From contig NZ_CP150227.1 of the NCBI RefSeq assembly GCF_037971845.1, positions 558,001 through 622,000 of the forward strand: a DNA stretch of 64,000 nucleotides. Reading direction: 5' to 3'. Below are positions 1 through 64,000 of the stretch, in pieces. The translations under genes were made by a program, and so were the position numbers. The DNA comes from Paenibacillus sp. FSL R5-0766. GTDB lineage: Bacteria; Bacillota; Bacilli; Paenibacillales; Paenibacillaceae. The notes under the pieces were generated by a model. That model saw only the letters and a program-made list of their open reading frames with translations, searched no databases and had not been told where the DNA came from. The stretch's first letter is position 1; every line of letters starts with the position of its first letter.

Positions 1-3
1 TAT

Positions 4-48
4 AAGCTGTGAAATCATGGAGAAACACATGGTTTTACAGCTTTTTTT
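4..48 (+). terminator. Rho-independent terminator of an upstream gene outside the window
   Basis: A 16-nt stem (4-19 against 28-43, with a few G-T pairs) closes an 8-nt loop and runs into seven T residues at 42-48. It ends a rightward transcript whose gene lies before the window. Confidence 0.8.
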
Positions 49-100
49 AGTCTTTTAATGCGATTAACTTGAAAATAGTGGCAATTATCACATTTTTTTA

Positions 101-129
101 TTGACCATCGTTCGAACGTTCATTATGAT
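101..129 (+). promoter_or_regulatory. Sigma-A promoter with palindromic operator for the XRE regulator
   Basis: TTGACC at 101-106 and TATGAT at 124-129 are separated by exactly 17 nt. The spacer holds the perfect palindrome CGTTCGAACG (109-118), a plausible operator, perhaps for autoregulation by the HTH protein that follows. Confidence 0.6.
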
Positions 130-187
130 CAGAATATATAGGGATAAAACCTAAAATCTGGATGTTGCACGAAGGGTGGTGCTTTCC

Positions 188-1555
188 TTGGAACCTGCAA
201 ATTCAATTCGGGAGCAATTAACCCAGTTTATCGATAAGAACAGCATGACGCTCTCCCGATTCTCGGAAGTCTCTGGCATTAATACAGGCACAATTAGTCG
301 TATTCTACATGGGAATCGTCCCATATCCGTGAGTCAGTTGATTGCGATATCATCAGGAATGGGCGTGGCAGCGGATCATTTTTTTGCCGACTATGTGGAA
401 GAATGTTTTGCTTATTCCGTATCCATGCGGCGGATCAGACCGTTTATTCTCCGAAGTGCGGAGTTGAATCGGCTGGACTGCATTGAACAGATTCTTTATC
501 GGCTACTGGACGACCTGGATTATGCGACAGAACTATTTGAGATGGCTGAACAATTATTTGAACAAAATCAGCGGTCTGCGGCGGCATTGTTATATAAGAG
601 TGTGAGTGAAGTTGAGAAATATCAGCATTCCGAACGGCTTGCGATGTGTCAGTATCGATTGTTTCTAATTGGACAAGGAGAGAACCTGGAGGAAAATCTA
701 AGGTTGGCTATCTTGTTCGAGCCCTATGTTGACCGGTTGGATGAGGGGTACCAACTTGAAGCCTTCAAAGATCTAATCCATGCTTTTGGCTCGGTAAATA
801 AATGGAGCGAAGTTAAAAATTTCGCTGACAAGATGTTACAGTTAGCCAAAATTCAATATAATACAATTAACATTTCGGAACGACAAAATCAGGAGTGGAA
901 ACTAACAGTACGGCCACTTTACTTTTATATACTATATGCTTGGTTGATTCAGTCTACGGTATTTGAGGAGCAGGGAGACTATGACAAAGCATTAGAACTT
1001 GTGGGGCTTTATGCAAGTGGACAGAGCTGGGTGCGGGAGGACGATGATGAGTCTCGACGTGTGCTGAAGCAATTCGAAGAATGGGCAACGGCTAATAAGT
1101 ATCTCTATCAGATGTTATCTGGGGATATAAATGTTGTTAAAAAATATGCAAATTACATCACACAATACCCGGATGAGATATTTTTGGCATTACGTTACAT
1201 CATCCAGGCAGCGAATAAGTTTAACTGGAATATTGATGATATTTTAGAGCGTTTCTCGGATTACATTCCTTTACGTACATACAAGACAGAATTTGGACAA
1301 TACAATTCTTCAATGATGGATCAAAATTATGCAAAACTTCTAGGGGAATTGGCGATATACTATTTAAACCACAATCGCGATGTTGCAATAAGTCGAATTT
1401 TAGAAGGATTGAACTTCTCTATCCAAAAAAATAATGATCTCAATTTCATTAAATATGTAATGGCTTTTCTTGAAAAAAGCTTTAGTAGTGAAAATTTTGA
1501 AGACAAGGAAAAACTTAAATTACTAATTAATGAAATGCAGCGAATTAATGCTTAA
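188..1555 (+). CDS. XRE-family regulator with TPR-like C-terminal domain
   Basis: Cytoplasmic DNA-binding regulator. Residues about 6-60 form a helix-turn-helix (segment SGINTGTISRILHGNRPIS), and the remaining ~390 residues are helical, TPR-like repeats as in RRNPP peptide-sensing regulators. An earlier GTG at 176 is possible, but the Shine-Dalgarno-like GAAGGGTGG (171-179) overlaps it and lies 8 nt before TTG 188, so I chose the TTG. It is monocistronic between two terminators, with its own promoter at 101-129. The target is unknown; the pectin lyase downstream has a separate cre-bearing upstream region, so a link to it is speculative. Confidence 0.75.
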   Translation: MEPANSIREQLTQFIDKNSMTLSRFSEVSGINTGTISRILHGNRPISVSQLIAISSGMGVAADHFFADYVEECFAYSVSMRRIRPFILRSAELNRLDCIEQILYRLLDDLDYATELFEMAEQLFEQNQRSAAALLYKSVSEVEKYQHSERLAMCQYRLFLIGQGENLEENLRLAILFEPYVDRLDEGYQLEAFKDLIHAFGSVNKWSEVKNFADKMLQLAKIQYNTINISERQNQEWKLTVRPLYFYILYAWLIQSTVFEEQGDYDKALELVGLYASGQSWVREDDDESRRVLKQFEEWATANKYLYQMLSGDINVVKKYANYITQYPDEIFLALRYIIQAANKFNWNIDDILERFSDYIPLRTYKTEFGQYNSSMMDQNYAKLLGELAIYYLNHNRDVAISRILEGLNFSIQKNNDLNFIKYVMAFLEKSFSSENFEDKEKLKLLINEMQRINA

Positions 1556-1626
1556 TAGAAGTACTTCAGTTCTGAATCTATTTAGCATATTTAGCATTAT
1601 GATTAAACTGTAATATGCTTAACGCA

Positions 1627-1653
1627 GTCGAAGGAGAAATCCTTTGGCTTTTT
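1627..1653 (+). terminator. Terminator after the XRE/TPR regulator
   Basis: Nine-bp stem (1627-1635 with 1640-1648, two G-T pairs) with a GAAA-type loop followed by five T residues. Confidence 0.65.
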
Positions 1654-1724
1654 CATGTACCACCATCCAATTACTAAATTAGACCTATAGATGGAATTAT
1701 ATGTTTAATTTAAAATGAATATAT

Positions 1725-1738
1725 TAAAAGCGCTTACA
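1725..1738 (+). promoter_or_regulatory. CcpA cre site upstream of the rhamnogalacturonan lyase
   Basis: TAAAAGCGCTTACA matches the cre consensus TGWAANCGNTNWCA at 13 of 14 positions. It lies about 60 bp before the start codon of a carbohydrate-degrading enzyme, as expected for catabolite repression. No convincing -35/-10 pair was found beside it. Confidence 0.6.
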
Positions 1739-1798
1739 TAAAAAGATAGCGCTACAAGGGCATCGGGCTTACCAAACCAATTGGGGAGGCAATTGTTT

Positions 1799-3676
1799 AT
1801 GGGAAATCGATCATCATTGTGGAAGCGCACATTACGTACAGTAGGAGTATCACTGCTAAGTTCCGCGTTACTGGTTACTTCGCTTAGCCTTGGCAACACG
1901 CCGATAACACATGCAGCGAGTCCGAGGCAGATGGAATATCTGGATCGCGGTGTGGTAGCTGTGAAGACTGGGACAGGTGTGTTTGTCAGCTGGCGGCTTC
2001 TGGGAACGGAAGGATCGAATGTATCGTTTAACGTCTATCGGGATGGAACCAAGGTGAACGCTTCGCCCATAACAAACAGCACCAACCTTCAGGATGCAAG
2101 CGGGACAAGCAGTTCCAAATATACGGTTCGCGCTGTCGTCAGTGGAACGGAGCAGGCAGCTTCAGCGGCAGCAAGCGTATGGGGCAATAACTATCTATCT
2201 GTACCGCTCAGTGTGCCCGCAGGCGGGACAACGCCCGATGGAGTAGCCTACACCTACAGTGCCAACGATGCCAGTGCAGGTGACCTGGATGGTGATGGTG
2301 AGTATGAATTGATTGTGAAGTGGGACCCTTCCAACGCCAAGGATAACTCCCAGAGTGGTTATACCGGGGAAGTGTTTATCGATGCCTACAAATTAAACGG
2401 AACACGCCTCTGGCGTATTAGTCTGGGCAAAAATATCCGTGCCGGCGCTCACTACACCCAGTTCATGGTCTATGATCTCGACGGTGATGGCAAAGCCGAA
2501 GTTGCGATGAAAACAGCCGATGGCACCAAGGATGGCACTGGCGTGGTCCTCGGGGATGCAAGCAAGGATTACCGCAATTCTAGCGGTTATGTGTTGTCTG
2601 GTCCCGAATTCCTCACGGTCTTCAATGGACAGACTGGCAAAGCGCTCTCCACAGTGAACTACGAACCGGCGCGTGGCAATGTATCCAGTTGGGGAGATAA
2701 CTATGGCAACCGGGTGGACCGATTCCTTGCTGCAATTGCTTATCTGGATGGAGAGCGCCCAAGTCTGGTCATGGCGCGTGGGTACTACACCCGCACAGTG
2801 CTCGTGGCTTATAACTGGCGTAACGGACAGCTGACCAAACAATGGACATTTGATTCCAATACCTCCGGTAACTCGGGTTATGCCGGGCAGGGCAATCATA
2901 ATCTGAGTGTGGCGGACGTAGACGGAGATGGGAAAGACGAGATCGTTTATGGTGCCATGGCGGTGGATGATAACGGCAAAGGATTCTACACAACAGGGCT
3001 TCATCATGGCGATGCCATGCATTTGAGTGACCTCGACCCGGACCGCCCTGGACTTGAGGTATTTCAGGTCCATGAGACGCCATCCAATGCCGGAGTGGAG
3101 TTCCGGGATGCAGGTACAGGCCAGTTAATCTGGGGAGTCAAAACAACAAAGGATATTGGACGTGGCATGGCGGCAGATATTGATCCAAGATATAAAGGCG
3201 CTGAAGTATGGGCAGACGGCAGTCTGTATACAGCCAAAGGGCAGAAACTCGGGACAACCCTGCCGTCCTCCACGAATTTTGGCATCTGGTGGGATGGGGA
3301 TCTGCTCCGCGAACTGTTGGACAGCAACCGAATCGATAAGTGGAATTATGCCAACAGCACAACGATGAACCTGCTCACCGCTTCCGGCGTAACTTCCAAT
3401 AACGGAACCAAGTCTACGCCGAATCTGCAAGCCGATCTGTTCGGGGACTGGAGAGAGGAAGTTGTGTGGCGGACGAATGACAGCTCAGCACTGCGGATCT
3501 ATACCACAACAGCAGTTACGGACAAACGCATCTACACGCTGATGCATGATCCGGTGTACCGTCTTGGCGTCGCTTGGCAAAATGTAGCCTACAATCAACC
3601 GCCGCACACCGGTTTTTATCTGGGAGAAGGCATGAGCACACCACCGGTACCCAATATCCGGTATGCGGGCAGATGA
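1799..3676 (+). CDS. yesW: Rhamnogalacturonan endolyase, polysaccharide lyase family 11
   Basis: Secreted enzyme that cleaves the rhamnogalacturonan I backbone of pectin by beta-elimination. The 625-residue product matches the length of Bacillus YesW. It has a basic, hydrophobic N-terminal signal peptide ending near THAAS, then a fibronectin-like N-terminal part and an eight-bladed propeller with calcium-binding DxDGDG loops (DLDGDGEYE, DLDGDGKAE, DVDGDGKDE). ATG 1799 is preceded by GGGGAGG at 1783-1789. A cre site upstream points to carbon catabolite control, and a terminator follows, so it is a single-gene unit without the other yes-cluster genes. The symbol is given by family resemblance; the closely related exolyase YesX cannot be excluded. 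Confidence 0.9.
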   Translation: MGNRSSLWKRTLRTVGVSLLSSALLVTSLSLGNTPITHAASPRQMEYLDRGVVAVKTGTGVFVSWRLLGTEGSNVSFNVYRDGTKVNASPITNSTNLQDASGTSSSKYTVRAVVSGTEQAASAAASVWGNNYLSVPLSVPAGGTTPDGVAYTYSANDASAGDLDGDGEYELIVKWDPSNAKDNSQSGYTGEVFIDAYKLNGTRLWRISLGKNIRAGAHYTQFMVYDLDGDGKAEVAMKTADGTKDGTGVVLGDASKDYRNSSGYVLSGPEFLTVFNGQTGKALSTVNYEPARGNVSSWGDNYGNRVDRFLAAIAYLDGERPSLVMARGYYTRTVLVAYNWRNGQLTKQWTFDSNTSGNSGYAGQGNHNLSVADVDGDGKDEIVYGAMAVDDNGKGFYTTGLHHGDAMHLSDLDPDRPGLEVFQVHETPSNAGVEFRDAGTGQLIWGVKTTKDIGRGMAADIDPRYKGAEVWADGSLYTAKGQKLGTTLPSSTNFGIWWDGDLLRELLDSNRIDKWNYANSTTMNLLTASGVTSNNGTKSTPNLQADLFGDWREEVVWRTNDSSALRIYTTTAVTDKRIYTLMHDPVYRLGVAWQNVAYNQPPHTGFYLGEGMSTPPVPNIRYAGR

Positions 3677-3750
3677 GGAATGGACAAGGTGTGGCCGTCC
3701 AATTCCGTTTATGTTTACAATAGCCAGCGAAGCATGGGATTCGCTGAAGG

Positions 3751-3786
3751 GAACAACGGACAATGGTTCGTTGTTCTTCTTTTTTT
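3751..3786 (+). terminator. Terminator after the PL11 lyase
   Basis: GAACAACG (3751-3758) pairs with CGTTGTTC (3769-3776), followed by a T-rich tract to 3786. Confidence 0.75.
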
Positions 3787-3826
3787 GCCAATAGGCCAGA
3801 AATACGGTAAAAATCGGAAAAAACGT

Positions 3827-3855
3827 TTGACAGGTATATAGACTGCCTTTATTAT
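3827..3855 (+). promoter_or_regulatory. Sigma-A promoter of the sulfate transport operon
   Basis: TTGACA at 3827-3832 and TATTAT at 3850-3855 with 17-nt spacing. It stands about 250 bp before the first gene, so the transcript would carry a long leader. Confidence 0.75.
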
Positions 3856-3899
3856 ACGTATATAACTTACTAAACAGGTAGGAATAATAAAAATGATGA

Positions 3900-4062
3900 C
3901 CTGAACAGAATAACGTTCTCACCGTATAGACGGAGGAACACCGCAGCGCATCCTTTCCAGATGGAGCATGCACGGCCTTAAGCCGGCATGACTTTATGGG
4001 GAGAAGTGCGAGGGGGTTCCTCCGTCTTCTTGTTTTTTTACGGGGCGTTTGATCCTGTTCAG
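3900..4062 (+). promoter_or_regulatory. Structured leader with attenuator-like terminator before the sulfate transporter
   Basis: Between promoter and first gene, AGACGGAGGAAC (3928-3939) pairs with GTTCCTCCGTCT (4016-4027) and is followed by a T-rich tract to 4039, forming an intrinsic terminator that encloses about 75 nt. The enclosed RNA folds further: CGCA with TGCG, TTTCC with GGGGA, and a hairpin CATGC/GCATG with inner GGC/GCC. Outside the terminator, CTGAACAG (3901-3908) is complementary to CTGTTCAG (4055-4062). I could not match it to the S-box, T-box, cobalamin, TPP, FMN or Moco consensus from memory. It may be a sulfur-related riboswitch or a protein-controlled attenuator. Confidence 0.6.
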
Positions 4063-4108
4063 CCGGCCTGAGGTAGTCATGCAGATCTATATCGGGGGAG
4101 TGTTATTT

Positions 4109-5188
4109 ATGAAAAAGAGAATTCACAAGGGTATTTTGGTTGGTCTGGCACTGGTATTAACAGGAGTTCTGGCAGCATGCGGATCGGATAGCGGCGGGTC
4201 CAGTGCGGCAGGAACATCGGGGGGAGCGGAAGGCGGCACAGAAGGGGCCAAGGCCATCGAACTGCTGAATGTTTCCTACGATCCAACGCGGGAACTCTAT
4301 GAGCAATATAACAAAGCGTTTGCGGCGCATTGGTTGAAAGAGAAGGGCCAGGAGGTGACCATCAAGCAGTCCCATGGGGGCTCGGGCAAACAGAGTCGTT
4401 CTGTTATTGACGGACTGGATGCAGACGTGGTGACGCTGGCATTGGGATACGATATTGATGCAATTGAAGATAAAGGTCTGATTAACGAAGGTTGGCAGGA
4501 CAAATACGAGCATAACAGCGCTCCGTATACCTCTACGATTGTATTCCTTGTACGTAAAGGCAATCCAAAAGGCATCAAGGACTGGGATGATCTGATCAAA
4601 GGGGATACCCAAGTCATCACCCCGAATCCCAAAACGTCCGGCGGGGCACGTTGGAACTATTTGGCGGCATGGGGATATGCCCTTAAGCATAATAACAATG
4701 ATGAAGAGAAAGCGAAGGCTTTCGTTGGAGAATTGTTCAAACATGCGCCTGTACTGGATTCGGGGGCTCGCGGATCTACGACAACGTTTGTTGAACGTGG
4801 CATCGGTGATGTGCTACTTGCTTGGGAAAATGAAGCTTTCCTATCGGTAAAAGAGTTGGGCCCGGACAAATTTGATATTGTCGTGCCTTCAGTTAGCATC
4901 TTGGCCGAACCACCGGTAGCGATTGTGGACAAAAATGCAGACAAAAAAGGAAGCCGCGACGTGGCGGATGCCTATCTGAAATATTTGTACAGTGAAGAAG
5001 GACAGACGATTGCCGCTGAAAATTATTACCGCCCAACGCTGGACAGCGTGGAGGAAAAATTCAAAGATCAGTTCCCAGCACTTGAGCTGTTCACGTTGAA
5101 AGATGTATTCGGTACATGGCGGGATACTCAGGCCAAACATTTCAATGACGGTGGTATCTTCGACCAGATCTATGTTCCAGGCAGCTAA
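4109..5188 (+). CDS. sbp: Sulfate (or thiosulfate) ABC transporter substrate-binding lipoprotein
   Basis: Extracellular binding protein that delivers sulfate or thiosulfate to the CysTW permease. The N-terminus is a lipoprotein signal with lipobox LAAC, followed by a Gly/Ser-rich linker and the sulfate-binding family body ([34 protein letters not shown]). ATG 4109 has GGGGGAG at 4094-4100; an in-frame start at 4049 would precede the signal peptide and is rejected. The gene is followed by two permease genes, and its expression probably depends on the leader attenuator. The 359-residue length is normal for the family. Confidence 0.9.
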
Positions 5189-5275
5189 GGTTGCCCTGTT
5201 CAATGAACACCCGATCAATCGCGCTGTGAGCGGCCAACCAGCCTTACCGGCTGAAGGCAGAGAGGATGAACGTGC

Positions 5276-6112
5276 ATGAGCAAGGTGATGGTGGCGCGGA
5301 GACGCACATTGCCGGGATTCGGATTAACGATGGGTTACAGTGTGTTCTACCTGAGCCTGGTTGTACTTATTCCACTGGCTGCGCTGTTATTTAACTCAAC
5401 AGGGCTGACGTGGGCAACCATGATTGAGGTTGCGACCAATCCCAGGGTGCTGGCTTCATTCCAGGTCAGCTTCCTGACCGCAGGTGCAGCGGCGCTGATT
5501 GATCTCGTGCTGGGGTTACTCCTGGCATGGGTGCTTGTTCGGTATGAATTCCCGGGCAAAAGGCTGTTTGATGCGGTCATTGATCTGCCCTTTGCCTTGC
5601 CAACGGCAGTAGCAGGGGTTGCTCTTACGGCGATCTATGCCGGCAATGGCTGGATTGGGCAGTTTGTAGAGCCTTTGGGCATCAAGCTCGCCTATTCACA
5701 GGCCGGGATTACGCTTGCGCTGATGTTTATCGGAATTCCGTTCGTAGTTCGCACGGTGCAACCGGTGTTGGAGGAGCTGGAGGCTGAGGTTGAAGAGGCG
5801 GCTGCCACACTGGGGGCAGGAAGATGGCGGATATTCCGCACGATTCTGCTGCCGGATCTGATTCCACCGCTGCTGACGGGTTTTGCTCTGGCTTTTGCCC
5901 GGGGCATTGGCGAATATGGCTCGGTTGTATTTATCTCAGGCAATATGCCGATGAAAACGGAGATTGCCCCCTTGCTGATCATGGCCAAGCTGGAGCAGTT
6001 CGATTATGCAGGGGCTACAGCTGTAGCTTTGCTGCTGCTTCTTGTTTCTTTTATCCTGCTGTTGATCATTAATTCTTTGCAGCGCTGGAGCCGGAAGGCG
6101 GGCAGAGCATGA
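5276..6112 (+). CDS. cysT: Sulfate ABC transporter permease CysT
   Basis: Integral membrane permease, 278 residues with about six hydrophobic segments and the ABC inner-membrane EAA loop (EEAAATLGAGRWRIFRTILLP, approx. residues 170-190), which contacts the ATPase. It sits 87 bp after the binding protein and before the second permease, so the two would form a CysT/CysW heterodimer. No cysA ATPase is present in the operon, so it must borrow an ATPase encoded elsewhere. Confidence 0.9.
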   Translation: MSKVMVARRRTLPGFGLTMGYSVFYLSLVVLIPLAALLFNSTGLTWATMIEVATNPRVLASFQVSFLTAGAAALIDLVLGLLLAWVLVRYEFPGKRLFDAVIDLPFALPTAVAGVALTAIYAGNGWIGQFVEPLGIKLAYSQAGITLALMFIGIPFVVRTVQPVLEELEAEVEEAAATLGAGRWRIFRTILLPDLIPPLLTGFALAFARGIGEYGSVVFISGNMPMKTEIAPLLIMAKLEQFDYAGATAVALLLLLVSFILLLIINSLQRWSRKAGRA

Positions 6113-6179
6113 CGATGAAACATGATGGAGTATGGATACAATCAGATGTCACTCACCCAAACCAAAGGAGGTGCAGCAT

Positions 6180-7001
6180 ATGGCGGGTTCCGTCCCACTG
6201 AGCCCTGTTCCACCCGTAAAGACCGGGCGTGGAACTAACCGTGCAACAACGGAAGCTCCATGGGTCAAATGGTTGTTGATTGGACTGGCAAGCCTGGTAC
6301 TCATCTGGCTGCTTATTTTGCCACTGGCCATTGTGCTCATGGAGGCGTTGAAGCAGGGTTGGGGTGTGTACATCGCGGCTCTTACCGAGCCGCTGAATAC
6401 GATATTTGGTGTGGCCGCCGCATGGGTCATTACCAAGTTCCAGTTCAAGGGCAAAGGACTCATGATTACCCTGATTGATCTTCCCTTTTCCATTTCGCCT
6501 GTGGTGGGCGGGTTGATCTTTGTATTGGTCTTTGGTTCGAATGGGTGGTTAGGGCCGTGGCTGTCCGAACATGATATCAAAATCATTTTTGCGCTGCCAG
6601 GCATTGTGATTGCAACGTTGTTTATTACCTTCCCCTTCGTAGCGAGGGAGCTCATTCCACTCATGGAGGACCAGGGAACCCGGGAAGAGGAAGCGGCGGT
6701 TACGCTAGGGGCTTCCGGGTGGCGAATCTTCTGGAGTGTAACCTTGCCCAACATTAAATGGGGGCTGCTGTACGGCATTATTCTGTGTAATGCCCGTGCT
6801 ATGGGCGAGTTCGGAGCCGTATCTGTGGTGTCCGGGCATATCCGCGGGGAGACCAATACGTTACCACTTCATGTCGAGATTTTGTATAACGAATATCAAT
6901 TCTCGGCTTCGTTTGCCGTAGCTTCCCTGCTCCTGATTCTGGCTCTCGCCACGTTGCTGCTCAAGAGCTGGCTTGGACACAAAGCCGTCTCAGAAAAGTG
7001 A
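6180..7001 (+). CDS. cysW: Sulfate ABC transporter permease CysW
   Basis: Second permease subunit, 273 residues with six predicted membrane segments and an EAA loop (EEAAVTLGASGWRIFWSVTLP). Start ATG 6180 is chosen because AAAGGAGGT lies at 6164-6172, 7 nt before it; an ATG at 6132 has no such site. The gene after it is yezD rather than the expected ATPase gene. C-terminal region VVSGHIRGETNTLPLHVEILYNEY is typical of CysW. Confidence 0.9.
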   Translation: MAGSVPLSPVPPVKTGRGTNRATTEAPWVKWLLIGLASLVLIWLLILPLAIVLMEALKQGWGVYIAALTEPLNTIFGVAAAWVITKFQFKGKGLMITLIDLPFSISPVVGGLIFVLVFGSNGWLGPWLSEHDIKIIFALPGIVIATLFITFPFVARELIPLMEDQGTREEEAAVTLGASGWRIFWSVTLPNIKWGLLYGIILCNARAMGEFGAVSVVSGHIRGETNTLPLHVEILYNEYQFSASFAVASLLLILALATLLLKSWLGHKAVSEK

Positions 7002-7024
7002 TTTTGAGAAGAAGAAAATACAGA

Positions 7025-7053
7025 TTGACAGCTACTGGAAGCCCTGATAATGT
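7025..7053 (+). promoter_or_regulatory. Candidate promoter for yezD
   Basis: TTGACA (7025-7030), 17-nt spacer and TAATGT (7048-7053), about 105 bp before the yezD start. The gene may therefore be expressed apart from the transporter as well as with it. Confidence 0.5.
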
Positions 7054-7157
7054 ATAAACCAAGTATATAGGTTGGATAAGAATGATTTATAAATCCGTTG
7101 GATGACAGCGTACTTAGGAATATGGCGGGCAATAGCCCGAGAAGAGGAGGCAGCTCT

Positions 7158-7397
7158 ATGGCTAAGCCGTTAAAAGTGGATGAGGTATGGTTGGACCGAA
7201 TTGCCGGACAGCTGAATGACATGGAGTTTGGTTCATTGCACATCGTAGTGCACGAAGGTCAGATTGTGCAGATGGAGCGGACCGAACGCAAGCGTTTTGA
7301 GAACACGCCCTCAGGCAGCGCCTCCAAATCCGGAAGCACGGCACGAAGCAGTTCAGCCCGTTCACTACGCGGGTCCAATGCGAGTGCAAAGGGATAG
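7158..7397 (+). CDS. yezD: YezD family small protein (DUF2292)
   Basis: Seventy-nine residues. The first ~48 (MAKPLKVDEVWLDRIAGQLN.., GSLHIVVHEGQIVQMERTERKRFE) match the YezD/DUF2292 family, which is often found beside sulfur assimilation genes of Bacilli; its biochemical role is unknown. The C-terminal tail is low-complexity Ser/Arg/Ala. ATG 7158 is preceded by GAGGAGG at 7144-7150; longer in-frame starts lack a site. Position after cysW supports a sulfur connection. Confidence 0.8.
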   Translation: MAKPLKVDEVWLDRIAGQLNDMEFGSLHIVVHEGQIVQMERTERKRFENTPSGSASKSGSTARSSSARSLRGSNASAKG

Positions 7398-7495
7398 CGA
7401 GTGACACGGCGTCAGGAAACGAGAATGGGTGCATAGGAACACAAATGTATACTTTTCAGAAACTCATGGGAAATGCATGTTCCAAATCATCCTAT

Positions 7496-9136
7496 TTATT
7501 GTGCGCGACTTGTCTCCATATGCTCCTTATACCAATGATTCGCTTCAAGCAGCAACTGTTGTCCACCTGCATCCATGAATTCTTCCACAAAGGTATCGAA
7601 ATACCCCACAGGCTGATCGCCAGTGATGATGGAGATGTACGCTCTGTCTCTCATGCGAATCAATTCAGATGAATATTGAATCAGGGCAGGGGTTGCAACT
7701 TCCAGGCGATTATAGATACCATTCTCCGTCAACCCTGCAGATGCAGCCCACTGTTCACGTTTATCCAAGGGTGTACCTGGAACCGTCATGCCGATACTTG
7801 AGCCGATCCTATTAATATAATTCTCCATTCTGTTGTATGGGTAAAGTAAATGGAACGAGCTTGAATCTTCAGCGCTCCAATTCCAGTGTTTTCCTGGAAG
7901 GCCATACTCCATTTTGATCTGCTCCTCCGGATCGGGGTTGGCACTTACATAATCGAGTATCTCCAGAATTTTCTCCAGTTTTCCTGGCTCCTTCGCAGCC
8001 TCAGCACCTATAGCCATAAAATTCATCAGCAGATTGTTCCCTTTTGAACCGCTATGTCCATCAGGACCAATAACAGGAGAACCAAATACAACTTCTGCAG
8101 TTGTGTTCTTCTGTAACAGCTCATTAACATTGAACGAGGCTCCCACTGGAGTTTCTTGGCCATTTTCATTAAGGACACTGTAGTCTCCCTCTTGATTCCA
8201 ATGATAATAGTTGCCCATTGAGGTCATCCCAATTTTTCCATTAATAAAAGTATGGGATAGATGTTTATAGCCGCCTTTGTTTTCGCCGGTTATGAACTCA
8301 GGATCGATAATCCCGTCCCGATACCACTTTTGCATATAAGTCAGGGCTTTTTTCATCTCAGGCTGCAAAGCGCCGATCACGAGTTGGTTGTTTTTTTTAT
8401 TAAAATATAGCTGCTCGGTAAAAACGGATTGTCCAAAAGCGCCAAACACGACATTTAAGCCCTCTCTGGATAGGCCATACGTATCTTGTATACCATTTCC
8501 GTCCGGATCATCTTTGGCAAAAGCATACATAACCGTTTCAAATTCATCTAATGTCTTCGGAATCTCCAGACCAAGCTGCTTAAGCCAGTCCTCTCGGTAT
8601 ACAACAGGGGTTCGATAGATGTTGGTCTGATTAATGGCCGGAATTCCATATAAGGAGCCGTTTATTTTTCCATACTCTAGGTAACGTGAATCATAATCGC
8701 GAATTCGCTGCACGATATTTGGCGCATATTGTTCAAGGACTTCCGGGGAGATTTCCGCTAAGACCCCTTGCATTTGATACTTAAGCAGATCATGCGGTTG
8801 TCTGATTCGGAACAGATCGGGTATTTTACCTTGAGCAAGCTCCAGGTCCAGCAGTTCCTCGTACCGCTTGTTCTCAAGGTTCCACACCTCCAGATCGACA
8901 TCAAACTGATCCTCAATATATGCAATCATCTCCGCGTCCTCAGGAACAGCAATATTTTGATGCATGGTCCAGGATATCGTGTATTGTGGTGCTGTCTCCT
9001 TCTCAGCGCTTGCTAGATGGTCTTGCTGTTGTACTTGTGCTGTTTCTCTGTTTAGAACGGTACAACCGCTCATCAATCCTATAAGAATAGATGTAGCAAT
9101 CAATAGACATAGCTTTCTTGAAAGGTTAAGGTTCAT
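7496..9136 (-). CDS. Extracellular solute-binding lipoprotein, family 1 (sugar type)
   Basis: Lipoprotein of 546 residues with signal peptide and lipobox LMSGC at about residues 21-25, then a large family-1 oligosaccharide-binding fold like LplA/YtcQ (segments PDLFRIRQPHDLLKYQMQGVLAEIS, DPDGNGIQDTYGLS). The start has AAGGAG 6 nt upstream on the minus strand. No permease genes are adjacent. The gene upstream on the same strand encodes a membrane-bound AraC regulator, so this protein may feed a permease encoded elsewhere or act with that sensor. The ligand cannot be told from sequence. Confidence 0.85.
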   Translation of the reverse strand: MNLNLSRKLCLLIATSILIGLMSGCTVLNRETAQVQQQDHLASAEKETAPQYTISWTMHQNIAVPEDAEMIAYIEDQFDVDLEVWNLENKRYEELLDLELAQGKIPDLFRIRQPHDLLKYQMQGVLAEISPEVLEQYAPNIVQRIRDYDSRYLEYGKINGSLYGIPAINQTNIYRTPVVYREDWLKQLGLEIPKTLDEFETVMYAFAKDDPDGNGIQDTYGLSREGLNVVFGAFGQSVFTEQLYFNKKNNQLVIGALQPEMKKALTYMQKWYRDGIIDPEFITGENKGGYKHLSHTFINGKIGMTSMGNYYHWNQEGDYSVLNENGQETPVGASFNVNELLQKNTTAEVVFGSPVIGPDGHSGSKGNNLLMNFMAIGAEAAKEPGKLEKILEILDYVSANPDPEEQIKMEYGLPGKHWNWSAEDSSSFHLLYPYNRMENYINRIGSSIGMTVPGTPLDKREQWAASAGLTENGIYNRLEVATPALIQYSSELIRMRDRAYISIITGDQPVGYFDTFVEEFMDAGGQQLLLEANHWYKEHMETSRAQ

Positions 9137-9182
9137 AGCAGCTCCTTTACTAATTTTAAATTCTATATAGGTTCAATTTAAC

Positions 9183-9333
9183 ATTTACACAAAAACGGAG
9201 AGGACAGAAAGAACCTGAAGAAGCGAAGCGTTCGCCTTTATTCCCGGATTTCCCCTTTTAGAAAAGGGATCGAAGAAATCTGGGAATAACAGCGATCGGA
9301 AGGTTGTTCTGTCATCGGAGTGTCCGTGTAAAT
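9183..9333. repeat. Dispersed ~150-bp imperfect inverted repeat, copy 1
   Basis: The element begins ATTTACAC and ends GTGTAAAT. Its two halves are imperfectly complementary (GAGAGGACAGAA with TTCTGTCATCGGAGTG; CGGATTTC with GAAATCTGGG), so it can fold into one long hairpin or cruciform. A second copy at 61498-61646 agrees along almost all of its length, with scattered substitutions and small indels. It fills the gap between the AraC regulator and the lipoprotein gene and would be in their common transcript. No ORF lies inside. Confidence 0.85.
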
Positions 9334-9347
9334 ATTCCTAATTGGCC

Positions 9348-11669
9348 CTATATAGATCCCTGCTCCATTAGACTGCGCATGAAGTTTTTTGGTGTACAGC
9401 CGTGAATTTCTTTGAACTTCTTAATGAAATAAGCAGGGGTACGGTAACCAACCGTACTTGCAACCTGCTCAACCGTAATTTCGCGTTGTGTCATGAGTTC
9501 CCGTGCGCGTTCCATTCTCTGATTCGTAACATATTCGGAATAAACAATCCCGGTTTCTTCCTTGAAAAGTTTACTCAGATATTTAGGGCTGATGAATACT
9601 TGCTCTGAGACATGATCCAGCGTGAGATCGCCTGATAAGTGCTCGTGAATATAAGCTTTGACAGCCGAGATGGTATCCACACTTCGTACCTCGCTTCGCT
9701 TCTCCATCTGTATCACAAATTCGGTCACGAGATGAATCATCCATTCCGAATATCGGTTGATATTGTAGAACAATGAAAATTGCTTGTACATATTCAATGA
9801 ACTCGCTTCGGTGGGTTGCAGGCGCACCTGATTAATACACTCAGCGTAAATAGATACCGTTTTTAATAAAATGATCCGACTGTATTCGGCTGAATAGGGG
9901 CCTTTCTTTATTAGCGCGACCAATTCCTGAATGGCCTCAACCGTACCTTGCACATCCCGAGTCTGCAATTTCTTTTCAAAGTTGACGAGGTATGACTCCG
10001 GAATTTCCAAGCTGCTGGCTTCCCTGTTCAGGAGATCAAGATCCTGAATGGCAGATTGCTCGGGGAAGAAGTAACTGTATCGAATCAGGGTATTCGCCTG
10101 ATGATAGCTTGTGTGAATCTTTGTGAAGTGCTCTACCCATCCGCCTAATGATAGTACAAATTCCAGACCGAATCTGCTGCTCGCCTCAGCGTGAATAAAG
10201 TCAACAATGTGTTCAGAGAGCGGTTCTTCGGGTTGGTTGGTACAGATGATTACTGCTATTTTGTGATCCTGCAATTCCTCTGCCAGCAGTTGAGTTCCAT
10301 CCATTTCTGCGATCTCCAGTTGCTGGATCATCGTATACAACGTATGCTGCAACTGACGTGGCTGCAGATCCTTCCACTTCTCATTGACGGGGTCAATGAC
10401 GATGCAACGGAAGCGAGAGTAAGCCATTGAAATGTGAACAGACTGGAGCTGTTCCGTAAGTTCCTCGGGTGTAAATCGATTATTTAACATATTAAGCATG
10501 ATACTATGCTTAATCATTCTGTGATTGGCCTGTAAGGTTTCTTCAAGACTATCAACTTTATTGGACAGACTGTTAAACGTTGTATCGATAAACCGATATT
10601 CGTCCTGCTTTAAGCTGGTTGGGCTATCCATCCGGCTCTTGATGTTATTCATGATTCGCTTAAGAGGACTATAGTTGGCCCTGGTAAAGATGGACGACAT
10701 CACGATCCCAACGGCGACAGCCAACAAGCCAAGAAGAACCGAAATCTCCTTCAAGCTATCCAGTTTATAATAGAAGCTTTCATTAGGTGTGGTTGTGTAA
10801 ATCCGCCATGCATTTCCTTTAAATTGATCTTGGGTAACGACATGAGAGTCATAGTTAAATACAGGCGTGAAGCTCTCATCTGAAGAATGAAAGGTGAGGA
10901 GCGACTGCGTTAGATTCTCCTCCGTGGAGCTGCCTATCAACGTTTTGTCCGCGGCAGATATGACGGTTCCGTCCTGATCGATGATTAATGTATTCGCATA
11001 GTCAGCAGGGAGCATATTTTTAATGATCTGACTGATCGCTGATTCTTTGATATCAATCGCAATCATGGCCTTACTGTCTTGTCCTGTTGATTGAAACGGG
11101 TAACTATGGACATAGGAAATTAGAGGACTCATGTTTCCCTGTTCCCGTGATTCGATATAAGCATCCTGAGGCACCATGCGAGTTTTCATCCATAAGGAGC
11201 TTTCTGGAGTCTCTTTCATCGCAGCAATCCAATCCGTCGTATGATCCACACTCGAAGGCGTGTCCTCATAGAGCAATAGCCCATATACAGATGAGACGAT
11301 GAAGTGGTTCTTCGTATCGTACACATGAATAGCTTCAATGAGATCGGAATAATTTTGCACCATATTTTTAAGGGACTGTTCGATGTCCAGGATTTTGCTA
11401 TGGTTTCCTTTTAAGCTATCTAAATCGATACTAGCAGCGTTACCGAGTGCCAGAGACAGATAGACCTGATTCACCTTCTGGATCACAGAGCTTTCAATAT
11501 AATTGACAGTACTTTTCAGCGAAAGTTGATTATTGATTCGAATCTCTTTGCTGTATTGATGGGAGAAAAAGAGGTATAGAATGGAGCCGAAAAGAAGCGC
11601 AATGACAAGAACGACAGCAAGGTAGGAAAGAACCATCTTGGATCTCACAGACTGAAATGGCTTATGCAT
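9348..11669 (-). CDS. Membrane-bound AraC-family regulator with extracellular sensor domain
   Basis: 773 residues. A transmembrane helix at about 13-35 is followed by an extracellular Cache-like sensor (~35-300), a second membrane helix near 305-325, a HAMP-like/coiled linker, a central cytoplasmic region and a C-terminal AraC double helix-turn-helix (about 665-765: LTLDHVSEQVFISPKYLSKLFKEETG, ITVEQVASTVGYRTPAYFIKKFKEIHG). This layout is common in Paenibacillus, where such proteins control neighbouring sugar ABC genes. It is transcribed towards the solute-binding lipoprotein gene, the likely target or signalling partner. The ligand is unknown. Confidence 0.85.
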   Translation of the reverse strand: MHKPFQSVRSKMVLSYLAVVLVIALLFGSILYLFFSHQYSKEIRINNQLSLKSTVNYIESSVIQKVNQVYLSLALGNAASIDLDSLKGNHSKILDIEQSLKNMVQNYSDLIEAIHVYDTKNHFIVSSVYGLLLYEDTPSSVDHTTDWIAAMKETPESSLWMKTRMVPQDAYIESREQGNMSPLISYVHSYPFQSTGQDSKAMIAIDIKESAISQIIKNMLPADYANTLIIDQDGTVISAADKTLIGSSTEENLTQSLLTFHSSDESFTPVFNYDSHVVTQDQFKGNAWRIYTTTPNESFYYKLDSLKEISVLLGLLAVAVGIVMSSIFTRANYSPLKRIMNNIKSRMDSPTSLKQDEYRFIDTTFNSLSNKVDSLEETLQANHRMIKHSIMLNMLNNRFTPEELTEQLQSVHISMAYSRFRCIVIDPVNEKWKDLQPRQLQHTLYTMIQQLEIAEMDGTQLLAEELQDHKIAVIICTNQPEEPLSEHIVDFIHAEASSRFGLEFVLSLGGWVEHFTKIHTSYHQANTLIRYSYFFPEQSAIQDLDLLNREASSLEIPESYLVNFEKKLQTRDVQGTVEAIQELVALIKKGPYSAEYSRIILLKTVSIYAECINQVRLQPTEASSLNMYKQFSLFYNINRYSEWMIHLVTEFVIQMEKRSEVRSVDTISAVKAYIHEHLSGDLTLDHVSEQVFISPKYLSKLFKEETGIVYSEYVTNQRMERARELMTQREITVEQVASTVGYRTPAYFIKKFKEIHGCTPKNFMRSLMEQGSI

Positions 11670-11790
11670 TCTTTTTCCCCCTTCGTTTTCTCGTGTCTAA
11701 ACAACTTCATCATTATATAGCAGGCTGAGGACTAGAAATCATGTTGATCGAAATTTAACAAACTCCATCTCCACATTTTACACTAATTTA

Positions 11791-11804
11791 ATAAAGCGTT
11801 TACA
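11791..11804 (+). promoter_or_regulatory. Possible cre site in the divergent intergenic region
   Basis: ATAAAGCGTTTACA matches the cre consensus at 12 of 14 positions and is followed by ATAAAAGGATA, much like the sequence after the cre at 1725 (ATAAAAAGATA). It lies between the AraC regulator (leftward) and the SLH-PAP2 gene (rightward). In the rest of 11670-12033 I see no gene or clear promoter. Confidence 0.4.
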
Positions 11805-12033
11805 TAAAAGGATATCATAATTAACGGAAGTAGTATCTCCTCTATTTTTTGAGGGCAGAAATCATCGGAACGTACGATTTTGATATAAAACGGAATTTGT
11901 TCTATAGATGCGAAACGCTCCCTAATGCTACAGTAACGGCAGATCAGACATCTGGATAGAGACTTTCTTCCTCATATGCTGACGCAGAAGTAAAAAATGA
12001 TTTTACGATTAGGGGAGCGTGTATTAGTAAGCC

Positions 12034-14745
12034 ATGAGAAAACCACTTAAAAAGTCACTGGCACTACTTCTAATGTTGTCTATGGTAGGTCCGACATTTG
12101 CAGAGAAGAGTTTTGCAGCCGATCAGAAGATTCAGTTCTCTGATATTAAGGGACACTGGGCGGAAGCGAATATTCAAGCATGGGGTGATGAAGGATTAAT
12201 TCGAGGTTACCTGGATCATTCATTCAAACCGAACACGTATATTACCAGAGCAGAATTTATGAATTTGGTAAACGGTGCTTTTGGATATTCCGGACAAGCT
12301 AAAATTACCTTTAACGATGTGTCTGAGAGTGCATGGTATTATGAAGCCATTTCTATTGCAAATGCGAATGGATATATAGATGGATACACCGATGGAACCA
12401 TGAAGCCGCAAGATCCGATCACCCGTCAAGAAGCAGCTAAAGTGATCGCTGGCATTTTGAATTTGGAATTGAATGAAACAGCAGCGAATGTATTTAGCGA
12501 TTCATCGTCTATTGCAGCTTGGAGCAAGGGAGCTGTAGGTGGAGCGGCAGCAGCGAAAATTATTGCTGGTTATGCAGATGGAAGCTTCAAACCGCTTAAT
12601 TCCATTACTCGTGCCGAAGCCGTGTCTGCGCTCGTTAAGGCTGTGGAAACAGATGCTACTACAGCTGCCAAACCAGCTAAGCCAAAAGGAACGGCAACCG
12701 TACTGAATGTTAATCCCCCAGCAGATGAAGCTCGGTTGTCCGCTGTGAAGCACGGAGCCAATGCTGGAGACGACACCTTGAAAAATATTGCGGAAACCAA
12801 TCCGTTTATTGATATTTTGGACGGTTTTGATCAAGTATGGTCCATGAACCAAGCGGATTGGAGAGATGGAACAGCGGCAACCAAAATTGGAGCTGACGGA
12901 AAAAATGCAAAGTATGGAGATGGACCGTCCCCTTATTATGACGGATTTAAAAATGACCCAACCGTAGCCGTCGCTGATCAGAAAACATATGCAAATGAAG
13001 AGATCCGAAACAAAGCGACTTGGGAAGCCAATATCAAATATGTCGAAAAGGTCACGCAAAACCGCACGGGTGAAGAGGCTTTGGCAGCCTACTATGATGA
13101 CCAAAGAGATAAGATCTATAGCGTGATGGAGGGCTTTGGTCCGTTAGCTAACACGTATGTAGATATCATCAAGCCAAAGACAAACGTTGAACGAACGGTG
13201 GACGAGATGAATGTGGTATTGACCGAAGAAACAGTGGAAGATGAAAGCCAAGGTATTGGAGATTGGGATGAAAAAACGGAGCTTTCAGACTTGGTTAATT
13301 TGGTTGATCTGGTTCGATTCAAAATTCCTGCCTCATCTAATCCCTCTAAATATTTCTACTCTTCCCCAAGACCGTGGAGAATGAATTCCAATGGAGAAGT
13401 GAAAGAAGTTGTTGACAGCAAAGGACTGCCTGTATGGGAAACCATGGGCGAAGGTGAGAAAAAAGAAGTACCTTTGGCTTCAGGTGGCACCAAATCAACA
13501 GGAGAAAAACACTACCAGCAATACGAAACAAACGTTAAGCTTATTCCTGCCTTAAGTTATGTCAAACGAATCGCTGAGGATGGAAGAGGAAAAGATGGCG
13601 GATTTCCGAGCGGACATACCAGTGCAGCTTATTTATCCGTATTTCCTTTGGCATACGCTACACCGGAACGATTCGCTGAATTGTTAACGAGAGCAGCTCA
13701 GTTGGGAGAGAATCGAGTCGTAACGGGGATGCACTCACCGCTTGATGTTATAGGAGGAAGAATACAATCCACAGCCATGGCTGCATATGCACTTAATAAG
13801 ACTGAGAACAAAGATGTGTTAGAGAAAGGTTATGAGAATGCCGGAGAAGTATTTGGAGCTGCAGCCAAGGAAAAAAATATGAGTCTGTATGAGTATGCAC
13901 ACACCGTAACTGAGGATTACACGTTCAAGAGTGCTTATGATGAACACAAATGGGAAGATCATGATGCCAATAAAGCCTTCTATAGAGAAAAGATGACTTA
14001 CGGTCTACCACAAACCGGAACCAAAGGTTTGGCTCCAGTTGTACCGCAAGGAGCTGAAGTCCTGTTGGAAACACGTCAACCGTATTTAACAGATGAGCAA
14101 CGCAGACAAGTGTTGTATACAACATCCATTGACTCTGGATATCCTGTACTGGATGAATCCAAGGGCTGGGGTAGAATTGATCTGGTCACGGCTGCGGATG
14201 GATACGGTGCATTCTTGAACAATGTAACTGTGGATATGGACGCTTCCAAAGGGCGCTTCAATGCAGAAGATTGGTGGAGAAATGATATTACCGGTAGTGG
14301 AATGCTTACGAAAAAAGGAACAGGAACCCTTACATTGACAGGGAAAAATAGCTACACAGGCGGAACATTGCTGCAAGCAGGAACGCTGGTAGCTGAATCT
14401 GCAACTGCTTTTGGTACAGGTGATCTGTATGTAGAAAATGGAACAGTTGTCGTTGATGTCGACGGCGCACTCAACTTAAATAGAAACTTTACCATGGATA
14501 ACGGTACGTTGGAATTGGTAGTGACTGATAACAACAGTCAGCTGAATGTCGGCAGAAAGCTCTATATTGATGGAGGAAGTCTCAAACTCGACTTGTCCAA
14601 GCATAAGATTGAAGGTTCCAAAGATATTACGTTAATCACGGCTAATGGAATTACAGGTGAATTCGACAGTGTAACGGCAGATGGTTATGACGTGACTGTC
14701 ACGTACGAAAAGGGCCGCGTCATTGCACATGTTGTAGCCAAATAA
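12034..14745 (+). CDS. Cell-wall anchored PAP2-family phosphatase with three SLH domains and a beta-strand repeat tail
   Basis: Secreted, 903 residues. Signal peptide to about residue 29, three SLH domains (~30-75, 90-135, 150-195) that hold it to secondary cell-wall polymer, then a PAP2/acid phosphatase domain with PSGHT at 525-529 and the third catalytic motif NRVVTGMHSPLD at 560-571 (His567, Asp571). Near 760-800 there is an autotransporter-associated beta-strand repeat (GTGTLTLTGKNSYTGGT), a motif more usual in Gram-negative autotransporters. The only Shine-Dalgarno-like GGGGAG lies unusually far (about 16 nt) from ATG 12034. It probably dephosphorylates an extracellular phosphoester; the substrate is unknown. 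Confidence 0.85.
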   Translation: MRKPLKKSLALLLMLSMVGPTFAEKSFAADQKIQFSDIKGHWAEANIQAWGDEGLIRGYLDHSFKPNTYITRAEFMNLVNGAFGYSGQAKITFNDVSESAWYYEAISIANANGYIDGYTDGTMKPQDPITRQEAAKVIAGILNLELNETAANVFSDSSSIAAWSKGAVGGAAAAKIIAGYADGSFKPLNSITRAEAVSALVKAVETDATTAAKPAKPKGTATVLNVNPPADEARLSAVKHGANAGDDTLKNIAETNPFIDILDGFDQVWSMNQADWRDGTAATKIGADGKNAKYGDGPSPYYDGFKNDPTVAVADQKTYANEEIRNKATWEANIKYVEKVTQNRTGEEALAAYYDDQRDKIYSVMEGFGPLANTYVDIIKPKTNVERTVDEMNVVLTEETVEDESQGIGDWDEKTELSDLVNLVDLVRFKIPASSNPSKYFYSSPRPWRMNSNGEVKEVVDSKGLPVWETMGEGEKKEVPLASGGTKSTGEKHYQQYETNVKLIPALSYVKRIAEDGRGKDGGFPSGHTSAAYLSVFPLAYATPERFAELLTRAAQLGENRVVTGMHSPLDVIGGRIQSTAMAAYALNKTENKDVLEKGYENAGEVFGAAAKEKNMSLYEYAHTVTEDYTFKSAYDEHKWEDHDANKAFYREKMTYGLPQTGTKGLAPVVPQGAEVLLETRQPYLTDEQRRQVLYTTSIDSGYPVLDESKGWGRIDLVTAADGYGAFLNNVTVDMDASKGRFNAEDWWRNDITGSGMLTKKGTGTLTLTGKNSYTGGTLLQAGTLVAESATAFGTGDLYVENGTVVVDVDGALNLNRNFTMDNGTLELVVTDNNSQLNVGRKLYIDGGSLKLDLSKHKIEGSKDITLITANGITGEFDSVTADGYDVTVTYEKGRVIAHVVAK

Positions 14746-14854
14746 CTGAAGTAATGATGCATGATACAAAGTGAACTAATAAATGTTACACATACCACTT
14801 CGATGACAGAATAACTTTCCGATCATTCTTCGCAAGACAAAATTAGTACTATAG

Positions 14855-14892
14855 AAAAGGACTGAAGCTACAATGTAGTTTCAGCCCTTTTT
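14855..14892 (+). terminator. Terminator after the SLH-PAP2 gene
   Basis: The stem AAGG-CTGAA-CTAC pairs with GTAG-TTCAG-CCTT around AAT, followed by five T residues. Confidence 0.8.
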
Positions 14893-15340
14893 GCGTACAG
14901 ATACGTTGGATATAGGGGATATGTTCAACACGTCCTGAAAGCCGAAGTGTATCTGAACGTGTCCGGAGTAGGCAAGCACTAAATACTGAATGTACGAGCT
15001 AGCGATCAGGATGTCGCAAAGGCGATTCTCCTATTTTCCTCTACCAATGAAAATTTTCGCTTTGTACGAGAGGGACACGGGGGTGTCCTCTCAGTCGCGC
15101 TTGGAACAGAGCATGAGCAGGGATTGAGCGTTAACGAATCTGAGACACGTTATATCGAAAAGTACGGCGTGTTGGAACGTTTTATCGAGCGATTTTGGGA
15201 CACTGACATCCATCATCGTATAACATGCCGAGTAAGGAGACACGACCTGATCGGTGAAAATGCAGTCGTGAGAAGGCCGAGTCTTGTATCATCGAGGTGG
15301 GTATCTAAGTTTAATCATGCGGAAGCGGCTGAATCGTAGG
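14893..15340. other. Gene-free stretch with a possible decayed reading frame
   Basis: About 450 bp. A frame on the plus strand is open from about 14989 to 15339 (starting NVRASDQDVAKAILLFSS) but opens just after a stop codon and has no ATG or ribosome binding site; I do not recognise the protein. It may be the remnant of a gene whose 5' part is lost, or chance. Confidence 0.3.
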
Positions 15341-16228
15341 TTATTCGTCGGTGCTGGTACCAGATGTACGACGTGTATTTCCTTCCATCTCCGTAGAGAC
15401 TTGCTTCGTTGGTTCCAGATCCGTATGTCCTGCGTAGGGGCGGTCACTGCGAGAGCGCGTTCCAGTCAACCCGAAACCCGAAGTGAATATAATCAGCTGT
15501 AATCCCAGTGCATAGGGAGCAGCAACAGGTCCAATCAGATGGAGCAAGGAACATAACGCGATCAGCAAGGAGAGCATTTTGGTTAATGTACGTGGCCTAT
15601 CCCGGCGTGGGCTGGCCCAGAGCAGATAACCATATATTATGGTGATCATTAGGGAAATCGCGCGAATCCATGGCAAGATGCTGTCCCATGAGTCTACATG
15701 GACGTCCAACATCCGCTGACGAAATACCAGATCTGTAACCAGAAACCCTGTGGCCGCCAGTGCGGCTGGTTCGGCTATGGGCCGAAGGATGGTCCAGACC
15801 GCTGTGCCCCAATGATCTGCATGTGTATCCTGGCTGAGTTCATCCGATAATACGGTGCATTCCCGTTCCAGTGCTCTGTGCATCAGTCCGAGTCTGGCAG
15901 GGTCATGATCCTTAATACAGTCACGGATCTGGTCCTGTAGCTGAGGGGACAGGTAAGATGCAGCTTTGCAGGCTAACATGGCTGTTATCAGATCGTTATG
16001 TTCGTGTTCCGATCGTTCATAATTCCGATTTTCCTGGATGGTAAGTTGTCCCAAGAGGGCTGTACTTATGTATAATGTATCTCGTATCCTTTGCATTCGC
16101 CTTTCGTGGCTGCGGCGAACTTCAGTGGCAGACCATATGTATATCCCCAGAAGCAAAGCCATGACTCCAAACAGCACAGCCACAGCGCCTGGGCGCGATG
16201 TTAGATCTTCAATCCAACGTTGAAACAC
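15341..16228 (-). CDS. Membrane protein of unknown function
   Basis: 295 residues with about five hydrophobic helices: one near 13-30 and four in 150-270, separated by a soluble helical region (~35-145) rich in charged residues. The C-terminal 35 residues are hydrophilic. The start is GTG with AAAGGAGG 7 nt upstream on the minus strand, which is a strong translation signal. I do not recognise the family. It diverges from a GNAT acetyltransferase gene. Confidence 0.7.
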   Translation of the reverse strand: MFQRWIEDLTSRPGAVAVLFGVMALLLGIYIWSATEVRRSHERRMQRIRDTLYISTALLGQLTIQENRNYERSEHEHNDLITAMLACKAASYLSPQLQDQIRDCIKDHDPARLGLMHRALERECTVLSDELSQDTHADHWGTAVWTILRPIAEPAALAATGFLVTDLVFRQRMLDVHVDSWDSILPWIRAISLMITIIYGYLLWASPRRDRPRTLTKMLSLLIALCSLLHLIGPVAAPYALGLQLIIFTSGFGLTGTRSRSDRPYAGHTDLEPTKQVSTEMEGNTRRTSGTSTDE

Positions 16229-16339
16229 ACTTGTTCCTCCTTTGCACCAACTTCACGTATCATGCAACACGCTTCACGTAAGCTTTCTCTCACTATTACA
16301 CAGGAAGTAGATGAATTCAAGCAGAAAGGGGCACAATTC

Positions 16340-16768
16340 ATGGATCATGTGAGTATTGAACACACACCACCCGCAGCAGTGGAGTATCTTGCCTTACGGC
16401 AGATTGCCGGCCTTAGCCCGATGAGCAGGGAAGGGGCGGAGATTGGACTACCGAATAGCCTGTTTGCCGTATGTGTGCGTGAAGAAGATGTGCTGGTAGG
16501 AATGGGGCGAGTGATTGGAGATGGGGGTTGTTTCTTTCAGGTCGTCGATATTGCTGTACATCCGGATGTTCAGGGAATGGGGTATGGAAGACTGATCATG
16601 AGCGAGATTATGAATTATCTGCGTGAAGCAGTACCTGCCCGTGGTTTGGTCAGTCTGCTGGCGGATGTTCCTGCTGATCGGCTGTATGCTCAATTTGGAT
16701 TTGAATACACCAGCCCAAAATCGGAGGGTATGTGGTGGAGGCAGGGAGAAGAAGGGCCGACTACCTAG
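16340..16768 (+). CDS. GNAT family N-acetyltransferase
   Basis: Cytoplasmic acetyl-CoA-dependent acetyltransferase, 142 residues. Motif A is visible as VDIAVHPDVQGMGYGRLIM (acetyl-CoA pyrophosphate loop QGMGYG), and motif B ends YAQFGFEYTSP. ATG 16340 follows AAAGGGG; an in-frame ATG at 16220 lies inside the divergent promoter region and is less likely. Substrate unknown. A hairpin terminator follows. Confidence 0.85.
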   Translation: MDHVSIEHTPPAAVEYLALRQIAGLSPMSREGAEIGLPNSLFAVCVREEDVLVGMGRVIGDGGCFFQVVDIAVHPDVQGMGYGRLIMSEIMNYLREAVPARGLVSLLADVPADRLYAQFGFEYTSPKSEGMWWRQGEEGPTT

Positions 16769-16831
16769 CGGAACGAAAACTGAAATTTTAAGATAAGAAT
16801 AGACTTATGTCGTATGAAATTATCTTAGTAT

Positions 16832-16853
16832 AGCCGCATTTAGCGGCTTTTTT
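16832..16853 (+). terminator. Terminator after the GNAT gene
   Basis: AGCCGC-ATTTA-GCGGCT hairpin followed by six T residues. I see nothing further of note between it and the next gene at 17088. Confidence 0.85.
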
Positions 16854-17087
16854 CATGATTCATGTTGAGTGCTGGCGGAGAGAGGGGATACTTAAGAGTG
16901 TCGGTGCTTCTTCCGCTAGTTGAAGTAAAGATTATTTTTCTACATATAAGCTGTAAGAGATAGGTTTACAAGTTGTTCACATCCGGTTTAAGATGGCGTG
17001 AGCCGTTTAAGGTATATAACAATAGGATTAAGTATTAAAATAACGGTAAGTTGATGAGATGATATCTACAGAAAAGAGGGATTGAAT

Positions 17088-17720
17088 ATGAAAGTTGCCA
17101 TTTTTGGAGCAACCGGAGCGATTGGCAAGACAATACTGTGGGAGCTGATGGATCGTGGGCATGAAGTGACAGCGGTGGTGCGTGACCCTTCGAAGGTTGA
17201 GATGGTTCATGAGCGTTTGCGTGTAGAACAGGGAGATCTGCTTAACCCGGATCAGGTGGCTGATTTTGCAGCGGGTCAAGAAGTGGTTGTGAGTGCATAT
17301 GGACCGAAGTTTGGTGGAGAAGAAGAGATGCTGGAAGTGACACGTTCGTTGATCGAGGGTGTGCGCCGGGCAAAAGCAGGACGTCTGGTTGTAGTTGGTG
17401 GAGCGGGAAGTTTGCTAACCGAATCCGGTGATATGCTGATGGATACGCCGGGATTCCCGGAAGAAGTCAAACCACTGGCAAAAGCACATGCAGAAGCCTA
17501 TGACCTGATTGAAGCATCAGGTATTCACTGGACCTACATGAGCCCTGCTGCGACAATCACAACAGGACGTCGGACAGGCCAGTTCCGGGTTGGCATGAAC
17601 CGTGTGATTACGGATGATATCGGGGAAAGCTCGATTTCCGTTGGCGATTTTGCAGCGGCTTTGGTGGACGAACTGGACGATCCGCAGTTTATCCAAGCAC
17701 GGTTTACGGTAGGTTATTAA
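17088..17720 (+). CDS. NAD(P)-binding oxidoreductase/epimerase-like protein
   Basis: 210 residues, atypical short-chain dehydrogenase of the NmrA/YwnB/biliverdin-reductase-like group. The N-terminal Rossmann motif is FGATGAIGKTI (GxxGxxG), followed by GDLLNPDQV and VVVGGAGSLL. There is no classical YxxxK catalytic pair, as is usual in this group. ATG 17088 with AGAGGG 7 nt upstream is preferred over TTG 17082. Substrate unknown; such proteins often sense or reduce small metabolites during stress. Confidence 0.8.
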   Translation: MKVAIFGATGAIGKTILWELMDRGHEVTAVVRDPSKVEMVHERLRVEQGDLLNPDQVADFAAGQEVVVSAYGPKFGGEEEMLEVTRSLIEGVRRAKAGRLVVVGGAGSLLTESGDMLMDTPGFPEEVKPLAKAHAEAYDLIEASGIHWTYMSPAATITTGRRTGQFRVGMNRVITDDIGESSISVGDFAAALVDELDDPQFIQARFTVGY

Positions 17721-17920
17721 GTGTAAACAGGCTTTGGAATGGATGATTTAATCTGAAGGTCTCGTACACGGGATCGATAGAGTTTTCGATGATGTATCGA
17801 GTGGATCGTGGTAACTGGATGAGGTAAGAGGAAAGATAGCGATACACTTATAAGATGCAGAGTTTAGGTGCAAAGTTGCTACTTTTAAGTATGAGATGAG
17901 CTTGTCACGGGGAGGGATGA

Positions 17921-19603
17921 ATGTTGTTTGTCGTAACCGCTGAACAGATGAGAGCTGTGGACGAGTATACCATTCATCAGCTCGGTATTCCGGCAGCAAG
18001 TCTAATGGAGAATGCAGGCCGCGCCATAGCCGAGGAAGTGATCAAGCTGTGCCGGGAAGGGCAGGCAGAAGGTCGGCTTGAGGATTCAGGGCAGCTTGGC
18101 TATAGCAGCAAGACCGATGCGAGGCGGGCACACACCGGGCCCGGCGATCGGCAAGGTTATGGTGGCGACATCATCGCCGATCCGGCGCTGGTGATGGAGC
18201 GCCCGGGAGATCAGCAGTGGTACATGCTGATCGGCAAGGGCAATAATGGCGGCGATGGGCTGGTGGCCGCGCGCCATTTGGTTGAAGCTGGGCTTGGCGT
18301 GACATTGGTCTACGCCGATGCCCCTGATGCACTGCGGGGCGAAGCCGCAGTGCAACGGGATGCCGCCGCGAAGCTTGGCATCCCTGCTCTTGTCCACGGG
18401 CGCGAAGCCGTGGACTTCAGACGGTGCACAGGCATCGTGGATGCGCTGCTGGGCACCGGCTCGCGGGGGGCGCCGCGTGGAGCTTACGCGGCGCTGATCG
18501 AGGCGGCGAACGACAGCGGCAAGCCGGTCGTGTCCGCCGATGTGCCGAGCGGGCTGGACGCCGACACCGGAGAGGTGTACGAGCCCTGCATTCAAGCCCG
18601 GGTGACCGTATGCCTCGCGCTGCTTAAGCGCGGGCTGGTGCAGTACCCGGGCGCTTCTGCCGCGGGGCGCATTGTGGTGCGCGCCATCGGCATTCCCGCG
18701 CGGCTTGCGCCAGAGCATGGCCCCTCGGTCCGTCTGCTGACGGACGAGGTGCTGCGCGGTGCGCTGCGCGTGGATACAGGCCGTCTACGGGCACCGGACG
18801 GCCACAAGGGCACCTACGGCCACGTGTTGCTGGCCGCAGGAAGTCTGCCGATGAGCGGCGCTGGCCTGCTCTCGGCCAAAGCCGCGCTGCGCGCAGGCTG
18901 CGGGCTCGCCACATGGGCGCTGCCCGCGGCACTGCTGCCGCATGTCATCGGCACCGTGCCCGAGCTCATGCTCGCTGCCGCCGCCGATGGCGACAGCGGC
19001 GAATGGAACGCGGCTTCCGCCGACGCCGTGCTGCGTCTCGCGGAGAGCCGCGACGTGCTCGCGACCGGCCCCGGCCTTGGCCGCTTCCAGGGCGACACAG
19101 ACTGGCTGCGCCGTCTGTGGCAACATACGGATCGTCCGCTCGTCATCGACGCGGACGCCCTCAACATGCTGGCAGACGCTGGCCCACATGGGCCTCGCGA
19201 CTGGGGCCAGCGAAGTGCGGCGACAATCCTGACGCCGCACCCTGGCGAGATGGGCCGACTGCTGGGCATGTCGACCCCAGAGGTGCAGCGTGACCGCATA
19301 GGACACGCTGCAAAATACGCCCGCGAGCAGGGCATGACCCTTGTGCTCAAGGGAGCACGAACGGTCATCGCAACGCCATCCGGCGAGGCGTACATCAACA
19401 CCACCGGGCACGCCGGCATGGCAACTGGCGGTGCCGGGGACGTATTGACCGGCATCATCGCCGGTCTGCTTGCCCAAGGGCTCAGCGCGGAGCAAGCCGC
19501 CACGTTCGGCGTATATCTCCACGGACAGGCCGCCGAACGCGCAGCCCTGCTGCGCGGTGACCCGTCGTCCCTACTGGCCGGAGATATCATCGACGCACTG
19601 TGA
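17921..19603 (+). CDS. nnr: Fused NAD(P)H-hydrate epimerase / ADP-dependent NAD(P)H-hydrate dehydratase
   Basis: Bifunctional repair enzyme that converts damaged NAD(P)HX back to NAD(P)H. The N-terminal epimerase domain (~1-240) shows EQMRAVDEYTI, GKGNNGGDG and SADVPSGLDADTG. The C-terminal ribokinase-like dehydratase (~265-560) shows GHKGTYGHVLL, TGPGLGR, IDADALNML, LTPHPGEMGRL and GHAGMATGGAGDVLTG. GGGGAGGG precedes ATG 17921. A stretch of about 45 residues (~48-95) in the epimerase domain is longer than usual. The gene turns strikingly GC-rich from about 18200 to its end compared with everything around it, and long antisense open frames there are by-products of that composition. Confidence 0.9.
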   Translation: MLFVVTAEQMRAVDEYTIHQLGIPAASLMENAGRAIAEEVIKLCREGQAEGRLEDSGQLGYSSKTDARRAHTGPGDRQGYGGDIIADPALVMERPGDQQWYMLIGKGNNGGDGLVAARHLVEAGLGVTLVYADAPDALRGEAAVQRDAAAKLGIPALVHGREAVDFRRCTGIVDALLGTGSRGAPRGAYAALIEAANDSGKPVVSADVPSGLDADTGEVYEPCIQARVTVCLALLKRGLVQYPGASAAGRIVVRAIGIPARLAPEHGPSVRLLTDEVLRGALRVDTGRLRAPDGHKGTYGHVLLAAGSLPMSGAGLLSAKAALRAGCGLATWALPAALLPHVIGTVPELMLAAAADGDSGEWNAASADAVLRLAESRDVLATGPGLGRFQGDTDWLRRLWQHTDRPLVIDADALNMLADAGPHGPRDWGQRSAATILTPHPGEMGRLLGMSTPEVQRDRIGHAAKYAREQGMTLVLKGARTVIATPSGEAYINTTGHAGMATGGAGDVLTGIIAGLLAQGLSAEQAATFGVYLHGQAAERAALLRGDPSSLLAGDIIDAL

Positions 19604-19808
19604 GGATGGGGCAGGTGTGGGACAAGCTCGTCAGTGCTCTAACGAATCTTACACACCTTATGCCACGGTATACATGGAGGAGCAAAAGCTAGCTATGATG
19701 AACGTAACCGCAAAAAAATAGCCCTCCATATTGCTGCACATCGTAGGTTAAAATGGACAGTAAGAAGACCACCATTTCAGAGCTACACAGCAAAGGAGAG
19801 CTATCCCT

Positions 19809-20927
19809 ATGAAGTCTACCACAAAATTCATCGGTTTAGATGTATCCAAAGAAAAAATTTCTGTCGCTATTGCTGACGAGGGTCACGACAAGCCCCGGTA
19901 TTACGGTACCATTGCTCATACGGCTGCTGCCTTACGCAAACTCATCAAAGAACTGGGCCCGGCAAGCACCCTGTCGTTTTGTTATGAGGCCGGTCCTACA
20001 GGTTACGAAACCTACCGCTGGATCGAATCGATGGGAGCTGCCTGTGTCGTCATTGCCCCTTCACTCATTCCGAAACGCTCCGGCGATCATGTGAAAACAG
20101 ATCGACGGGATGCCGAGCAACTGGCACGTCTGTTCCGTGCAGGCGAGCTTACACCGATTTACGTTCCAGCACGTGAAGATGAGGCGCTTCGTGAATTGGT
20201 TCGGGCACGCGAATCGGCAAAAGAAGATGCTCACCGGGCTCGTCAACGCGTACTCAAATTTTTATTGCGCCACCAGATCCATCCGCCGGAACATATCAAA
20301 CGTCGCTGGACGAAAAAATATCGCGTATGGCTTGGACAACTGACCTTCCCGAATGTGCCCATGCAGATTGCGTTTACGGAGTACCTTCATGCCATGGACG
20401 AGATCGAGCAACGCATCGGTCGACTGGAAAAAGCCTTGATTGAAGAGGCGGCGACCAGTTCCAAAGCCGATTTGATTCAAATTTTACAGTCTTTGCGTGG
20501 CATTGGATTTCTTACGGCCGTCACGCTTGCTGCGGAGATCGGTTCCTTTGCCCGGTTCCGTTCTCCTGCCCAGCTCATGGCTTACTTGGGCCTGGTTCCA
20601 CGCGAGCATTCGTCTGGAATCCGTACCCAACGAGGCTCGCTCACCAAAGCGGGAAATGGACGATTGCGTCGAACCTTGATTGAATCGGCATGGAGTTACC
20701 GTCATCGGCCTGCGATTAAAGGGGACTTGGCCCGCCGTTTGGAAGGTCTGCCTGCGGACATACAGCTTATTTCATGGAAAGCCCAGGAAAGGCTGCATCG
20801 AAAATTCCGCCGTTTAGTTTATGGATTAAACAAACATAAAAATGTCGCAGTTACCGCCGTAGCCAGGGAACTGACCGGGTTCATTTGGGCGGTCGCCCGA
20901 ACGTTGGAGCTACCGAACGCTCAGTGA
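19809..20927 (+). CDS. IS110 family transposase (DEDD recombinase)
   Basis: 372 residues, full length for the family. The N-terminal RuvC-like domain has the acidic residues in GLDVSKE, YEAGPTGY and KTDRRDAEQLA; the C-terminal Tnp_20 domain has LRGIGFLTAVTLAAEIGSFARFRSPAQLMAYLGLVP and RGSLTKAGNGRLR, including the conserved Ser region used in strand exchange. AAAGGAGAG precedes the ATG. No frameshift or stop, so it could be active. IS110 enzymes are guided by an element-encoded bridge/seek RNA. Confidence 0.95.
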   Translation: MKSTTKFIGLDVSKEKISVAIADEGHDKPRYYGTIAHTAAALRKLIKELGPASTLSFCYEAGPTGYETYRWIESMGAACVVIAPSLIPKRSGDHVKTDRRDAEQLARLFRAGELTPIYVPAREDEALRELVRARESAKEDAHRARQRVLKFLLRHQIHPPEHIKRRWTKKYRVWLGQLTFPNVPMQIAFTEYLHAMDEIEQRIGRLEKALIEEAATSSKADLIQILQSLRGIGFLTAVTLAAEIGSFARFRSPAQLMAYLGLVPREHSSGIRTQRGSLTKAGNGRLRRTLIESAWSYRHRPAIKGDLARRLEGLPADIQLISWKAQERLHRKFRRLVYGLNKHKNVAVTAVARELTGFIWAVARTLELPNAQ

Positions 20928-21240
20928 TCTGTTTTTCATCTTGAAGAGACGGATGGTTTAAAAGGAAAAAGGGAAAACCCGGAGCCTTAGGCCCGGGAGT
21001 TCATGGAAGGTTCAGGAGAGAATATACGAGGTTCGTTTGCACTAGGCTTTTATTGGGCTGAACGTGCGTGGCTAGCTTGTAACAGCTCTCCTTGACGAAG
21101 GCATACCATGTGGTAACCAACCCACGGATAGCAGCGTGCCAACCGTCGCTCGCATATGGACTCCCGCGCTTAGGGCTTCGGAGAAAAGCAGCATGTGGTG
21201 CTGGGTTTGACAAAAACGTTCATAGCAACGAACCTTATCC
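20928..21240 (+). ncRNA. Candidate bridge (seek) RNA region of the IS110 element
   Basis: The non-coding 3' flank of the transposase is much longer than the 5' flank and shows several hairpins: CCCGG-AGCCTTAGG-CCGGG near 20980, AGCT-TGTAAC-AGCT near 21080, and CCATGTGG followed by CCCACGG near 21108-21128. A long structured 3' end is where IS1111-group members of IS110 encode their guide RNA. The RNA ends and guide loops cannot be defined by eye. Confidence 0.4.
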
Positions 21241-21476
21241 ACGTTATTTCTGTGTATTTCAGAGAATATACCTGTAAAACCAGGCTGAATTAGGGAATAG
21301 AATGCCTGAAATTCGTTAGTTTTTAGAATCTGCAATTAGTGGCCTAATAAGGTTTGCTCAGTTTGTTAAACGTTTGGATCTGAAACGCTGATACCTTGTT
21401 ATCAACTTTCGTGTCTGCTTACCGTCTTGCGCGTGCCATGGGAACGATGATTAGATGAAACAATGATTAGTTACTG

Positions 21477-21521
21477 AAAAGGGGAGCCCTGTCATGATTC
21501 ATGACGGAGACTCCCCTTTAT
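21477..21521. terminator. Terminator downstream of the chemoreceptor operon
   Basis: AAAAGGGGAG (21477-21486) pairs with CTCCCCTTTA (21511-21520) around an inner GTCATG/CATGAC stem. The A and T flanks let it work on either strand; it most likely ends the leftward mcp transcript. Confidence 0.65.
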
Positions 21522-21652
21522 TTGTTTGTATGTTAACGCTACCTGATCCTGGCTCGCCTATAACCTGCCCATAACTTGCCTATAATCTGCATCTAACCTG
21601 CATCTCAACGACATCCGAACTACGCCCGGTCCGAATTCTCCCGATATCTTGA

Positions 21653-23305
21653 TTACAACCGGAAACGCAGCAGTTCCTGATGCATCTCTGCACTGATATC
21701 ACGCAATGACTTCACCTTGATACTTGCATCAGCGAAGGAACGTTGTTGTTCCGACGTGGAGGCGGTAATCTCTTCACTGCTGGCAGCCGACTGCTCGGTG
21801 ATGGCACTGATATTTTCGATGGCCTGTTGCACCTGTGTACTGAGTTCATTGGATTGTTGCATGTCCTCAGCAAGCTGATGGATACCCGTACTAATGCGCT
21901 CCACACTTTCACGAATAGCAGAGAAGGATTCGCGAGTCTGGCCAGTGGCTTGTTCCTGTTCGCCGAATAGCTGCATGCTCTGTGCTACAGAGTTCTTCAC
22001 CTTGTCCATGGAGGTGGTGATCTCGCCCACAGCCGCATAGATATGTTTGACCGATTGCGCAGATTGTTCGGCGAGTTTGTTCACCTCGCCGGCAACAACA
22101 GCGAAGCCACGTCCGGCTTCTCCAGCGCGAGCAGCCTCTATGGAGGCATTTAACGAGAGCATGGTCGTTTGTTTGGCAATCTCCGATACGTATGCCGTCA
22201 TCGTAGTGATTCGAACCGCACTTTCTTCCAGTTCCCGCACCGTTTGTTCCACCTCGGACATCGCCAGACGATTCACTTCGGCCAGGCGGAGTTGCTCTGC
22301 TACAGCCTTATTACCTTCCTCAACGGTAGTTAATACTTCACGTCCATCGATCACCGATTGGGAAGTGGCCTCCAGATTGCTATTGAAGGTAGACTGCATT
22401 TTGTCCACAACCATCACCGTTTCACTCAGATCCTCGGCAATCTTTTGACTGCCAATCGACAGTTCCTCCGTGGTGCGGGATACTTGCTGTACGATCGCTT
22501 GGGCTGTATCATTGCCACGGTCAATATCTTGTGCCATCAGATCGACACGATGACCCGCCGCACCAATCGATTGAATAATGCCGCGGATATTATGAGTCAT
22601 GATACCGAAGGAGCGACTCAGGTCATCGAGTTCATCTTTGCCCCGAGCTTCCGGTAATTGTCCGGTCAGGTCCCCGTCCGCAATTTGTCCAGCGGCGTCT
22701 TTGAGTGTTCGAATACGTTTGGCGATCTGACGTGAAGTATACATATTAAACAGCATTACGGCGACAAGCAATACGATGGCTCCTACCAGAGCGGTTTGCC
22801 ACGTTTGCTGAATGTCATGTTCCAAATCGACGGTGTATTGATCATAACGATCCCGAGTCATCTCATCTAACGAATAGATATCATTCTGTATGCCCCGAAC
22901 CCGAGTGCTGTAACGTTTCGCTTCCGCACTGTTCATCTCGCTCATCGCTTCGGTGGCTCCCTGGTTGAGAGCTTCTAATTTTGTCTCGATGGACTGAATG
23001 AGTTGTAACTGCTGATCTGTTTCGAGCAATCCGTCCGTAAGCTCCTGAATCATCGTTTGACCTTCATCCAGCAAGCGAAGTACGGCGTCCTGGTTTCCTG
23101 CTGTCATGGAGAATGAGTAGACATCCAGCGCTTGTTGGGTCTGAATCTGATTGGCATTCAGTTCACTCACCTTGAGCATGGCAGGTACCAGATTTTGATT
23201 TTTGGCATTCATACCGAGCAATTGCATGATAATATAAGCGACTAGCACAAGGCATAGAAGCAGTGAAATTAGAGCATTAAGTATCAGTTTTCCCTGTAGT
23301 TTCAT
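21653..23305 (-). CDS. Methyl-accepting chemotaxis protein
   Basis: 550 residues: membrane helix ~8-30, extracellular four-helix-bundle sensor (~35-190), second membrane helix ~192-210, HAMP (~212-265) and a cytoplasmic signalling domain whose hairpin tip carries [33 protein letters not shown]. It directs CheA kinase activity. It begins 26 bp after a BMP-family lipoprotein gene on the same strand, so the two form an operon and the lipoprotein may present its ligand to this receptor. Confidence 0.9.
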
Positions 23306-23331
23306 GTGCGTACCTCCTTGTATCCGATGGG

Positions 23332-24339
23332 TTATTGATCAAGCGTAATTTTGATTTGACCGGAAGAGATCTTAGCCTTCAGATCTTCGAAGGTTTGCTG
23401 TTGTTCATCACTGAGCGTGATATTATGTAGAGCAGTCAGACCCACGGCGTTCTCCGCCAGCCCCTCCACGATTTCCTTTTGAGGGAAGGTATGATTGTTT
23501 TGAACAAACGTGTTAACGGCATTATAGATAGAGACATCCACATTTTTCAGCATGGACGTAAGAATGGATTTTTCCGCCAAAAAGAATTGATCGGTATCTA
23601 CACCGATGGCGTATTTCCCTAATTTCTGAATCTCCGTCAGTGCGCCTACGCCTGTGAGACCAGCAGCAACGTAGATCACGTCAGCGCCCTTTTCCTGAAT
23701 CATCTGTGTAGCCAATTGTTCACCGAGATCGGCATCACCGAAGTCCCCTGCGTAGACGACATCAACGCTTGCATTCGGCTTGACAGCCAGAACACCTTGT
23801 TTAAAACCCTGCTCGAAATTACGAAGGACTGGTATCTCTATTCCACCAAGGAAGCCGACATGATCTTCCGTTGAAGCCATAGCGGCAATAACACCTGCCA
23901 GATAACTTCCTTCTTCCGCCCGGAATGAAATGGAGGCGATGTTAGGCAGTTCGGACTGACTGTCAATCATGAGGAACTGCTGGTCAGGATACTTGGTTGC
24001 AACTTTCTCCATATCCGCTTGGACAGCATCACTCAGGCCGATAACCAGATCGAATTTGGCTTCCGCAAACTCTTCAAATGCAGCTTCGGCATTGTCGCCC
24101 GGTTCACGATAGTCAAAGACAATGCTTTTCTCATTTCTGGCCTGAACCAGTCCATCAAAAGCAGCATCATTAAAAGAACGGTCACCCAGACCGACTTCCG
24201 TAAGTACGATTCCAACCTTCGTTCTTGTGTCTGTTGCTGTTGTTGTATTATTGGCCGAACATGCCCCCAGGATCAGTACCGTCAGGATCATCATTAGGGT
24301 GAGACCTAGACCTGCGCGTCTGTTCTTGTTTGTTTTCAT
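23332..24339 (-). CDS. BMP-family (nucleoside-type) substrate-binding lipoprotein
   Basis: 335 residues. Lipoprotein signal with lipobox LGAC, then a periplasmic-binding fold of the Med/TmpC/BmpA family ([44 protein letters not shown]). Family members bind nucleosides or related compounds. ATG 24339 is preceded by GAGGG; an upstream in-frame start at 24423 would place 28 extra residues before the signal peptide. No ABC permease or ATPase lies nearby; instead a chemoreceptor gene follows at once, suggesting a sensing rather than uptake role. Confidence 0.85.
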
Positions 24340-24601
24340 GTGTGTTACCCTCATTTCTGTAGTCGCATTTTTCTGTTTTGCATGGTTCCTTAGCTCCAGG
24401 GAATGACGTGTACATGATGACACGTATGGTGAGGATTTCCCTTTATCTATATCGGTCAGAACGGCACTGTGATTTATGGTATGTAGTGAAAATTTACGAA
24501 AAAATAAGTATTTTTCATGAATTACACATTATTTTTACATTTCTCTGGTTAAAAGGGTACATAAATATCTACAGTATGTTGTTTACTGATGTTAGAAGTC
24601 G

Positions 24602-24649
24602 AAAAAAAGGCACAAGAGAGATGACATGAATCATCTCTCTTGTGCCTTA
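24602..24649 (-). terminator. Terminator after gamma-glutamyltransferase
   Basis: A perfect 17-bp stem (AGGCACAAGAGAGATGA and its complement) around a 6-nt loop, with seven T residues following on the minus strand. The rest of 24340-24707 shows no gene; it should hold the promoter of the BMP-chemoreceptor operon, but I found no convincing pair of boxes. Confidence 0.9.
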
Positions 24650-24707
24650 AAATTTCACCCTATACGGATGATAAGGTGATCATCCTATTATAAAAATGAC
24701 GTGAGTT

Positions 24708-26318
24708 TTACCAAGCCGCAATCGAGCCATCCGCTCGGGTTTCCGTACCCCCGCATAATACGCTAGTGTCCGGGTTGCGCCAGATGATCTGACCGCGTCC
24801 AAACTGGGATGGATCAACTGCCACTTGAATATCATGTCCTTTGCGGGCGAGTGCCTGAGCGATATGCTGCGGGAAACCCGGTTCCACGAGAATTGTTTTG
24901 CCCTTCGTCCACTGCCAGCGCGGAGAATCCAAGGCGGCCTGTGGGTTCAGATGATAATCGATCGTATTCATGACCACCTGCACATGACCCTGCGGTTGCA
25001 TGAAACCACCCATGACACCGAATGGCCCCACCGCTTCGCTGCCGCGGGTGAGGAACCCCGGAATGATCGTGTGATACGTTCGTTTGCCTGGCACCAGGGC
25101 GTTGGCATGATTAGGGTCCAGTGAGAAGTTATGTCCACGATTCTGCAAAGCAATGCCTGTCCCCGGAACAACCAATCCAGAGCCGAAGCCCATATAGTTA
25201 CTCTGGATAAACGAAACCATGTTGCCTTCACCATCCGCCGTAGCCAGATAGACCGTTCCACTTGCTCGTGGATCACCTGCCTCAGGTGCACGTGCGGTAT
25301 CACCAATGAGTTTGCGCCGTTCATCCGCGTATGCTTCAGACAGCAGTTCCTTCACCGTTACACCCATTTTGCGTTCTTCGGTAATATATTTCTCCCCATC
25401 TGCAAATGCCAGCTTCATGGCTTCAAGTTGCTGATGATATGCCTGAACAGATTCTTTCTCGTCGAATGTGTAACCTTTCAACAGATTAAGCGCCGCGAGA
25501 GCAATCAGTCCTTGTCCATTCGGCGGAATCTCCCATACATCGTATCCGCGATAGGAGACGGAGATGGGATCAACCCACTCCGGCTGAAAAGCCTTCAGAT
25601 CTTCGCGAGTCAGATAACCACCGTGTTCTGCCATAAAGGAATGAATACACTCTGCCAGTTCTCCTTCGTAAAAGTCTCGCGCTTCGCTCTCGCCAATCTG
25701 GCGCAAAGTCGCCGCATGATCCGGCGAGCGCCACATCTCTCCAGCTGCGGGAACACGCCCGCCTGGAGCAAATGTCTCAAACCACGCACGCCCTGCCTTC
25801 GCATCGCCCTGGCGTGCATAGATCTCGGCTGCCCTTGCCCAGTGGCGGGCCAGCCCAGGCGCAAGCGGATAACCTTCCTCCGCATAGCGGATGGCCGGTT
25901 CCAGCGCTTCCGCCAGCGTGAGCCGCCCGAAACGGCGGCTCAGCTCGGCCCAACCCGCCGGTGCGCCAGGCACCGTCACCGGAACAACTCCAAGCTTCGG
26001 CATCTCCGTATGGCCTGCCGCTTGAAGCGCCTCAATGGATATGCCCTGAGGCGCAGGGCCGCTGGCATTCAGGCCATGCAGTTTGCCCTCGGTCCAGACG
26101 AGGGCAAAAGCATCGCCACCAATGCCATTGGACGTGGGCTCCAGCACCGTCAGCGCTGCAGCAGTTGCAATGGCGGCGTCAATGGCATTGCCGCCTTTTT
26201 TCAATACATCCAGACCTGCTTGTGCAGCCAGTGGCTGTGACGTGGCGACCATGCCTTGTTTGGCATACACGGGCACGCGGTAAGAGGGGTACGGTTGGTA
26301 GAGTGGATCGAAGTTCAT
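24708..26318 (-). CDS. Gamma-glutamyltransferase-like hydrolase (YwrD type)
   Basis: 536 residues. N-terminal nucleophile hydrolase of the GGT family; the autoprocessing Thr is Thr355 in ASGTVYLATADGEGNMVS. Other family marks are GNAIDAAIATAAALTVLEPTSNGIGGDAF and the C-terminal PRWQW. There is no signal peptide, unlike secreted glutathione hydrolases, which fits the cytoplasmic YwrD subgroup. ATG 26318 has AAGGAG about 12 nt upstream; the in-frame start at 26372 is less likely. Monocistronic with a strong terminator. Confidence 0.88.
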   Translation of the reverse strand: MNFDPLYQPYPSYRVPVYAKQGMVATSQPLAAQAGLDVLKKGGNAIDAAIATAAALTVLEPTSNGIGGDAFALVWTEGKLHGLNASGPAPQGISIEALQAAGHTEMPKLGVVPVTVPGAPAGWAELSRRFGRLTLAEALEPAIRYAEEGYPLAPGLARHWARAAEIYARQGDAKAGRAWFETFAPGGRVPAAGEMWRSPDHAATLRQIGESEARDFYEGELAECIHSFMAEHGGYLTREDLKAFQPEWVDPISVSYRGYDVWEIPPNGQGLIALAALNLLKGYTFDEKESVQAYHQQLEAMKLAFADGEKYITEERKMGVTVKELLSEAYADERRKLIGDTARAPEAGDPRASGTVYLATADGEGNMVSFIQSNYMGFGSGLVVPGTGIALQNRGHNFSLDPNHANALVPGKRTYHTIIPGFLTRGSEAVGPFGVMGGFMQPQGHVQVVMNTIDYHLNPQAALDSPRWQWTKGKTILVEPGFPQHIAQALARKGHDIQVAVDPSQFGRGQIIWRNPDTSVLCGGTETRADGSIAAW

Positions 26319-26500
26319 CAGGTTGTTCAGCTCCTTGTCGCAAGATGTCAGGCTCCGGCATAACCGGATCATACTCCTAACCTTCTTCGCAACCGAACAA
26401 CCGATATCCTGTCACACTTCCCAAATCCAACCTGACATCAGCAGCACATCGTTCAGATATGTTTTTACCAAGCGGAGTAACATCAGTTAACGATATCACC

Positions 26501-27400
26501 CTAAGTTGTTACCATATCGCCGCCATTTACATGAATGCATTCACCTGTGACGTAGGACGAATCGCGGGAGGCGAGATAAACGTAAGCTGCCGCCAGTTCG
26601 TAAGGCTGACCAGCCCGACCCATAGGCGTATCTGTTCCAAATACCTGCACATCCTCCGCGGAGAAACTGGCAGGAATGAGCGGTGTCCAGATGGGTCCCG
26701 GGGCGACGGAATTTACACGAATCCCTTGCGCAGCGAGCGATTGGGCGAGTACACGAGTCAGCGATACGACAGCTCCTTTGGTGGAGGAATAATCGATTAA
26801 CTGGATGTTACCTTTGTATGCCGTAATGGAAGCCGTATTAATAATGGAGGCACCTCTGCACAGATGGGGGAGAGCGGCCTGGATCAGAAAGAAATAGGCG
26901 AACACGTTCGTCTGGAAGGTGTGATACAGCTGCTCTTCCGTAATATCAACAATGCTTGGCTGCACATACTGTACGCCATGGTTGTTAACCAGAATATCGA
27001 TCTTCCCGTACGTTTCCATCGTTGTGCGAATGACGGCTTCACAGTTTTTCTTTAAGCGGAGATCAATTTCAATTAACAGACAGCGCTGTCCCAGTTCTTC
27101 GATCCGTTCACGAGTCCTTTCGGCATCTGTCCGTTCATATAGATAAGCAATGACTATATCTGCCCCTTCTTTCGCAAAAGCGATAGCAGCCGCCCGGCCG
27201 ATTCCACTGTCACCACCCGTAATAATGGCAACTTTACCTTGGAGTTTGCAGCTGCCGATATAGGCAGGATCTTCACTGATCGGTTCAGGCACCATCAGAG
27301 TTTCCAGACCGGGTTGCTGGTCCTGATGCTGGGGTGGAAAGGCCAGCTTTTGCGCCTTGCATACCGTTTTCTCACCATAAAAAGGATAGACAGGATTCAT
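26501..27400 (-). CDS. Short-chain dehydrogenase/reductase, general-stress YdaD/YhdF type
   Basis: 299 residues. NAD(P)-dependent oxidoreductase with TGGDSGIG cofactor loop, NNHG, catalytic Ser in NTASITAY, and YSSTK (Tyr, Lys). The ~45-residue N-terminal extension and the ending VNGGDMVTT match the Bacillus general-stress dehydrogenases. GAGGAGG precedes ATG 27400 on the minus strand. It diverges from fosB. Upstream, CGAACGTTCATT at 27418-27429 also occurs in the promoter at 113-124, possibly a shared regulator site. Confidence 0.88.
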   Translation of the reverse strand: MNPVYPFYGEKTVCKAQKLAFPPQHQDQQPGLETLMVPEPISEDPAYIGSCKLQGKVAIITGGDSGIGRAAAIAFAKEGADIVIAYLYERTDAERTRERIEELGQRCLLIEIDLRLKKNCEAVIRTTMETYGKIDILVNNHGVQYVQPSIVDITEEQLYHTFQTNVFAYFFLIQAALPHLCRGASIINTASITAYKGNIQLIDYSSTKGAVVSLTRVLAQSLAAQGIRVNSVAPGPIWTPLIPASFSAEDVQVFGTDTPMGRAGQPYELAAAYVYLASRDSSYVTGECIHVNGGDMVTT

Positions 27401-27557
27401 TCGCTTTACATCCTCCTCGAACGTTCATTGATACGGATAACCTATGCATTCGCCCAGAAGAAGGTGCGGGAGGGAACAGCAGAGCGGTTGTTTTTATTGC
27501 ACAGAATATACCATAATAAGGATAGATCCTTAAATCGATGGAGGTGTCAGGAGCCAC

Positions 27558-27977
27558 ATGAATATTCAGGGAATTAATCATTTGTGCTTTTCCGTATCCA
27601 ATCTGGAGCGGGCCATTACCTTTTATGAGCAGGCTCTCGGTGCCCGAATTCAGGTGAAAGGACGCAAACTGGCTTATTTTGAGCTGGCCGGTCTGTGGAT
27701 TGCCCTGAATCAGGAGGATGTTATTCGCAACTATACGGAACGAACCTATACCCATATTGCATTTACCGTTACAGAAGAGGAGTTCGACGCGTCTGTGCAG
27801 CAGCTGCGAGCAGCGGGGGCAGACATTCTTCCCGGAAGGCCAAGAGATCCGCGGGATGCATTATCCGTTTATTTCACCGATCCGGATGGTCATTTGTTTG
27901 AACTGCATACAGGTACGATGAAGCAAAGGCTGGATTATTATCGCGAAGACAAAGATCATATGACCTTTTATACATGA
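27558..27977 (+). CDS. fosB: Metallothiol transferase FosB (fosfomycin resistance)
   Basis: 139 residues, the usual FosB length. Vicinal-oxygen-chelate enzyme that opens the fosfomycin epoxide with bacillithiol or cysteine. The metal ligands are His8 (INHLCFSVSNLE), His66 (YTHIAF) and Glu115 (HLFELHTGT), and the ending DYYREDKDHMTFY is characteristic. A GGAGG/AGGAG site precedes the ATG. Fosfomycin is itself a phosphonate, and a separate phosphonate-type operon lies 20 kb downstream, but chromosomal fosB is common in Bacillales, so the link is uncertain. Confidence 0.93.
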   Translation: MNIQGINHLCFSVSNLERAITFYEQALGARIQVKGRKLAYFELAGLWIALNQEDVIRNYTERTYTHIAFTVTEEEFDASVQQLRAAGADILPGRPRDPRDALSVYFTDPDGHLFELHTGTMKQRLDYYREDKDHMTFYT

Positions 27978-28108
27978 GTTTCATGTGCAAGTAGAGGTAA
28001 ATGGTAATTAACGTATTTAAAGTCATTGCAATTATCCGTACAATACATCTTAGGTTCGCTGAAGTGTACACGGTATGTTCGGCTGCCAAACCATATGCAC
28101 AAGGAGAG

Positions 28109-28309
28109 ATGGACGTGGATAATAAAAGATTCAAGCTTCGGATTGTTGCGAGCGGGTTGTCTATGGCCATTGTCATGTTGTTTTCATTGTACAATGGACA
28201 TCTTCAAAATTCAGGGGAAGCTCTTCAGTCCCGTGTATCATTGGGCTATTCGTCAGATAAACAAATAACGGTGCACCCGCTTGATCTGAATGATCCTGTT
28301 CCTGAATAG
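28109..28309 (+). CDS. Small exported or membrane peptide, unknown family
   Basis: 64-66 residues. Basic start (MDVDNKRFKLR), one hydrophobic segment at about residues 12-28, then a polar tail ending HPLDLNDPVPE. AAGGAGAG sits 8 nt before GTG 28115, so the true start may be GTG 28115 rather than ATG 28109. It ends 26 bp from the 3' end of an HTH-TPR regulator on the opposite strand. Short exported proteins beside such regulators can be peptide pheromone precursors; that is inference only. Confidence 0.55.
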   Translation: MDVDNKRFKLRIVASGLSMAIVMLFSLYNGHLQNSGEALQSRVSLGYSSDKQITVHPLDLNDPVPE

Positions 28310-28335
28310 TTGTTAGGAGAAGATGGGGGCCGTAT

Positions 28336-29592
28336 TTATTTGATATAGGATTTATAGTCATCATAATTCATTTTCTGTTCTTGTCCGCTAAGAATTAAAA
28401 GTTTGTGGCTAATATCAGCCTCACGATCTGCATGGATGCGTTTAAGCAGATCGTAACTCATTCGAAGGAAGTAATAGCCTTCATTGGTGTTGTCTTTCTC
28501 ATGAAATACAATGCCGAGAAGACGATATAGTTTTGCACGGAGCATGCCTTCATCTCGTTGATCCAGCAGTTGAAGAGCTTCCTTGATGGCTGTTTCAGCC
28601 AGTAAAGGTTGCCGTTCTTCGAGATAGATTTTGCTGATTTCCTCTAATATAGAAGCCTTCTTGTGAGGCAGATTGCGTTTGTCGTAGATATCGGCGCATT
28701 CTGACAGCAAGGGAAGGGCTTCTTTTTTTTGTCCCATATGAAGTTGAATGACAGCCAGATTGTGAAGAGCAAGTACATAGGATTTACTATTTGCCTGTTT
28801 ATATGAATCTACCGATTTCTTGGTCCAGTCATAACTTAAGAGCAAGTGTCCGTCCTGTTCGGACATATAATAGGCCTTGCCCAAACCCAACGTAATTTCG
28901 CCATATAACTCCGGTTGCCCGATCATTTGGGCTTCTTTTTCGGCTTTGAGATAATAATCCAGTCCCTTATCCACGTTACCGAGCCGCAAATGGGTTGTTC
29001 CGAGAAAGGTTAACGAACGGATATGTTTATCTTGCAGATGTTTGAGTTTGCTGCTGTACGTATAAGACTGTTCGTAGTATTTTCGGGCAGCGTGAAACAG
29101 TTCTGCATGAAATGCAGCTCTTCCCATTTCCAGGTAATAGTCGACAATGCGCTCCCGGTCTCCTGTTCGGGTGACTGTAAAAGCCGCAGTTTCCCCATCA
29201 TCCAGAGCTTGGCGGTAATCGCCAAGCCTATTGTGGCTTCGCATGATGAGCAGATAGGCTTCCGTTTGATCCAGTGAGTCTTCCGTCAGAGTCAGAACTT
29301 TGTGAGCCATACGGATACAGGCAGGATCATTCTGCTCAGCATAGTAGGCTTTGGCTTTGTCCAGGACAGCTTCACCAATATCGGTGTCCGTTGTTGCACT
29401 TCCTCCCAAGAAGTACTCCATTGGTGTATTGAGTCTGCGAGCAATGATTTTCAACATACGCTGAGAGGGAACGGCTCTGCCTTTTTCGATGAGGCTGATG
29501 TATGAGCGTGTCATATCCTCACCTGCCAGTTGTTTCTGAGACAGTCCAAGTTGTTCCCGGATTTCCCGAATTTTGGGTCCGATCATGATCAT
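28336..29592 (-). CDS. HTH-TPR transcriptional regulator (RRNPP-like), likely cluster regulator
   Basis: 418 residues. An N-terminal XRE helix-turn-helix (~5-60: LGLSQKQLAGEDMTRSYISLIEKG) is followed by tandem TPR-type helical repeats from ~80 to the end, as in PlcR/NprR-type quorum regulators that bind imported peptides. AAGGGA precedes ATG 29592. It diverges from the repeat-peptide gene at 29775 across a 180-bp region, the classical layout of a pathway-specific regulator, so I infer that it controls the biosynthetic cluster. The ligand is unknown. Confidence 0.82.
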   Translation of the reverse strand: MIMIGPKIREIREQLGLSQKQLAGEDMTRSYISLIEKGRAVPSQRMLKIIARRLNTPMEYFLGGSATTDTDIGEAVLDKAKAYYAEQNDPACIRMAHKVLTLTEDSLDQTEAYLLIMRSHNRLGDYRQALDDGETAAFTVTRTGDRERIVDYYLEMGRAAFHAELFHAARKYYEQSYTYSSKLKHLQDKHIRSLTFLGTTHLRLGNVDKGLDYYLKAEKEAQMIGQPELYGEITLGLGKAYYMSEQDGHLLLSYDWTKKSVDSYKQANSKSYVLALHNLAVIQLHMGQKKEALPLLSECADIYDKRNLPHKKASILEEISKIYLEERQPLLAETAIKEALQLLDQRDEGMLRAKLYRLLGIVFHEKDNTNEGYYFLRMSYDLLKRIHADREADISHKLLILSGQEQKMNYDDYKSYIK

Positions 29593-29774
29593 TCACCGTC
29601 CCTTGAATTAGTTTGTAATTACGTTGTGAAATGTGAGTTGTATATTGAATGCTGGGATTTGGTATGAGCAAGGGGTAAGGCGTGCGAGAAATCCATTTAC
29701 CTCCTTTTACAGTTTAAATCCAAATTGGGAGATTATAGAATGATAGTATCCAAGACGAAAGGAGGAATAAATCA
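29593..29774. promoter_or_regulatory. Divergent control region between regulator and precursor peptide gene
   Basis: An extended -10-like TATAGAAT (29734-29741) lies about 35 bp before the peptide start, but no good -35 box stands at the right distance, suggesting an activator-dependent promoter. Just upstream are CCAA-A-TTGG (29720-29728) and two AAATCCA repeats (29689-29695, 29716-29722), possible operator half-sites. AAAGGAGG at 29758-29765 is the strong ribosome binding site for the peptide. Confidence 0.45.
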
Positions 29775-29996
29775 ATGATCATTAAAGCGACTCCCATTAC
29801 ATTGGAACAATTGAAGAACAAAGAGTTGGAAGCAGTACAATCGGAAGTGAACGTGCTGGGCGAAACGCGTGAAGTTAGTGCTCGTGCAGTCTCTGCTCGT
29901 GCAGTCTCTGCCCGTGCAGTAGCAGCTCGCGCAGTATCGGCTCGCGCAGTAGCAGCTCGTGCGGTATCTGCTCGTGCAGTAGCGGCTCGTGCATAA
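29775..29996 (+). CDS. Precursor-like peptide with eight V-[S/A]-A-R-A repeats
   Basis: 73 residues. Residues 1-33 (MIIKATPITLEQLKNKELEA..) look like an amphipathic leader; residues 34-73 are exactly eight pentapeptides, VSARA or VAARA, ending at the stop codon. It has the best ribosome binding site in the region and is followed by a stem-loop, then by a long biosynthetic operon containing an M16 peptidase pair and an arginase-family enzyme. I infer a ribosomally made precursor whose arginine-rich core is modified and cleaved. No known RiPP class matches, and no lanthipeptide, YcaO, radical-SAM or obvious PqqD-like partner is encoded. Confidence 0.75.
   Translation: MIIKATPITLEQLKNKELEAVQSEVNVLGETREVSARAVSARAVSARAVAARAVSARAVAARAVSARAVAARA
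29874..29993 (+). repeat. Eight tandem 15-bp coding repeats
   Basis: Each unit encodes V-S/A-A-R-A, with synonymous changes between units (GTC/GTA/GTT, CGT/CGC), so the amino-acid pattern seems conserved by selection rather than by very recent duplication. Confidence 0.95.
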
Positions 29997-30039
29997 TCCC
30001 TTGTATCTACTCTATGGCATTATGGTTAGTCCAATAGAT

Positions 30040-30061
30040 GAGAGCTTCGGATGAAGCTCTC
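30040..30061 (+). terminator. Stem-loop between precursor peptide and biosynthetic genes
   Basis: A perfect 9-bp stem, GAGAGCTTC against GAAGCTCTC, with a GGAT loop and no T tract after it. Such a hairpin can act as a partial terminator or a 3' stabiliser that raises precursor mRNA above that of the enzyme genes. Confidence 0.6.
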
Positions 30062-30114
30062 TCCCTATATTGAGAGTGCTCCGTATGATGGGTATAACGA
30101 GGTGTCCTAAACCG

Positions 30115-31122
30115 ATGCATATCAAGCAAATATGGTCATACATTCCCAAGTTCTTCGTTCCTGTCCGGGAGTTAAACGAACATCTGGGACTCAAACAAGC
30201 CCAGACCAAAGTGTTGGAGAAAATTCACGGTCTGAAACAGGTTCCGCAAGACAAAGACGGTGATCTGACTAAGCTGTTAGGACGTGTACTCGCCCAGGTG
30301 GTAAACAGTCCGACAGTTGTTCCATCTTCTATTAAGTATATCATTTATTGCCACACAATTCAGGAAAATTTCCCCTTTCCAATGAAGGTATTGCAAGGTC
30401 TGAAGCAGGCTTACGGTATGCATCATGCCATTGCGTTTTCACTGACACAGCAGAACTGTGCCTCCGGTCTGATTGCGCTAGATGTTGCTGCAACATTGCT
30501 GCCCTCTTTGGAAGAGGATGATCATATTTTAATCGTAACAGGTGAAAAAACATTCAGTCCCATTGTACAGCTCATCCCCAATACAACCGTTATGGGCGAA
30601 GCTGCGGCCGCCATACTGCTTGGTAAATCCGGCCCGGGAAGCAGGATGATGGGGCTTACGAACGTAACCCTTGGACAATTCTGCAACGTGCTGACAGGTG
30701 ATCCCGAGACGCTCAAGGAATTTCAGGAAATCTATACACCCCAGCTCTGTGATGTCATTCACGAGGCAATCGATGGGGCGGGCCTGACGTTGGAGGATAT
30801 CCGTTATATTGTCCCGCACAATGTGAATCTGTCTTCATGGAAAAAGGTTGCTGCACGATTGTCCTATCCATTGGAGCGGGTGTACACATCCAATGTGGGC
30901 GAAATCGGGCATTGCTTCTGTTCCGATCCCTATATCAATCTGAAAGAGATTTCAGATCAGGGGCTTTTGCAGAAGGACGACTACTATTTGCTTGTCACGG
31001 TTGGGCTGGGAGCAACATTCAGCGTGGCGGTGATGCAGTTCGCAGAAGAACGAGGTGATGAGATTGACCACACTGTTGACCGGATTTTCGAGAAAGCTGA
31101 AGCAGGCGCTTACAGGTCATGA
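30115..31122 (+). CDS. KAS III-like (thiolase-fold) acyl carrier enzyme, catalytically complete
   Basis: 335 residues from ATG 30115 (GAGGTG 10 nt upstream; earlier in-frame ATGs at 30085 and 30088 have no site). Thiolase-fold protein resembling beta-ketoacyl-ACP synthase III with a full triad: Cys115 in QQNCASG, His235 in VPHNVN and Asn275 in DPYIN. It could form C-C, C-N or C-O bonds with an acyl-carrier substrate. It is the first enzyme of the cluster and overlaps the ATP-grasp gene by about 60 bp, implying tight translational coupling. Confidence 0.8.
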   Translation: MHIKQIWSYIPKFFVPVRELNEHLGLKQAQTKVLEKIHGLKQVPQDKDGDLTKLLGRVLAQVVNSPTVVPSSIKYIIYCHTIQENFPFPMKVLQGLKQAYGMHHAIAFSLTQQNCASGLIALDVAATLLPSLEEDDHILIVTGEKTFSPIVQLIPNTTVMGEAAAAILLGKSGPGSRMMGLTNVTLGQFCNVLTGDPETLKEFQEIYTPQLCDVIHEAIDGAGLTLEDIRYIVPHNVNLSSWKKVAARLSYPLERVYTSNVGEIGHCFCSDPYINLKEISDQGLLQKDDYYLLVTVGLGATFSVAVMQFAEERGDEIDHTVDRIFEKAEAGAYRS

Positions 31123-32452
31123 TGAAGCTGTTTTTATTTATATAAACAATTTTGAAGTCGAAGAATACTGGAATGAGCAGGGGGTACTGAAGTTGCCTTC
31201 CCTGAGTGTTGGTTCGGCTGCTGACGTTGTAAACCGGATGGAGGAGCTGGGGATTTTCCTGGCAGGTGAACAGGATGTCGTATTGCTCAAGGAACTGCCG
31301 GATTCCGGGTTTATAGCAGATGCACAGGCCATCGGTTTTGGTCGATCACGTTTAATTGCTACTGAATATAATGAACCGGGATTGAATATTACAGCTAACA
31401 TCCTGCATTGTCAGCGTACGCTGGACAGGCTGCGTGAACTGGCAGATAGACAGGATATACAGGCTTATCTGGTTCCCTTCGGAGCCTCGGATCAGGAAGA
31501 AGAACTATCCCAACGCACAGGTATTCCCCTTGCGGTACCACCGGCTGACATTTTCCGCAAAGTCAATGATAAGGGCTACTCCCGAAGGCTTAATGCCGAA
31601 CTGGGTATCCGCCAGATTCCTGGCTGTGAGTGTTACTCACTGGAGGAACTTACGTCCGGATTTGAACGTATGAAATCCGTGTTGGAACAGGGCGGGCGCA
31701 TTGTCATGAAGGATTCGATGGGCGTCTCGGGCAAGGGAATCACCGTTATTGCAGATGAAGCCCGTTTCCACAAATGCATGAAATTACTGGAGAAACAGGC
31801 AAGCAAGAATGGGACAAGAGCTGTGAATTATGTGCTGGAGCAGTGGATGAACAAAACATGTGATCTGAATTACCAGATTTTAGTTTATAAAAGTGGAGAA
31901 ATCGAATTTCTTGGTGTAAAGGAATCCTTGGTTGAACAGGGTGTTCATCAGGGGCATCTCATGCCACCACGTCTCAGCGTTGCGCAGATTGAGGTGATTC
32001 GGGATGCGGCATTGCAGATTGGGGCTGCGCTCCATCGGGACGGATATTACGGTGTAGCCGGTATCGATGCCATTCTGGATGAGGACGGAAGTGTGTGGCC
32101 TAATCTGGAGATCAATGCAAGGTTTAACATGTCGACGTATCAGACTGAGATCCAGAACCAGTGGATTCCTGAGGGGATGTTAGCTTTGGCCAAAAAATAT
32201 ACACTTCGTTTGAATCACCGCCTGGATTATGAAAAGTTAAGGTCAACACTTGGTCCTCTGTTATTTGATCCGCTGAAGGGCGAGGGCATACTTATCAACA
32301 ATTTTGCAACGGTCAATGCGGCCTTCAAAGGTGAAGATCGTGTGTTCTCTGGTCGTCTCTATGGTGTCATTATTGCTCATTCGGCTGAGCAGCTACGGGC
32401 GACGGATGCTGCGGTTGAAGCCAAGTTATCATTCATAAACGAGGTGAAGTAG
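31055..32452 (+). CDS. ATP-grasp ligase, probable aminoacyl-carrier-protein ligase (BtrJ-like)
   Basis: About 465 residues. A pre-ATP-grasp region is followed by an ATP-grasp core (~180-400: GGRIVMKDSMGVSGKGI, VLEQWMNKTCDLNYQI, GIDAILDEDGSVWPNLEINARFNMSTY with Mg-binding Glu/Asn). Such enzymes activate a carboxylate as acyl phosphate. Followed directly by a PLP decarboxylase and a carrier protein, it recalls BtrJ of butirosin synthesis, which loads glutamate on an ACP. The start is uncertain: GTG 31055, ATG 31058, or TTG 31064, the last having GAGG at the best distance. The amino acid used is unknown. Confidence 0.75.
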   Translation: MMRLTTLLTGFSRKLKQALTGHDEAVFIYINNFEVEEYWNEQGVLKLPSLSVGSAADVVNRMEELGIFLAGEQDVVLLKELPDSGFIADAQAIGFGRSRLIATEYNEPGLNITANILHCQRTLDRLRELADRQDIQAYLVPFGASDQEEELSQRTGIPLAVPPADIFRKVNDKGYSRRLNAELGIRQIPGCECYSLEELTSGFERMKSVLEQGGRIVMKDSMGVSGKGITVIADEARFHKCMKLLEKQASKNGTRAVNYVLEQWMNKTCDLNYQILVYKSGEIEFLGVKESLVEQGVHQGHLMPPRLSVAQIEVIRDAALQIGAALHRDGYYGVAGIDAILDEDGSVWPNLEINARFNMSTYQTEIQNQWIPEGMLALAKKYTLRLNHRLDYEKLRSTLGPLLFDPLKGEGILINNFATVNAAFKGEDRVFSGRLYGVIIAHSAEQLRATDAAVEAKLSFINEVK

Positions 32453-33742
32453 ATGTCTGGAGATTATCAGATTCAAGGGCTTGCGATTTCGACCATCGCT
32501 GCACGATTCGGTACACCATTATACGTCTATGACGCTGAGGTATTAGAGCGAGTATATGAAGAACTTCGCAGCCTGCTGACTCCAAAGGTGGAATTGTTCT
32601 ACTCATTAAAGGCTAATCCCAATATTTCAATTGTTCACCTGCTTCAGGGGCTTGGAGCCCAGGCAGAGGTCTGTTCCATGGCCGAATTACATACCGCACT
32701 ACAGGCGGGTACAAATCCGGAGCGTATAATCTTCCTCGGACCAGGCAAGACCGACGCGGAGATAACCGCATGCATTCGTCATGGCATTTACGCAATCGTC
32801 TGTGAATCGTTTCAGGAGCTTAACCGTATTGAAGCCATTGCAGCTGAAGAGGGACGGATTGTCCCCGTGGCACTGAGAATCAATCCTTCTTTTACCGTGA
32901 AGGGCTCACGGCTCACGATGGGTGGCAAACCACGCCAGTTTGGCATGGATGAGGATACTGTGATGCAGGGGCGACAGCAATTGGAACGATGCTCACATGT
33001 GGATATTATCGGTCTGCATGTATACATGGGGACCCGTATGCTTGACGTGGAACCTATTGTGGAGAACACACGTCACATTCTGGAGCTTGCCGAACGGCTG
33101 GAGGAGCAACTGGGTATTCGGCTGCAGATGGTAGATGTGGGCGGTGGTCTTGGAGTTCCGTATTACGAGGGAGAACAGCCGCTGTCTGTGAGTGCCCTGT
33201 CTGCACAGTTGAACCCTTTGTTCGAACAATTCAAGGAAAAGCATCCTGACATCAGACTGTTCATGGAACTGGGAAGGTATCTGGTGGGAACCAGTGGGAT
33301 GCTGGTTAGCCGAGCCTTATATGTCAAGGAGTCGTATGGAGAGACGTTTGTTGTGACCGATGGTGGTACCAATTGTCATATGGCTGCGGTCGGAATCGGT
33401 TCGTATGTGAAGCGCAATTTCCCGATTGCATCTTTGTCACGTTACGGAGAATCCCCGGTTGCAGAGTTTAATATTACTGGCCCTTTGTGTACCCCGAATG
33501 ATGTTATTGGCAAAAAAGTAAACCTGCCTCCCGTTGAACAAGGGGATTTAATTGGTGTATTTCATTCCGGTGCCTACGGCCCTACTGCTTCACCGACCCA
33601 TTTTCTCAGTCATGGAAGTCCAGCTGAAGTGATGATTAGTGGTGGAGAAGCCCATCTGATTCGGGAAAGGGATACTCCCGAAGATCTACTGGGCAAACAG
33701 CGTTTGATCCCTGTTTCACATTCCGCAGTAACCAACAGATGA
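32453..33742 (+). CDS. PLP-dependent fold-III decarboxylase, BtrK/LysA-like
   Basis: 429 residues. Alanine-racemase-fold decarboxylase with PLP lysine Lys53 in YSLKANPN, the glycine-rich phosphate loop VDVGGGLGVPY, and a C-terminal half with GPLCTPNDVIGKKVNLP and GAYGPTASPTHFLSHG. Known relatives decarboxylate diaminopimelate, ornithine or carrier-bound glutamate. It starts on the base after the ATP-grasp stop codon and precedes the ACP gene by 6 bp, so I favour decarboxylation of an aminoacyl-ACP (as BtrK makes GABA-S-ACP) over lysine synthesis. Confidence 0.82.
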   Translation: MSGDYQIQGLAISTIAARFGTPLYVYDAEVLERVYEELRSLLTPKVELFYSLKANPNISIVHLLQGLGAQAEVCSMAELHTALQAGTNPERIIFLGPGKTDAEITACIRHGIYAIVCESFQELNRIEAIAAEEGRIVPVALRINPSFTVKGSRLTMGGKPRQFGMDEDTVMQGRQQLERCSHVDIIGLHVYMGTRMLDVEPIVENTRHILELAERLEEQLGIRLQMVDVGGGLGVPYYEGEQPLSVSALSAQLNPLFEQFKEKHPDIRLFMELGRYLVGTSGMLVSRALYVKESYGETFVVTDGGTNCHMAAVGIGSYVKRNFPIASLSRYGESPVAEFNITGPLCTPNDVIGKKVNLPPVEQGDLIGVFHSGAYGPTASPTHFLSHGSPAEVMISGGEAHLIRERDTPEDLLGKQRLIPVSHSAVTNR

Positions 33743-33748
33743 GGAGAG

Positions 33749-34018
33749 ATGATGATCATGACAACCGCAGTATTGCTTGAAGAAATCAAAGGTGCCCTTG
33801 CCGAAGTGCTGAATATGGAAGAGAACCACGCTGTTACATGGGACACATCCTTATTTGATGAACTTCATCTGGATTCAACGTCTGTTCTGGAACTATTGAT
33901 GACGTTGGAAGACCGTATTGATGGGCTGGAGATCGACCCGGATGAACTGGAGCCAGATGTATTTAACACAGTGGGTTCGCTAGCTGTATATATCGAAAAG
34001 CAACTCGTTGCTGCCTGA
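33749..34018 (+). CDS. Acyl carrier protein
   Basis: 89 residues, acidic, four-helix carrier protein. Phosphopantetheine attaches to Ser43 in LHLDSTSVLEL. Three in-frame ATGs (33749, 33752, 33758) follow GAGGAG at 33741-33746; the second or third may be the real one. It shares one base with the next gene. It is the natural partner of the ATP-grasp enzyme, the decarboxylase and the thiolase-fold enzymes, and is presumably activated by the cluster's own transferase at 44857. Confidence 0.88.
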   Translation: MMIMTTAVLLEEIKGALAEVLNMEENHAVTWDTSLFDELHLDSTSVLELLMTLEDRIDGLEIDPDELEPDVFNTVGSLAVYIEKQLVAA

Positions 34019-34890
34019 TGGCGGCGCCTGTTACCATCCGGGACATGAAGGTCAGGCTGTTTACGGACAAGCAGCCTCCGTTCGAACATCCGGAGTTGTT
34101 AAGATTTCACAGTGATTTGTTGGCGGGGTCCCCCGTGGTACCCCGGTTTCATCTGCTGGAGGGTCGTTATAACAATGCCTATCATGATATGAGTGTACTA
34201 CTGCTCGAAGAGTCGGGGTTGGATCAGATCATGGGAGACGTGGATGTTCTCCTGCTGGCCTATCATTTTCCCAATATTCGTCCAGATATCTCCATTGTCA
34301 ACTATCTGATGGACCGTTATCAGGCACGGTTCCTGAGTTTTGCCGTGAACGATATGGGGTTCGGGGCACCGTTCGCGGCACTTCATATGCTCCAGCATTA
34401 TCTGAACAGCGGCAATTACGATCGGGGAATGTTGCTTGTGCTTGATCAGACGTCTCTTCCCTATGAGACGGAAGGAGTGGGCGAGATTGTAGAACCCGAC
34501 ACGGGAGCTGTTCTGGTTCTGGATCGGTTGGCAGAAGGCGGTTCATCCCTTGTCGGTGTGGAAATACAATATGCCGAGAGTTCGATTGCCGAGACAGCAG
34601 AATTGCTGCTGGATAGGCTTTGCGTTCAGGTATCCGTTAATCTGGCTCAGATCAGTCTTCTTGTCCATCCGCTGTTGGAGCAGGAAGTGTCCGGTACCGA
34701 ATGGTTTCATGCTACAGGCTGGCAAGGGAGTTACGATCCTGCTCACTGGAGCGCTGCACCATTCTTTGGTCTGAAGCAACTTCTTGAAGATCGGTGCACA
34801 GATGAATACATATGTCTGATGCACCTGGAGCCAGATGACAAGTTTATCTATGCACTTCTCATTCATGCAGGTGGATACGAAGAGCTGTAA
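34018..34890 (+). CDS. Degenerate thiolase-fold (KAS III-like) protein lacking the catalytic cysteine
   Basis: 290 residues, no confident family. The pattern AVNDMGFGAPFAALHMLQHYLNSGNYDRGMLLVLDQ (about 109-144) lines up with the KAS III segment QNCASGL..AL..A..L..D..L.V.GE, but glycine/phenylalanine stand where Cys should be, and His and Asn are not evident. It overlaps the ACP stop codon (ATGA) and is followed by a complete KAS III-like gene, so it may be an inactive partner subunit, like a chain-length factor. Confidence 0.55.
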   Translation: MAAPVTIRDMKVRLFTDKQPPFEHPELLRFHSDLLAGSPVVPRFHLLEGRYNNAYHDMSVLLLEESGLDQIMGDVDVLLLAYHFPNIRPDISIVNYLMDRYQARFLSFAVNDMGFGAPFAALHMLQHYLNSGNYDRGMLLVLDQTSLPYETEGVGEIVEPDTGAVLVLDRLAEGGSSLVGVEIQYAESSIAETAELLLDRLCVQVSVNLAQISLLVHPLLEQEVSGTEWFHATGWQGSYDPAHWSAAPFFGLKQLLEDRCTDEYICLMHLEPDDKFIYALLIHAGGYEEL

Positions 34891-34909
34891 TCAGGAGGAG
34901 GGAAACGTG

Positions 34910-35857
34910 ATGGGACTGGGTATAGTGGATATCGGTGTGTATTTGCCTGATCAGATCGAAGAGCCCGAGGTTATCCTCGAATCCTTGGGACTGGGTAAAG
35001 GAGAGCTTCAATTACTGCGCAAATATCATCGTCTGAACGGTGTTCCCGTTACCCCTCCGGGTCAGCATCTGGATCATTCTATCGTTCGCGCGATTGGACA
35101 GCTTGTTGACAGACAACCCTTGCCTGCCATTGACCTTGTGCTCTATGCCCATTCTGCACATGTACAAGCACCAGGGGATTATAAGCCCTTGCAGCGGGCT
35201 CTGAGTGAATATGGGCTTGAGCATATCCCCTTTTATAGTATTTCACAGATGAACTGTGCGTCCTCGATAGCCGCTCTTCAATGGCTTGAACGAATCTCCC
35301 GTACACAGCCTGATATTCGTAATGTTTTATTGGTGTGTGCCGATCAGTTTAATTTCATGCCACCCGACTGGAGATATATTCGAAAGTCTACGATTCTGGG
35401 TGACTCGGCTGTTGCCATGCTTCTATCCAGAAACCATGGTCAGCACGTCTTACAGGCTGCTCATGTTCTTCTGGATACGAGGTTCCATACCGGATATTAT
35501 GCTGAAGTGGAAGAGATGACGTCATTTAACAAGCTGTATGTGGATCATATCATTCGAGGCATGGAAGAGCTGCTGTCAGCAGAGGGCCTGACACTTCATG
35601 ATGTAGATCATATCTTTCCCCACAACGTCAATTGGACTACATGGAAGGAGTTTTCAAAGCGTACAGGCGTGGATCAAAAACAAATTTACCTGGATAATAT
35701 CCCGCGGATTGGACATACCTTCTCCACGGATGCGTTCATCAATCTAAGCTCCGGGCTAGAGAATGAATGGGTGCATAAGGGGGACAGGTCCGTACTGGTC
35801 AGCATTGGGCTGGGCAGTTTTTTTGGTTTTGCGTTAATTGAGCATGGAGATTGTTGA
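34910..35857 (+). CDS. Second KAS III-like enzyme, catalytically complete
   Basis: 315 residues from ATG 34910, preceded by GGAGGAGGG. Thiolase fold with Cys116 in QMNCASS, His238 in PHNVNW and Asn278 in TDAFINLSSG. It resembles the first enzyme (30115) but is divergent. Likely accepts a carrier- or CoA-bound acyl group; whether it makes a beta-ketoacyl chain or transfers acyl to an amine or alcohol (as some KAS III relatives do) is unknown. Paired with the degenerate protein just before it. Confidence 0.8.
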   Translation: MGLGIVDIGVYLPDQIEEPEVILESLGLGKGELQLLRKYHRLNGVPVTPPGQHLDHSIVRAIGQLVDRQPLPAIDLVLYAHSAHVQAPGDYKPLQRALSEYGLEHIPFYSISQMNCASSIAALQWLERISRTQPDIRNVLLVCADQFNFMPPDWRYIRKSTILGDSAVAMLLSRNHGQHVLQAAHVLLDTRFHTGYYAEVEEMTSFNKLYVDHIIRGMEELLSAEGLTLHDVDHIFPHNVNWTTWKEFSKRTGVDQKQIYLDNIPRIGHTFSTDAFINLSSGLENEWVHKGDRSVLVSIGLGSFFGFALIEHGDC

Positions 35858-35882
35858 TCATGAGTCAATAGGAGGAGTGCAT

Positions 35883-36617
35883 ATGTCAGTCTTGAATTCT
35901 GATGAGGTAGGCACTGTGCCGGTTGGTGCAGAGGCCGCAGGTCGTCCGGTACCCACTGTAACAGATCTGCTGGAAGCAGCAATGTTGCGTTTGGATACAC
36001 GTCCCGTGTTGTTATGCCAAGGGGGGATAATACTGGCGACACCTGAACTCGTGAAAAGTGGGCCATGGATATGTCATGCAGAGACAGGCCATATCTACGA
36101 ATGGAAACAGGTACGTGCGGATCGGGTGGAAGATCGGATGTTGGAGCCTTCAGGTCTTTTACTCTACCGAATATCGGAACTTCGGAATGAAGATGTGGCA
36201 TTTTTTGAAAAACAAGATGATGTAACAGGTGATATAGCTGATCTCCGAAAACGGTTGCTTTATTTCCGTACTGAACTGTGCAGCGCAGGATTGGAGCAAG
36301 TGCGTAATCATCTATCCAGTCGCAACTCAGGGGGGCAATCCACACTTCAGCATCAACTGGTCAAGGGCATGATTGCTGATGTATTGACTGTACTATATAT
36401 GGCTGAGACTATTCAGTCGGATGAATTCGTATTGGAGCAATCAGGCATTTCGGAGGCTCGTACACGCACATGGGTTCATCAAGAACTGGATGAGGCCTTC
36501 CGTCAATTACAGCGTCTTGGAGGAGGGTTTGGCTATTTGCGACATGCGATCTCGGCTTACGTGTATGCAGGTCAAATGGTCAAAAATATGCTGCTCATTC
36601 CGAAGGAGGCCTTCTGA
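35883..36617 (+). CDS. Degenerate acyl-CoA dehydrogenase-like protein
   Basis: 244 residues from ATG 35883 (GGAGGAG upstream). The C-terminal half is helical and resembles the C-terminal domain of acyl-CoA dehydrogenases (KGMIADVLTVLYMAETIQ and GGGFGYLRHAISAYVYAGQMVKNML), but the substrate- and FAD-binding N-terminal/middle domains are absent. It shares one base with the following full-length dehydrogenase, so it may be a structural partner. Low sequence conservation makes this tentative. Confidence 0.5.
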   Translation: MSVLNSDEVGTVPVGAEAAGRPVPTVTDLLEAAMLRLDTRPVLLCQGGIILATPELVKSGPWICHAETGHIYEWKQVRADRVEDRMLEPSGLLLYRISELRNEDVAFFEKQDDVTGDIADLRKRLLYFRTELCSAGLEQVRNHLSSRNSGGQSTLQHQLVKGMIADVLTVLYMAETIQSDEFVLEQSGISEARTRTWVHQELDEAFRQLQRLGGGFGYLRHAISAYVYAGQMVKNMLLIPKEAF

Positions 36618-37774
36618 TGATTACACGATCTACCATTGCTGTTTTTGAGCAGGAAATGAAACAATATGCCACGGAATTACGTGATATTGGCCTGGTCATT
36701 GACCGTGAACCTGAGCGTATAGCTGAGTTCACACATCTGGCATCTCTGCGAACCATCAATCGCATGATGATCCCGCCGGAATATGGCGGTGAACCGATCG
36801 TCACTGTAGGTCAGGAACGATATTATGGTCTTTCCTGTCTGGAAAGAGTTATCGCGATTGAGGAACTGTCAGCAGGTGATGCCGGTGTATTTCTCGGGAG
36901 CCCGGGTCCATCAATGTCCAGTGTAATCATATCAGCTCTGGCTGACTCACAACAGAAGGAGCGGTACTATTCTCATTTTCTCAAGGGACCCGCGTGGTCA
37001 TTCTTCGCTCTTACTGAACCGGAAAAGGGCTCGGATGCTACGGGTATTGGCACACGAATTTCGCGGAACAAGGAAGGCGGACTGAACCTTGACGGACAGA
37101 AGTTCTACATCGGTAATGGTAGTCGTGCCAGCATCGGACTGGTATTTGCTCAGACCAATCGTACGCCTCTCGGCATCCAGATCGCGCTGGTAGACACGTC
37201 TGTGCAGGGATTCAGCGCCACACCTCTGGATACGATGGGGGTTAGAGGTGTGCAATTGAGTCACCTTACGTTGGATGGTTTTCCGCTGGCTGAGGAAGAT
37301 ATTATCGGGCGTCATCTCAGTCCAACCAAGCGTGGATTATGGGGCGCGCTTCAGACCTTTCATCGTATGCGGCCTGGTGTCGCTGCACTTGCGCTTGGAG
37401 TCGCACGGGCAGCATATGATTATGTGAAGGAGCAGAGGTCTGTTTTCTCGGAGAGGGAGAAGGTGGAGTTAGAGCGACTGGAGATGCGCCTGCATTCAAT
37501 CCGTAGCATGATTCGCAGCGCCGCGGCGGAGATTGATGCGGATGTGCAGAAAGGGTATCTGGCTTCCCTGAGCAAAATTCGTGCTGGAGCACTGGCTGAG
37601 GAGGCCACGGAACTGGCGCTTGACCTGATGGGACCTGGTTCCATGATTGACCATCCTTTATTGAATAAATGGTATCGGGATGCGCGTGCCTTCGAATTCA
37701 TGGAAGGAACTACCTCCATTCAGAAGATCAACGTTTTCCAAGCCTATGCCAATGGAAAAATGAAGCATGCCTGA
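36617..37774 (+). CDS. Acyl-CoA (acyl-ACP) dehydrogenase
   Basis: 385 residues, full length. FAD-dependent family with FFALTEPEKGSDATGI (FAD/substrate loop), LDGQKFYIGNGSRA, and the C-terminal catalytic-base region FEFMEGTTSIQKINVFQA (Glu at the usual YEGT-like position). It would introduce a double bond into, or oxidise, the carrier-bound acyl or aminoacyl group. Its start overlaps the stop of the degenerate relative by one base. Confidence 0.88.
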   Translation: MITRSTIAVFEQEMKQYATELRDIGLVIDREPERIAEFTHLASLRTINRMMIPPEYGGEPIVTVGQERYYGLSCLERVIAIEELSAGDAGVFLGSPGPSMSSVIISALADSQQKERYYSHFLKGPAWSFFALTEPEKGSDATGIGTRISRNKEGGLNLDGQKFYIGNGSRASIGLVFAQTNRTPLGIQIALVDTSVQGFSATPLDTMGVRGVQLSHLTLDGFPLAEEDIIGRHLSPTKRGLWGALQTFHRMRPGVAALALGVARAAYDYVKEQRSVFSEREKVELERLEMRLHSIRSMIRSAAAEIDADVQKGYLASLSKIRAGALAEEATELALDLMGPGSMIDHPLLNKWYRDARAFEFMEGTTSIQKINVFQAYANGKMKHA

Positions 37775-38720
37775 TACGCTAAATAATCCTCCCGCGATGT
37801 CTGTCTATGTTAATCATATCTGTTGGGTTACGGCCGAAGATCACTTGTATACCACGGACATGCTCGATGTGGAAGATTACTATTACTTATCTCCACACAT
37901 ATATATGGAAGAGAACTATTATGACAGGTCTACTGTGCGAACCCGCTCTTTGCGATCCGATGATCAACGGGTAACTGCCGGTGATCTTGCGCTTGTTGTC
38001 ATGGAACCTTTGGCTTCTGGTACAAGTGAGCGCTGGGATCTGCTGATTCTGGCCCAGACCTATCCTGAACGTTACGCCATGAATCCACCTTTGGCCCGAA
38101 TTCTGGAGTCTACCTCCTGGAAGGTGGACTATCCACTGGCACTTTCCCATATGGGACCACTCGCTGCTACGGAAGGAGTGCAGGCTGCAGCATGGACACT
38201 AGGGAGAGAGGAACGGGGAATGTTTGTTCTGGCGGAACAACGTGTGATTGAAGAGCACGATTCTCCCGGAGATCTGTCTGATATGGCTGTTGCCTTGGAG
38301 TTAAACAGACAGTCCGGTGCTCTTGCCGTGAATTATATAGGAAAGAGAACGGTTGACGATATCGAAGGGAGTGTTATGGCTTCAGAGATTATATCCATTA
38401 TAGATGAGTTCATGGATGCTGGTCAGACGGAGAATATTCTTCTTCAATCCCGTTTACGTAGACACATAATCCCTTATTCGAAGCCAGGCATATCCTTGAT
38501 CAAGTCAGTCTACCACGTACCTGAAACTATTGATTACCAAAGTGGCGACGTGTGGATACAGCTCGCTGAACAATTACAGAACGGAAATATAAAGGTAGAT
38601 GATCGTGTTCTATTGATATCCTGGGATGGCGAACGGCTGTTATCAGCCTGTTGTGTACATGTAGTACATATGCCTGTCCTGAGTCGTCTCACACTACATC
38701 AGGAAGTGAAGACATCATGA
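37767..38720 (+). CDS. Unrecognised protein, possible degenerate thiolase-fold partner
   Basis: 317 residues, overlapping the dehydrogenase by 8 bp. The order of features (ERWDLLILAQTYPERYAMNPPLARIL, then YPLALSHMGPLAATEGVQAAAWTLGREERGMFVLAEQ) echoes a KAS III N-terminal half, with SHMGPLA where the Cys motif should be. The C-terminal part (DRVLLISWDGERLLSACCVHV) resembles the end of such folds. No catalytic residues are visible. It may pair with one of the two active KAS III-like enzymes. Confidence 0.4.
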   Translation: MPDTLNNPPAMSVYVNHICWVTAEDHLYTTDMLDVEDYYYLSPHIYMEENYYDRSTVRTRSLRSDDQRVTAGDLALVVMEPLASGTSERWDLLILAQTYPERYAMNPPLARILESTSWKVDYPLALSHMGPLAATEGVQAAAWTLGREERGMFVLAEQRVIEEHDSPGDLSDMAVALELNRQSGALAVNYIGKRTVDDIEGSVMASEIISIIDEFMDAGQTENILLQSRLRRHIIPYSKPGISLIKSVYHVPETIDYQSGDVWIQLAEQLQNGNIKVDDRVLLISWDGERLLSACCVHVVHMPVLSRLTLHQEVKTS

Positions 38721-38739
38721 ATGGAGGAGGGGATTAAAT

Positions 38740-40119
38740 TTGAAAGGTCTGGATTACACTTCGGGATCGGTGAACCGGCTGTTAATCCGCACTGCAATAC
38801 CGATGCTGCTTGCTTCTTTGGTTAACGTAACAACGCAGCTGGTCAATGTTTTTTTTATGGGTCATACCAGTCAGACCGTGTTATATGTGCTATCACTGTA
38901 TATTCCCATTTCCTTTATCATGATTGCGCTTGTGGAAGCCATGCAATTGTCGGTTCAGGTTGCTGTCTCACGGAGCAGAGCGGAGGGTTCGCGGGCTTTT
39001 ACATCGCTACTTGGGCATATGCTTGGCAGCGCAGCTATTTTTTCAATTGTTGCTGGCGGTGTGGTTATGCTGGTGTCGCCACTTCTCTCCTGGTTTTATG
39101 CCGTCCCTATGGATGTAAGGCCCATGTTTACCATTTATGTGGCGGGCATGATGGCAGCAGGTGTGCCCGCTGTGCTCGCAGCGGTGGGTGGTGCCGCATT
39201 GCGTGGGTTGGGCCGGGCTCAAGCGGCAGCGTGGAATTCCGTAGGTACGGCTTCGCTCAACATTATGCTGGTGTACTGGTTCGTTTCGGTGGCTGGAATG
39301 GAATTGAAGGGAATTGTATACGCCAATCTTATTTCTTCAACACTCTCTTTGCTCATAAGCCTTCTGATTCTGATATTGAGGAAGGAATTTGTGTATGAAC
39401 GGATAACATTGGTGTGGAAACATCTCATTGCACTTCAGCAGGTAGGCATTCCCGTATTTATTTCGTACTGTCTTATCTTTTTGAGTACTTTCTTTTTCAA
39501 CAAAATCGTCAGTCGATTTGGGGAAGGGGTAGTTGCTGGGTTCGGAGTTGGATACCGAATTCAGACGATGGCTATACTGCCCGGAATCGTTATTGGATCG
39601 GCTATCGGGATCATGATTAATCATAATCTCAAAGAGGCTCATCGACCACGTGCATACGAGAGCTATCGCAGAGGCCTGGTACAGTCATTCATTCTTTATG
39701 CCGTAATTGCCGTATCCATCTGGGTATGGCGGGAACCGTTGACAGCTTTTCTGATTGCGGACCCCGTATCCCGTGCAGAAGCGGCCCGATATCTGGCAGT
39801 GGTTTCCCTTTCCTATCTGACCATGGGTCCTATGATGACAACGCTGCTTACCATGGAACAGAGCGGACGCGGCTATCAGGCCTTGCTTATGAATGCTGCT
39901 TATTTTCTGCTTATTATTGTTGCAGGGTGGGGGCTGACACGAATCTTTGATCATGTGGGATACTTCTATGGCGTCATTGCTTTTGTTAATGCAGCGAGTT
40001 TATTATGCATCTTACCCGTGATCAGGCTGTTCAAAAAGGACTATACAGATTCATCCGGGCATAAACCAACTGACGCGGATGAGCAGGAGGGTCTAGCTGC
40101 TCAGAGTTATTCGACCTAG
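38740..40119 (+). CDS. MATE family efflux transporter
   Basis: 459 residues with twelve hydrophobic segments in two halves (GSVNRLLIRTAIPMLLASLVN and LIALQQVGIPVFISYCLIF are the MATE N- and C-half starts). Cation-coupled exporter of amphipathic or cationic compounds. It starts at TTG 38740, with GGAGGAGGGG 7 nt upstream. It is the only transporter in the cluster, so it is the likely exporter or self-resistance pump for the product. Confidence 0.9.
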   Translation: MKGLDYTSGSVNRLLIRTAIPMLLASLVNVTTQLVNVFFMGHTSQTVLYVLSLYIPISFIMIALVEAMQLSVQVAVSRSRAEGSRAFTSLLGHMLGSAAIFSIVAGGVVMLVSPLLSWFYAVPMDVRPMFTIYVAGMMAAGVPAVLAAVGGAALRGLGRAQAAAWNSVGTASLNIMLVYWFVSVAGMELKGIVYANLISSTLSLLISLLILILRKEFVYERITLVWKHLIALQQVGIPVFISYCLIFLSTFFFNKIVSRFGEGVVAGFGVGYRIQTMAILPGIVIGSAIGIMINHNLKEAHRPRAYESYRRGLVQSFILYAVIAVSIWVWREPLTAFLIADPVSRAEAARYLAVVSLSYLTMGPMMTTLLTMEQSGRGYQALLMNAAYFLLIIVAGWGLTRIFDHVGYFYGVIAFVNAASLLCILPVIRLFKKDYTDSSGHKPTDADEQEGLAAQSYST

Positions 40120-40152
40120 ATATAACCAATATCAAATAAAGGAGGTCTCTTT

Positions 40153-41286
40153 ATGAAAGCTCCGGAACCTGCATACCTGGTACGCCGCATCGGCGAAACG
40201 TTGATTGCAGCCGATGAGACGTTCAGCCAGTTCTATCAGATTGAACCCGCTGAAGAATTGGAGACACGTCCGATCCCCCAGCTAGATGGCATTGACCCTC
40301 CAGATGAGCCTTATTTTTCACTGGAACCTCTCGTAGGTCAAGATTCACCGCATCTCTATATGCTGGGTATTCCCTATTCGGGAGGTTCAGGTATGGAGGG
40401 ATCAAAAGTCGCGGGATTTGAGCAATCTCTTCGGGCCGAATCTTGGAAAAAGGTAATGTATCCAGCTCTGACGCAATCCCGCATATCAGGACTATATGAC
40501 ATTGGCAGTGGCCAGAGATTACTTGAATCAGTAATAATGCAGGATTTGGGTACTTGCCAAACAGATGATACGGATTCTTCCTACTCGAAGGGGCTTAACT
40601 CAGCTCTGGTATATACCGAAAGGGAAGAGGCGCTACTGTGCTGCATTGGTGGAGATCATTCCATTACGTATTCCATCCTGAAATCCATATTGAGTCGATC
40701 CAATGCAAGAATCATACTCGTCCAGTTTGATGCCCACCATGATTGCGGGGTGGATGCTATTCATCAGAGTGAGATGCATCATGCCAATTTTGTGAGGCAT
40801 CTACTGACGGAGGACGGCATCGCCGCAGTCGTGCAGATTGGTCTGCGCGGCCTTCGTTCTGTAGATCAGATGTACAAACATCCCAAATTGGTTCAGATTC
40901 CTGCAGAACAGATGACCCCGGAACGAGTGCGGACAACCCTGCTTGATATACAGCACAAGTTTCAGGCGGAGGCGGCCTATTTATCGTTTGACTTAGATTG
41001 TCTTGATCCTGGGAGTTTTCCTTATGTTGATTTTCCTATCAGTGGAGGCCCCTCATGGTTTAACACCCGAAACTGTGTGGTCGCAGCGCTGGAATCCTCC
41101 TTGCCCTACGTGGGCTTTGATATGGTGGAAGGACAGGAAGCGGAATCGGATGAATGCATTCCGGGGCAATATGAGATGGCCCTCAGAATGCTTACGTATA
41201 TGATGGATGGCATGCATCGAAATTACCTGCGACATGGAAAAGTTGCTACTAGAGTTTCTCAAGCCTTGGAGGGGACACGTAGATGA
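40153..41286 (+). CDS. Arginase/agmatinase family ureohydrolase, possibly a peptide arginase
   Basis: 377 residues, longer than housekeeping arginase (~300), with an extra N-terminal part. All manganese ligands are present: His169 (GGDHS), Asp193, His195 and Asp197 (FDAHHDCG), Asp280 and Asp282 (SFDLDCLDP). It removes urea (or guanidine) from a guanidino group. The cluster's peptide carries nine arginines, eight of them in its repeats, and peptide arginases such as OspR turn Arg to Orn in RiPP precursors, so I infer that role; deprotection of a guanidino intermediate is the alternative. AAAGGAGG precedes the ATG. Confidence 0.85.
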   Translation: MKAPEPAYLVRRIGETLIAADETFSQFYQIEPAEELETRPIPQLDGIDPPDEPYFSLEPLVGQDSPHLYMLGIPYSGGSGMEGSKVAGFEQSLRAESWKKVMYPALTQSRISGLYDIGSGQRLLESVIMQDLGTCQTDDTDSSYSKGLNSALVYTEREEALLCCIGGDHSITYSILKSILSRSNARIILVQFDAHHDCGVDAIHQSEMHHANFVRHLLTEDGIAAVVQIGLRGLRSVDQMYKHPKLVQIPAEQMTPERVRTTLLDIQHKFQAEAAYLSFDLDCLDPGSFPYVDFPISGGPSWFNTRNCVVAALESSLPYVGFDMVEGQEAESDECIPGQYEMALRMLTYMMDGMHRNYLRHGKVATRVSQALEGTRR

Positions 41287-42260
41287 TGAACTTTAGATCT
41301 TTGTATGATATGTATCGTGAACAGGTCAGAGATGAACTTCATAAGGAGCGGCAGGATGGCATTCATTTGGGGTCCTTTTATGCACTGATGAACATTATCA
41401 AGGAGATGGCTCCGCTTAAGCCAAAACAGTCTGCGGAGTCCATCTGGATGGACTATCTCGCATTTCTTCGTACAATTAATGAACACAAAAAAAGCCCCTA
41501 TTCGTTTATGGAGTGGGATGAGGTAGAGGGGCGGGAACATCTGCAGGCAACGTTGCGTGAAGGTGGGGCATTATTAACCTGGCATTATGGTTTTGTGAGG
41601 CACAATATGATTACGATTGGACAGGAAATACGTGCAGGCCATATGTCTGCCAAGCTTCCATTCTATCTGATCGCCGAGCAGGAAACAGTGGAACAGGAGA
41701 AGAAGCTGTCCGGTTGGGAGGCCATCCGCAAGTATGCAGGTGCGGAACTGCTCAATGCGGAGGATGAGATGATTGGTATCAGGCTGTATTCCCATTTGCG
41801 GAAAGGTGGATCATTCAGTCTTTTTGTAGATGGACAGACCGGATTCAATACGGATAACCATGCTGTTGAACTACCTTTTCTAAGTTCGAAAATTCGCACT
41901 CGAAGTGGTATTTTTCGTATTTTGGCCAAAACACAAAAGCCAGTATGTGTATACTTTATGACCCTTACAGAGGACTTTCGTTCCAAGATCGTTTTTCTGC
42001 CACCAGTTGTATTGGATCAGGATATTCAGGCTTCTGCTGATAGGATATACGAGCCATTTCGCGAGCAACTGTTAAGCCAACCAGCATTGTGGCGTTTCTG
42101 GGACAGGCATCACCAGCAGGTCATTCACTGGCGAGATGATGAAACGTCAATTACTGATGAAGCAGTCAGCCGTGTGGACTGGATTTCCAAGCCACTTGAT
42201 GGTTTTGGACAGCTCGGTCTAAACACGGACAGTGGAGCAGTCTATAACATCAGTTCGTAG
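41283..42260 (+). CDS. LpxL/LABLAT-like acyltransferase
   Basis: 325 residues, overlapping the ureohydrolase stop by 4 bp. It resembles the lysophospholipid/lauroyl acyltransferase superfamily: GGALLTWHYGFVRHN (the catalytic HxxxxD/E-type motif, here His with Asn) and LRKGGSFSLFVDGQTG, then FRILAKTQKPVCVYFM. Such enzymes use acyl-ACP or acyl-CoA to acylate an amine or hydroxyl. In a Gram-positive without lipid A this points to acylation of the product, possibly of ornithine side chains. Family assignment is from motif pattern only. Confidence 0.6.
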   Translation: MMNFRSLYDMYREQVRDELHKERQDGIHLGSFYALMNIIKEMAPLKPKQSAESIWMDYLAFLRTINEHKKSPYSFMEWDEVEGREHLQATLREGGALLTWHYGFVRHNMITIGQEIRAGHMSAKLPFYLIAEQETVEQEKKLSGWEAIRKYAGAELLNAEDEMIGIRLYSHLRKGGSFSLFVDGQTGFNTDNHAVELPFLSSKIRTRSGIFRILAKTQKPVCVYFMTLTEDFRSKIVFLPPVVLDQDIQASADRIYEPFREQLLSQPALWRFWDRHHQQVIHWRDDETSITDEAVSRVDWISKPLDGFGQLGLNTDSGAVYNISS

Positions 42261-42285
42261 ATGGAAGTGAGAGGAGGGGCGAAAG

Positions 42286-43593
42286 ATGCAGTCTTTTACT
42301 ACGGAGAGGCGTAACAATCTGTCGGTGCATGTGCTGCCAACTCAACAATATGCCAATGATTACGTGCAGATTAATCTGATCAATGCACAGCAAACCATAC
42401 CCTCAGCAATATTTGTCATGATCGTCCGTTTGTTAATGAACAGCTGTCGTCGCTTTCCATCGAACCGGCTACTCCAGCAACAGTTATGGTCCCTGTATGG
42501 TGCAGACCTGACCTGTCGTTTTGATTACAAAGGCGATACTCAGATTGCCTCGATCACGATGCGCATACCTCGTATAACACAAAATAAGTTAATAACTGGA
42601 ACACAGATGGAAGCCATACATAGCGCTGTGCAATTACTCGCAGGCTTGTTGTATGACCCGGCGGTTGATGATCATGGCATGTTCGATGAGATGCAGGTAC
42701 AGGATGAAATGGCTTGGACCGAACATCATTTCGCGCATGATGGAACAGATTGGGACAAGGTGGTGCAGAGCCGTTGTCTGGAATGGATGGGGTATGAAGG
42801 GCAGAACCGTCAATTGGCTCTGGATGAATTACGGCATTGTGTCATATCTCATGAGTTGTGTCGGCACTATCAGGCATTGATCCACATTCCGATCCATGTT
42901 CATGTTCTTGGTGATATTCATCCTGGGCGAATTATGGATCTGATCTGGGAACAATTTGAATGTGGGAACAGGGAAGTGTTCAAACGCTGTTGTTCGGAAG
43001 TAGAGGGGAGACAAGGTAATCCTGCCGAGCAGCGGGAGGCTGAAGCCATGATGATGGAACTGTTGGACATCCAACAGTGCAAGATCAATGTTACTTATAG
43101 TACAGGTATTCGATATGGCTCTGCTTTATATCCGGCTTTGTTTGTATTCCATACCTTATTTGGAGCGACACCCGCGTCCCGGTTGCAGGTTGAATTACGT
43201 GAACGTTCCCAGTTGGTATATCAAGTTACCAGCACATTGGATGATTTTCGGGAAACGCTTCACATTACAACGGGCACCAGCAGTGCTAACGTGACGGCTG
43301 TTCTCGAAGGAATCGATATGGAATGGAAGAGAATCTGTGACGGAGATGTATCCGAGAGGGAGTTATATACCGCTGTGCAGAATGTGATGCATTATGTTCA
43401 GGTCGGATTCGATCTGCCACATCAGGTCATTACTAATCATATGGATCAGGTGTTGAGCGAAAGTCAGATGACGACTGTACAATTCCTTGAAGAAATAGCA
43501 GAAGTAACGCCTGAAAGGGTGGCTTCCGTTGCTACCGGGTTAAGGAAAGAAGTCACATGGATTCTGTACCCTGAGAGTGAATATTCCGCATAG
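42286..43593 (+). CDS. M16 metallopeptidase-like subunit without the zinc motif
   Basis: 435 residues with the M16 (pitrilysin) layout of two similar halves, but at the place of HxxEH it has SCRRFPSNRLLQQQLWS, so it should not bind zinc. Such inactive chains pair with an active M16 subunit, as AlbE/AlbF-like and mitochondrial-processing-type pairs do. An active partner follows 15 bp downstream. Confidence 0.75.
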   Translation: MQSFTTERRNNLSVHVLPTQQYANDYVQINLINAQQTIPSAIFVMIVRLLMNSCRRFPSNRLLQQQLWSLYGADLTCRFDYKGDTQIASITMRIPRITQNKLITGTQMEAIHSAVQLLAGLLYDPAVDDHGMFDEMQVQDEMAWTEHHFAHDGTDWDKVVQSRCLEWMGYEGQNRQLALDELRHCVISHELCRHYQALIHIPIHVHVLGDIHPGRIMDLIWEQFECGNREVFKRCCSEVEGRQGNPAEQREAEAMMMELLDIQQCKINVTYSTGIRYGSALYPALFVFHTLFGATPASRLQVELRERSQLVYQVTSTLDDFRETLHITTGTSSANVTAVLEGIDMEWKRICDGDVSERELYTAVQNVMHYVQVGFDLPHQVITNHMDQVLSESQMTTVQFLEEIAEVTPERVASVATGLRKEVTWILYPESEYSA

Positions 43594-43608
43594 TACAGGA
43601 GGGAAATC

Positions 43609-44826
43609 ATGAGTAGTACCACATTAAATTCATGTGTCTGCAAGCGTTTATCCAACGGCCTGAACGTGAGTATACTGCCACAACCCAAATATAGTCATAC
43701 ATTTGTATCCTGTTCTGTACCCTATGGGTCCATTCACGATATTACGCTTGCGGGTACGGCACATTTCCTCGAACACATGATGTTTTATAATCCCGATGGT
43801 CAGTCCGTCAAATCACTTCTTCATGCCGAAGGGGCCTCAACGTCGGCGCTGACGCGTTATGATGTAACGACGTACCAACTTGCTTGTACAGGCAATCTAA
43901 GGAACAGCCTTCAACTTTTTATGAATATGATTGCAACCCCCTATTTCACGAAAGGAAACATTGAGCGTGAGCGGGCGGCGATTCATCAGGAACTGGAAAT
44001 GTACAAGGATCAACCCTCCTGGCTGGCTCTTCAGCAATTGTTGCAGATGATGTATGGTAACGACCATCCAATCACACAGGATGTTGCGGGCACACCGGAG
44101 AGTATTGCCGACATTACCGTAGAATGGCTGAGCAATGCCTATACAAGTCATTATGCGGCTTCTCGAATGTCTGTGGCAGTAGTGGGACCTGTTGAACCGA
44201 CGGAGATATTCGAATGGTTAGAGAACTTTTCGATGGATCAACCCAAGATCATGTCCCCTACTCCATTCATTCAGCCGTTGCAGGAACAGGACGAGACTTA
44301 TAAGGAAATGAATGGTGGATCTTCGATACCTCTTGTCCGGTTTGGCTTTCAGGAAGAGAAGCCGGTTACGCAATTGGAGACTCAGGTTGCAACCATGATT
44401 GGTATCGAAGCCCTTTTAGGAGAGACTTCAACATTCTTTACAGAGAGTGTGAAGTCAGGTTTGCTCGGGAAGGGGAGTCATTGGGATCACTATTACAGGC
44501 AGGAATTTGCTTTCTCCAATGTCTGTGGGTATTCCGTTGATCCCGTTGAATTACATCAACGAGTTAAGGAAGAATGCAGTCGCATTCAGGACCGTATGCT
44601 CTCTTCCGAAGATATACACTATGCTCGGATGAAGTGGATCAGTAACCACTATGCAGATATGGATTCATTGAAAAAACGTTGCATGCACATCTCTGAATAT
44701 GGCGTTATCGGGCTGGATTACATGCAAATGAGCGAATGTGCTATGAAACTGACGGATGAGGAGATCGGAATCCACCTAAGACGTATAGCGAAACCGAGTC
44801 ATCTGAGGATGTCCGTTGTTCGTTGA
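43609..44826 (+). CDS. M16 family zinc metallopeptidase, active subunit
   Basis: 405 residues. Zinc site HFLEH (His52, Glu55, His56) in GTAHFLEHMMF, and third ligand Glu128 in AAIHQELEMYKD, as in the HxxEH-x~74-E pattern. M16 pairs process precursor peptides in several RiPP systems (AlbE/AlbF of subtilosin, PqqF-type). Together with the inactive subunit it likely removes the leader or cuts the repeat core. AGGAGGG precedes the ATG. Confidence 0.85.
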   Translation: MSSTTLNSCVCKRLSNGLNVSILPQPKYSHTFVSCSVPYGSIHDITLAGTAHFLEHMMFYNPDGQSVKSLLHAEGASTSALTRYDVTTYQLACTGNLRNSLQLFMNMIATPYFTKGNIERERAAIHQELEMYKDQPSWLALQQLLQMMYGNDHPITQDVAGTPESIADITVEWLSNAYTSHYAASRMSVAVVGPVEPTEIFEWLENFSMDQPKIMSPTPFIQPLQEQDETYKEMNGGSSIPLVRFGFQEEKPVTQLETQVATMIGIEALLGETSTFFTESVKSGLLGKGSHWDHYYRQEFAFSNVCGYSVDPVELHQRVKEECSRIQDRMLSSEDIHYARMKWISNHYADMDSLKKRCMHISEYGVIGLDYMQMSECAMKLTDEEIGIHLRRIAKPSHLRMSVVR

Positions 44827-44856
44827 GCAAGAAGAGTAGGGAGAGGGGGTGGCCTT

Positions 44857-45618
44857 GTGATACCTGCATTTACAGGATGGAAGGGATCCGCTGAGGTTCA
44901 TTTTGTGGCAAATGAAGTACATATCTGGGCGCAGCCTCTTCCGCACAAGGGAGAGGTTTTTTTGTCTAGGTTGGATATAGACACCTGTGTACTGAGCGAG
45001 GATGAAATTGAACGTGTACAGAGAAAACAGAAACAATCCATGAATGATGCTCGGAAGCTGGTTATGTCGCGTACATTTCTGAGAGAAGTACTGGCAATGT
45101 ACACGGGTCAATCAGCGTCAGATATTCATATTGAATATGGGGCTTCAGGCAAACCCTATGTTCAGAGCGGACCACAGTTTAACCTTTCTCATACCGAAGG
45201 ATGTTGTGTACTGGCATTAGCGGCTCATACAGAGCTGGGAATTGATCTTGAGCATGTACGTCCGTTGCTGCAGATGAGCGCGGTGATCAGCCGATTTTTG
45301 ACGGAAGAGGAGAAGTGTTATGTACTGGATCACAGGGAGGAAGAACAGGTAACGATCCGGCGTGTTTGGCAAGTTCTCACACAAAAAGAGGCTTGGATTA
45401 AGGCGTGTGGTCAATCTCTGTCCGGACAGTGGCGAAAACTGAATACGATGGTGATGGGAGAAGGGTTAGATGGGCATCACGTTGTGGAACGGGAAGGGCA
45501 ACATTATAATTTGCAGTCTTTGAACGTAGGTCCGAATTATTCCGCCACCTTATGCACTACAGGGAAGACAAGACCACTTGTACGCTGGATGAATGTTGCT
45601 GATAATAAACAAAGCTAA
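44857..45618 (+). CDS. 4'-phosphopantetheinyl transferase (Sfp type)
   Basis: 253 residues from GTG 44857 (GAGAGGGGG upstream). Sfp-family motifs: GKPYVQSGPQFNLSHTEG, GIDLEHVR and LTQKEAWIKACG (Mg ligands Asp, Glu and Glu). It transfers phosphopantetheine from CoA to Ser43 of the cluster's carrier protein. It is the last gene of the co-directional run; its presence supports a self-contained carrier-protein pathway. Confidence 0.93.
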   Translation: MIPAFTGWKGSAEVHFVANEVHIWAQPLPHKGEVFLSRLDIDTCVLSEDEIERVQRKQKQSMNDARKLVMSRTFLREVLAMYTGQSASDIHIEYGASGKPYVQSGPQFNLSHTEGCCVLALAAHTELGIDLEHVRPLLQMSAVISRFLTEEEKCYVLDHREEEQVTIRRVWQVLTQKEAWIKACGQSLSGQWRKLNTMVMGEGLDGHHVVEREGQHYNLQSLNVGPNYSATLCTTGKTRPLVRWMNVADNKQS

Positions 45619-45649
45619 GGATAATTTTAAATTATAACTCACATATCTA

Positions 45650-45677
45650 TTGTCTAAACATTGACATTACCTATAAT
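45650..45677 (+). promoter_or_regulatory. Promoter of the S9 peptidase gene
   Basis: TTGTCT (45650-45655), 16-nt spacer, TATAAT (45672-45677). It suggests that the peptidase is not simply the last gene of the cluster operon. Confidence 0.6.
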
Positions 45678-45742
45678 ATGGACAAATGGTACCTTAATTT
45701 ACCAATGTTAAATTCGTTGGTTCAATTCCAAGGAGGTTTGTC

Positions 45743-47554
45743 ATGATTCAGTTCCCCAAACCGGATGTCGAGCAATATTTTCAGACGTACCGTATTTCGC
45801 ATTTTGCCGTATCGGCAGACGAGAAACGTTTGTTCATGGACAGCAATCTGAACGGTCAGCCGAATATTTGGGCGATGGATTTGCCTGGAGGATACCCGTA
45901 TCCTTTAACGTACTTGAATCAGAGCAGTCAATTTATCAAAGCAGACCCGCAAGGACGTCATCTGCTTACCGCGTTTGATCGGGATGGAGATGAGAACTAT
46001 CATCTGTATGCACTTCCACCCGAGGGTGGTGTTCCACTGCCTGTGGTTCCGGCGGAAGCAAATGATCGCTGTTATTTCTCTGAGTTGTCCGAGGATGGAC
46101 AGCGTCTCTATTATGTCACCAGCGCGGGTAATCCAAATTATCTTAATTCACGTCGCATCGATCTGGAGACAGGGGAAGATGAACTGTTATACAGTGGAGA
46201 AGAGGTTACGAGCAGCCTGGTTGCTGTAAGTCCTGACGAGAAGAGTTATGTCATTTTAAAAATGTACTCCAATACGTATCAGACGGCGCATCTGTATCGT
46301 AACAATGAAGAAATGGTGATTCTGCCAGCTTCAGAACGTTATAGTCAGGTATCTGATCTGATTTTTGCAGATGATAATCGTCTTCTGTTCATTACCAATG
46401 ATGACTCCGCATACGCCTATGTGGCTGAATACCGTATTGATACCCGCGAATTCCGCTTATTGTGCAGAATCGAAGGGGAAGATGTGGAGTTCATCCGCTG
46501 GCATCAGGCTTCCGAGACCTTATATTTCTGGACACTTACAGGGCCAGAGAATCGTATGTACGTATTGGGCAAAAATGCCGATGAGCCTCGGCGCATAGAG
46601 ATGCCGCTGGATACGATAGAGCAGGTGAACGTTACGAAGGCTGGCAATGTGTATATCCTCGGACGTGGAGCGATCCAACCGCATAACATTTATCGCAAAA
46701 TAGCAGGTGCTGAGTCCTGGGAGCCGCTGACTGCCAATCGGGTAACCGGACTGGATCCAAGTGATCTCGTGTACCCTGACGTTATTCAGTATAACTCCTA
46801 CGACGGACTGGAGATTGAAGCTCTCTTGTTCAAAGCAAAACCAGAGCAGGCCAATGGTTACACCGTATTTTGGCCTCATGGTGGGCCGCAAGCATCCGAA
46901 GCGAAGTTTTTTCGGCCGATGTTCCAGATGATGCTCGCTCAGGGCTATCATGTCTTTGCACCGAATTTCCGTGGCAGTACCGGATATGGTGCGGAATTCG
47001 TCAAGATGGTTGAGCGTGATTGGGGTGAGGGTCCAAGGCTGGACTGTGTTGCCGGGATCAACTGGTTGTTTGATCAGGGAATTACCTCGCCAGAGCGGTT
47101 GTTTGTGGTAGGTGGAAGTTACGGGGGATATATGACCCTGTTATTGGCAGGTCGCCATCCGGAGCTGTTCCGGGCTGCGGTGGATATTTTTGGGCCAAGT
47201 AACTTGTTCACATTCCTGGAATCCGTACCGGAAGACTGGAAGCCGATGATGGATAACTGGCTGGGTGATCCGGTCCGTGACCGCGAACGCTTAACGAAGG
47301 ATTCACCGATTACGTATCTCGATCAGATGGTGAACCCAATGCTGGTCATTCAAGGTGCTAATGATCCAAGGGTCGTGAAGGCCGAATCCGATCAGATCGT
47401 GGCCGCGCTCCAGTCGAAGGGACTTGATGTGGAATACATCGTTTTGGATGATGAAGGTCATGGCTTCTCCAGGAAGACAAACGAGATTCTCGTGTACCGC
47501 CGGATGCTGGAGTTTTTGCAGAAACATCAGGAGAAACCGGCCTTGCACGTTTGA
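45743..47554 (+). CDS. S9 family prolyl-oligopeptidase-like peptidase
   Basis: 603 residues: beta-propeller domain (~1-330) and C-terminal alpha/beta hydrolase with nucleophile Ser in GGSYGGYM, Asp in GANDPRV and His in DDEGHGFSRK. Acyl-aminoacyl or dipeptidyl-peptidase type, cytoplasmic (no signal peptide). AGGAGG precedes the ATG. It follows the peptide cluster but has its own promoter and a terminator, so a role in peptide maturation is possible but not required. Confidence 0.88.
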   Translation: MIQFPKPDVEQYFQTYRISHFAVSADEKRLFMDSNLNGQPNIWAMDLPGGYPYPLTYLNQSSQFIKADPQGRHLLTAFDRDGDENYHLYALPPEGGVPLPVVPAEANDRCYFSELSEDGQRLYYVTSAGNPNYLNSRRIDLETGEDELLYSGEEVTSSLVAVSPDEKSYVILKMYSNTYQTAHLYRNNEEMVILPASERYSQVSDLIFADDNRLLFITNDDSAYAYVAEYRIDTREFRLLCRIEGEDVEFIRWHQASETLYFWTLTGPENRMYVLGKNADEPRRIEMPLDTIEQVNVTKAGNVYILGRGAIQPHNIYRKIAGAESWEPLTANRVTGLDPSDLVYPDVIQYNSYDGLEIEALLFKAKPEQANGYTVFWPHGGPQASEAKFFRPMFQMMLAQGYHVFAPNFRGSTGYGAEFVKMVERDWGEGPRLDCVAGINWLFDQGITSPERLFVVGGSYGGYMTLLLAGRHPELFRAAVDIFGPSNLFTFLESVPEDWKPMMDNWLGDPVRDRERLTKDSPITYLDQMVNPMLVIQGANDPRVVKAESDQIVAALQSKGLDVEYIVLDDEGHGFSRKTNEILVYRRMLEFLQKHQEKPALHV

Positions 47555-47594
47555 TTGGTAGTTTATAGCTCTAATATACGTATAGTAAGTATCC

Positions 47595-47623
47595 GAGTCG
47601 TTAGATGTTAACGGCTCCTTTTT
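47595..47623 (+). terminator. Terminator after the S9 peptidase
   Basis: GAGTCGTTA (47595-47603) pairs with TAACGGCTC (one G-T), followed by five T residues. Confidence 0.75.
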
Positions 47624-47804
47624 AATTCTTAAAAGAATAATAAGGAAACAATCGATTTTTGAGGATATCTTACCCAAACATCCCATCATTTTAGATTTCG
47701 TGTCTTATCATTTGTGCAATATGGCTGACGGGAACTTTTATTTTAAAATAAGTAAATTATTTACATTAAGAGAAGGTTTGTTTAACACTACGATGATGAA
47801 ACTG

Positions 47805-47860
47805 TTTTATTCTATGTATATTACTTTTTATGGATAAAAAGTAATATACATAGAATAAAA
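47805..47860. repeat. Perfect 26-bp inverted repeat in front of the phosphonate-type operon
   Basis: Arms 47805-47830 and 47835-47860 are exact reverse complements around the 4-nt centre TGGA. It ends 16 bp before the start codon and overlaps nothing coding; the ribosome binding site CGGAG lies directly after it. There is no T tract, so it is not an ordinary terminator; an operator, an mRNA-protecting hairpin, or a translation or termination control device is possible. A weak TTTACA (47760-47765) may mark the promoter. I see no gene in 47624-47804. Confidence 0.85.
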
Positions 47861-47876
47861 CGAACGGAGTGAGAAA

Positions 47877-49007
47877 ATGAATAAATTATGGCTGGAAGAT
47901 ACTACTTTGCGTGAAGGTGAACAATCCCCAGGGGTTTCCTTCAATCTTGAAGAGAAAGTTCAAATTGCAAAATATCTCGATTCTGTTGGTGTTACTGCGA
48001 TTGAAGTGGGAACTCCTGCAATGGGAGGACCAGAAACAGAAGCTATTTCTGCCATTCTCAATGCAGGCATTTCTGCGCGTTTGATAGGATGGAATCGTGG
48101 AAGAAAGTCTGACTTGGAAGCTTCGTTTGCATGTGGATTGAATTCTGTACATATCGGTCTCCCTGCTTCAGACCACCATTTACAAAACAAGTTTGAGAAA
48201 TCTAGAGAATGGGTAGTCGAAACGATGCAAGAGTTGGTTCAGTATGCTAAAAGCCAAGGAGCATGGGTATCGGTCAGTGCAGAGGATAGTGGCAGAGCCG
48301 AAGAAGATTTTTTGGTTCATTATGCGAAGGCCGCCAAAGAGGCAGGAGCAGACCGAATGAGATGCTCAGACACCATCGGAATATTAACTCCCTTTAAGGC
48401 ACATGATCTGTTTAGAAAAATTTCGATAGAGTCTGGATTGCCTATTATGGCACATATGCATAATGACTTCGGACTAGCTACTGCGAATACACTTGCTGCA
48501 GTCAAAGGCGGTGCTACCCATGTTCACTTTACAGTGAATGGTTTAGGCGAAAGGGCAGGGTTAGCTCCGATCGACGAGGTATTGTTAGGACTTATCAAAC
48601 ATAATCAGATTGATTTAAATGTGAATTTGTCCCTTTTAAAGGAACTCAGTGAATATGTTTCTGTTGCTTCTGGAAGACCTATTTCCAAAAATAAAGCTGT
48701 CACCGGGGATGCTATGTTTGCACATGAATCAGGCATTCACGTAGACGGTGTTCTTAAAATCCCGGAAGCGTTTGAGCCTTATCCACCGGAATTAGTCGGA
48801 GGTGAGAGGAAAATTGTAATAGGGAAACATAGTGGCAGTAATGCAATTCTTTATATCCTCCATAAACATAATGTGAATGCCCAAAGAGATGAGTTGGAGA
48901 AAGTTGTAGAACAGGTTAGATATAAAGCCGTTACTTCCAAGCAAGAAATAACAGATGAAGAAGTGATCTCAATCTATGAAGAGTACAAACAAGTCAGATT
49001 AACGTGA
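47877..49007 (+). CDS. Homocitrate/isopropylmalate synthase family enzyme, probable 2-phosphonomethylmalate synthase
   Basis: 376 residues, NifV/AksA-like. It condenses acetyl-CoA with a 2-oxo acid. Motifs: EDTTLREGEQSPGV (metal Asp), SDTIGILTP, HMHNDFGLA (metal His-x-His) and HFTVNGLGERAG; it lacks the C-terminal leucine-regulation domain of LeuA. PEP mutase in the same operon suggests that the acceptor is phosphonopyruvate, as for FrbC of FR-900098 synthesis. Iterative 2-oxo acid elongation or homocitrate synthesis are alternatives. Confidence 0.82.
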   Translation: MNKLWLEDTTLREGEQSPGVSFNLEEKVQIAKYLDSVGVTAIEVGTPAMGGPETEAISAILNAGISARLIGWNRGRKSDLEASFACGLNSVHIGLPASDHHLQNKFEKSREWVVETMQELVQYAKSQGAWVSVSAEDSGRAEEDFLVHYAKAAKEAGADRMRCSDTIGILTPFKAHDLFRKISIESGLPIMAHMHNDFGLATANTLAAVKGGATHVHFTVNGLGERAGLAPIDEVLLGLIKHNQIDLNVNLSLLKELSEYVSVASGRPISKNKAVTGDAMFAHESGIHVDGVLKIPEAFEPYPPELVGGERKIVIGKHSGSNAILYILHKHNVNAQRDELEKVVEQVRYKAVTSKQEITDEEVISIYEEYKQVRLT

Positions 49008-49021
49008 AGAGAGGCTTGAAG

Positions 49022-50305
49022 ATGGGGAAAACGGTAATCGAGAAAATTTTATCAAACAAATCGAACACGGATGTGACTGCGGGAGATATCGTGATTGCCA
49101 ATTTGGATTTGGTAATGGCACAGGATGGAAATGCACCCTTGGCAATCAAAATGCTGAAAGAGGAATTTAATACAAATAAAGTTTTTGATAATGAAAAAGT
49201 GGTAATGGTGATAGATCATTGTGGCCCAGCACCAAACCAAGGAGCTGCTAACTTGCAGCAGATTATGAGGAGTTTTGCATCAGAAGCGGATATTAAGTTG
49301 TTTGATTCTGGCGAAGGTGTGTCCCATGTATTGTTGCCAGAACAAGGGTGGGTTAAGCCTGGTGACTTTGTCATCGGGTCTGATTCTCATACCGTAACCT
49401 ATGGGGCTCTAAATTGTTTAGGAACCGGAATGGGCTCAACTGACATAACAGTTGGGATGTATACAGGGCAAGCTTGGGTAAGGGTACCTGAAAGTATCAA
49501 AATCAATTTAATTGGTATATTACCTCATTCTGCAAGCGCCAAAGACCTTGCTTTAGAGCTGGTTAGACTAATTGGTGTAAGTGGGGCAACAAATATGTGT
49601 TTGGAAATAGCAGGTGAAGGGCTACAGAGCTTAAATATGGATCATCGTTTTACAATTTGTAATATGGCCATTGAGATGGGGGGCAAATGTGCAATTATGC
49701 CTCTTGATGAAGTGTGTCAAGATTATCTTCATAAAAGATTAGGCCACCAATTAAGTGGCATTTGGTCTGACAGTGATGCAGATTACGTCGCAGAACACAC
49801 GATTGATCTGTCTACTTTGGAGCCATTGGTTGCACTTCCTCATAATCTGGAAAATATAGTGCCTCTAAAAGAGGTTGAAGGTAAACCGGTTAATATATGT
49901 TTTCTGGGAACTTGTACGAATGGGCGAATATCTGATATGGAAGCAGCTGCCAATATATTGAAGGGGCAGAAGGTACATTCTGATATTCGTCTCAATATCA
50001 CTCCAGGGTCTAGAGAAGTTTATAAAAAATCCCTTGAATTGGGCTACATTGAAATTTTCATTGAAGCAGGTGCGGTTATCACTCCTCCAGGATGTGGTGC
50101 CTGTATAGGTACACATTTAGGTGTGCCGGGAGACGGGGAGTATGTACTCTCGACAGCCAATCGTAACTTTAAAGGGAGAATGGGGAATGCGAATTCTTTC
50201 ATTATTTTAGGGTCTCCGGAAACTGTGGCTGCTACTGCCATTAAGGGCTATTTAACAGCAAGTTCGGATGTTGGGAAGGAGTCAGCGGCTTATTATGAAT
50301 TTTAA
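49022..50305 (+). CDS. LeuC-like aconitase-family isomerase, large subunit
   Basis: 427 residues from ATG 49022 (GAGAGG upstream; GTG 49004 is also in frame). 3-isopropylmalate/homoaconitate hydratase large subunit with [4Fe-4S] ligands in FLGTCTNGR and PPGCGACIGTH, plus VIDHCGPAPNQGA and GSDSHTVTYGALN. It would isomerise the condensation product, e.g. 2- to 3-phosphonomethylmalate. Works with the small subunit that follows and overlaps it. Confidence 0.85.
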   Translation: MGKTVIEKILSNKSNTDVTAGDIVIANLDLVMAQDGNAPLAIKMLKEEFNTNKVFDNEKVVMVIDHCGPAPNQGAANLQQIMRSFASEADIKLFDSGEGVSHVLLPEQGWVKPGDFVIGSDSHTVTYGALNCLGTGMGSTDITVGMYTGQAWVRVPESIKINLIGILPHSASAKDLALELVRLIGVSGATNMCLEIAGEGLQSLNMDHRFTICNMAIEMGGKCAIMPLDEVCQDYLHKRLGHQLSGIWSDSDADYVAEHTIDLSTLEPLVALPHNLENIVPLKEVEGKPVNICFLGTCTNGRISDMEAAANILKGQKVHSDIRLNITPGSREVYKKSLELGYIEIFIEAGAVITPPGCGACIGTHLGVPGDGEYVLSTANRNFKGRMGNANSFIILGSPETVAATAIKGYLTASSDVGKESAAYYEF

Positions 50306-50792
50306 AGGGAAGGCTCATTGGTTTGGAGATCATATTAATACCGATGATATTATTGCTGGAAAGTATAAACATGAATCCATTGATCCTGATGTACTTGTGA
50401 AACATATAATGGAAAACATTAGACCTCATTTCTATGATGAGATTACTTCTGGAGATTTTATTGTGGCTGGCGAAAATTTCGGTTGTGGCTCTTCCAGAGA
50501 ACAAGCTCCCATTATTATCAAACATGCGGGGATTACGGCTGTGATTGCAAAGTCATTTGCCAGGATCTTTTACAGAAACGCAATCAATATCGGATTGCTT
50601 CTCATTACTTGTGATACTTCTAAAATCAGAGAACATGATCAAATTGTATACGATCCTGAAAACAGGACGCTAACTGTTGTGGAACGAGATTTACATATAA
50701 AAACCCCGGCGCTTCCTCGAGAGATTCTTGATATTTCAAAAAGTGGAGGGCTATTAAACTACATCAAAAAAAATGGAGGCTTTTATGCATAG
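50295..50792 (+). CDS. LeuD-like aconitase-family isomerase, small subunit
   Basis: 165 residues. Swivel-domain subunit with [14 protein letters not shown] and the substrate loop [17 protein letters not shown] 50295 overlaps the end of the large subunit by 11 bp; AAGGAG is about 13 nt upstream, and an in-frame TTG at 50268 is possible. Completes the isomerase. Confidence 0.85.
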
Positions 50793-51789
50793 ATCAATTG
50801 ATGGGGTTTTAATTAAAGGGGACGGAATTGGAACTGAACTAATAAATGCTACTACTGAAATATTATCTGCGTTAACTACGGTCTCATTCAACTGGGAGGA
50901 GCATCACGCTGGTCTGGAGTATTATGAAAAGCATAATGAAATTGTACCGGAAGAGACCTTGAGAGCAATTAAGAGTAAAGGTATTGCGCTCAAGGGTCCG
51001 TTCACAACCTATGCAGGGAAAGGGCAAAGAAGCGCAAATTGGGTCATACGCAGGGAACTTGATTTGTATGTATGCATGAGACCTATCGTTTCTCATCATA
51101 GAGAGATTGATATTTTATTAATTCGTGAAAATACAGAAGATTTATATGGTGCTATAGAATGGGAGGCAGGTGATGCAGCCTATGCTGTTAAAGTTGCAAC
51201 TGCGGCTGGCTGTAAGCGAATAGCCTCCTATGCATTTAAAAAAGCTTATGAAAAAAAGCGAAATAAAGTAACAATAGCTCATAAAGCAAATAATCTAAAA
51301 AAAACGGAAGGCATGTTTCTGGAAACAGCACAACGTATAGGGGAACAGTATTCTTTATTGCAGACGGAGGATCAATTAATTGACAGTCTGACAGCAGATT
51401 TGGTGATGCATCCTGAAAATTATGACGTTATCCTGACAACAAATACGTTCGGAGATATACTTTCGAGTTTAGGAGCCGGGTTGTTGGGGAGTCATGCATT
51501 AGTACCAAGTGCAAGTATTAATCGTGATATTGTTTTAGTTGAAGCCGCACATGGAAGTGCACCGGAACTAAAGGGGAAGAACATAGCCAATCCAACAGGT
51601 TTAATTCTTGCAAGTGCTCTTTTGTTAGAAGAAATTGAACTGCATGAGGAAGCCAAAATGATAAGGCTAGCTATTGAAAATGTTTCAAAAAAAAACATCA
51701 CGACATTTGATAGTGGGGGACAAGCTTCCACAATGGAATTTGCACAAGAAATCAAAAAAGAAATTAAGGAAATGAGTCTTTATGCATGA
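50785..51789 (+). CDS. Isopropylmalate/homoisocitrate dehydrogenase family enzyme
   Basis: 334 residues from ATG 50785 (GGAGG 5 nt upstream), overlapping the small subunit by 8 bp. NAD(P)-dependent beta-decarboxylating dehydrogenase: KGDGIGTELINATTEIL, RENTEDLYGAIEWEAG, NTFGDILSSLGAGLLGS and EAAHGSAPELKGKNIANPTGLILA. In this operon it would oxidise and decarboxylate 3-phosphonomethylmalate to 2-oxo-4-phosphonobutyrate, as FrbB does. Confidence 0.85.
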   Translation: MHRSIDGVLIKGDGIGTELINATTEILSALTTVSFNWEEHHAGLEYYEKHNEIVPEETLRAIKSKGIALKGPFTTYAGKGQRSANWVIRRELDLYVCMRPIVSHHREIDILLIRENTEDLYGAIEWEAGDAAYAVKVATAAGCKRIASYAFKKAYEKKRNKVTIAHKANNLKKTEGMFLETAQRIGEQYSLLQTEDQLIDSLTADLVMHPENYDVILTTNTFGDILSSLGAGLLGSHALVPSASINRDIVLVEAAHGSAPELKGKNIANPTGLILASALLLEEIELHEEAKMIRLAIENVSKKNITTFDSGGQASTMEFAQEIKKEIKEMSLYA

Positions 51790-52351
51790 GTCGAATATGA
51801 TTGGACTTCCAGGTCAGCATATGGAAGGTATGTTTTCTGATTTTAGTCGTGACCCTGACTTTAGAAATGCAGTTATTACCCGCTTTATCTCTACCTTTTT
51901 TAACACATTTGATGATGTAAAGGGAGCTGTATGTACTCTTTGTGTTGCAGCAGGAGACTATTTGAACTCCAATGTTGGTCCAGTCGACGCCATGAAATTT
52001 TTGGAAGTGCACGAAGTGATTCATAAAGGACATGTTATATGTGTAAATACATGTGTTGTTCCACACACCAGAACGAATATTATGAACGTTGTAGTAAGTT
52101 TCAAAAAGAATATGCCAGCGGAGTACATCGTTGATTTGTTTCAAGAAAAGTTAAATTCAGTTATCGTACCTGAACCTTTTAGTCTGGATGATACTGCGAA
52201 ATTCTTCGAGTTTTTTAGGGATAACTCCGAGTATGGCTATACTTCAAATTATATTTTTTTGTTCACAAGCACGATTACCACCCTTTCTGATCATACAGTC
52301 AGTTTCTGGATTGCTATTGATAATCAATACTTATTAATTAATCGTAAATGA
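51782..52351 (+). CDS. Protein of unknown family in the phosphonate-type operon
   Basis: 189 residues, overlapping the dehydrogenase by 8 bp. No family recognised. No signal peptide or membrane helix is evident. Cys and His are frequent in the middle (AVCTLCVAAGD, HEVIHKGHVICVNTCVVPH), which could hold a metal. The tight overlap makes it a real part of the operon and a candidate for a pathway-specific step. Confidence 0.7.
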   Translation: MHESNMIGLPGQHMEGMFSDFSRDPDFRNAVITRFISTFFNTFDDVKGAVCTLCVAAGDYLNSNVGPVDAMKFLEVHEVIHKGHVICVNTCVVPHTRTNIMNVVVSFKKNMPAEYIVDLFQEKLNSVIVPEPFSLDDTAKFFEFFRDNSEYGYTSNYIFLFTSTITTLSDHTVSFWIAIDNQYLLINRK

Positions 52352-52363
52352 GGCAACAGTATA

Positions 52364-53389
52364 ATGAAAAAAACTAAAGTCGGGATTGTTGGTTATGGCA
52401 CGATTGGAAAAAGAGTTGCGGAGGCTGTCAGACTTCAAGATGACATGGAACTGGTAGGTGTCGTGTTTAGAAGATTAAATACTAATGCTCTTACTGCTCA
52501 AATTCAAGGCATTCCTATATATTTAAGTGATATTAATTTAAATGATGATTTCCTTCAAGTGGATATTGAACCACTGGGAGATATTAAAGATCTCTTAGAA
52601 AATGTAAGTATTATTGTGGATTGTACACCCAGAGGACAAGCCGAGAAGAACTTACTTTTATACCGCGAGTACAACGTTTCCGTTATTCTTCAAGGAGGAG
52701 AGAGTGAAAGGCTGGGTGTGACCTACAATTCTTTTATCAACACCACTGATGTTAAAAATGAAACATTGATCAGAGTTGCGAGCTGCAACACTACAGGTAT
52801 AGTGAGGATTTTACATGCGTTATTACAAGTGTTTGATATAAAACATGTATTTGTCACCCTGGTGAGATGCGGCACAGATCCGGATAAAAGCTCAAAAGGG
52901 ATAGTTAATGGATTGTCCATAACTACAGACAAGTCTCACCATGCTAATGATGTAAATCTCTTGCTTCCTGATATAGAGATATATACGAAGGCGGTTGCTG
53001 CACCCATGACGCATGGACATCTTCTTATATTCTCTATTGATATCGATAGAGAATATCATTCAGAAGGTGTAAAAAAGAGATTTGCAGAGCATCCCAGAAT
53101 TCAACTGCTGCCTCAAAAATATAGTCAGAGTACTTCGAGCATTGAACAATCTTATTCTCATAGAAAGAGAGGGGATCGACCATTTGTAATTATACTTGAA
53201 GACTCTATTGAAGTTGTAGGTCAGAAATTATACTTTATGGCCTCTATTCATATGGAATCCATTGTGGTCCCGGAAACGATCGACTCCATTAGGGCGAAAT
53301 TTTCAAATTTGATGGCAGAAGAAATCATCTATAAGACAGATAAGGCCCTGGGCATTAATAAAGGAATGGAATCCTACCAAGTGAAATAA
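52364..53389 (+). CDS. Archaeal-type (type II) glyceraldehyde-3-phosphate dehydrogenase
   Basis: 341 residues. The N-terminal Rossmann motif VGIVGYGTIGKRVAEAV and catalytic Cys in SCNTTG are typical of the archaeal GapII family, rare in Firmicutes and unlike housekeeping GapA. It interconverts an aldehyde with an acyl phosphate or acid using NAD(P). In this operon it may act on a phosphonate analogue of a triose phosphate, or be an insensitive duplicate of a target enzyme. GAGGC lies upstream of the ATG, which starts 12 bp after the previous stop. Confidence 0.82.
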   Translation: MKKTKVGIVGYGTIGKRVAEAVRLQDDMELVGVVFRRLNTNALTAQIQGIPIYLSDINLNDDFLQVDIEPLGDIKDLLENVSIIVDCTPRGQAEKNLLLYREYNVSVILQGGESERLGVTYNSFINTTDVKNETLIRVASCNTTGIVRILHALLQVFDIKHVFVTLVRCGTDPDKSSKGIVNGLSITTDKSHHANDVNLLLPDIEIYTKAVAAPMTHGHLLIFSIDIDREYHSEGVKKRFAEHPRIQLLPQKYSQSTSSIEQSYSHRKRGDRPFVIILEDSIEVVGQKLYFMASIHMESIVVPETIDSIRAKFSNLMAEEIIYKTDKALGINKGMESYQVK

Positions 53390-53405
53390 GGGAGAGGTGC
53401 TTCAT

Positions 53406-54326
53406 ATGTACAATAAACAAAAAAAATTGCGAGACGCTTTGTATTCCCGGAATATTGTGAAAGTTGTCGGAGCTCATGATGCTTTGTCCGCTATCATTGG
53501 TGAACAAGTTGGTTTTGATGCTATTTGGGCTAGTGGACTGGGAATTTCAGCAACTCATGGCGTACCTGATGCGAGCATTCTTAATATGACAGAATTTTTA
53601 GAGGCAGCTGAAGTTATGGATAAAGCAACCAGTATACCGGTAATAGCTGATTGTGATACTGGTTTTGGTGAAGTGAATAATGTTAAAAGGATGATTACCG
53701 AGTACGAGAGAAGAGGGATTGCTGCCGTTTGTATAGAAGACAAGCTTTTCCCTAAGAGAAACAGTTTTTTAGCGGGCGGCCAACATCTTGCGGATATTGA
53801 CGAGTTTTCTACCAAAATTGAGGTTGCTAAACGCACACAACGTACAGAAGATTTTATGGTCATTGCCCGACTTGAATCGTTTATTGCAGGAACTGGTTTG
53901 GAAGATGCGTTGAGAAGGGCAAGATCGTATACAGATGCTGGGGCGGACGCTCTTTTAGTACATTCCAAATCCAAGGATACAGAAGAGGTTTTCTCATTTT
54001 CTTCTCGATGGCAACAAGAAAACAGAAACGTTCCTCTAATCGTTGTACCGACTACCTATTGTAGTGTTGAGATAGAGGAACTCGTTCGGCATCACTACAG
54101 TATGGTGATTTATGCTAATCAGGCATTAAGGGCTTCCGTGAGCTCTATACAAAATGTATTGAGTAATATCATTGAATCGGGTACGAGTAGGTACATCGAG
54201 GATGAAGTGGCGGAAGTGAAAAAGGTTTTTAACCTTATAGGTACAGATGACTTAAATCAAACTCAGCAATGGTATGAAGGGCGTCTTGTAGAATACAGGG
54301 AAAGTGGTGTGGAAATACCAAGATGA
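53406..54326 (+). CDS. pepM: Phosphoenolpyruvate mutase (PEP phosphomutase)
   Basis: 306 residues from ATG 53406 (GGGAGAGG upstream). Isocitrate-lyase/PEP-mutase superfamily with the diagnostic mutase motif EDKLFPKRNS at residues 111-120 and metal-binding ADCDTGFG (Asp82, Asp84). It rearranges PEP to phosphonopyruvate, the entry step of nearly all C-P natural products. No phosphonopyruvate decarboxylase is nearby; the thermodynamic pull could come from the condensing enzyme at 47877 instead. Confidence 0.92.
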   Translation: MYNKQKKLRDALYSRNIVKVVGAHDALSAIIGEQVGFDAIWASGLGISATHGVPDASILNMTEFLEAAEVMDKATSIPVIADCDTGFGEVNNVKRMITEYERRGIAAVCIEDKLFPKRNSFLAGGQHLADIDEFSTKIEVAKRTQRTEDFMVIARLESFIAGTGLEDALRRARSYTDAGADALLVHSKSKDTEEVFSFSSRWQQENRNVPLIVVPTTYCSVEIEELVRHHYSMVIYANQALRASVSSIQNVLSNIIESGTSRYIEDEVAEVKKVFNLIGTDDLNQTQQWYEGRLVEYRESGVEIPR

Positions 54327-54829
54327 TTAAAAAATATGACTGGGATGCGTTCGAACAAGACATGGATCGTATTTGTCACAAGATGGGTGATACGGAATGG
54401 GATTTGATCATAGGGATTGCAAGAGGGGGATTGCCATTAGCTGTAGCGTTATCTCACAGATTCAATTGCAAAAATTTTGGAGTTGTTGTTGCGAGAAAAA
54501 CGAATAGTGAGGATGCTTTTGATTTGGATTCAACTATGAAAGTGATTGCTGAGCCTGCTCTTCCTGAATTGAAGCAAGTTTACAATGTGCTTATCGTTGA
54601 TGATATTGTTGCACTTGGCGATGGATTTTCTATAGTTGAGAACCTTATCATTAATAAGTATGGGGACAATATTAATGTTCAGTTTGTGTCATTGTTTGCA
54701 GATTTCGAACAAATTAAACAAGATAAATACAGCGGAATTATAAGTCGCATGTTTTCTCCTAATCCTATTAACAATAAATTAGTTTGGGTGGAATTTCCTT
54801 GGGAGAGAGAAGGTGTGACTCATGTTTAA
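54323..54829 (+). CDS. Type I phosphoribosyltransferase
   Basis: 168 residues, overlapping pepM by 4 bp (ATGA). Phosphoribosyltransferase fold with IGIARGGLPLAVALSHRF and the PRPP-binding loop NVLIVDDIVALGDGF, in which the usual Thr-Gly is Leu-Gly/Asp. Closest in outline to xanthine/hypoxanthine Gpt-like enzymes. It would join a nucleobase or similar group to PRPP or to a PRPP analogue. Confidence 0.82.
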   Translation: MIKKYDWDAFEQDMDRICHKMGDTEWDLIIGIARGGLPLAVALSHRFNCKNFGVVVARKTNSEDAFDLDSTMKVIAEPALPELKQVYNVLIVDDIVALGDGFSIVENLIINKYGDNINVQFVSLFADFEQIKQDKYSGIISRMFSPNPINNKLVWVEFPWEREGVTHV

Positions 54830-55706
54830 AGTGTGGCTAGGCCCGGCGTCTACTCATCTCGCAGATAAATTGAACCAATATCCAAATATTCATCAATTAA
54901 AAAGCAGCATCCGTTTTTTCCCTGATGGGGAATCCTGCATCAAACTTGAAGAAGATATAACAAATGAAGATGTCATTATCATTCAAAATACCAGTCCACC
55001 TCAAGATGAGAATCTTCGCCACTTGTTTCAGATGGTTGATGTTCTAAGGTTTAATAGAGCAAGGACTATAACTTGCATTGTTCCTTATCTGGCCTACTCT
55101 AGACAAGACAGAAGAACACATCCGGGCGAGCCTTTCTCTTTGGAAATAGTAGTAAAGATATTGGAATTATTAGGAGTAAACACATTGGTCACTTTTGAGC
55201 TTCATAATTCGAATATTAATGTTGAAACGCATGTAGAAATTATAAATATAAGTACAGACGATTTATTCGTCGATTGGATTCGTGGAATAGAGATCGAACG
55301 ACCGATTTTGATTTGCCCGGATAAAGGAAGCCGAAATCGTATTCAGAAAATTGCAGGTATTCTAGATATTCCATTTCTTGCTTTAAACAAATATAAGAAC
55401 CTGAATGGGGAGACATGGTATGAAAACGAGGTGGAGGTAGAAGGAACCACAGCAATCATAATAGACGATCTATGTTCCTCTGGCTCAACTCTCATTCCCT
55501 TATGTCAGCATTTAATGAGCAATGGTGCTTCTCGTATTAAGTATGGTGTCACTCATTTCTTTGCAGACTCTTCTTATATTCAAGAGAAAGTGGATGCAGA
55601 TTTAGAGATTTATTGTACAGATACTATTCCTTCCTGTCAGAGTTCTGTTAGTATAGAAAAATTAATTTATTCATTTATAACACTTGAAAGAAGTGATGTG
55701 CTGTGA
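54822..55706 (+). CDS. Ribose-phosphate pyrophosphokinase, archaeal/class III-like
   Basis: 294 residues, overlapping the previous gene by 8 bp. PRPP synthetase family: RFFPDGESCIKL, IVPYLAYSRQDRRTHPGEPFS (catalytic region), and PRPP loop IIIDDLCSSGSTL. It is shorter than the bacterial housekeeping Prs and matches the archaeal type. It makes PRPP, or a 1-pyrophosphate of a phosphonate sugar, for the neighbouring phosphoribosyltransferase. Confidence 0.85.
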   Translation: MFKVWLGPASTHLADKLNQYPNIHQLKSSIRFFPDGESCIKLEEDITNEDVIIIQNTSPPQDENLRHLFQMVDVLRFNRARTITCIVPYLAYSRQDRRTHPGEPFSLEIVVKILELLGVNTLVTFELHNSNINVETHVEIINISTDDLFVDWIRGIEIERPILICPDKGSRNRIQKIAGILDIPFLALNKYKNLNGETWYENEVEVEGTTAIIIDDLCSSGSTLIPLCQHLMSNGASRIKYGVTHFFADSSYIQEKVDADLEIYCTDTIPSCQSSVSIEKLIYSFITLERSDVL

Positions 55707-56371
55707 AAATTGGTCCTTCTATAATGTGTGCGAACCCGCTAAAACTTCAAGACGAATTAGATGCTGTAGCAGCAGCAGACTGGTTGCATATCGATATTAT
55801 GGACGGCCATCTTGTTCCTAATTTCACCTTCGGAATAGAAGCAACTCAAAGAATTATAAACTATACCCCTCTGAAATGTGAAATTCATCTAATGAGTGAT
55901 AAGCCGTTTGAACATTTAGATCTCTTTATTAGTTTAGCACCCGACATAATTACTATTCACCCCGAGGTCATCCATGACCCTCTAAGAGTTATTTATAAAA
56001 TAAAGAGTGCTGGAATAAAGGCCGGTATCGCCATTAATCCTAGCATATCTCTAAATAATTTGAGTGAACTCCTTAGAGAAGTGGACCAATTTATTATTAT
56101 GGGCGTAAATCCAGGCTTTATTGGTCAAAAATTATTAAAGCCTTCATTGACAAAAGCATTACATTTAGCAAACATTCTTAAACATCAGAATTTAAACCAA
56201 GATATTATACTGGATGGTGGAGTGAAGTTGGATAATCTCCATGTAATTTACGAGAGTCAGGTCGACGGGATTGTAGTTGGAACAGGTATTTTTCATCATA
56301 GTGGCGGAACAGAAGAGGCTGTTAAACAATTCAAACAAACAACTAGAAATCTACATAAGACCTTAACTTAA
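55703..56371 (+). CDS. Ribulose-phosphate 3-epimerase family protein
   Basis: 222 residues, GTG start overlapping the previous stop (GTGA). TIM-barrel epimerase with HIDIMDGHLVPNFTFG, EIHLM, MGVNPGFIGQ and DGGV motifs; metal and catalytic Asp/His are kept. It interconverts ribulose- and xylulose-5-phosphate or the 6-phosphate ketohexose analogue; here it may process a phosphonate sugar. Confidence 0.85.
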   Translation: MKIGPSIMCANPLKLQDELDAVAAADWLHIDIMDGHLVPNFTFGIEATQRIINYTPLKCEIHLMSDKPFEHLDLFISLAPDIITIHPEVIHDPLRVIYKIKSAGIKAGIAINPSISLNNLSELLREVDQFIIMGVNPGFIGQKLLKPSLTKALHLANILKHQNLNQDIILDGGVKLDNLHVIYESQVDGIVVGTGIFHHSGGTEEAVKQFKQTTRNLHKTLT

Positions 56372-56385
56372 AAAGGAGAAGGGAA

Positions 56386-56988
56386 ATGAAAATCGTATTA
56401 GCAACATGGAACAAGTCGAAAAAGCAGTGGTTAAGTAAGGGGCTGAAATCATTAAATTTCCCAGTATTCACCTTAGAGAATTATCATCATACGGATATTA
56501 GTGATGTTGAGGAAACCGGGGATACGTGTGAGGACAATGCTTTATTGAAAGTACAAGCGATCCCTAACGATGGTGAATCAATCATTATTGGTGAAGACTC
56601 GGGGCTCTTTGTGAATGCGTTGAATGGTTTTCCAGGTGTTAAAACTGCAAGATGGATGGAAGGTACGGATGATGACAGAGCGGAGCAAATCGTAACGAAA
56701 ATGAATAATGAAAGCAATAGAGAGGCGTATTTTCAAAGTGCAATTGCGGCGATTTTTCCCAACGGTCAATCTGTTGTAGTGGAGGCTAAACTGCATGGAG
56801 AGATAACAACTGAAAAAAGAGGAGATAAAGATTCAGGATATTCTCAAATTTTCGAGCTCTCCAGCGGGAAAACCATAGCCGAAATGGAAGCTGGTGAATT
56901 TGAACAAAATGACCACAGGCGAATGGCTATTGAGAAGCTAAAAGCAATGATAGAAGGGAATGCGTATGCAGCCAAATCTGAATATTAG
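56386..56988 (+). CDS. HAM1/RdgB-like non-canonical NTP pyrophosphatase
   Basis: 200 residues. Family motifs: VLATWNKSKKQWL, GEDSGLFVNALNGFPGVKTA and GDKDSGYSQIF. It hydrolyses inosine/xanthosine-type triphosphates to monophosphates. In the operon it could release a product from its triphosphate or protect the cell from a nucleotide analogue. AAAAGGAGAAGGG precedes the ATG. Confidence 0.85.
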   Translation: MKIVLATWNKSKKQWLSKGLKSLNFPVFTLENYHHTDISDVEETGDTCEDNALLKVQAIPNDGESIIIGEDSGLFVNALNGFPGVKTARWMEGTDDDRAEQIVTKMNNESNREAYFQSAIAAIFPNGQSVVVEAKLHGEITTEKRGDKDSGYSQIFELSSGKTIAEMEAGEFEQNDHRRMAIEKLKAMIEGNAYAAKSEY

Positions 56989-58219
56989 TAACAAAGTAAG
57001 AGGAATTGCGATCCTGACCGGAGTCGCCGTGTTGGGAGATGCGATGCTCTTTGTTGTTCTTCCTATTTATTGGAAGGAATTTGGATTAAGTGCTGTATGG
57101 CAGATTGGTCTTCTACTTTCAATTAACCGTCTAATTCGACTTCCCGTTAATCCTCTTGTTGGGTTGTTTTATAAGCACTTTCAGTTGAGGACTGGAGTGC
57201 TGTTGGCTTTAGGTATTGCTATAGTTACAACAGCGTCCTATGGCTTGCTACAGGAGTTTTGGAGCCTGTTGATTATGCGTGCTTGCTGGGGAGTTGGATG
57301 GTCACTCCTTCGACTTGGAGGTTTCCTGAGTATTGTAAATATAACGGATGATACGAACAGAGGCAAGTATATCGGCCTTTATAATGGTTTGTGGGGGCTT
57401 GGTTCTCTTGCAGGTATGTTAAGTGGGGGGATACTTGTAGACCAGACATCCGTTTTATTTGTAACTACGTTATTCTCAGTCATTGGTTTGTGCTTTTTTC
57501 CATTTATCTGGTTATTCATTCCTCAACAGGACAACCATCAGGAACAGGCTAACGCTCATTTAACAGGTACTCGCATACGATCTCCTTATTTTGTTCTCGT
57601 CTTGATAACTGGAGGAAGTGTAGGCTTGGTTATTTTCGGCCTGTTTTCTTCCACTTTAAGCCCGTTGATTGGACGGATTTATGCAGGTGACTGGAGCTTC
57701 CTTACACTGGTTATTGGGGCAGCAACCCTTACTGGGATGATTCAAGCGATAAGATGGGGATGGGAGCCTTTTGTGGCACCATTCTTCGGGAAGAAAATCG
57801 ATTCCAGTCGTTCCAAACATCCCTTGCTACTGATTCCTTTATTTCTAGCGGGGTGTCTATTTATTGTTTTAGGGAATCTCCAATCCATCGGTCTTCTTCT
57901 TATGTTTTTATTGATTTTCCAAATAAGTTCTACTTTATTGGTAACTGCCACAGATACCTTTGCTGCTAATAATGCAGCGGCACAGACAGATCGAGTAAAG
58001 GCAATGACATTATATACTATTTTTGTTGATGTTGGCGCAGCTTTGGGACCATTACTATCCTATATAATTATGAGTGTGTATGAGGTTTCAATTGTTTATT
58101 TTATTGCAGGAGGCCTTTTACTTGTCATTTCACTTGTATGGCTTATATTTATGAGATCAAATCCATTCTCACATCATTCCTCTGCTGTTTCAACTGCTTA
58201 TACGGCTAAAAAAGAGTGA
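56960..58219 (+). CDS. MFS transporter, probable exporter
   Basis: 419 residues with twelve membrane helices; cytoplasmic loop (~195-215) between halves and MFS-like segments (GWSLLRLGGFLS, RGKYIGLYNGLWGLGSLAGMLSGG). It overlaps the pyrophosphatase by 29 bp; starts at ATG 56960 or 56966. Last full gene of the operon, so the probable exporter of its product. Confidence 0.88.
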   Translation: MRMQPNLNISNKVRGIAILTGVAVLGDAMLFVVLPIYWKEFGLSAVWQIGLLLSINRLIRLPVNPLVGLFYKHFQLRTGVLLALGIAIVTTASYGLLQEFWSLLIMRACWGVGWSLLRLGGFLSIVNITDDTNRGKYIGLYNGLWGLGSLAGMLSGGILVDQTSVLFVTTLFSVIGLCFFPFIWLFIPQQDNHQEQANAHLTGTRIRSPYFVLVLITGGSVGLVIFGLFSSTLSPLIGRIYAGDWSFLTLVIGAATLTGMIQAIRWGWEPFVAPFFGKKIDSSRSKHPLLLIPLFLAGCLFIVLGNLQSIGLLLMFLLIFQISSTLLVTATDTFAANNAAAQTDRVKAMTLYTIFVDVGAALGPLLSYIIMSVYEVSIVYFIAGGLLLVISLVWLIFMRSNPFSHHSSAVSTAYTAKKE

Positions 58220-58267
58220 TGTATTCACATAAGTTCTAGTTGTAGCAAATATCAGGAGGTCAAATAC

Positions 58268-58375
58268 ATGAATGGGAAATCAGGATCGTGTACACCAAAA
58301 GGCATTTGGGTACATGATCCTTTTTTTGTAACCTACGGACACTCTACTAATCCAGCAATGCGACAATCGAATTAA
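58268..58375 (+). CDS. Possible 35-residue peptide at the operon end (or truncated gene)
   Basis: ATG 58268 has a perfect AGGAGG 8 nt upstream and reads MNGKSGSCTPKGIWVHDP.. to a stop at 58375. The transcription terminator lies inside the frame, and the frame runs into the 3' end of the opposite-strand kinase gene. It looks like the start of a gene cut off at the right edge of the operon, or a short leader peptide; it may not make a functional product. Confidence 0.3.
   Translation: MNGKSGSCTPKGIWVHDPFFVTYGHSTNPAMRQSN
58283..58327 (+). terminator. Terminator of the phosphonate-type operon
   Basis: GGATCGTGTACACC (58283-58296) pairs with GGGTACATGATCC (58308-58320), followed by seven T residues. 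Confidence 0.85.
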
Positions 58376-59381
58376 TGGACTGCTGAGCCCACTTTGCAAA
58401 AGGCAGGTCGGCTGCCCATGTCACTTGTCCTGTCGCTTTGGCTTCCCCCCACCACAAGATACGTTGATAGAGCAGATGCATGCTGAGACGTGTGCGGAAG
58501 TGTTGGCATTTCTCCTCATCTGCTGCACAGACCAGATCCCGGTAGCAGCGAAGGAACTGTGCGGCCAGTTCTGGTTGCCCCTCACGAACATACCTGGTGG
58601 ATATTTTGGTTAGGTCGGCTGTGCCGTCTCCGAAATAGGCGGTTGTAAAATCGAACAAACCACTAATCTGCCACCCTGAAGAACGGTCGTCCAGATGTTG
58701 AATCAGAATATTCTCGACCTTGAAGTCTCCCATGACAAAACACGGAACAGCTCTGGACCGAAATGCCGGTTCAGCATTCTTGAATTGCTCGTCCACCCAC
58801 TGAACATCTTCATCCGTAATCACCGAGTACTGTTCAGCATCATGTAACCAGTGACGAATGGTTCCGTACAACCAGTCCAGATAATCGCCTGCAAAGGAAA
58901 CAATCTGCTGCGCTACAGGGTCATACTCCCCGGCATCAGGCACCTTCCAGCGGTGCAGTTCAGCCAAAGTATGGGCAAACATACTGGCGATCTCTTCCTG
59001 ATCTTGCTGTGACAGTGAAGCCTGGAATGCTGGATCATACAGGTGATTCCCGGGCAGGCGTGGCATTATGGCATAACTCCAGCCTAGCAGATGGGTATCT
59101 TCATGTAATAAATATGGATCAGGGACAGGAATGGACGTATGTTTTGCCAGTTGTTCTACAAAGAACTTTTCTTCCTGTAACTGTCCTGCATATAAAGGAT
59201 TGCCTTTCAGAATATACTCTCCACGGGAAGAGCGAATGAGCAGTGTCTGACCCATAACACCTTTATCCGTTCGTCGATAATCTTCAAGGGTTCCCAGGTC
59301 AAGCTCATTCAGCGCATCCTGCAATGAAACTGCGGCCACTTCGCCAAGTTGATTGGAACCAAAATATATACGTGTTGTCAT
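58347..59381 (-). CDS. Aminoglycoside phosphotransferase-like kinase (APH family)
   Basis: 344 residues. Protein-kinase-like fold with the catalytic loop CFVMGDFKVENILI and metal-binding GLFDFTTAYFGDG. The usual His of the HGD motif is replaced by Met (MGD), but the catalytic Asp and Asn remain. Substrate unknown; many such chromosomal proteins do not confer resistance. It is followed 21 bp upstream on the same strand by the SMI1/KNR4 gene, possibly one transcript. Confidence 0.8.
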   Translation of the reverse strand: MTTRIYFGSNQLGEVAAVSLQDALNELDLGTLEDYRRTDKGVMGQTLLIRSSRGEYILKGNPLYAGQLQEEKFFVEQLAKHTSIPVPDPYLLHEDTHLLGWSYAIMPRLPGNHLYDPAFQASLSQQDQEEIASMFAHTLAELHRWKVPDAGEYDPVAQQIVSFAGDYLDWLYGTIRHWLHDAEQYSVITDEDVQWVDEQFKNAEPAFRSRAVPCFVMGDFKVENILIQHLDDRSSGWQISGLFDFTTAYFGDGTADLTKISTRYVREGQPELAAQFLRCYRDLVCAADEEKCQHFRTRLSMHLLYQRILWWGEAKATGQVTWAADLPFAKWAQQSINSIVALLD

Positions 59382-59402
59382 ATGGCCGGACCCTCCTGGG
59401 TT

Positions 59403-60377
59403 TTAGTCCTCATTCTCTTCGTCAGACAGGTCATACGTATCCTCATCGACCAATCCACGGATGAAAGCTTCAAAATTCGGCGCAAGATATGTAATCTCAT
59501 AATCATTTTCCTGATCTACATGAACTACACAGGGTTCACCTTCAGGGCCGCAGAAGCGATAATCCAGCATAACAACATCATGACCAGCGGATGGACAATC
59601 ACAGATCACAATCCCCAGATCGGGGTATCCCCAATCCTCGATCATGAACCGACTTCCCAGCTCACCAGCGAGTGCGTATATTTTATCGTGTCCAATTCCC
59701 ATAATGCTTGAAATGGCAATGTGATCCTCAGCCCAGGAAGTCGCTTCTTGGGTGGGAAATACAGTGAGCGCAGGGATACCGCCGTTTTGCGTATTCATCA
59801 GTTGTATATAGGAAGCGGGCAGTTTGTAACCTAGTTCTTGCTCAATAGACACAATTTCTTCTTCATCAAAAGGTTCTGATACATGATTGTCCTGCGCATA
59901 ATCACTCTGTACCCAGAACGTTGCGGGATCATAAGTCCCTGAAGCGGCTCTTAGATGGTTCTGTATACCGCTCTGTTCGAATGCGGCAAGCTCCTCTTCA
60001 TGACGCTGGCGATCTTGACGCATCTTGTCCGCTTCGGGACGAATCTCGCGAAGGAATTCAAGGGTAGATTCATCATGGGGCAGAAGTTCATCAGCTCTCT
60101 CAAAAGCCAGTAGTGCCTGTTCATAGCTCGCGATGTGACAGTATGCGTAACCCAAGCGATATTGCCAGAGCGGGTCGCTTACCCCTTGCTCCTGGACAGA
60201 CAACAAATGTTGAATGGCTTCGCGGTAACGTGCGTCATTGTTATAGGCTCTGGCGAGTTGACCAATCAGATCATAATCCCACTCTGCGACGGGGATACGT
60301 TCAATATGTTCAATAATGAGACTGAATTGGTCCTGCTCATGCCATAAGTTGATTTGTTCCAGCAGTTCTCTTTCCAT
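59403..60377 (-). CDS. TPR plus SMI1/KNR4 (SUKH) domain protein
   Basis: 324 residues. TPR-like helices at about 25-110 (YREAIQHLL, GYAYCHIASYEQALLAFERADEL) are followed by a SUKH domain at ~165-310 (EEEIVSIEQELGYKLPASYIQLMNTQNGG, PDLGIVICDCPSAGHDVVMLDY). SUKH proteins often act as immunity proteins, but no toxin gene is adjacent. Acidic C-terminus. Confidence 0.85.
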   Translation of the reverse strand: MERELLEQINLWHEQDQFSLIIEHIERIPVAEWDYDLIGQLARAYNNDARYREAIQHLLSVQEQGVSDPLWQYRLGYAYCHIASYEQALLAFERADELLPHDESTLEFLREIRPEADKMRQDRQRHEEELAAFEQSGIQNHLRAASGTYDPATFWVQSDYAQDNHVSEPFDEEEIVSIEQELGYKLPASYIQLMNTQNGGIPALTVFPTQEATSWAEDHIAISSIMGIGHDKIYALAGELGSRFMIEDWGYPDLGIVICDCPSAGHDVVMLDYRFCGPEGEPCVVHVDQENDYEITYLAPNFEAFIRGLVDEDTYDLSDEENED

Positions 60378-60478
60378 GAATAGGCCTCACTTCCGTAGGA
60401 GGGGTATGAATCTCTTTCATTATATAATAAGTATGTGTTGGTTGGAGAATGTATAAATCAAGCTCTTCGTCGCATACT

Positions 60479-60573
60479 GTTTAAGTATACTTTAAGTTCA
60501 AAATTTAAAGTTTAATTTATGTTTAACTTTGTTTAAGTATTGTGTTTAAAGTTAAACTTTACTATCCTATACT
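60479..60573 (+). promoter_or_regulatory. GTTTAA repeat cluster with promoter before the HTH gene
   Basis: In about 80 bp GTTTAA or its complement recurs at least six times (around 60479, 60510, 60521, 60531, 60544, 60552), including the near-palindrome GTTTAA-AG-TTAAAC (60544-60557). The last copy overlaps a TTTAAA -35 box (60545-60550), 17 nt before TATACT (60568-60573). This looks like a multi-site operator, probably for autoregulation by the downstream HTH protein. Confidence 0.5.
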
Positions 60574-60595
60574 AGGAGTGTGAGGTGAGATGGAT

Positions 60596-61297
60596 ATGGG
60601 AATCACAAGAGTTGAAAAGAATATATTTAGTCAGAACACGGATGAGATTGCTTCTGAGTTAGTTCAGAGCTTAAGTAATTCGGATAATAGTATTTTACTG
60701 TTCAAGGTGCTGGCACTTGCAGTCAAAAATAATGCTGAATTTGTTCGTAGCCTGGATGAATCTATCTTTGAAGATGCTGATATTTTTAGAGAAAAGTATG
60801 TTACTCTTCTCAAACATGCGTTAAGTCAAGCAGTGGATGTACCGACAGGAATTACAGACAGTGGGGTTCCTTCTATTGAAGCTGTACGTTCTTATACTCC
60901 TAAAGAATTATCTGTATTTTTTGGAGTAAGTATTACGACGATTTTCAACTGGATTGATCAAGGCCGTTTTATGGGGATTCAAAGAGCCGGGTCCAACAAA
61001 CATAATCTCATCCCAGACGATACTACATATGTGTATGGATCAGGTAAGAGAACGACGATTAAAGACATTGTGACTATGTGGAAAAAAGAAGAGGCAGAAC
61101 ACCAATCCACAATAGAAGTCAGTGACCTGGATTACCACACAGGGCAAATTGCCTTATATGAAGATAAATACAAAGGGGAATTCGAACGGACACTCGGAAC
61201 TAAATTGAACTTAACACCTGAAGAAGAAACCGATGCACAAGTTTGGAAACACCATTTGGGGAGGCAACGTCTTGGCTTTAAAGATACCGAAAAGTAA
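60596..61297 (+). CDS. DNA-binding protein with internal helix-turn-helix
   Basis: 233 residues from ATG 60596 (GAGGTG 8 nt upstream; ATG 60590 is too near it). A helical N-terminal part (~1-100) precedes a MerR/excisionase-like helix-turn-helix (about 105-130: YTPKELSVFFGVSITTIFNWIDQGRF); the C-terminal part is charged (DYHTGQIALYEDKYKGEFE). Related short HTH proteins are found in toxin-antitoxin and phage modules; I see no partner. Preceded by a repeat-rich operator and followed by a strong terminator. Confidence 0.65.
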   Translation: MGITRVEKNIFSQNTDEIASELVQSLSNSDNSILLFKVLALAVKNNAEFVRSLDESIFEDADIFREKYVTLLKHALSQAVDVPTGITDSGVPSIEAVRSYTPKELSVFFGVSITTIFNWIDQGRFMGIQRAGSNKHNLIPDDTTYVYGSGKRTTIKDIVTMWKKEEAEHQSTIEVSDLDYHTGQIALYEDKYKGEFERTLGTKLNLTPEEETDAQVWKHHLGRQRLGFKDTEK

Positions 61298-61401
61298 TTT
61301 TCGTTTTATTGAGAATGATTTTTCATATATTATTATGAAAAGAAATATCTCTATTAAATTATAATAGTTCAACGCTGATATGAAGTTGTACATACGAATT
61401 A

Positions 61402-61457
61402 AACAACACTCCCTGAACTTAGGCGTTATAGCCACAGTTCAGGGAGTGTTGTTTTTT
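61402..61457 (+). terminator. Terminator after the HTH gene
   Basis: A 17-bp stem (AACAACACTCCCTGAAC with its complement) followed by seven T residues. Confidence 0.92.
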
Positions 61458-61497
61458 TATAGTCTATGTGATTAAAACGATATGAATTGAACTAATC

Positions 61498-61646
61498 ATT
61501 TACACAATAACGGAGAGGACAGAAAGAACTTGAAAAAGCGTAGCGTTCGCCTTTATCACCGGATTTTCCCTTGAGAAAGGGAATCAAAAAATCTGGGGAT
61601 AACAGCGATTGGAAAGTTGTTCTGTCATCGTAGTGTCTGTGTAGAT
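61498..61646. repeat. Dispersed ~150-bp imperfect inverted repeat, copy 2
   Basis: Second copy of the element at 9183-9333, same orientation, starting ATTTACAC and ending GTGTAGAT. Shared blocks include CGGAGAGGACAGAAAGAAC, GCGTTCGCCTTTAT, AATCTGGG and GTTGTTCTGTCATCG. It lies between the HTH terminator and the 3' end of nrdB. The changes between copies largely keep the stem pairing (e.g. CCCCTTTT/AAAAGGG against CCCTTGAG/AAAGGG). Confidence 0.85.
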
Positions 61647-61680
61647 AATTTTCAGTTTAATTCAATATGGAGAATCTTTA

Positions 61681-62712
61681 TTACAAATCGTCAAATCCGT
61701 TATCGTCGCCAACTTTACCGTAGTTACGGGATTTAGCTTCAAAGAAGTCGGTTTTGGTTGCATTCAGTGCTTCATCGGAGAATGGTTTGATCCAAGGCAT
61801 GCAGTTTACATCCACACCTTCATATGCTTTTTCCATACCCATCAGACGCAGACGTTTGTTGGCGATGTACTTGATGTAATCTTCCAACTCGTTCAGGTCA
61901 ATACCGCGCACGTTGCTGAGTGTGTAATGTGCCCAGTTGGTTTCAAGCTCAACAGCACGATGGATGGTTGTGTATACGTAGTCCATGTTCTCAGGTGTAT
62001 TCAGTTCAGGGAAGTCCACCAGCAACTGTTTGTACACTTCAGCGAAGAAGTAACAGTGTTGATTTTCGTCACGCTGGATATACGAGATCATCTGGCTGGT
62101 TGCCATCATTTTCTGGTCACGGGCCAGATTGTAGAAGAAGGCAAACGTACTATAGAAGAAGATACCTTCGAGTACCAGATCGGCTACCATAGCCTGGAAG
62201 AACGTCTGTGGAGACGGCTCGTCCCGGAAAGTTTGGTAGATGTCTGCGATGAAACGGTTGCGGTCAAGCAGGACTGGATCATGTTTCCAGTATTCAAAAA
62301 TTTCCTTTTGCTCCCGATCAGATACGATCGAAGACAGGACGTAGGAGTAGGATTGGTTATGAACAACTTCCTGTTGTCCGATAATGGCCGAGATCGCTTC
62401 GAGTGAAGAATCGGTAAAGTAACGTTTTACATCACCAACAAACATCGTCTGCATGGAATCAAGTACAGCGAGCAGGGAGATGTTGATTTTGAATGTACGT
62501 TGTTCTTCCTCGTCCAGTTGAGCAAACTGGGAAGCATCTTTGGACATTGGAATCTCGTCTGCGATCCAGTGGTTAAGCAGCAGTACTTTGTACAATTTGT
62601 ACATATGAGGCATGCGAATGTCGTTCCAGTTCAGGATACCGGAGCATTCACCTTCAATAATACGGGTTGATTGGTTAGGGGCTTCGGTGTTGAAAATTTT
62701 CTGTACTTGCAT
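61681..62712 (-). CDS. nrdB: Ribonucleoside-diphosphate reductase, beta subunit
   Basis: 343 residues. Class I small subunit carrying the metal cofactor: ligands in EEQRTF, QQEVVHNQSYSYV and VLEGIFFYSTFAFFY..RDENQHCYFF. ATG 62712 has AAGGAG about 10 nt upstream; GTG 62724 would overlap it. Downstream partner of nrdA on the same strand, separated by 178 bp with a hairpin. Confidence 0.9.
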   Translation of the reverse strand: MQVQKIFNTEAPNQSTRIIEGECSGILNWNDIRMPHMYKLYKVLLLNHWIADEIPMSKDASQFAQLDEEEQRTFKINISLLAVLDSMQTMFVGDVKRYFTDSSLEAISAIIGQQEVVHNQSYSYVLSSIVSDREQKEIFEYWKHDPVLLDRNRFIADIYQTFRDEPSPQTFFQAMVADLVLEGIFFYSTFAFFYNLARDQKMMATSQMISYIQRDENQHCYFFAEVYKQLLVDFPELNTPENMDYVYTTIHRAVELETNWAHYTLSNVRGIDLNELEDYIKYIANKRLRLMGMEKAYEGVDVNCMPWIKPFSDEALNATKTDFFEAKSRNYGKVGDDNGFDDL

Positions 62713-62780
62713 TGTTCCGTTCACTCCTTGAATGTGGCATCTATATCAACATCTTGCGATGCTGTGATCGTGTTTTAGGC

Positions 62781-62833
62781 AAAAAAGAACCAGGACAACG
62801 CCATTTTGCAATCAAAACAGGATGCCCTGGTGG
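62781..62833 (-). terminator. Hairpin between nrdA and nrdB
   Basis: On the minus strand a CCAGG...CCTGG stem with inner CTGTTTTG/CAAAATGG pairing is followed by T residues (complement of 62781-62786). It may partly terminate after nrdA and set the nrdA:nrdB ratio. Confidence 0.5.
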
Positions 62834-62890
62834 TCACCTCGAATCTAGTAAATCTTCTCTATCATGGATAAAGCGTAAATTGCGCAAAAA

Positions 62891-64000
62891 TCAAGATTCT
62901 TCAATCGTTAATGCACGGCTACGAACATAATAAGTTGATTTCATGCCGGCTCTCCAGGCGTGCAGATGCAATTCCAGGAATTCTGTTGCTTTAATATCTG
63001 GTCGAACGTAGAAGTTGAAACTTTGTCCCTGATCGACGTGGCGCTGACGGGCAGCCGCCATATTAATGGAAGCATGTTGATCCACCTGGAACGCCGTTTG
63101 GTAATAAGGGCTTGTTTTTTCGGACAGATCCGGAGCCGGATTGGCAATTTTGTAAGTTGTTTTCTCTTCATAAGATAACAGCTCATAGAGCGGATCAATA
63201 CTAGCCGTTGAACCAGCAATAATGGACGTGGAACCGTTAGGTGCAATGGCGAACAACCAGGCATTACGTACACCGTTTTGTCGTACTTCGGCTTGTAGTT
63301 CTTTCCACTGTTCGGTTGTCACGAACTCGCCTACGCGCTCACCTGATGTGTACTCGCGTTGATCGAAGTAATGACCACTTTCCCAATCGGAACCTTTGAA
63401 TTTCGGATAATGTCCTTTTTCTTTGGACAGCTCCATACTGGATTTCACAAGCAGGTAGTTAATTTTTTCATACAGATTATCGTTATACGCTACAGCTTCG
63501 TCAGACTCCCAATGAATGCCTTCGAGAGCAAGCAGGTGGTGAAGTCCAAACGTTCCCAGACCGACTGCGCGATATTGGCTGTTGGTATATTGAGCTTGCA
63601 GCACTTCAATATTGTTAATGTCGATAACGTTGTCCAGCATGCGCACCTGAATTGGAATGAGACGTTCCAATACATTATGAGGTATAGCACGTGCCAGATG
63701 GATGGAGTTCAGGTTACAGACAACAAAGTCGCCAGGCACTTTGGAAATCACGATGCGAGTTTGTCCATCCTTGGTTACGAGTTCTTCCTTTTCAATCACA
63801 GTGGCAGACTGGTTCTGCATAATTTCGGTACACAGGTTGGAGGAGTATACCATACCGTGTGCACGGTTAGGATTCGAGCGGTTAACCGTATCCCGGTAGA
63901 ACATGTATGGCGTACCTGTCTCCAGTTGGGATTTCAGTACGCGCTTCATGATGTCAATCGCCTGTACTGTAATCCGGGACAGCAGTGGGTGATTCACTGC
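62891..64000 (-). CDS. nrdA: Ribonucleoside-diphosphate reductase, alpha subunit (C-terminal part, runs off window)
   Basis: About 370 C-terminal residues; the frame is open to the window edge, so the N-terminus lies beyond it. Active-site motif SSNLCTEI (Asn, Cys, Glu of the radical site), PNGSTSIIAGSTASIDP and HLHAWRAGMKSTYYVRSRALTIEES at the end. Class I alpha subunits normally end with a Cys-x-x-Cys that re-reduces the active site; here the protein stops at EES without it. This could be a true truncation or a small deletion. Confidence 0.88.
   Translation of the reverse strand, partial: AVNHPLLSRITVQAIDIMKRVLKSQLETGTPYMFYRDTVNRSNPNRAHGMVYSSNLCTEIMQNQSATVIEKEELVTKDGQTRIVISKVPGDFVVCNLNSIHLARAIPHNVLERLIPIQVRMLDNVIDINNIEVLQAQYTNSQYRAVGLGTFGLHHLLALEGIHWESDEAVAYNDNLYEKINYLLVKSSMELSKEKGHYPKFKGSDWESGHYFDQREYTSGERVGEFVTTEQWKELQAEVRQNGVRNAWLFAIAPNGSTSIIAGSTASIDPLYELLSYEEKTTYKIANPAPDLSEKTSPYYQTAFQVDQHASINMAAARQRHVDQGQSFNFYVRPDIKATEFLELHLHAWRAGMKSTYYVRSRALTIEES

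What the first reader, a model, noticed from the sequence alone, without database searches (positions are those of the whole stretch)
47877..58219. Phosphonate-type operon with sugar-phosphate and nucleotide enzymes: possible phosphonate nucleotide or sugar-phosphate mimic
PEP mutase carries the diagnostic EDKLFPKRNS. The synthase, LeuC/LeuD-like isomerase and IPMDH-like enzyme match the FrbC/FrbA/FrbB logic to 2-oxo-4-phosphonobutyrate (split isomerase subunits as in pantaphos-type clusters). The other genes (archaeal-type GAPDH, phosphoribosyltransferase, archaeal-type PRPP synthetase, ribulose-P epimerase, HAM1 pyrophosphatase) all handle triose/pentose phosphates or nucleotides and are not part of any phosphonate pathway I know. 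A C-P isostere of a sugar phosphate carried into a nucleotide-like product is a plausible new chemistry.
Basis: partly seen in the sequence, partly recalled or inferred. Interest (0 to 1): 0.95.

Follow-up and report, generated by a model that had tools for sequence, protein, structure and literature searches.

The report
Operon predicted to make phosphonate nucleotides
A twelve-gene bacterial operon, with relatives in four other bacteria from three phyla, puts the gene of a likely carbon-phosphorus bond-making enzyme beside genes of sugar-phosphate and nucleotide enzyme families, and is predicted to build a nucleotide look-alike whose phosphate would be held by a hard-to-break carbon-phosphorus bond.

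Summary
Window 47877-58219 is one plus-strand run of 12 genes (largest gap 14 bp; GC 0.394 against 0.476 outside): PepM with EDKX5NS, a homocitrate-synthase-like/LeuCD-like/IDH-like module, type II GAPDH, PRTase, PRPP synthetase, ribulose-phosphate epimerase, HAM1 and an MFS transporter. I found four more clusters (Oceanobacillus, Tumebacillus, a Bradyrhizobium plasmid, a Streptomyces plasmid). PepM, GAPDH-II, the degenerate GAPDH, PRPP synthetase and a PRTase-family gene occur in 5 of 5, the epimerase in 4 of 5. Two lack the lengthening module and instead carry PGDH-like, phosphoglycerate kinase, RpiA and transaldolase-like genes; together the clusters cover, transketolase excepted, a route from 3-phosphohydroxypyruvate to NMP. 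Cluster GAPDHs and PRPP synthetases each form one clade, and several cluster enzymes share changes at loops that (recalled) hold the substrate phosphate. Best reading: glycolysis, pentose-phosphate and PRPP chemistry run on C-P analogues, ending in a nucleoside phosphonate. No chemistry was tested; reduction, activation, carbon addition and isomerisation must come from the host in the window strain. The paper searches run here showed no such pathway.

The parts
47877..49007 (+). homocitrate-synthase/IPM-synthase-like; predicted 2-phosphonomethylmalate synthase (FrbC/HvrC-like)
   Evidence: TIGR02660 454.9 bits, just under the equivalog cut-off 462.9; 42% to Bradyrhizobium and 43% to Streptomyces cluster copies
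49004..50305 (+). LeuC/HacA-like isomerase large subunit
   Evidence: NF001614 528.7 vs 385
50295..50792 (+). LeuD/HacB-like isomerase small subunit (ORF opens at 50268; ATG also at 50295)
   Evidence: TIGR02087 178.9 vs 108.95 (run from base 50298)
50773..51789 (+). isocitrate/homoisocitrate/IPM dehydrogenase-like; predicted to give 2-oxo-4-phosphonobutyrate
   Evidence: PF00180 266.3 bits; 41% to Streptomyces cluster IDH
51782..52351 (+). degenerate type II GAPDH-like protein, 189 aa, matching only the C-terminal half, no catalytic Cys; predicted partner subunit of the GAPDH
   Evidence: NF003251 E 9.8e-7 over 33-182; counterparts without CNTT in 5 of 5 clusters; Foldseek top hits archaeal GAPDH on a model of pLDDT 56.2
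52364..53389 (+). type II (archaeal-type) GAPDH, catalytic SCNTT kept
   Evidence: Cys at 169 and one clade
53397..54326 (+). PEP mutase (PepM), EDKLFPKRNS
   Evidence: TIGR02320 332.4 vs 319.55; best match among solved structures PEP phosphomutase 5unc
54323..54829 (+). phosphoribosyltransferase-family protein with an odd PRPP loop (VDDIVALGDGF)
   Evidence: PF00156 44.7 vs 26.3; 38% to the Bradyrhizobium cluster copy, which has a like loop
54822..55706 (+). PRPP synthetase, phosphonate-cluster clade, loop DDLCSSGST
55703..56371 (+). ribulose-phosphate 3-epimerase-like, loops PGFIGQ and GTGIF
56386..56988 (+). HAM1/RdgB-like nucleoside-triphosphate pyrophosphatase; predicted self-protection
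   Evidence: PF01725 152.5 vs 22.5
56960..58219 (+). MFS transporter; predicted exporter
   Evidence: PF07690 100 vs 33.4
47595..47617 (+). terminator-like hairpin between the upstream S9 peptidase gene and the operon
   Evidence: 14 such sites found in 47500-58450, 7.5 expected by shuffling

Best explanation
The operon likely makes a nucleotide whose 5'-phosphate is replaced by a phosphonate, by predicted use of its own copies of glycolytic, pentose-phosphate and PRPP enzymes on carbon-phosphorus analogues of their usual substrates. Predicted steps (all inferred from family and context, none assayed): PepM turns PEP into phosphonopyruvate; the homocitrate-synthase-like, LeuCD-like and IDH-like enzymes lengthen it to 2-oxo-4-phosphonobutyrate, the CH2-for-O mimic of 3-phosphohydroxypyruvate; a PGDH-type dehydrogenase and a phosphoglycerate kinase (host enzymes in the window strain, in-cluster in Oceanobacillus and Tumebacillus) give the mimics of 3-PGA and 1,3-BPG; the type II GAPDH with its degenerate partner reduces this to the GAP mimic; host transketolase (perhaps with the transaldolase-like protein in two relatives) makes the pentose mimic; the epimerase and a ribose-5-phosphate isomerase give the ribose-5-phosphate mimic; the PRPP synthetase and PRTase make the PRPP mimic and the nucleotide mimic; HAM1 likely removes unwanted triphosphates and the MFS protein likely exports the product. 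Clusters without the lengthening module would make the shorter, oxygen-deleted series from phosphonolactate.
For: Five clusters share PepM + GAPDH-II + degenerate GAPDH + PRPP synthetase + a PRTase-family gene (window; others); RPE in 4 of 5. The union of genes covers 3-phosphohydroxypyruvate to NMP except transketolase: PGDH-like, PGK, GAPDH, TalC-like, RPE, RpiA, PRPPS, PRTase. In the Bacilli searches the only genomes with GAPDH-II over the cut-off were the window genome, G620 and G849, each with PepM within three genes (1 of 392, 2 of 398, 1 of 75, 1 of 7, 1 of 397 genomes; overlapping sets). GAPDH clade 100/98, PRPPS clade 100/99. PRPPS loop DDLCSSG[ST]T in 17 of 17 clade hits (window and Tumebacillus among them) and in the Oceanobacillus, Bradyrhizobium and Streptomyces copies; 0 of the 59 other hits. 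GAPDH position 169: Cys in 12 of 12 cluster-type against Arg in 113 of 114 others. RPE: PGF/PGY followed by I or T in 4 of 4 cluster copies, PGFGGQ in the 3 housekeeping RPEs and the 5 PDB sequences aligned. PGKs of both clusters read THLGYPKG where PGK 3uwd reads SHLGRPKG. The window genome has its own copies elsewhere: two more PRPPS, one RPE, one SerA, one transketolase, one type I GAPDH over the cut-offs. Homocitrate-synthase chemistry is effectively one-way, so the direction is biosynthetic (established knowledge).
Against: Nothing biochemical was tested. The window operon has no gene for the 2-oxo reduction, the kinase step, the carbon-addition step or RpiA; these are laid on host enzymes. 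The Streptomyces cluster has no RPE but a PGI and a Gfo/Idh/MocA oxidoreductase, so its route to pentose may differ. The PRTases differ in type (weakly XPRT-like in window and Bradyrhizobium, APRT in Oceanobacillus, PyrE-like by eye in Tumebacillus, PRTase-CE in Streptomyces), and the Oceanobacillus and Tumebacillus ones keep ordinary PRPP loops. That the changed loops bind the phosphate is recalled from the enzyme families, not computed here. The RPE loop also varies in two non-cluster RPE-like proteins of Oceanobacillus (PGFSGQ, PGRPNQ). 8 of the 12 GAPDHs called cluster-type were labelled by similarity; I did not see their neighbourhoods. Several tailoring matches are weak or under the curated cut-off (CoaE-like 17.8 vs 27; NDK-like 22 vs 27; dTMP kinase NF005923 33.7 vs 193, though PF02223 35.4 vs 27). 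PepM is often found without these genes: 6 of the 6 other PepM plasmid loci opened had no GAPDH-II listed.
Confidence: 0.7

Rival explanations
1. The phosphonate is a small sugar-phosphate mimic (2-oxo-4-phosphonobutyrate or a derivative), and the GAPDH, epimerase, PRPP synthetase and PRTase are insensitive spare copies that protect the producer from it.
For: The window genome has other copies of PRPPS and RPE and a type I GAPDH; target duplication is a common self-protection device (recalled), and the flavophos-type Burkholderia locus seen here has a lumazine synthase gene beside pepM.
Against: It needs several targets that happen to be consecutive steps; RpiA, PGK, a PGDH-like enzyme and a transaldolase-like one appear as well; the degenerate GAPDH in 5 of 5 has no clear place in it.
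Confidence: 0.13
2. The PRPP/PRTase genes make an ordinary nucleotide that is attached to the phosphonate as a handle, as CMP is in FR-900098; the GAPDH makes an aldehyde phosphonate.
For: Nucleotidyl activation is reported as widespread in phosphonate biosynthesis (start of the abstract of PMC6697681, listing); Bradyrhizobium has an NTP_transf_5 gene (52.6 vs 31.2), and the gene at L034 15863-16576 looks like a nucleotidyltransferase by eye.
Against: No nucleotidyltransferase domain among the 12 window genes; host PRPP would do; it does not explain the clade-specific PRPPS loop, RPE, PGK or RpiA.
Confidence: 0.08
3. The pathway stops at a C-P pentose phosphate or PRPP analogue, and the PRTase-like protein is a regulator or acts on an acceptor that is not a nucleobase.
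For: PRTases differ in type among clusters; the window PRTase lacks the usual PRPP-loop threonines.
Against: A PRTase-family gene is in 5 of 5; HAM1 in the window; kinase-like genes in the Bradyrhizobium and Streptomyces clusters (weak matches).
Confidence: 0.09

Closest known systems
FR-900098 biosynthesis (FrbC/FrbA/FrbB: phosphonopyruvate -> 2-Pmm -> 3-Pmm -> 2-oxo-4-phosphonobutyrate; figure legend in PMC13302981 and passages of PMC12871164)
   Same: PepM plus homocitrate-synthase-like, aconitase-family and IDH-family genes in one operon
   Different: isomerase split in two subunits; no CMP transferase/PLP enzyme (FrbH, recalled); instead GAPDH, PRPPS, PRTase, RPE, HAM1
Pantaphos-type (hvr) clusters; a Pantoea plasmid locus of that look by gene content was opened (NZ_CP059087)
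   Same: PepM, a homocitrate-synthase-like gene (44% to the window one), aconitase-family large subunit, MFS
   Different: LLM-class flavin enzyme, methyltransferase and GNAT there; no IDH, GAPDH or PRPPS listed
Flavophos and other 2-Pmm gene-cluster families (PMC12871164, section 4 read)
   Same: genome mining there found 2-Pmm clusters of unknown product and reached Bacillota; the window cluster could be among them
   Different: the passages and the section read name no GAPDH ('glyceraldehyde' 0 hits) and no nucleotide product; its data files were not read
Fosfadecin and fosfocytocin, nucleotide antibiotics (a reference title met in PMC13302981)
   Same: natural nucleotide-linked mimics of a sugar-phosphate metabolite (structure recalled)
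   Different: recalled as nucleotides joined to a phosphate ester, with no C-P bond inside the sugar
Type II GAPDH in glycolytic or plasmid islands (L092; plasmid hits H2, H4, H5)
   Same: same enzyme family
   Different: no PepM listed nearby, outside the cluster clade, Arg at 169

Membership tests
PepM-dependent phosphonate biosynthetic cluster | PepM with EDKX5NS and above the curated cut-off | tested here: met
PepM-dependent phosphonate biosynthetic cluster | a gene for a step that pulls the unfavourable PepM equilibrium | tested here: met
   HCS-like gene present (family level only; activity untested); rationale in a PMC12871164 passage
PepM-dependent phosphonate biosynthetic cluster | C-P product made | not testable with these tools
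   needs 31P NMR/MS
FR-900098 pathway | FrbC/A/B-like module | tested here: met
   family level
FR-900098 pathway | FrbH-like CMP transferase/decarboxylase (recalled) | tested here: not met
   none of the 12 genes has such a domain
Pantaphos pathway | flavin enzyme and methyltransferase beside PepM | tested here: not met
   present in L122, absent in the window operon
Type II GAPDH | family score and catalytic Cys | tested here: met
Type II GAPDH with an ordinary glycolytic role | glycolytic neighbourhood and Arg at 169 | tested here: not met
Proposed family: PepM + GAPDH-II pair + PRPPS clusters | PepM with EDKX5NS, GAPDH-II with Cys169, Cys-less GAPDH half, PRPPS with DDLCSSG[ST]T | tested here: met
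   5 of 5 clusters
Nucleoside phosphonate biosynthesis | enzymes act on the C-P analogues | not testable with these tools
   needs enzyme assays

The most novel reading that the evidence does not exclude
Bacteria of three phyla share a previously undescribed pathway that rebuilds central carbon metabolism on carbon-phosphorus analogues, from PEP through triose and pentose phosphonates to PRPP phosphonate and nucleoside phosphonates: a natural, de novo made counterpart of the synthetic nucleoside-phosphonate drugs, with a heteromeric GAPDH of catalytic and dead subunits as its signature enzyme.
Probability: 0.6. Interest if true: 0.97.

Novelty: new variant of a known kind. Interest (0 to 1): 0.93.

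Why it matters
Natural phosphonates made through PepM are, as far as I recall, small acids, amides, peptides or head groups of lipids and glycans. In the recent review PMC13302981 a term search found 'nucleoside' nowhere and 'nucleotide' once, in a reference title. If the reading is right, nature makes hydrolysis-proof NMP and PRPP mimics, and the enzymes would be a biocatalytic route to a drug class now made by synthesis. It would also be a directly testable case of a whole segment of primary metabolism copied and retuned for an isostere, and it gives two sequence signatures (GAPDH Cys169, PRPPS DDLCSSG[ST]T) for finding more producers.

Tried and rejected
Considered and rejected: (a) catabolic direction (phosphonate to PEP): the HCS-like step and PRPP synthetase run one way, and a transporter gene closes the operon; in Oceanobacillus and Tumebacillus, which lack HCS in the locus, only the PRPPS argument remains. 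(b) GAPDH-II as an archaeal-style glycolytic enzyme: seen in L092 and on three plasmids with no PepM listed and outside the clade. (c) The upstream S9 peptidase/PPTase locus as part of the same pathway: terminator-like hairpin, GC step, and I saw no such genes beside the core in the other four clusters (by eye).

Led nowhere or stayed weak: the genome-contig scan gave 78 loci, mostly archaeal by title; I inspected L034 and L092 and left the other 76 unread. The family-level protein search had matches in 193 of 295 genomes, but the rows listed for other genomes cover only the N-terminal part of the query (the list is cut). The third protein search gave only 5 proteins, so the half evolves fast. 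AlphaFold of two halves gave low confidence (pLDDT 56.2 and 46.4); the second model was not searched. Rfam: 0 matches in 40000-64000. One search, a paper search on archaeal GAPDH phosphate sites, gave nothing I used. Of the 37 plasmid records with a GAPDH match (20 listed) I opened 4 by that route; the Streptomyces record came through the PRPPS search.
Full report
Observation. The finding's gene list is right. Twelve + strand genes run from 47877 to 58219 with gaps of -29 to +14 bp; GC is 0.394 against 0.476 for the rest of the window; a terminator-like hairpin lies at 47595-47617 behind the preceding S9 peptidase gene, and the next gene (58347-59381, APH-like) is on the other strand. Families. 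PepM passes the TIGR02320 cut-off and carries EDKX5NS. An AlphaFold model is of low confidence (pLDDT 56.2), yet its five best Foldseek hits in the PDB are archaeal GAPDHs (2yyy, 2czc, 1cf2; best E 7.8e-7).

Other clusters. A scan with the GAPDH alignment led to Oceanobacillus sp. CFH 90083 (L034): DMT-type exporter-like gene, RPE, PRPPS, GAPDH half, GAPDH-II, TalC/fructose-6-phosphate-aldolase-like, RpiA, PepM, PGDH-like dehydrogenase, phosphoglycerate kinase, adenine PRTase. A class-wide genome search led to G620 (L114/L115), whose contig length 4516965 equals that of the Tumebacillus algifaecis record: PyrE-like PRTase (by eye), half, GAPDH-II, TalC-like and RpiA (47% and 48% to the Oceanobacillus ones), PepM, PGDH-like, PGK, PRPPS, RPE, DMT-type gene. 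Plasmid searches led to Bradyrhizobium japonicum p1S06B (L116): HCS-like, LeuC-like, LeuD-like, PepM, IDH-like, half, GAPDH-II, PGDH-like, an NTP_transf_5 gene, PRTase, PRPPS, RPE, a weakly CoaE-like protein, PhyH, IMPase; and to Streptomyces scopuliridis NZ_CP109092 (L152): AcnA-type aconitase, HCS-like (62% to Bradyrhizobium), PepM, IDH-like, PGI, PhyH, IMPase, PRTase-CE, dTMP-kinase-like, weakly NDK-like, half (26% to the Tumebacillus half, E 6e-6), PRPPS, GAPDH-II, Gfo/Idh/MocA oxidoreductase. Core in 5 of 5: PepM, GAPDH-II, half, PRPPS, a PRTase-family gene. RPE 4 of 5 (not Streptomyces). Lengthening module in 3 of 5 (window, Bradyrhizobium, Streptomyces); PGDH-like in 3 of 5 (Oceanobacillus, Tumebacillus, Bradyrhizobium); PGK, RpiA and TalC-like in 2 of 5.

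Rarity. Type II GAPDH at E 1e-20 was found in 1 of 392 genomes of the order, 2 of 398 of the class, 1 of 75 of the genus, 1 of 7 of G620's family and 1 of 397 of the Oceanobacillus order; the sets overlap. The carriers were only the window genome, G620 and G849 (Oceanobacillus), each with PepM within three genes. PepM itself is often alone: six other PepM plasmid loci opened had no GAPDH-II listed. Sporadic spread, low GC and plasmid residence in two cases speak for horizontal transfer (inference).

Sequence signatures. GAPDH: of 126 sequences, 12 labelled cluster-type (4 with a neighbourhood seen, 8 by similarity) all have Cys at position 169, where 113 of 114 others have Arg; the one exception, P0115, falls inside the cluster clade; the Streptomyces copy, found later, also has Cys. 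The tree of 54 of the 126 rows (72 left out to keep it small) puts the 13 in one clade, 100/98. PRPPS: 76 hits, with a gap between E 1e-47 and 4.5e-37; the 17 above it all have DDLCSSG[ST]T, none of the 59 below; the O, B and S copies share it; clade support 100/99 on 45 rows. RPE: PGF/PGY followed by I or T, and GTG[IV]F, in 4 of 4 cluster copies, against PGFGGQ in the three hosts' housekeeping RPEs and the five PDB sequences aligned; two further RPE-like proteins of Oceanobacillus vary at the same place. PRTase: window and Bradyrhizobium have VDD[IV]VA[LI]GD[GL]F where 1vdm has VDDVSDTGKT; the Oceanobacillus and Tumebacillus PRTases have ordinary loops. PGK: THLGYPKG in both against SHLGRPKG in 3uwd. 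That these loops hold the substrate phosphate is family knowledge recalled by me, not a computation. Equal contig lengths suggest, without proof, that the GAPDH and PRPPS of Fontibacillus solani (P0003, P0125; 80499) and of a metagenome contig (P0004, P0132; 10844) lie together.

Mechanism. Shown: gene content, co-occurrence, clades, residue changes. Inferred: every reaction. Phosphonopyruvate is the oxygen-deleted analogue of 3-phosphohydroxypyruvate, and 2-oxo-4-phosphonobutyrate its CH2 isostere; PGDH, PGK and GAPDH are the enzymes that link 3-phosphohydroxypyruvate to GAP, and transketolase, RPE, RpiA, PRPPS and PRTase those that take GAP to NMP. Finding these families with PepM, the first of them in clusters that lack the lengthening module, is what a shadow pathway predicts. 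The weakest step is carbon addition: the window genome has one transketolase over the cut-off elsewhere, two relatives have a TalC-like gene, and the Bradyrhizobium and Streptomyces clusters have an IMPase-family gene and the latter a PGI, which would also fit a hexose route. The weak XPRT-like match of the PRTase and HAM1 (a family that cleaves ITP/XTP, recalled) would fit a 6-oxopurine base, at low confidence.

Known systems. The first four steps match the FR-900098 logic (figure legend in PMC13302981; passages of PMC12871164), but no FrbH-like gene is present. PMC12871164 (section 4 read) reports families of 2-Pmm clusters with unknown products that reach into Bacillota; whether this cluster is among them I could not tell. 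Searches (listings; one search returned no paper), passages of three papers and that one section showed no pathway to a nucleoside phosphonate and no PepM cluster with GAPDH-II and PRPPS. The library holds only open-licence papers; two papers I looked for were not held.

Verdict. Real, recurrent, cross-phylum, and best read as biosynthesis of sugar-phosphate and nucleotide phosphonates. Confidence in that mechanism 0.7; no chemistry tested.

Noticed in passing
window 30070-47554: A second likely natural-product locus upstream: two KASIII-like genes, ATP-grasp, ornithine/DAP-decarboxylase-like, acyl-CoA dehydrogenase, MatE transporter, arginase-like, two M16-peptidase-like, a phosphopantetheinyl-transferase-family gene and an S9 peptidase.
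   Followed up: no
L120 (Agrobacterium plasmid pAtCFBP6625a) 11109-17264: Gene annotated hypothetical but 44% to the window HCS, LeuC-like, a small hypothetical protein, PepM (56% to the Bradyrhizobium one), IDH-like and an M20 peptidase, no GAPDH listed: a sibling phosphonate cluster that may branch from 2-oxo-4-phosphonobutyrate.
   Followed up: partly
L121 (Agrobacterium vitis plasmid pAvCG78a): Two PepM-family genes with citrate-synthase and citryl-CoA-lyase genes, and beyond an IS3 element PRAI, uracil PRTase, EamA transporter, an NRPS adenylation protein and pseudouridine-5'-phosphate glycosidase: possibly another phosphonate plus nucleotide locus.
   Followed up: no
L155 (Burkholderia stagnalis plasmid) 5822-11146: PepM and an HCS-like gene (47% to the window one) near a lumazine synthase gene, as would fit a flavophos-type cluster with a spare target copy.
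   Followed up: no
window 58347-59381 (-); L116 21362-22456; L152 19474-20598: APH-family phosphotransferase convergent with the operon; the Bradyrhizobium and Streptomyces clusters each hold an unknown protein (30% identical to each other) with an APH-like look by eye only.
   Followed up: no
P0122, P0129, P0198: Cluster-type PRPP synthetases in Paenibacillus sp. QZ-Y1 (88% to the window) and Paenibacillus sp. VT-400, and a GAPDH half in Terribacillus saccharophilus, point to three more likely carriers whose neighbourhoods I did not see.
   Followed up: no
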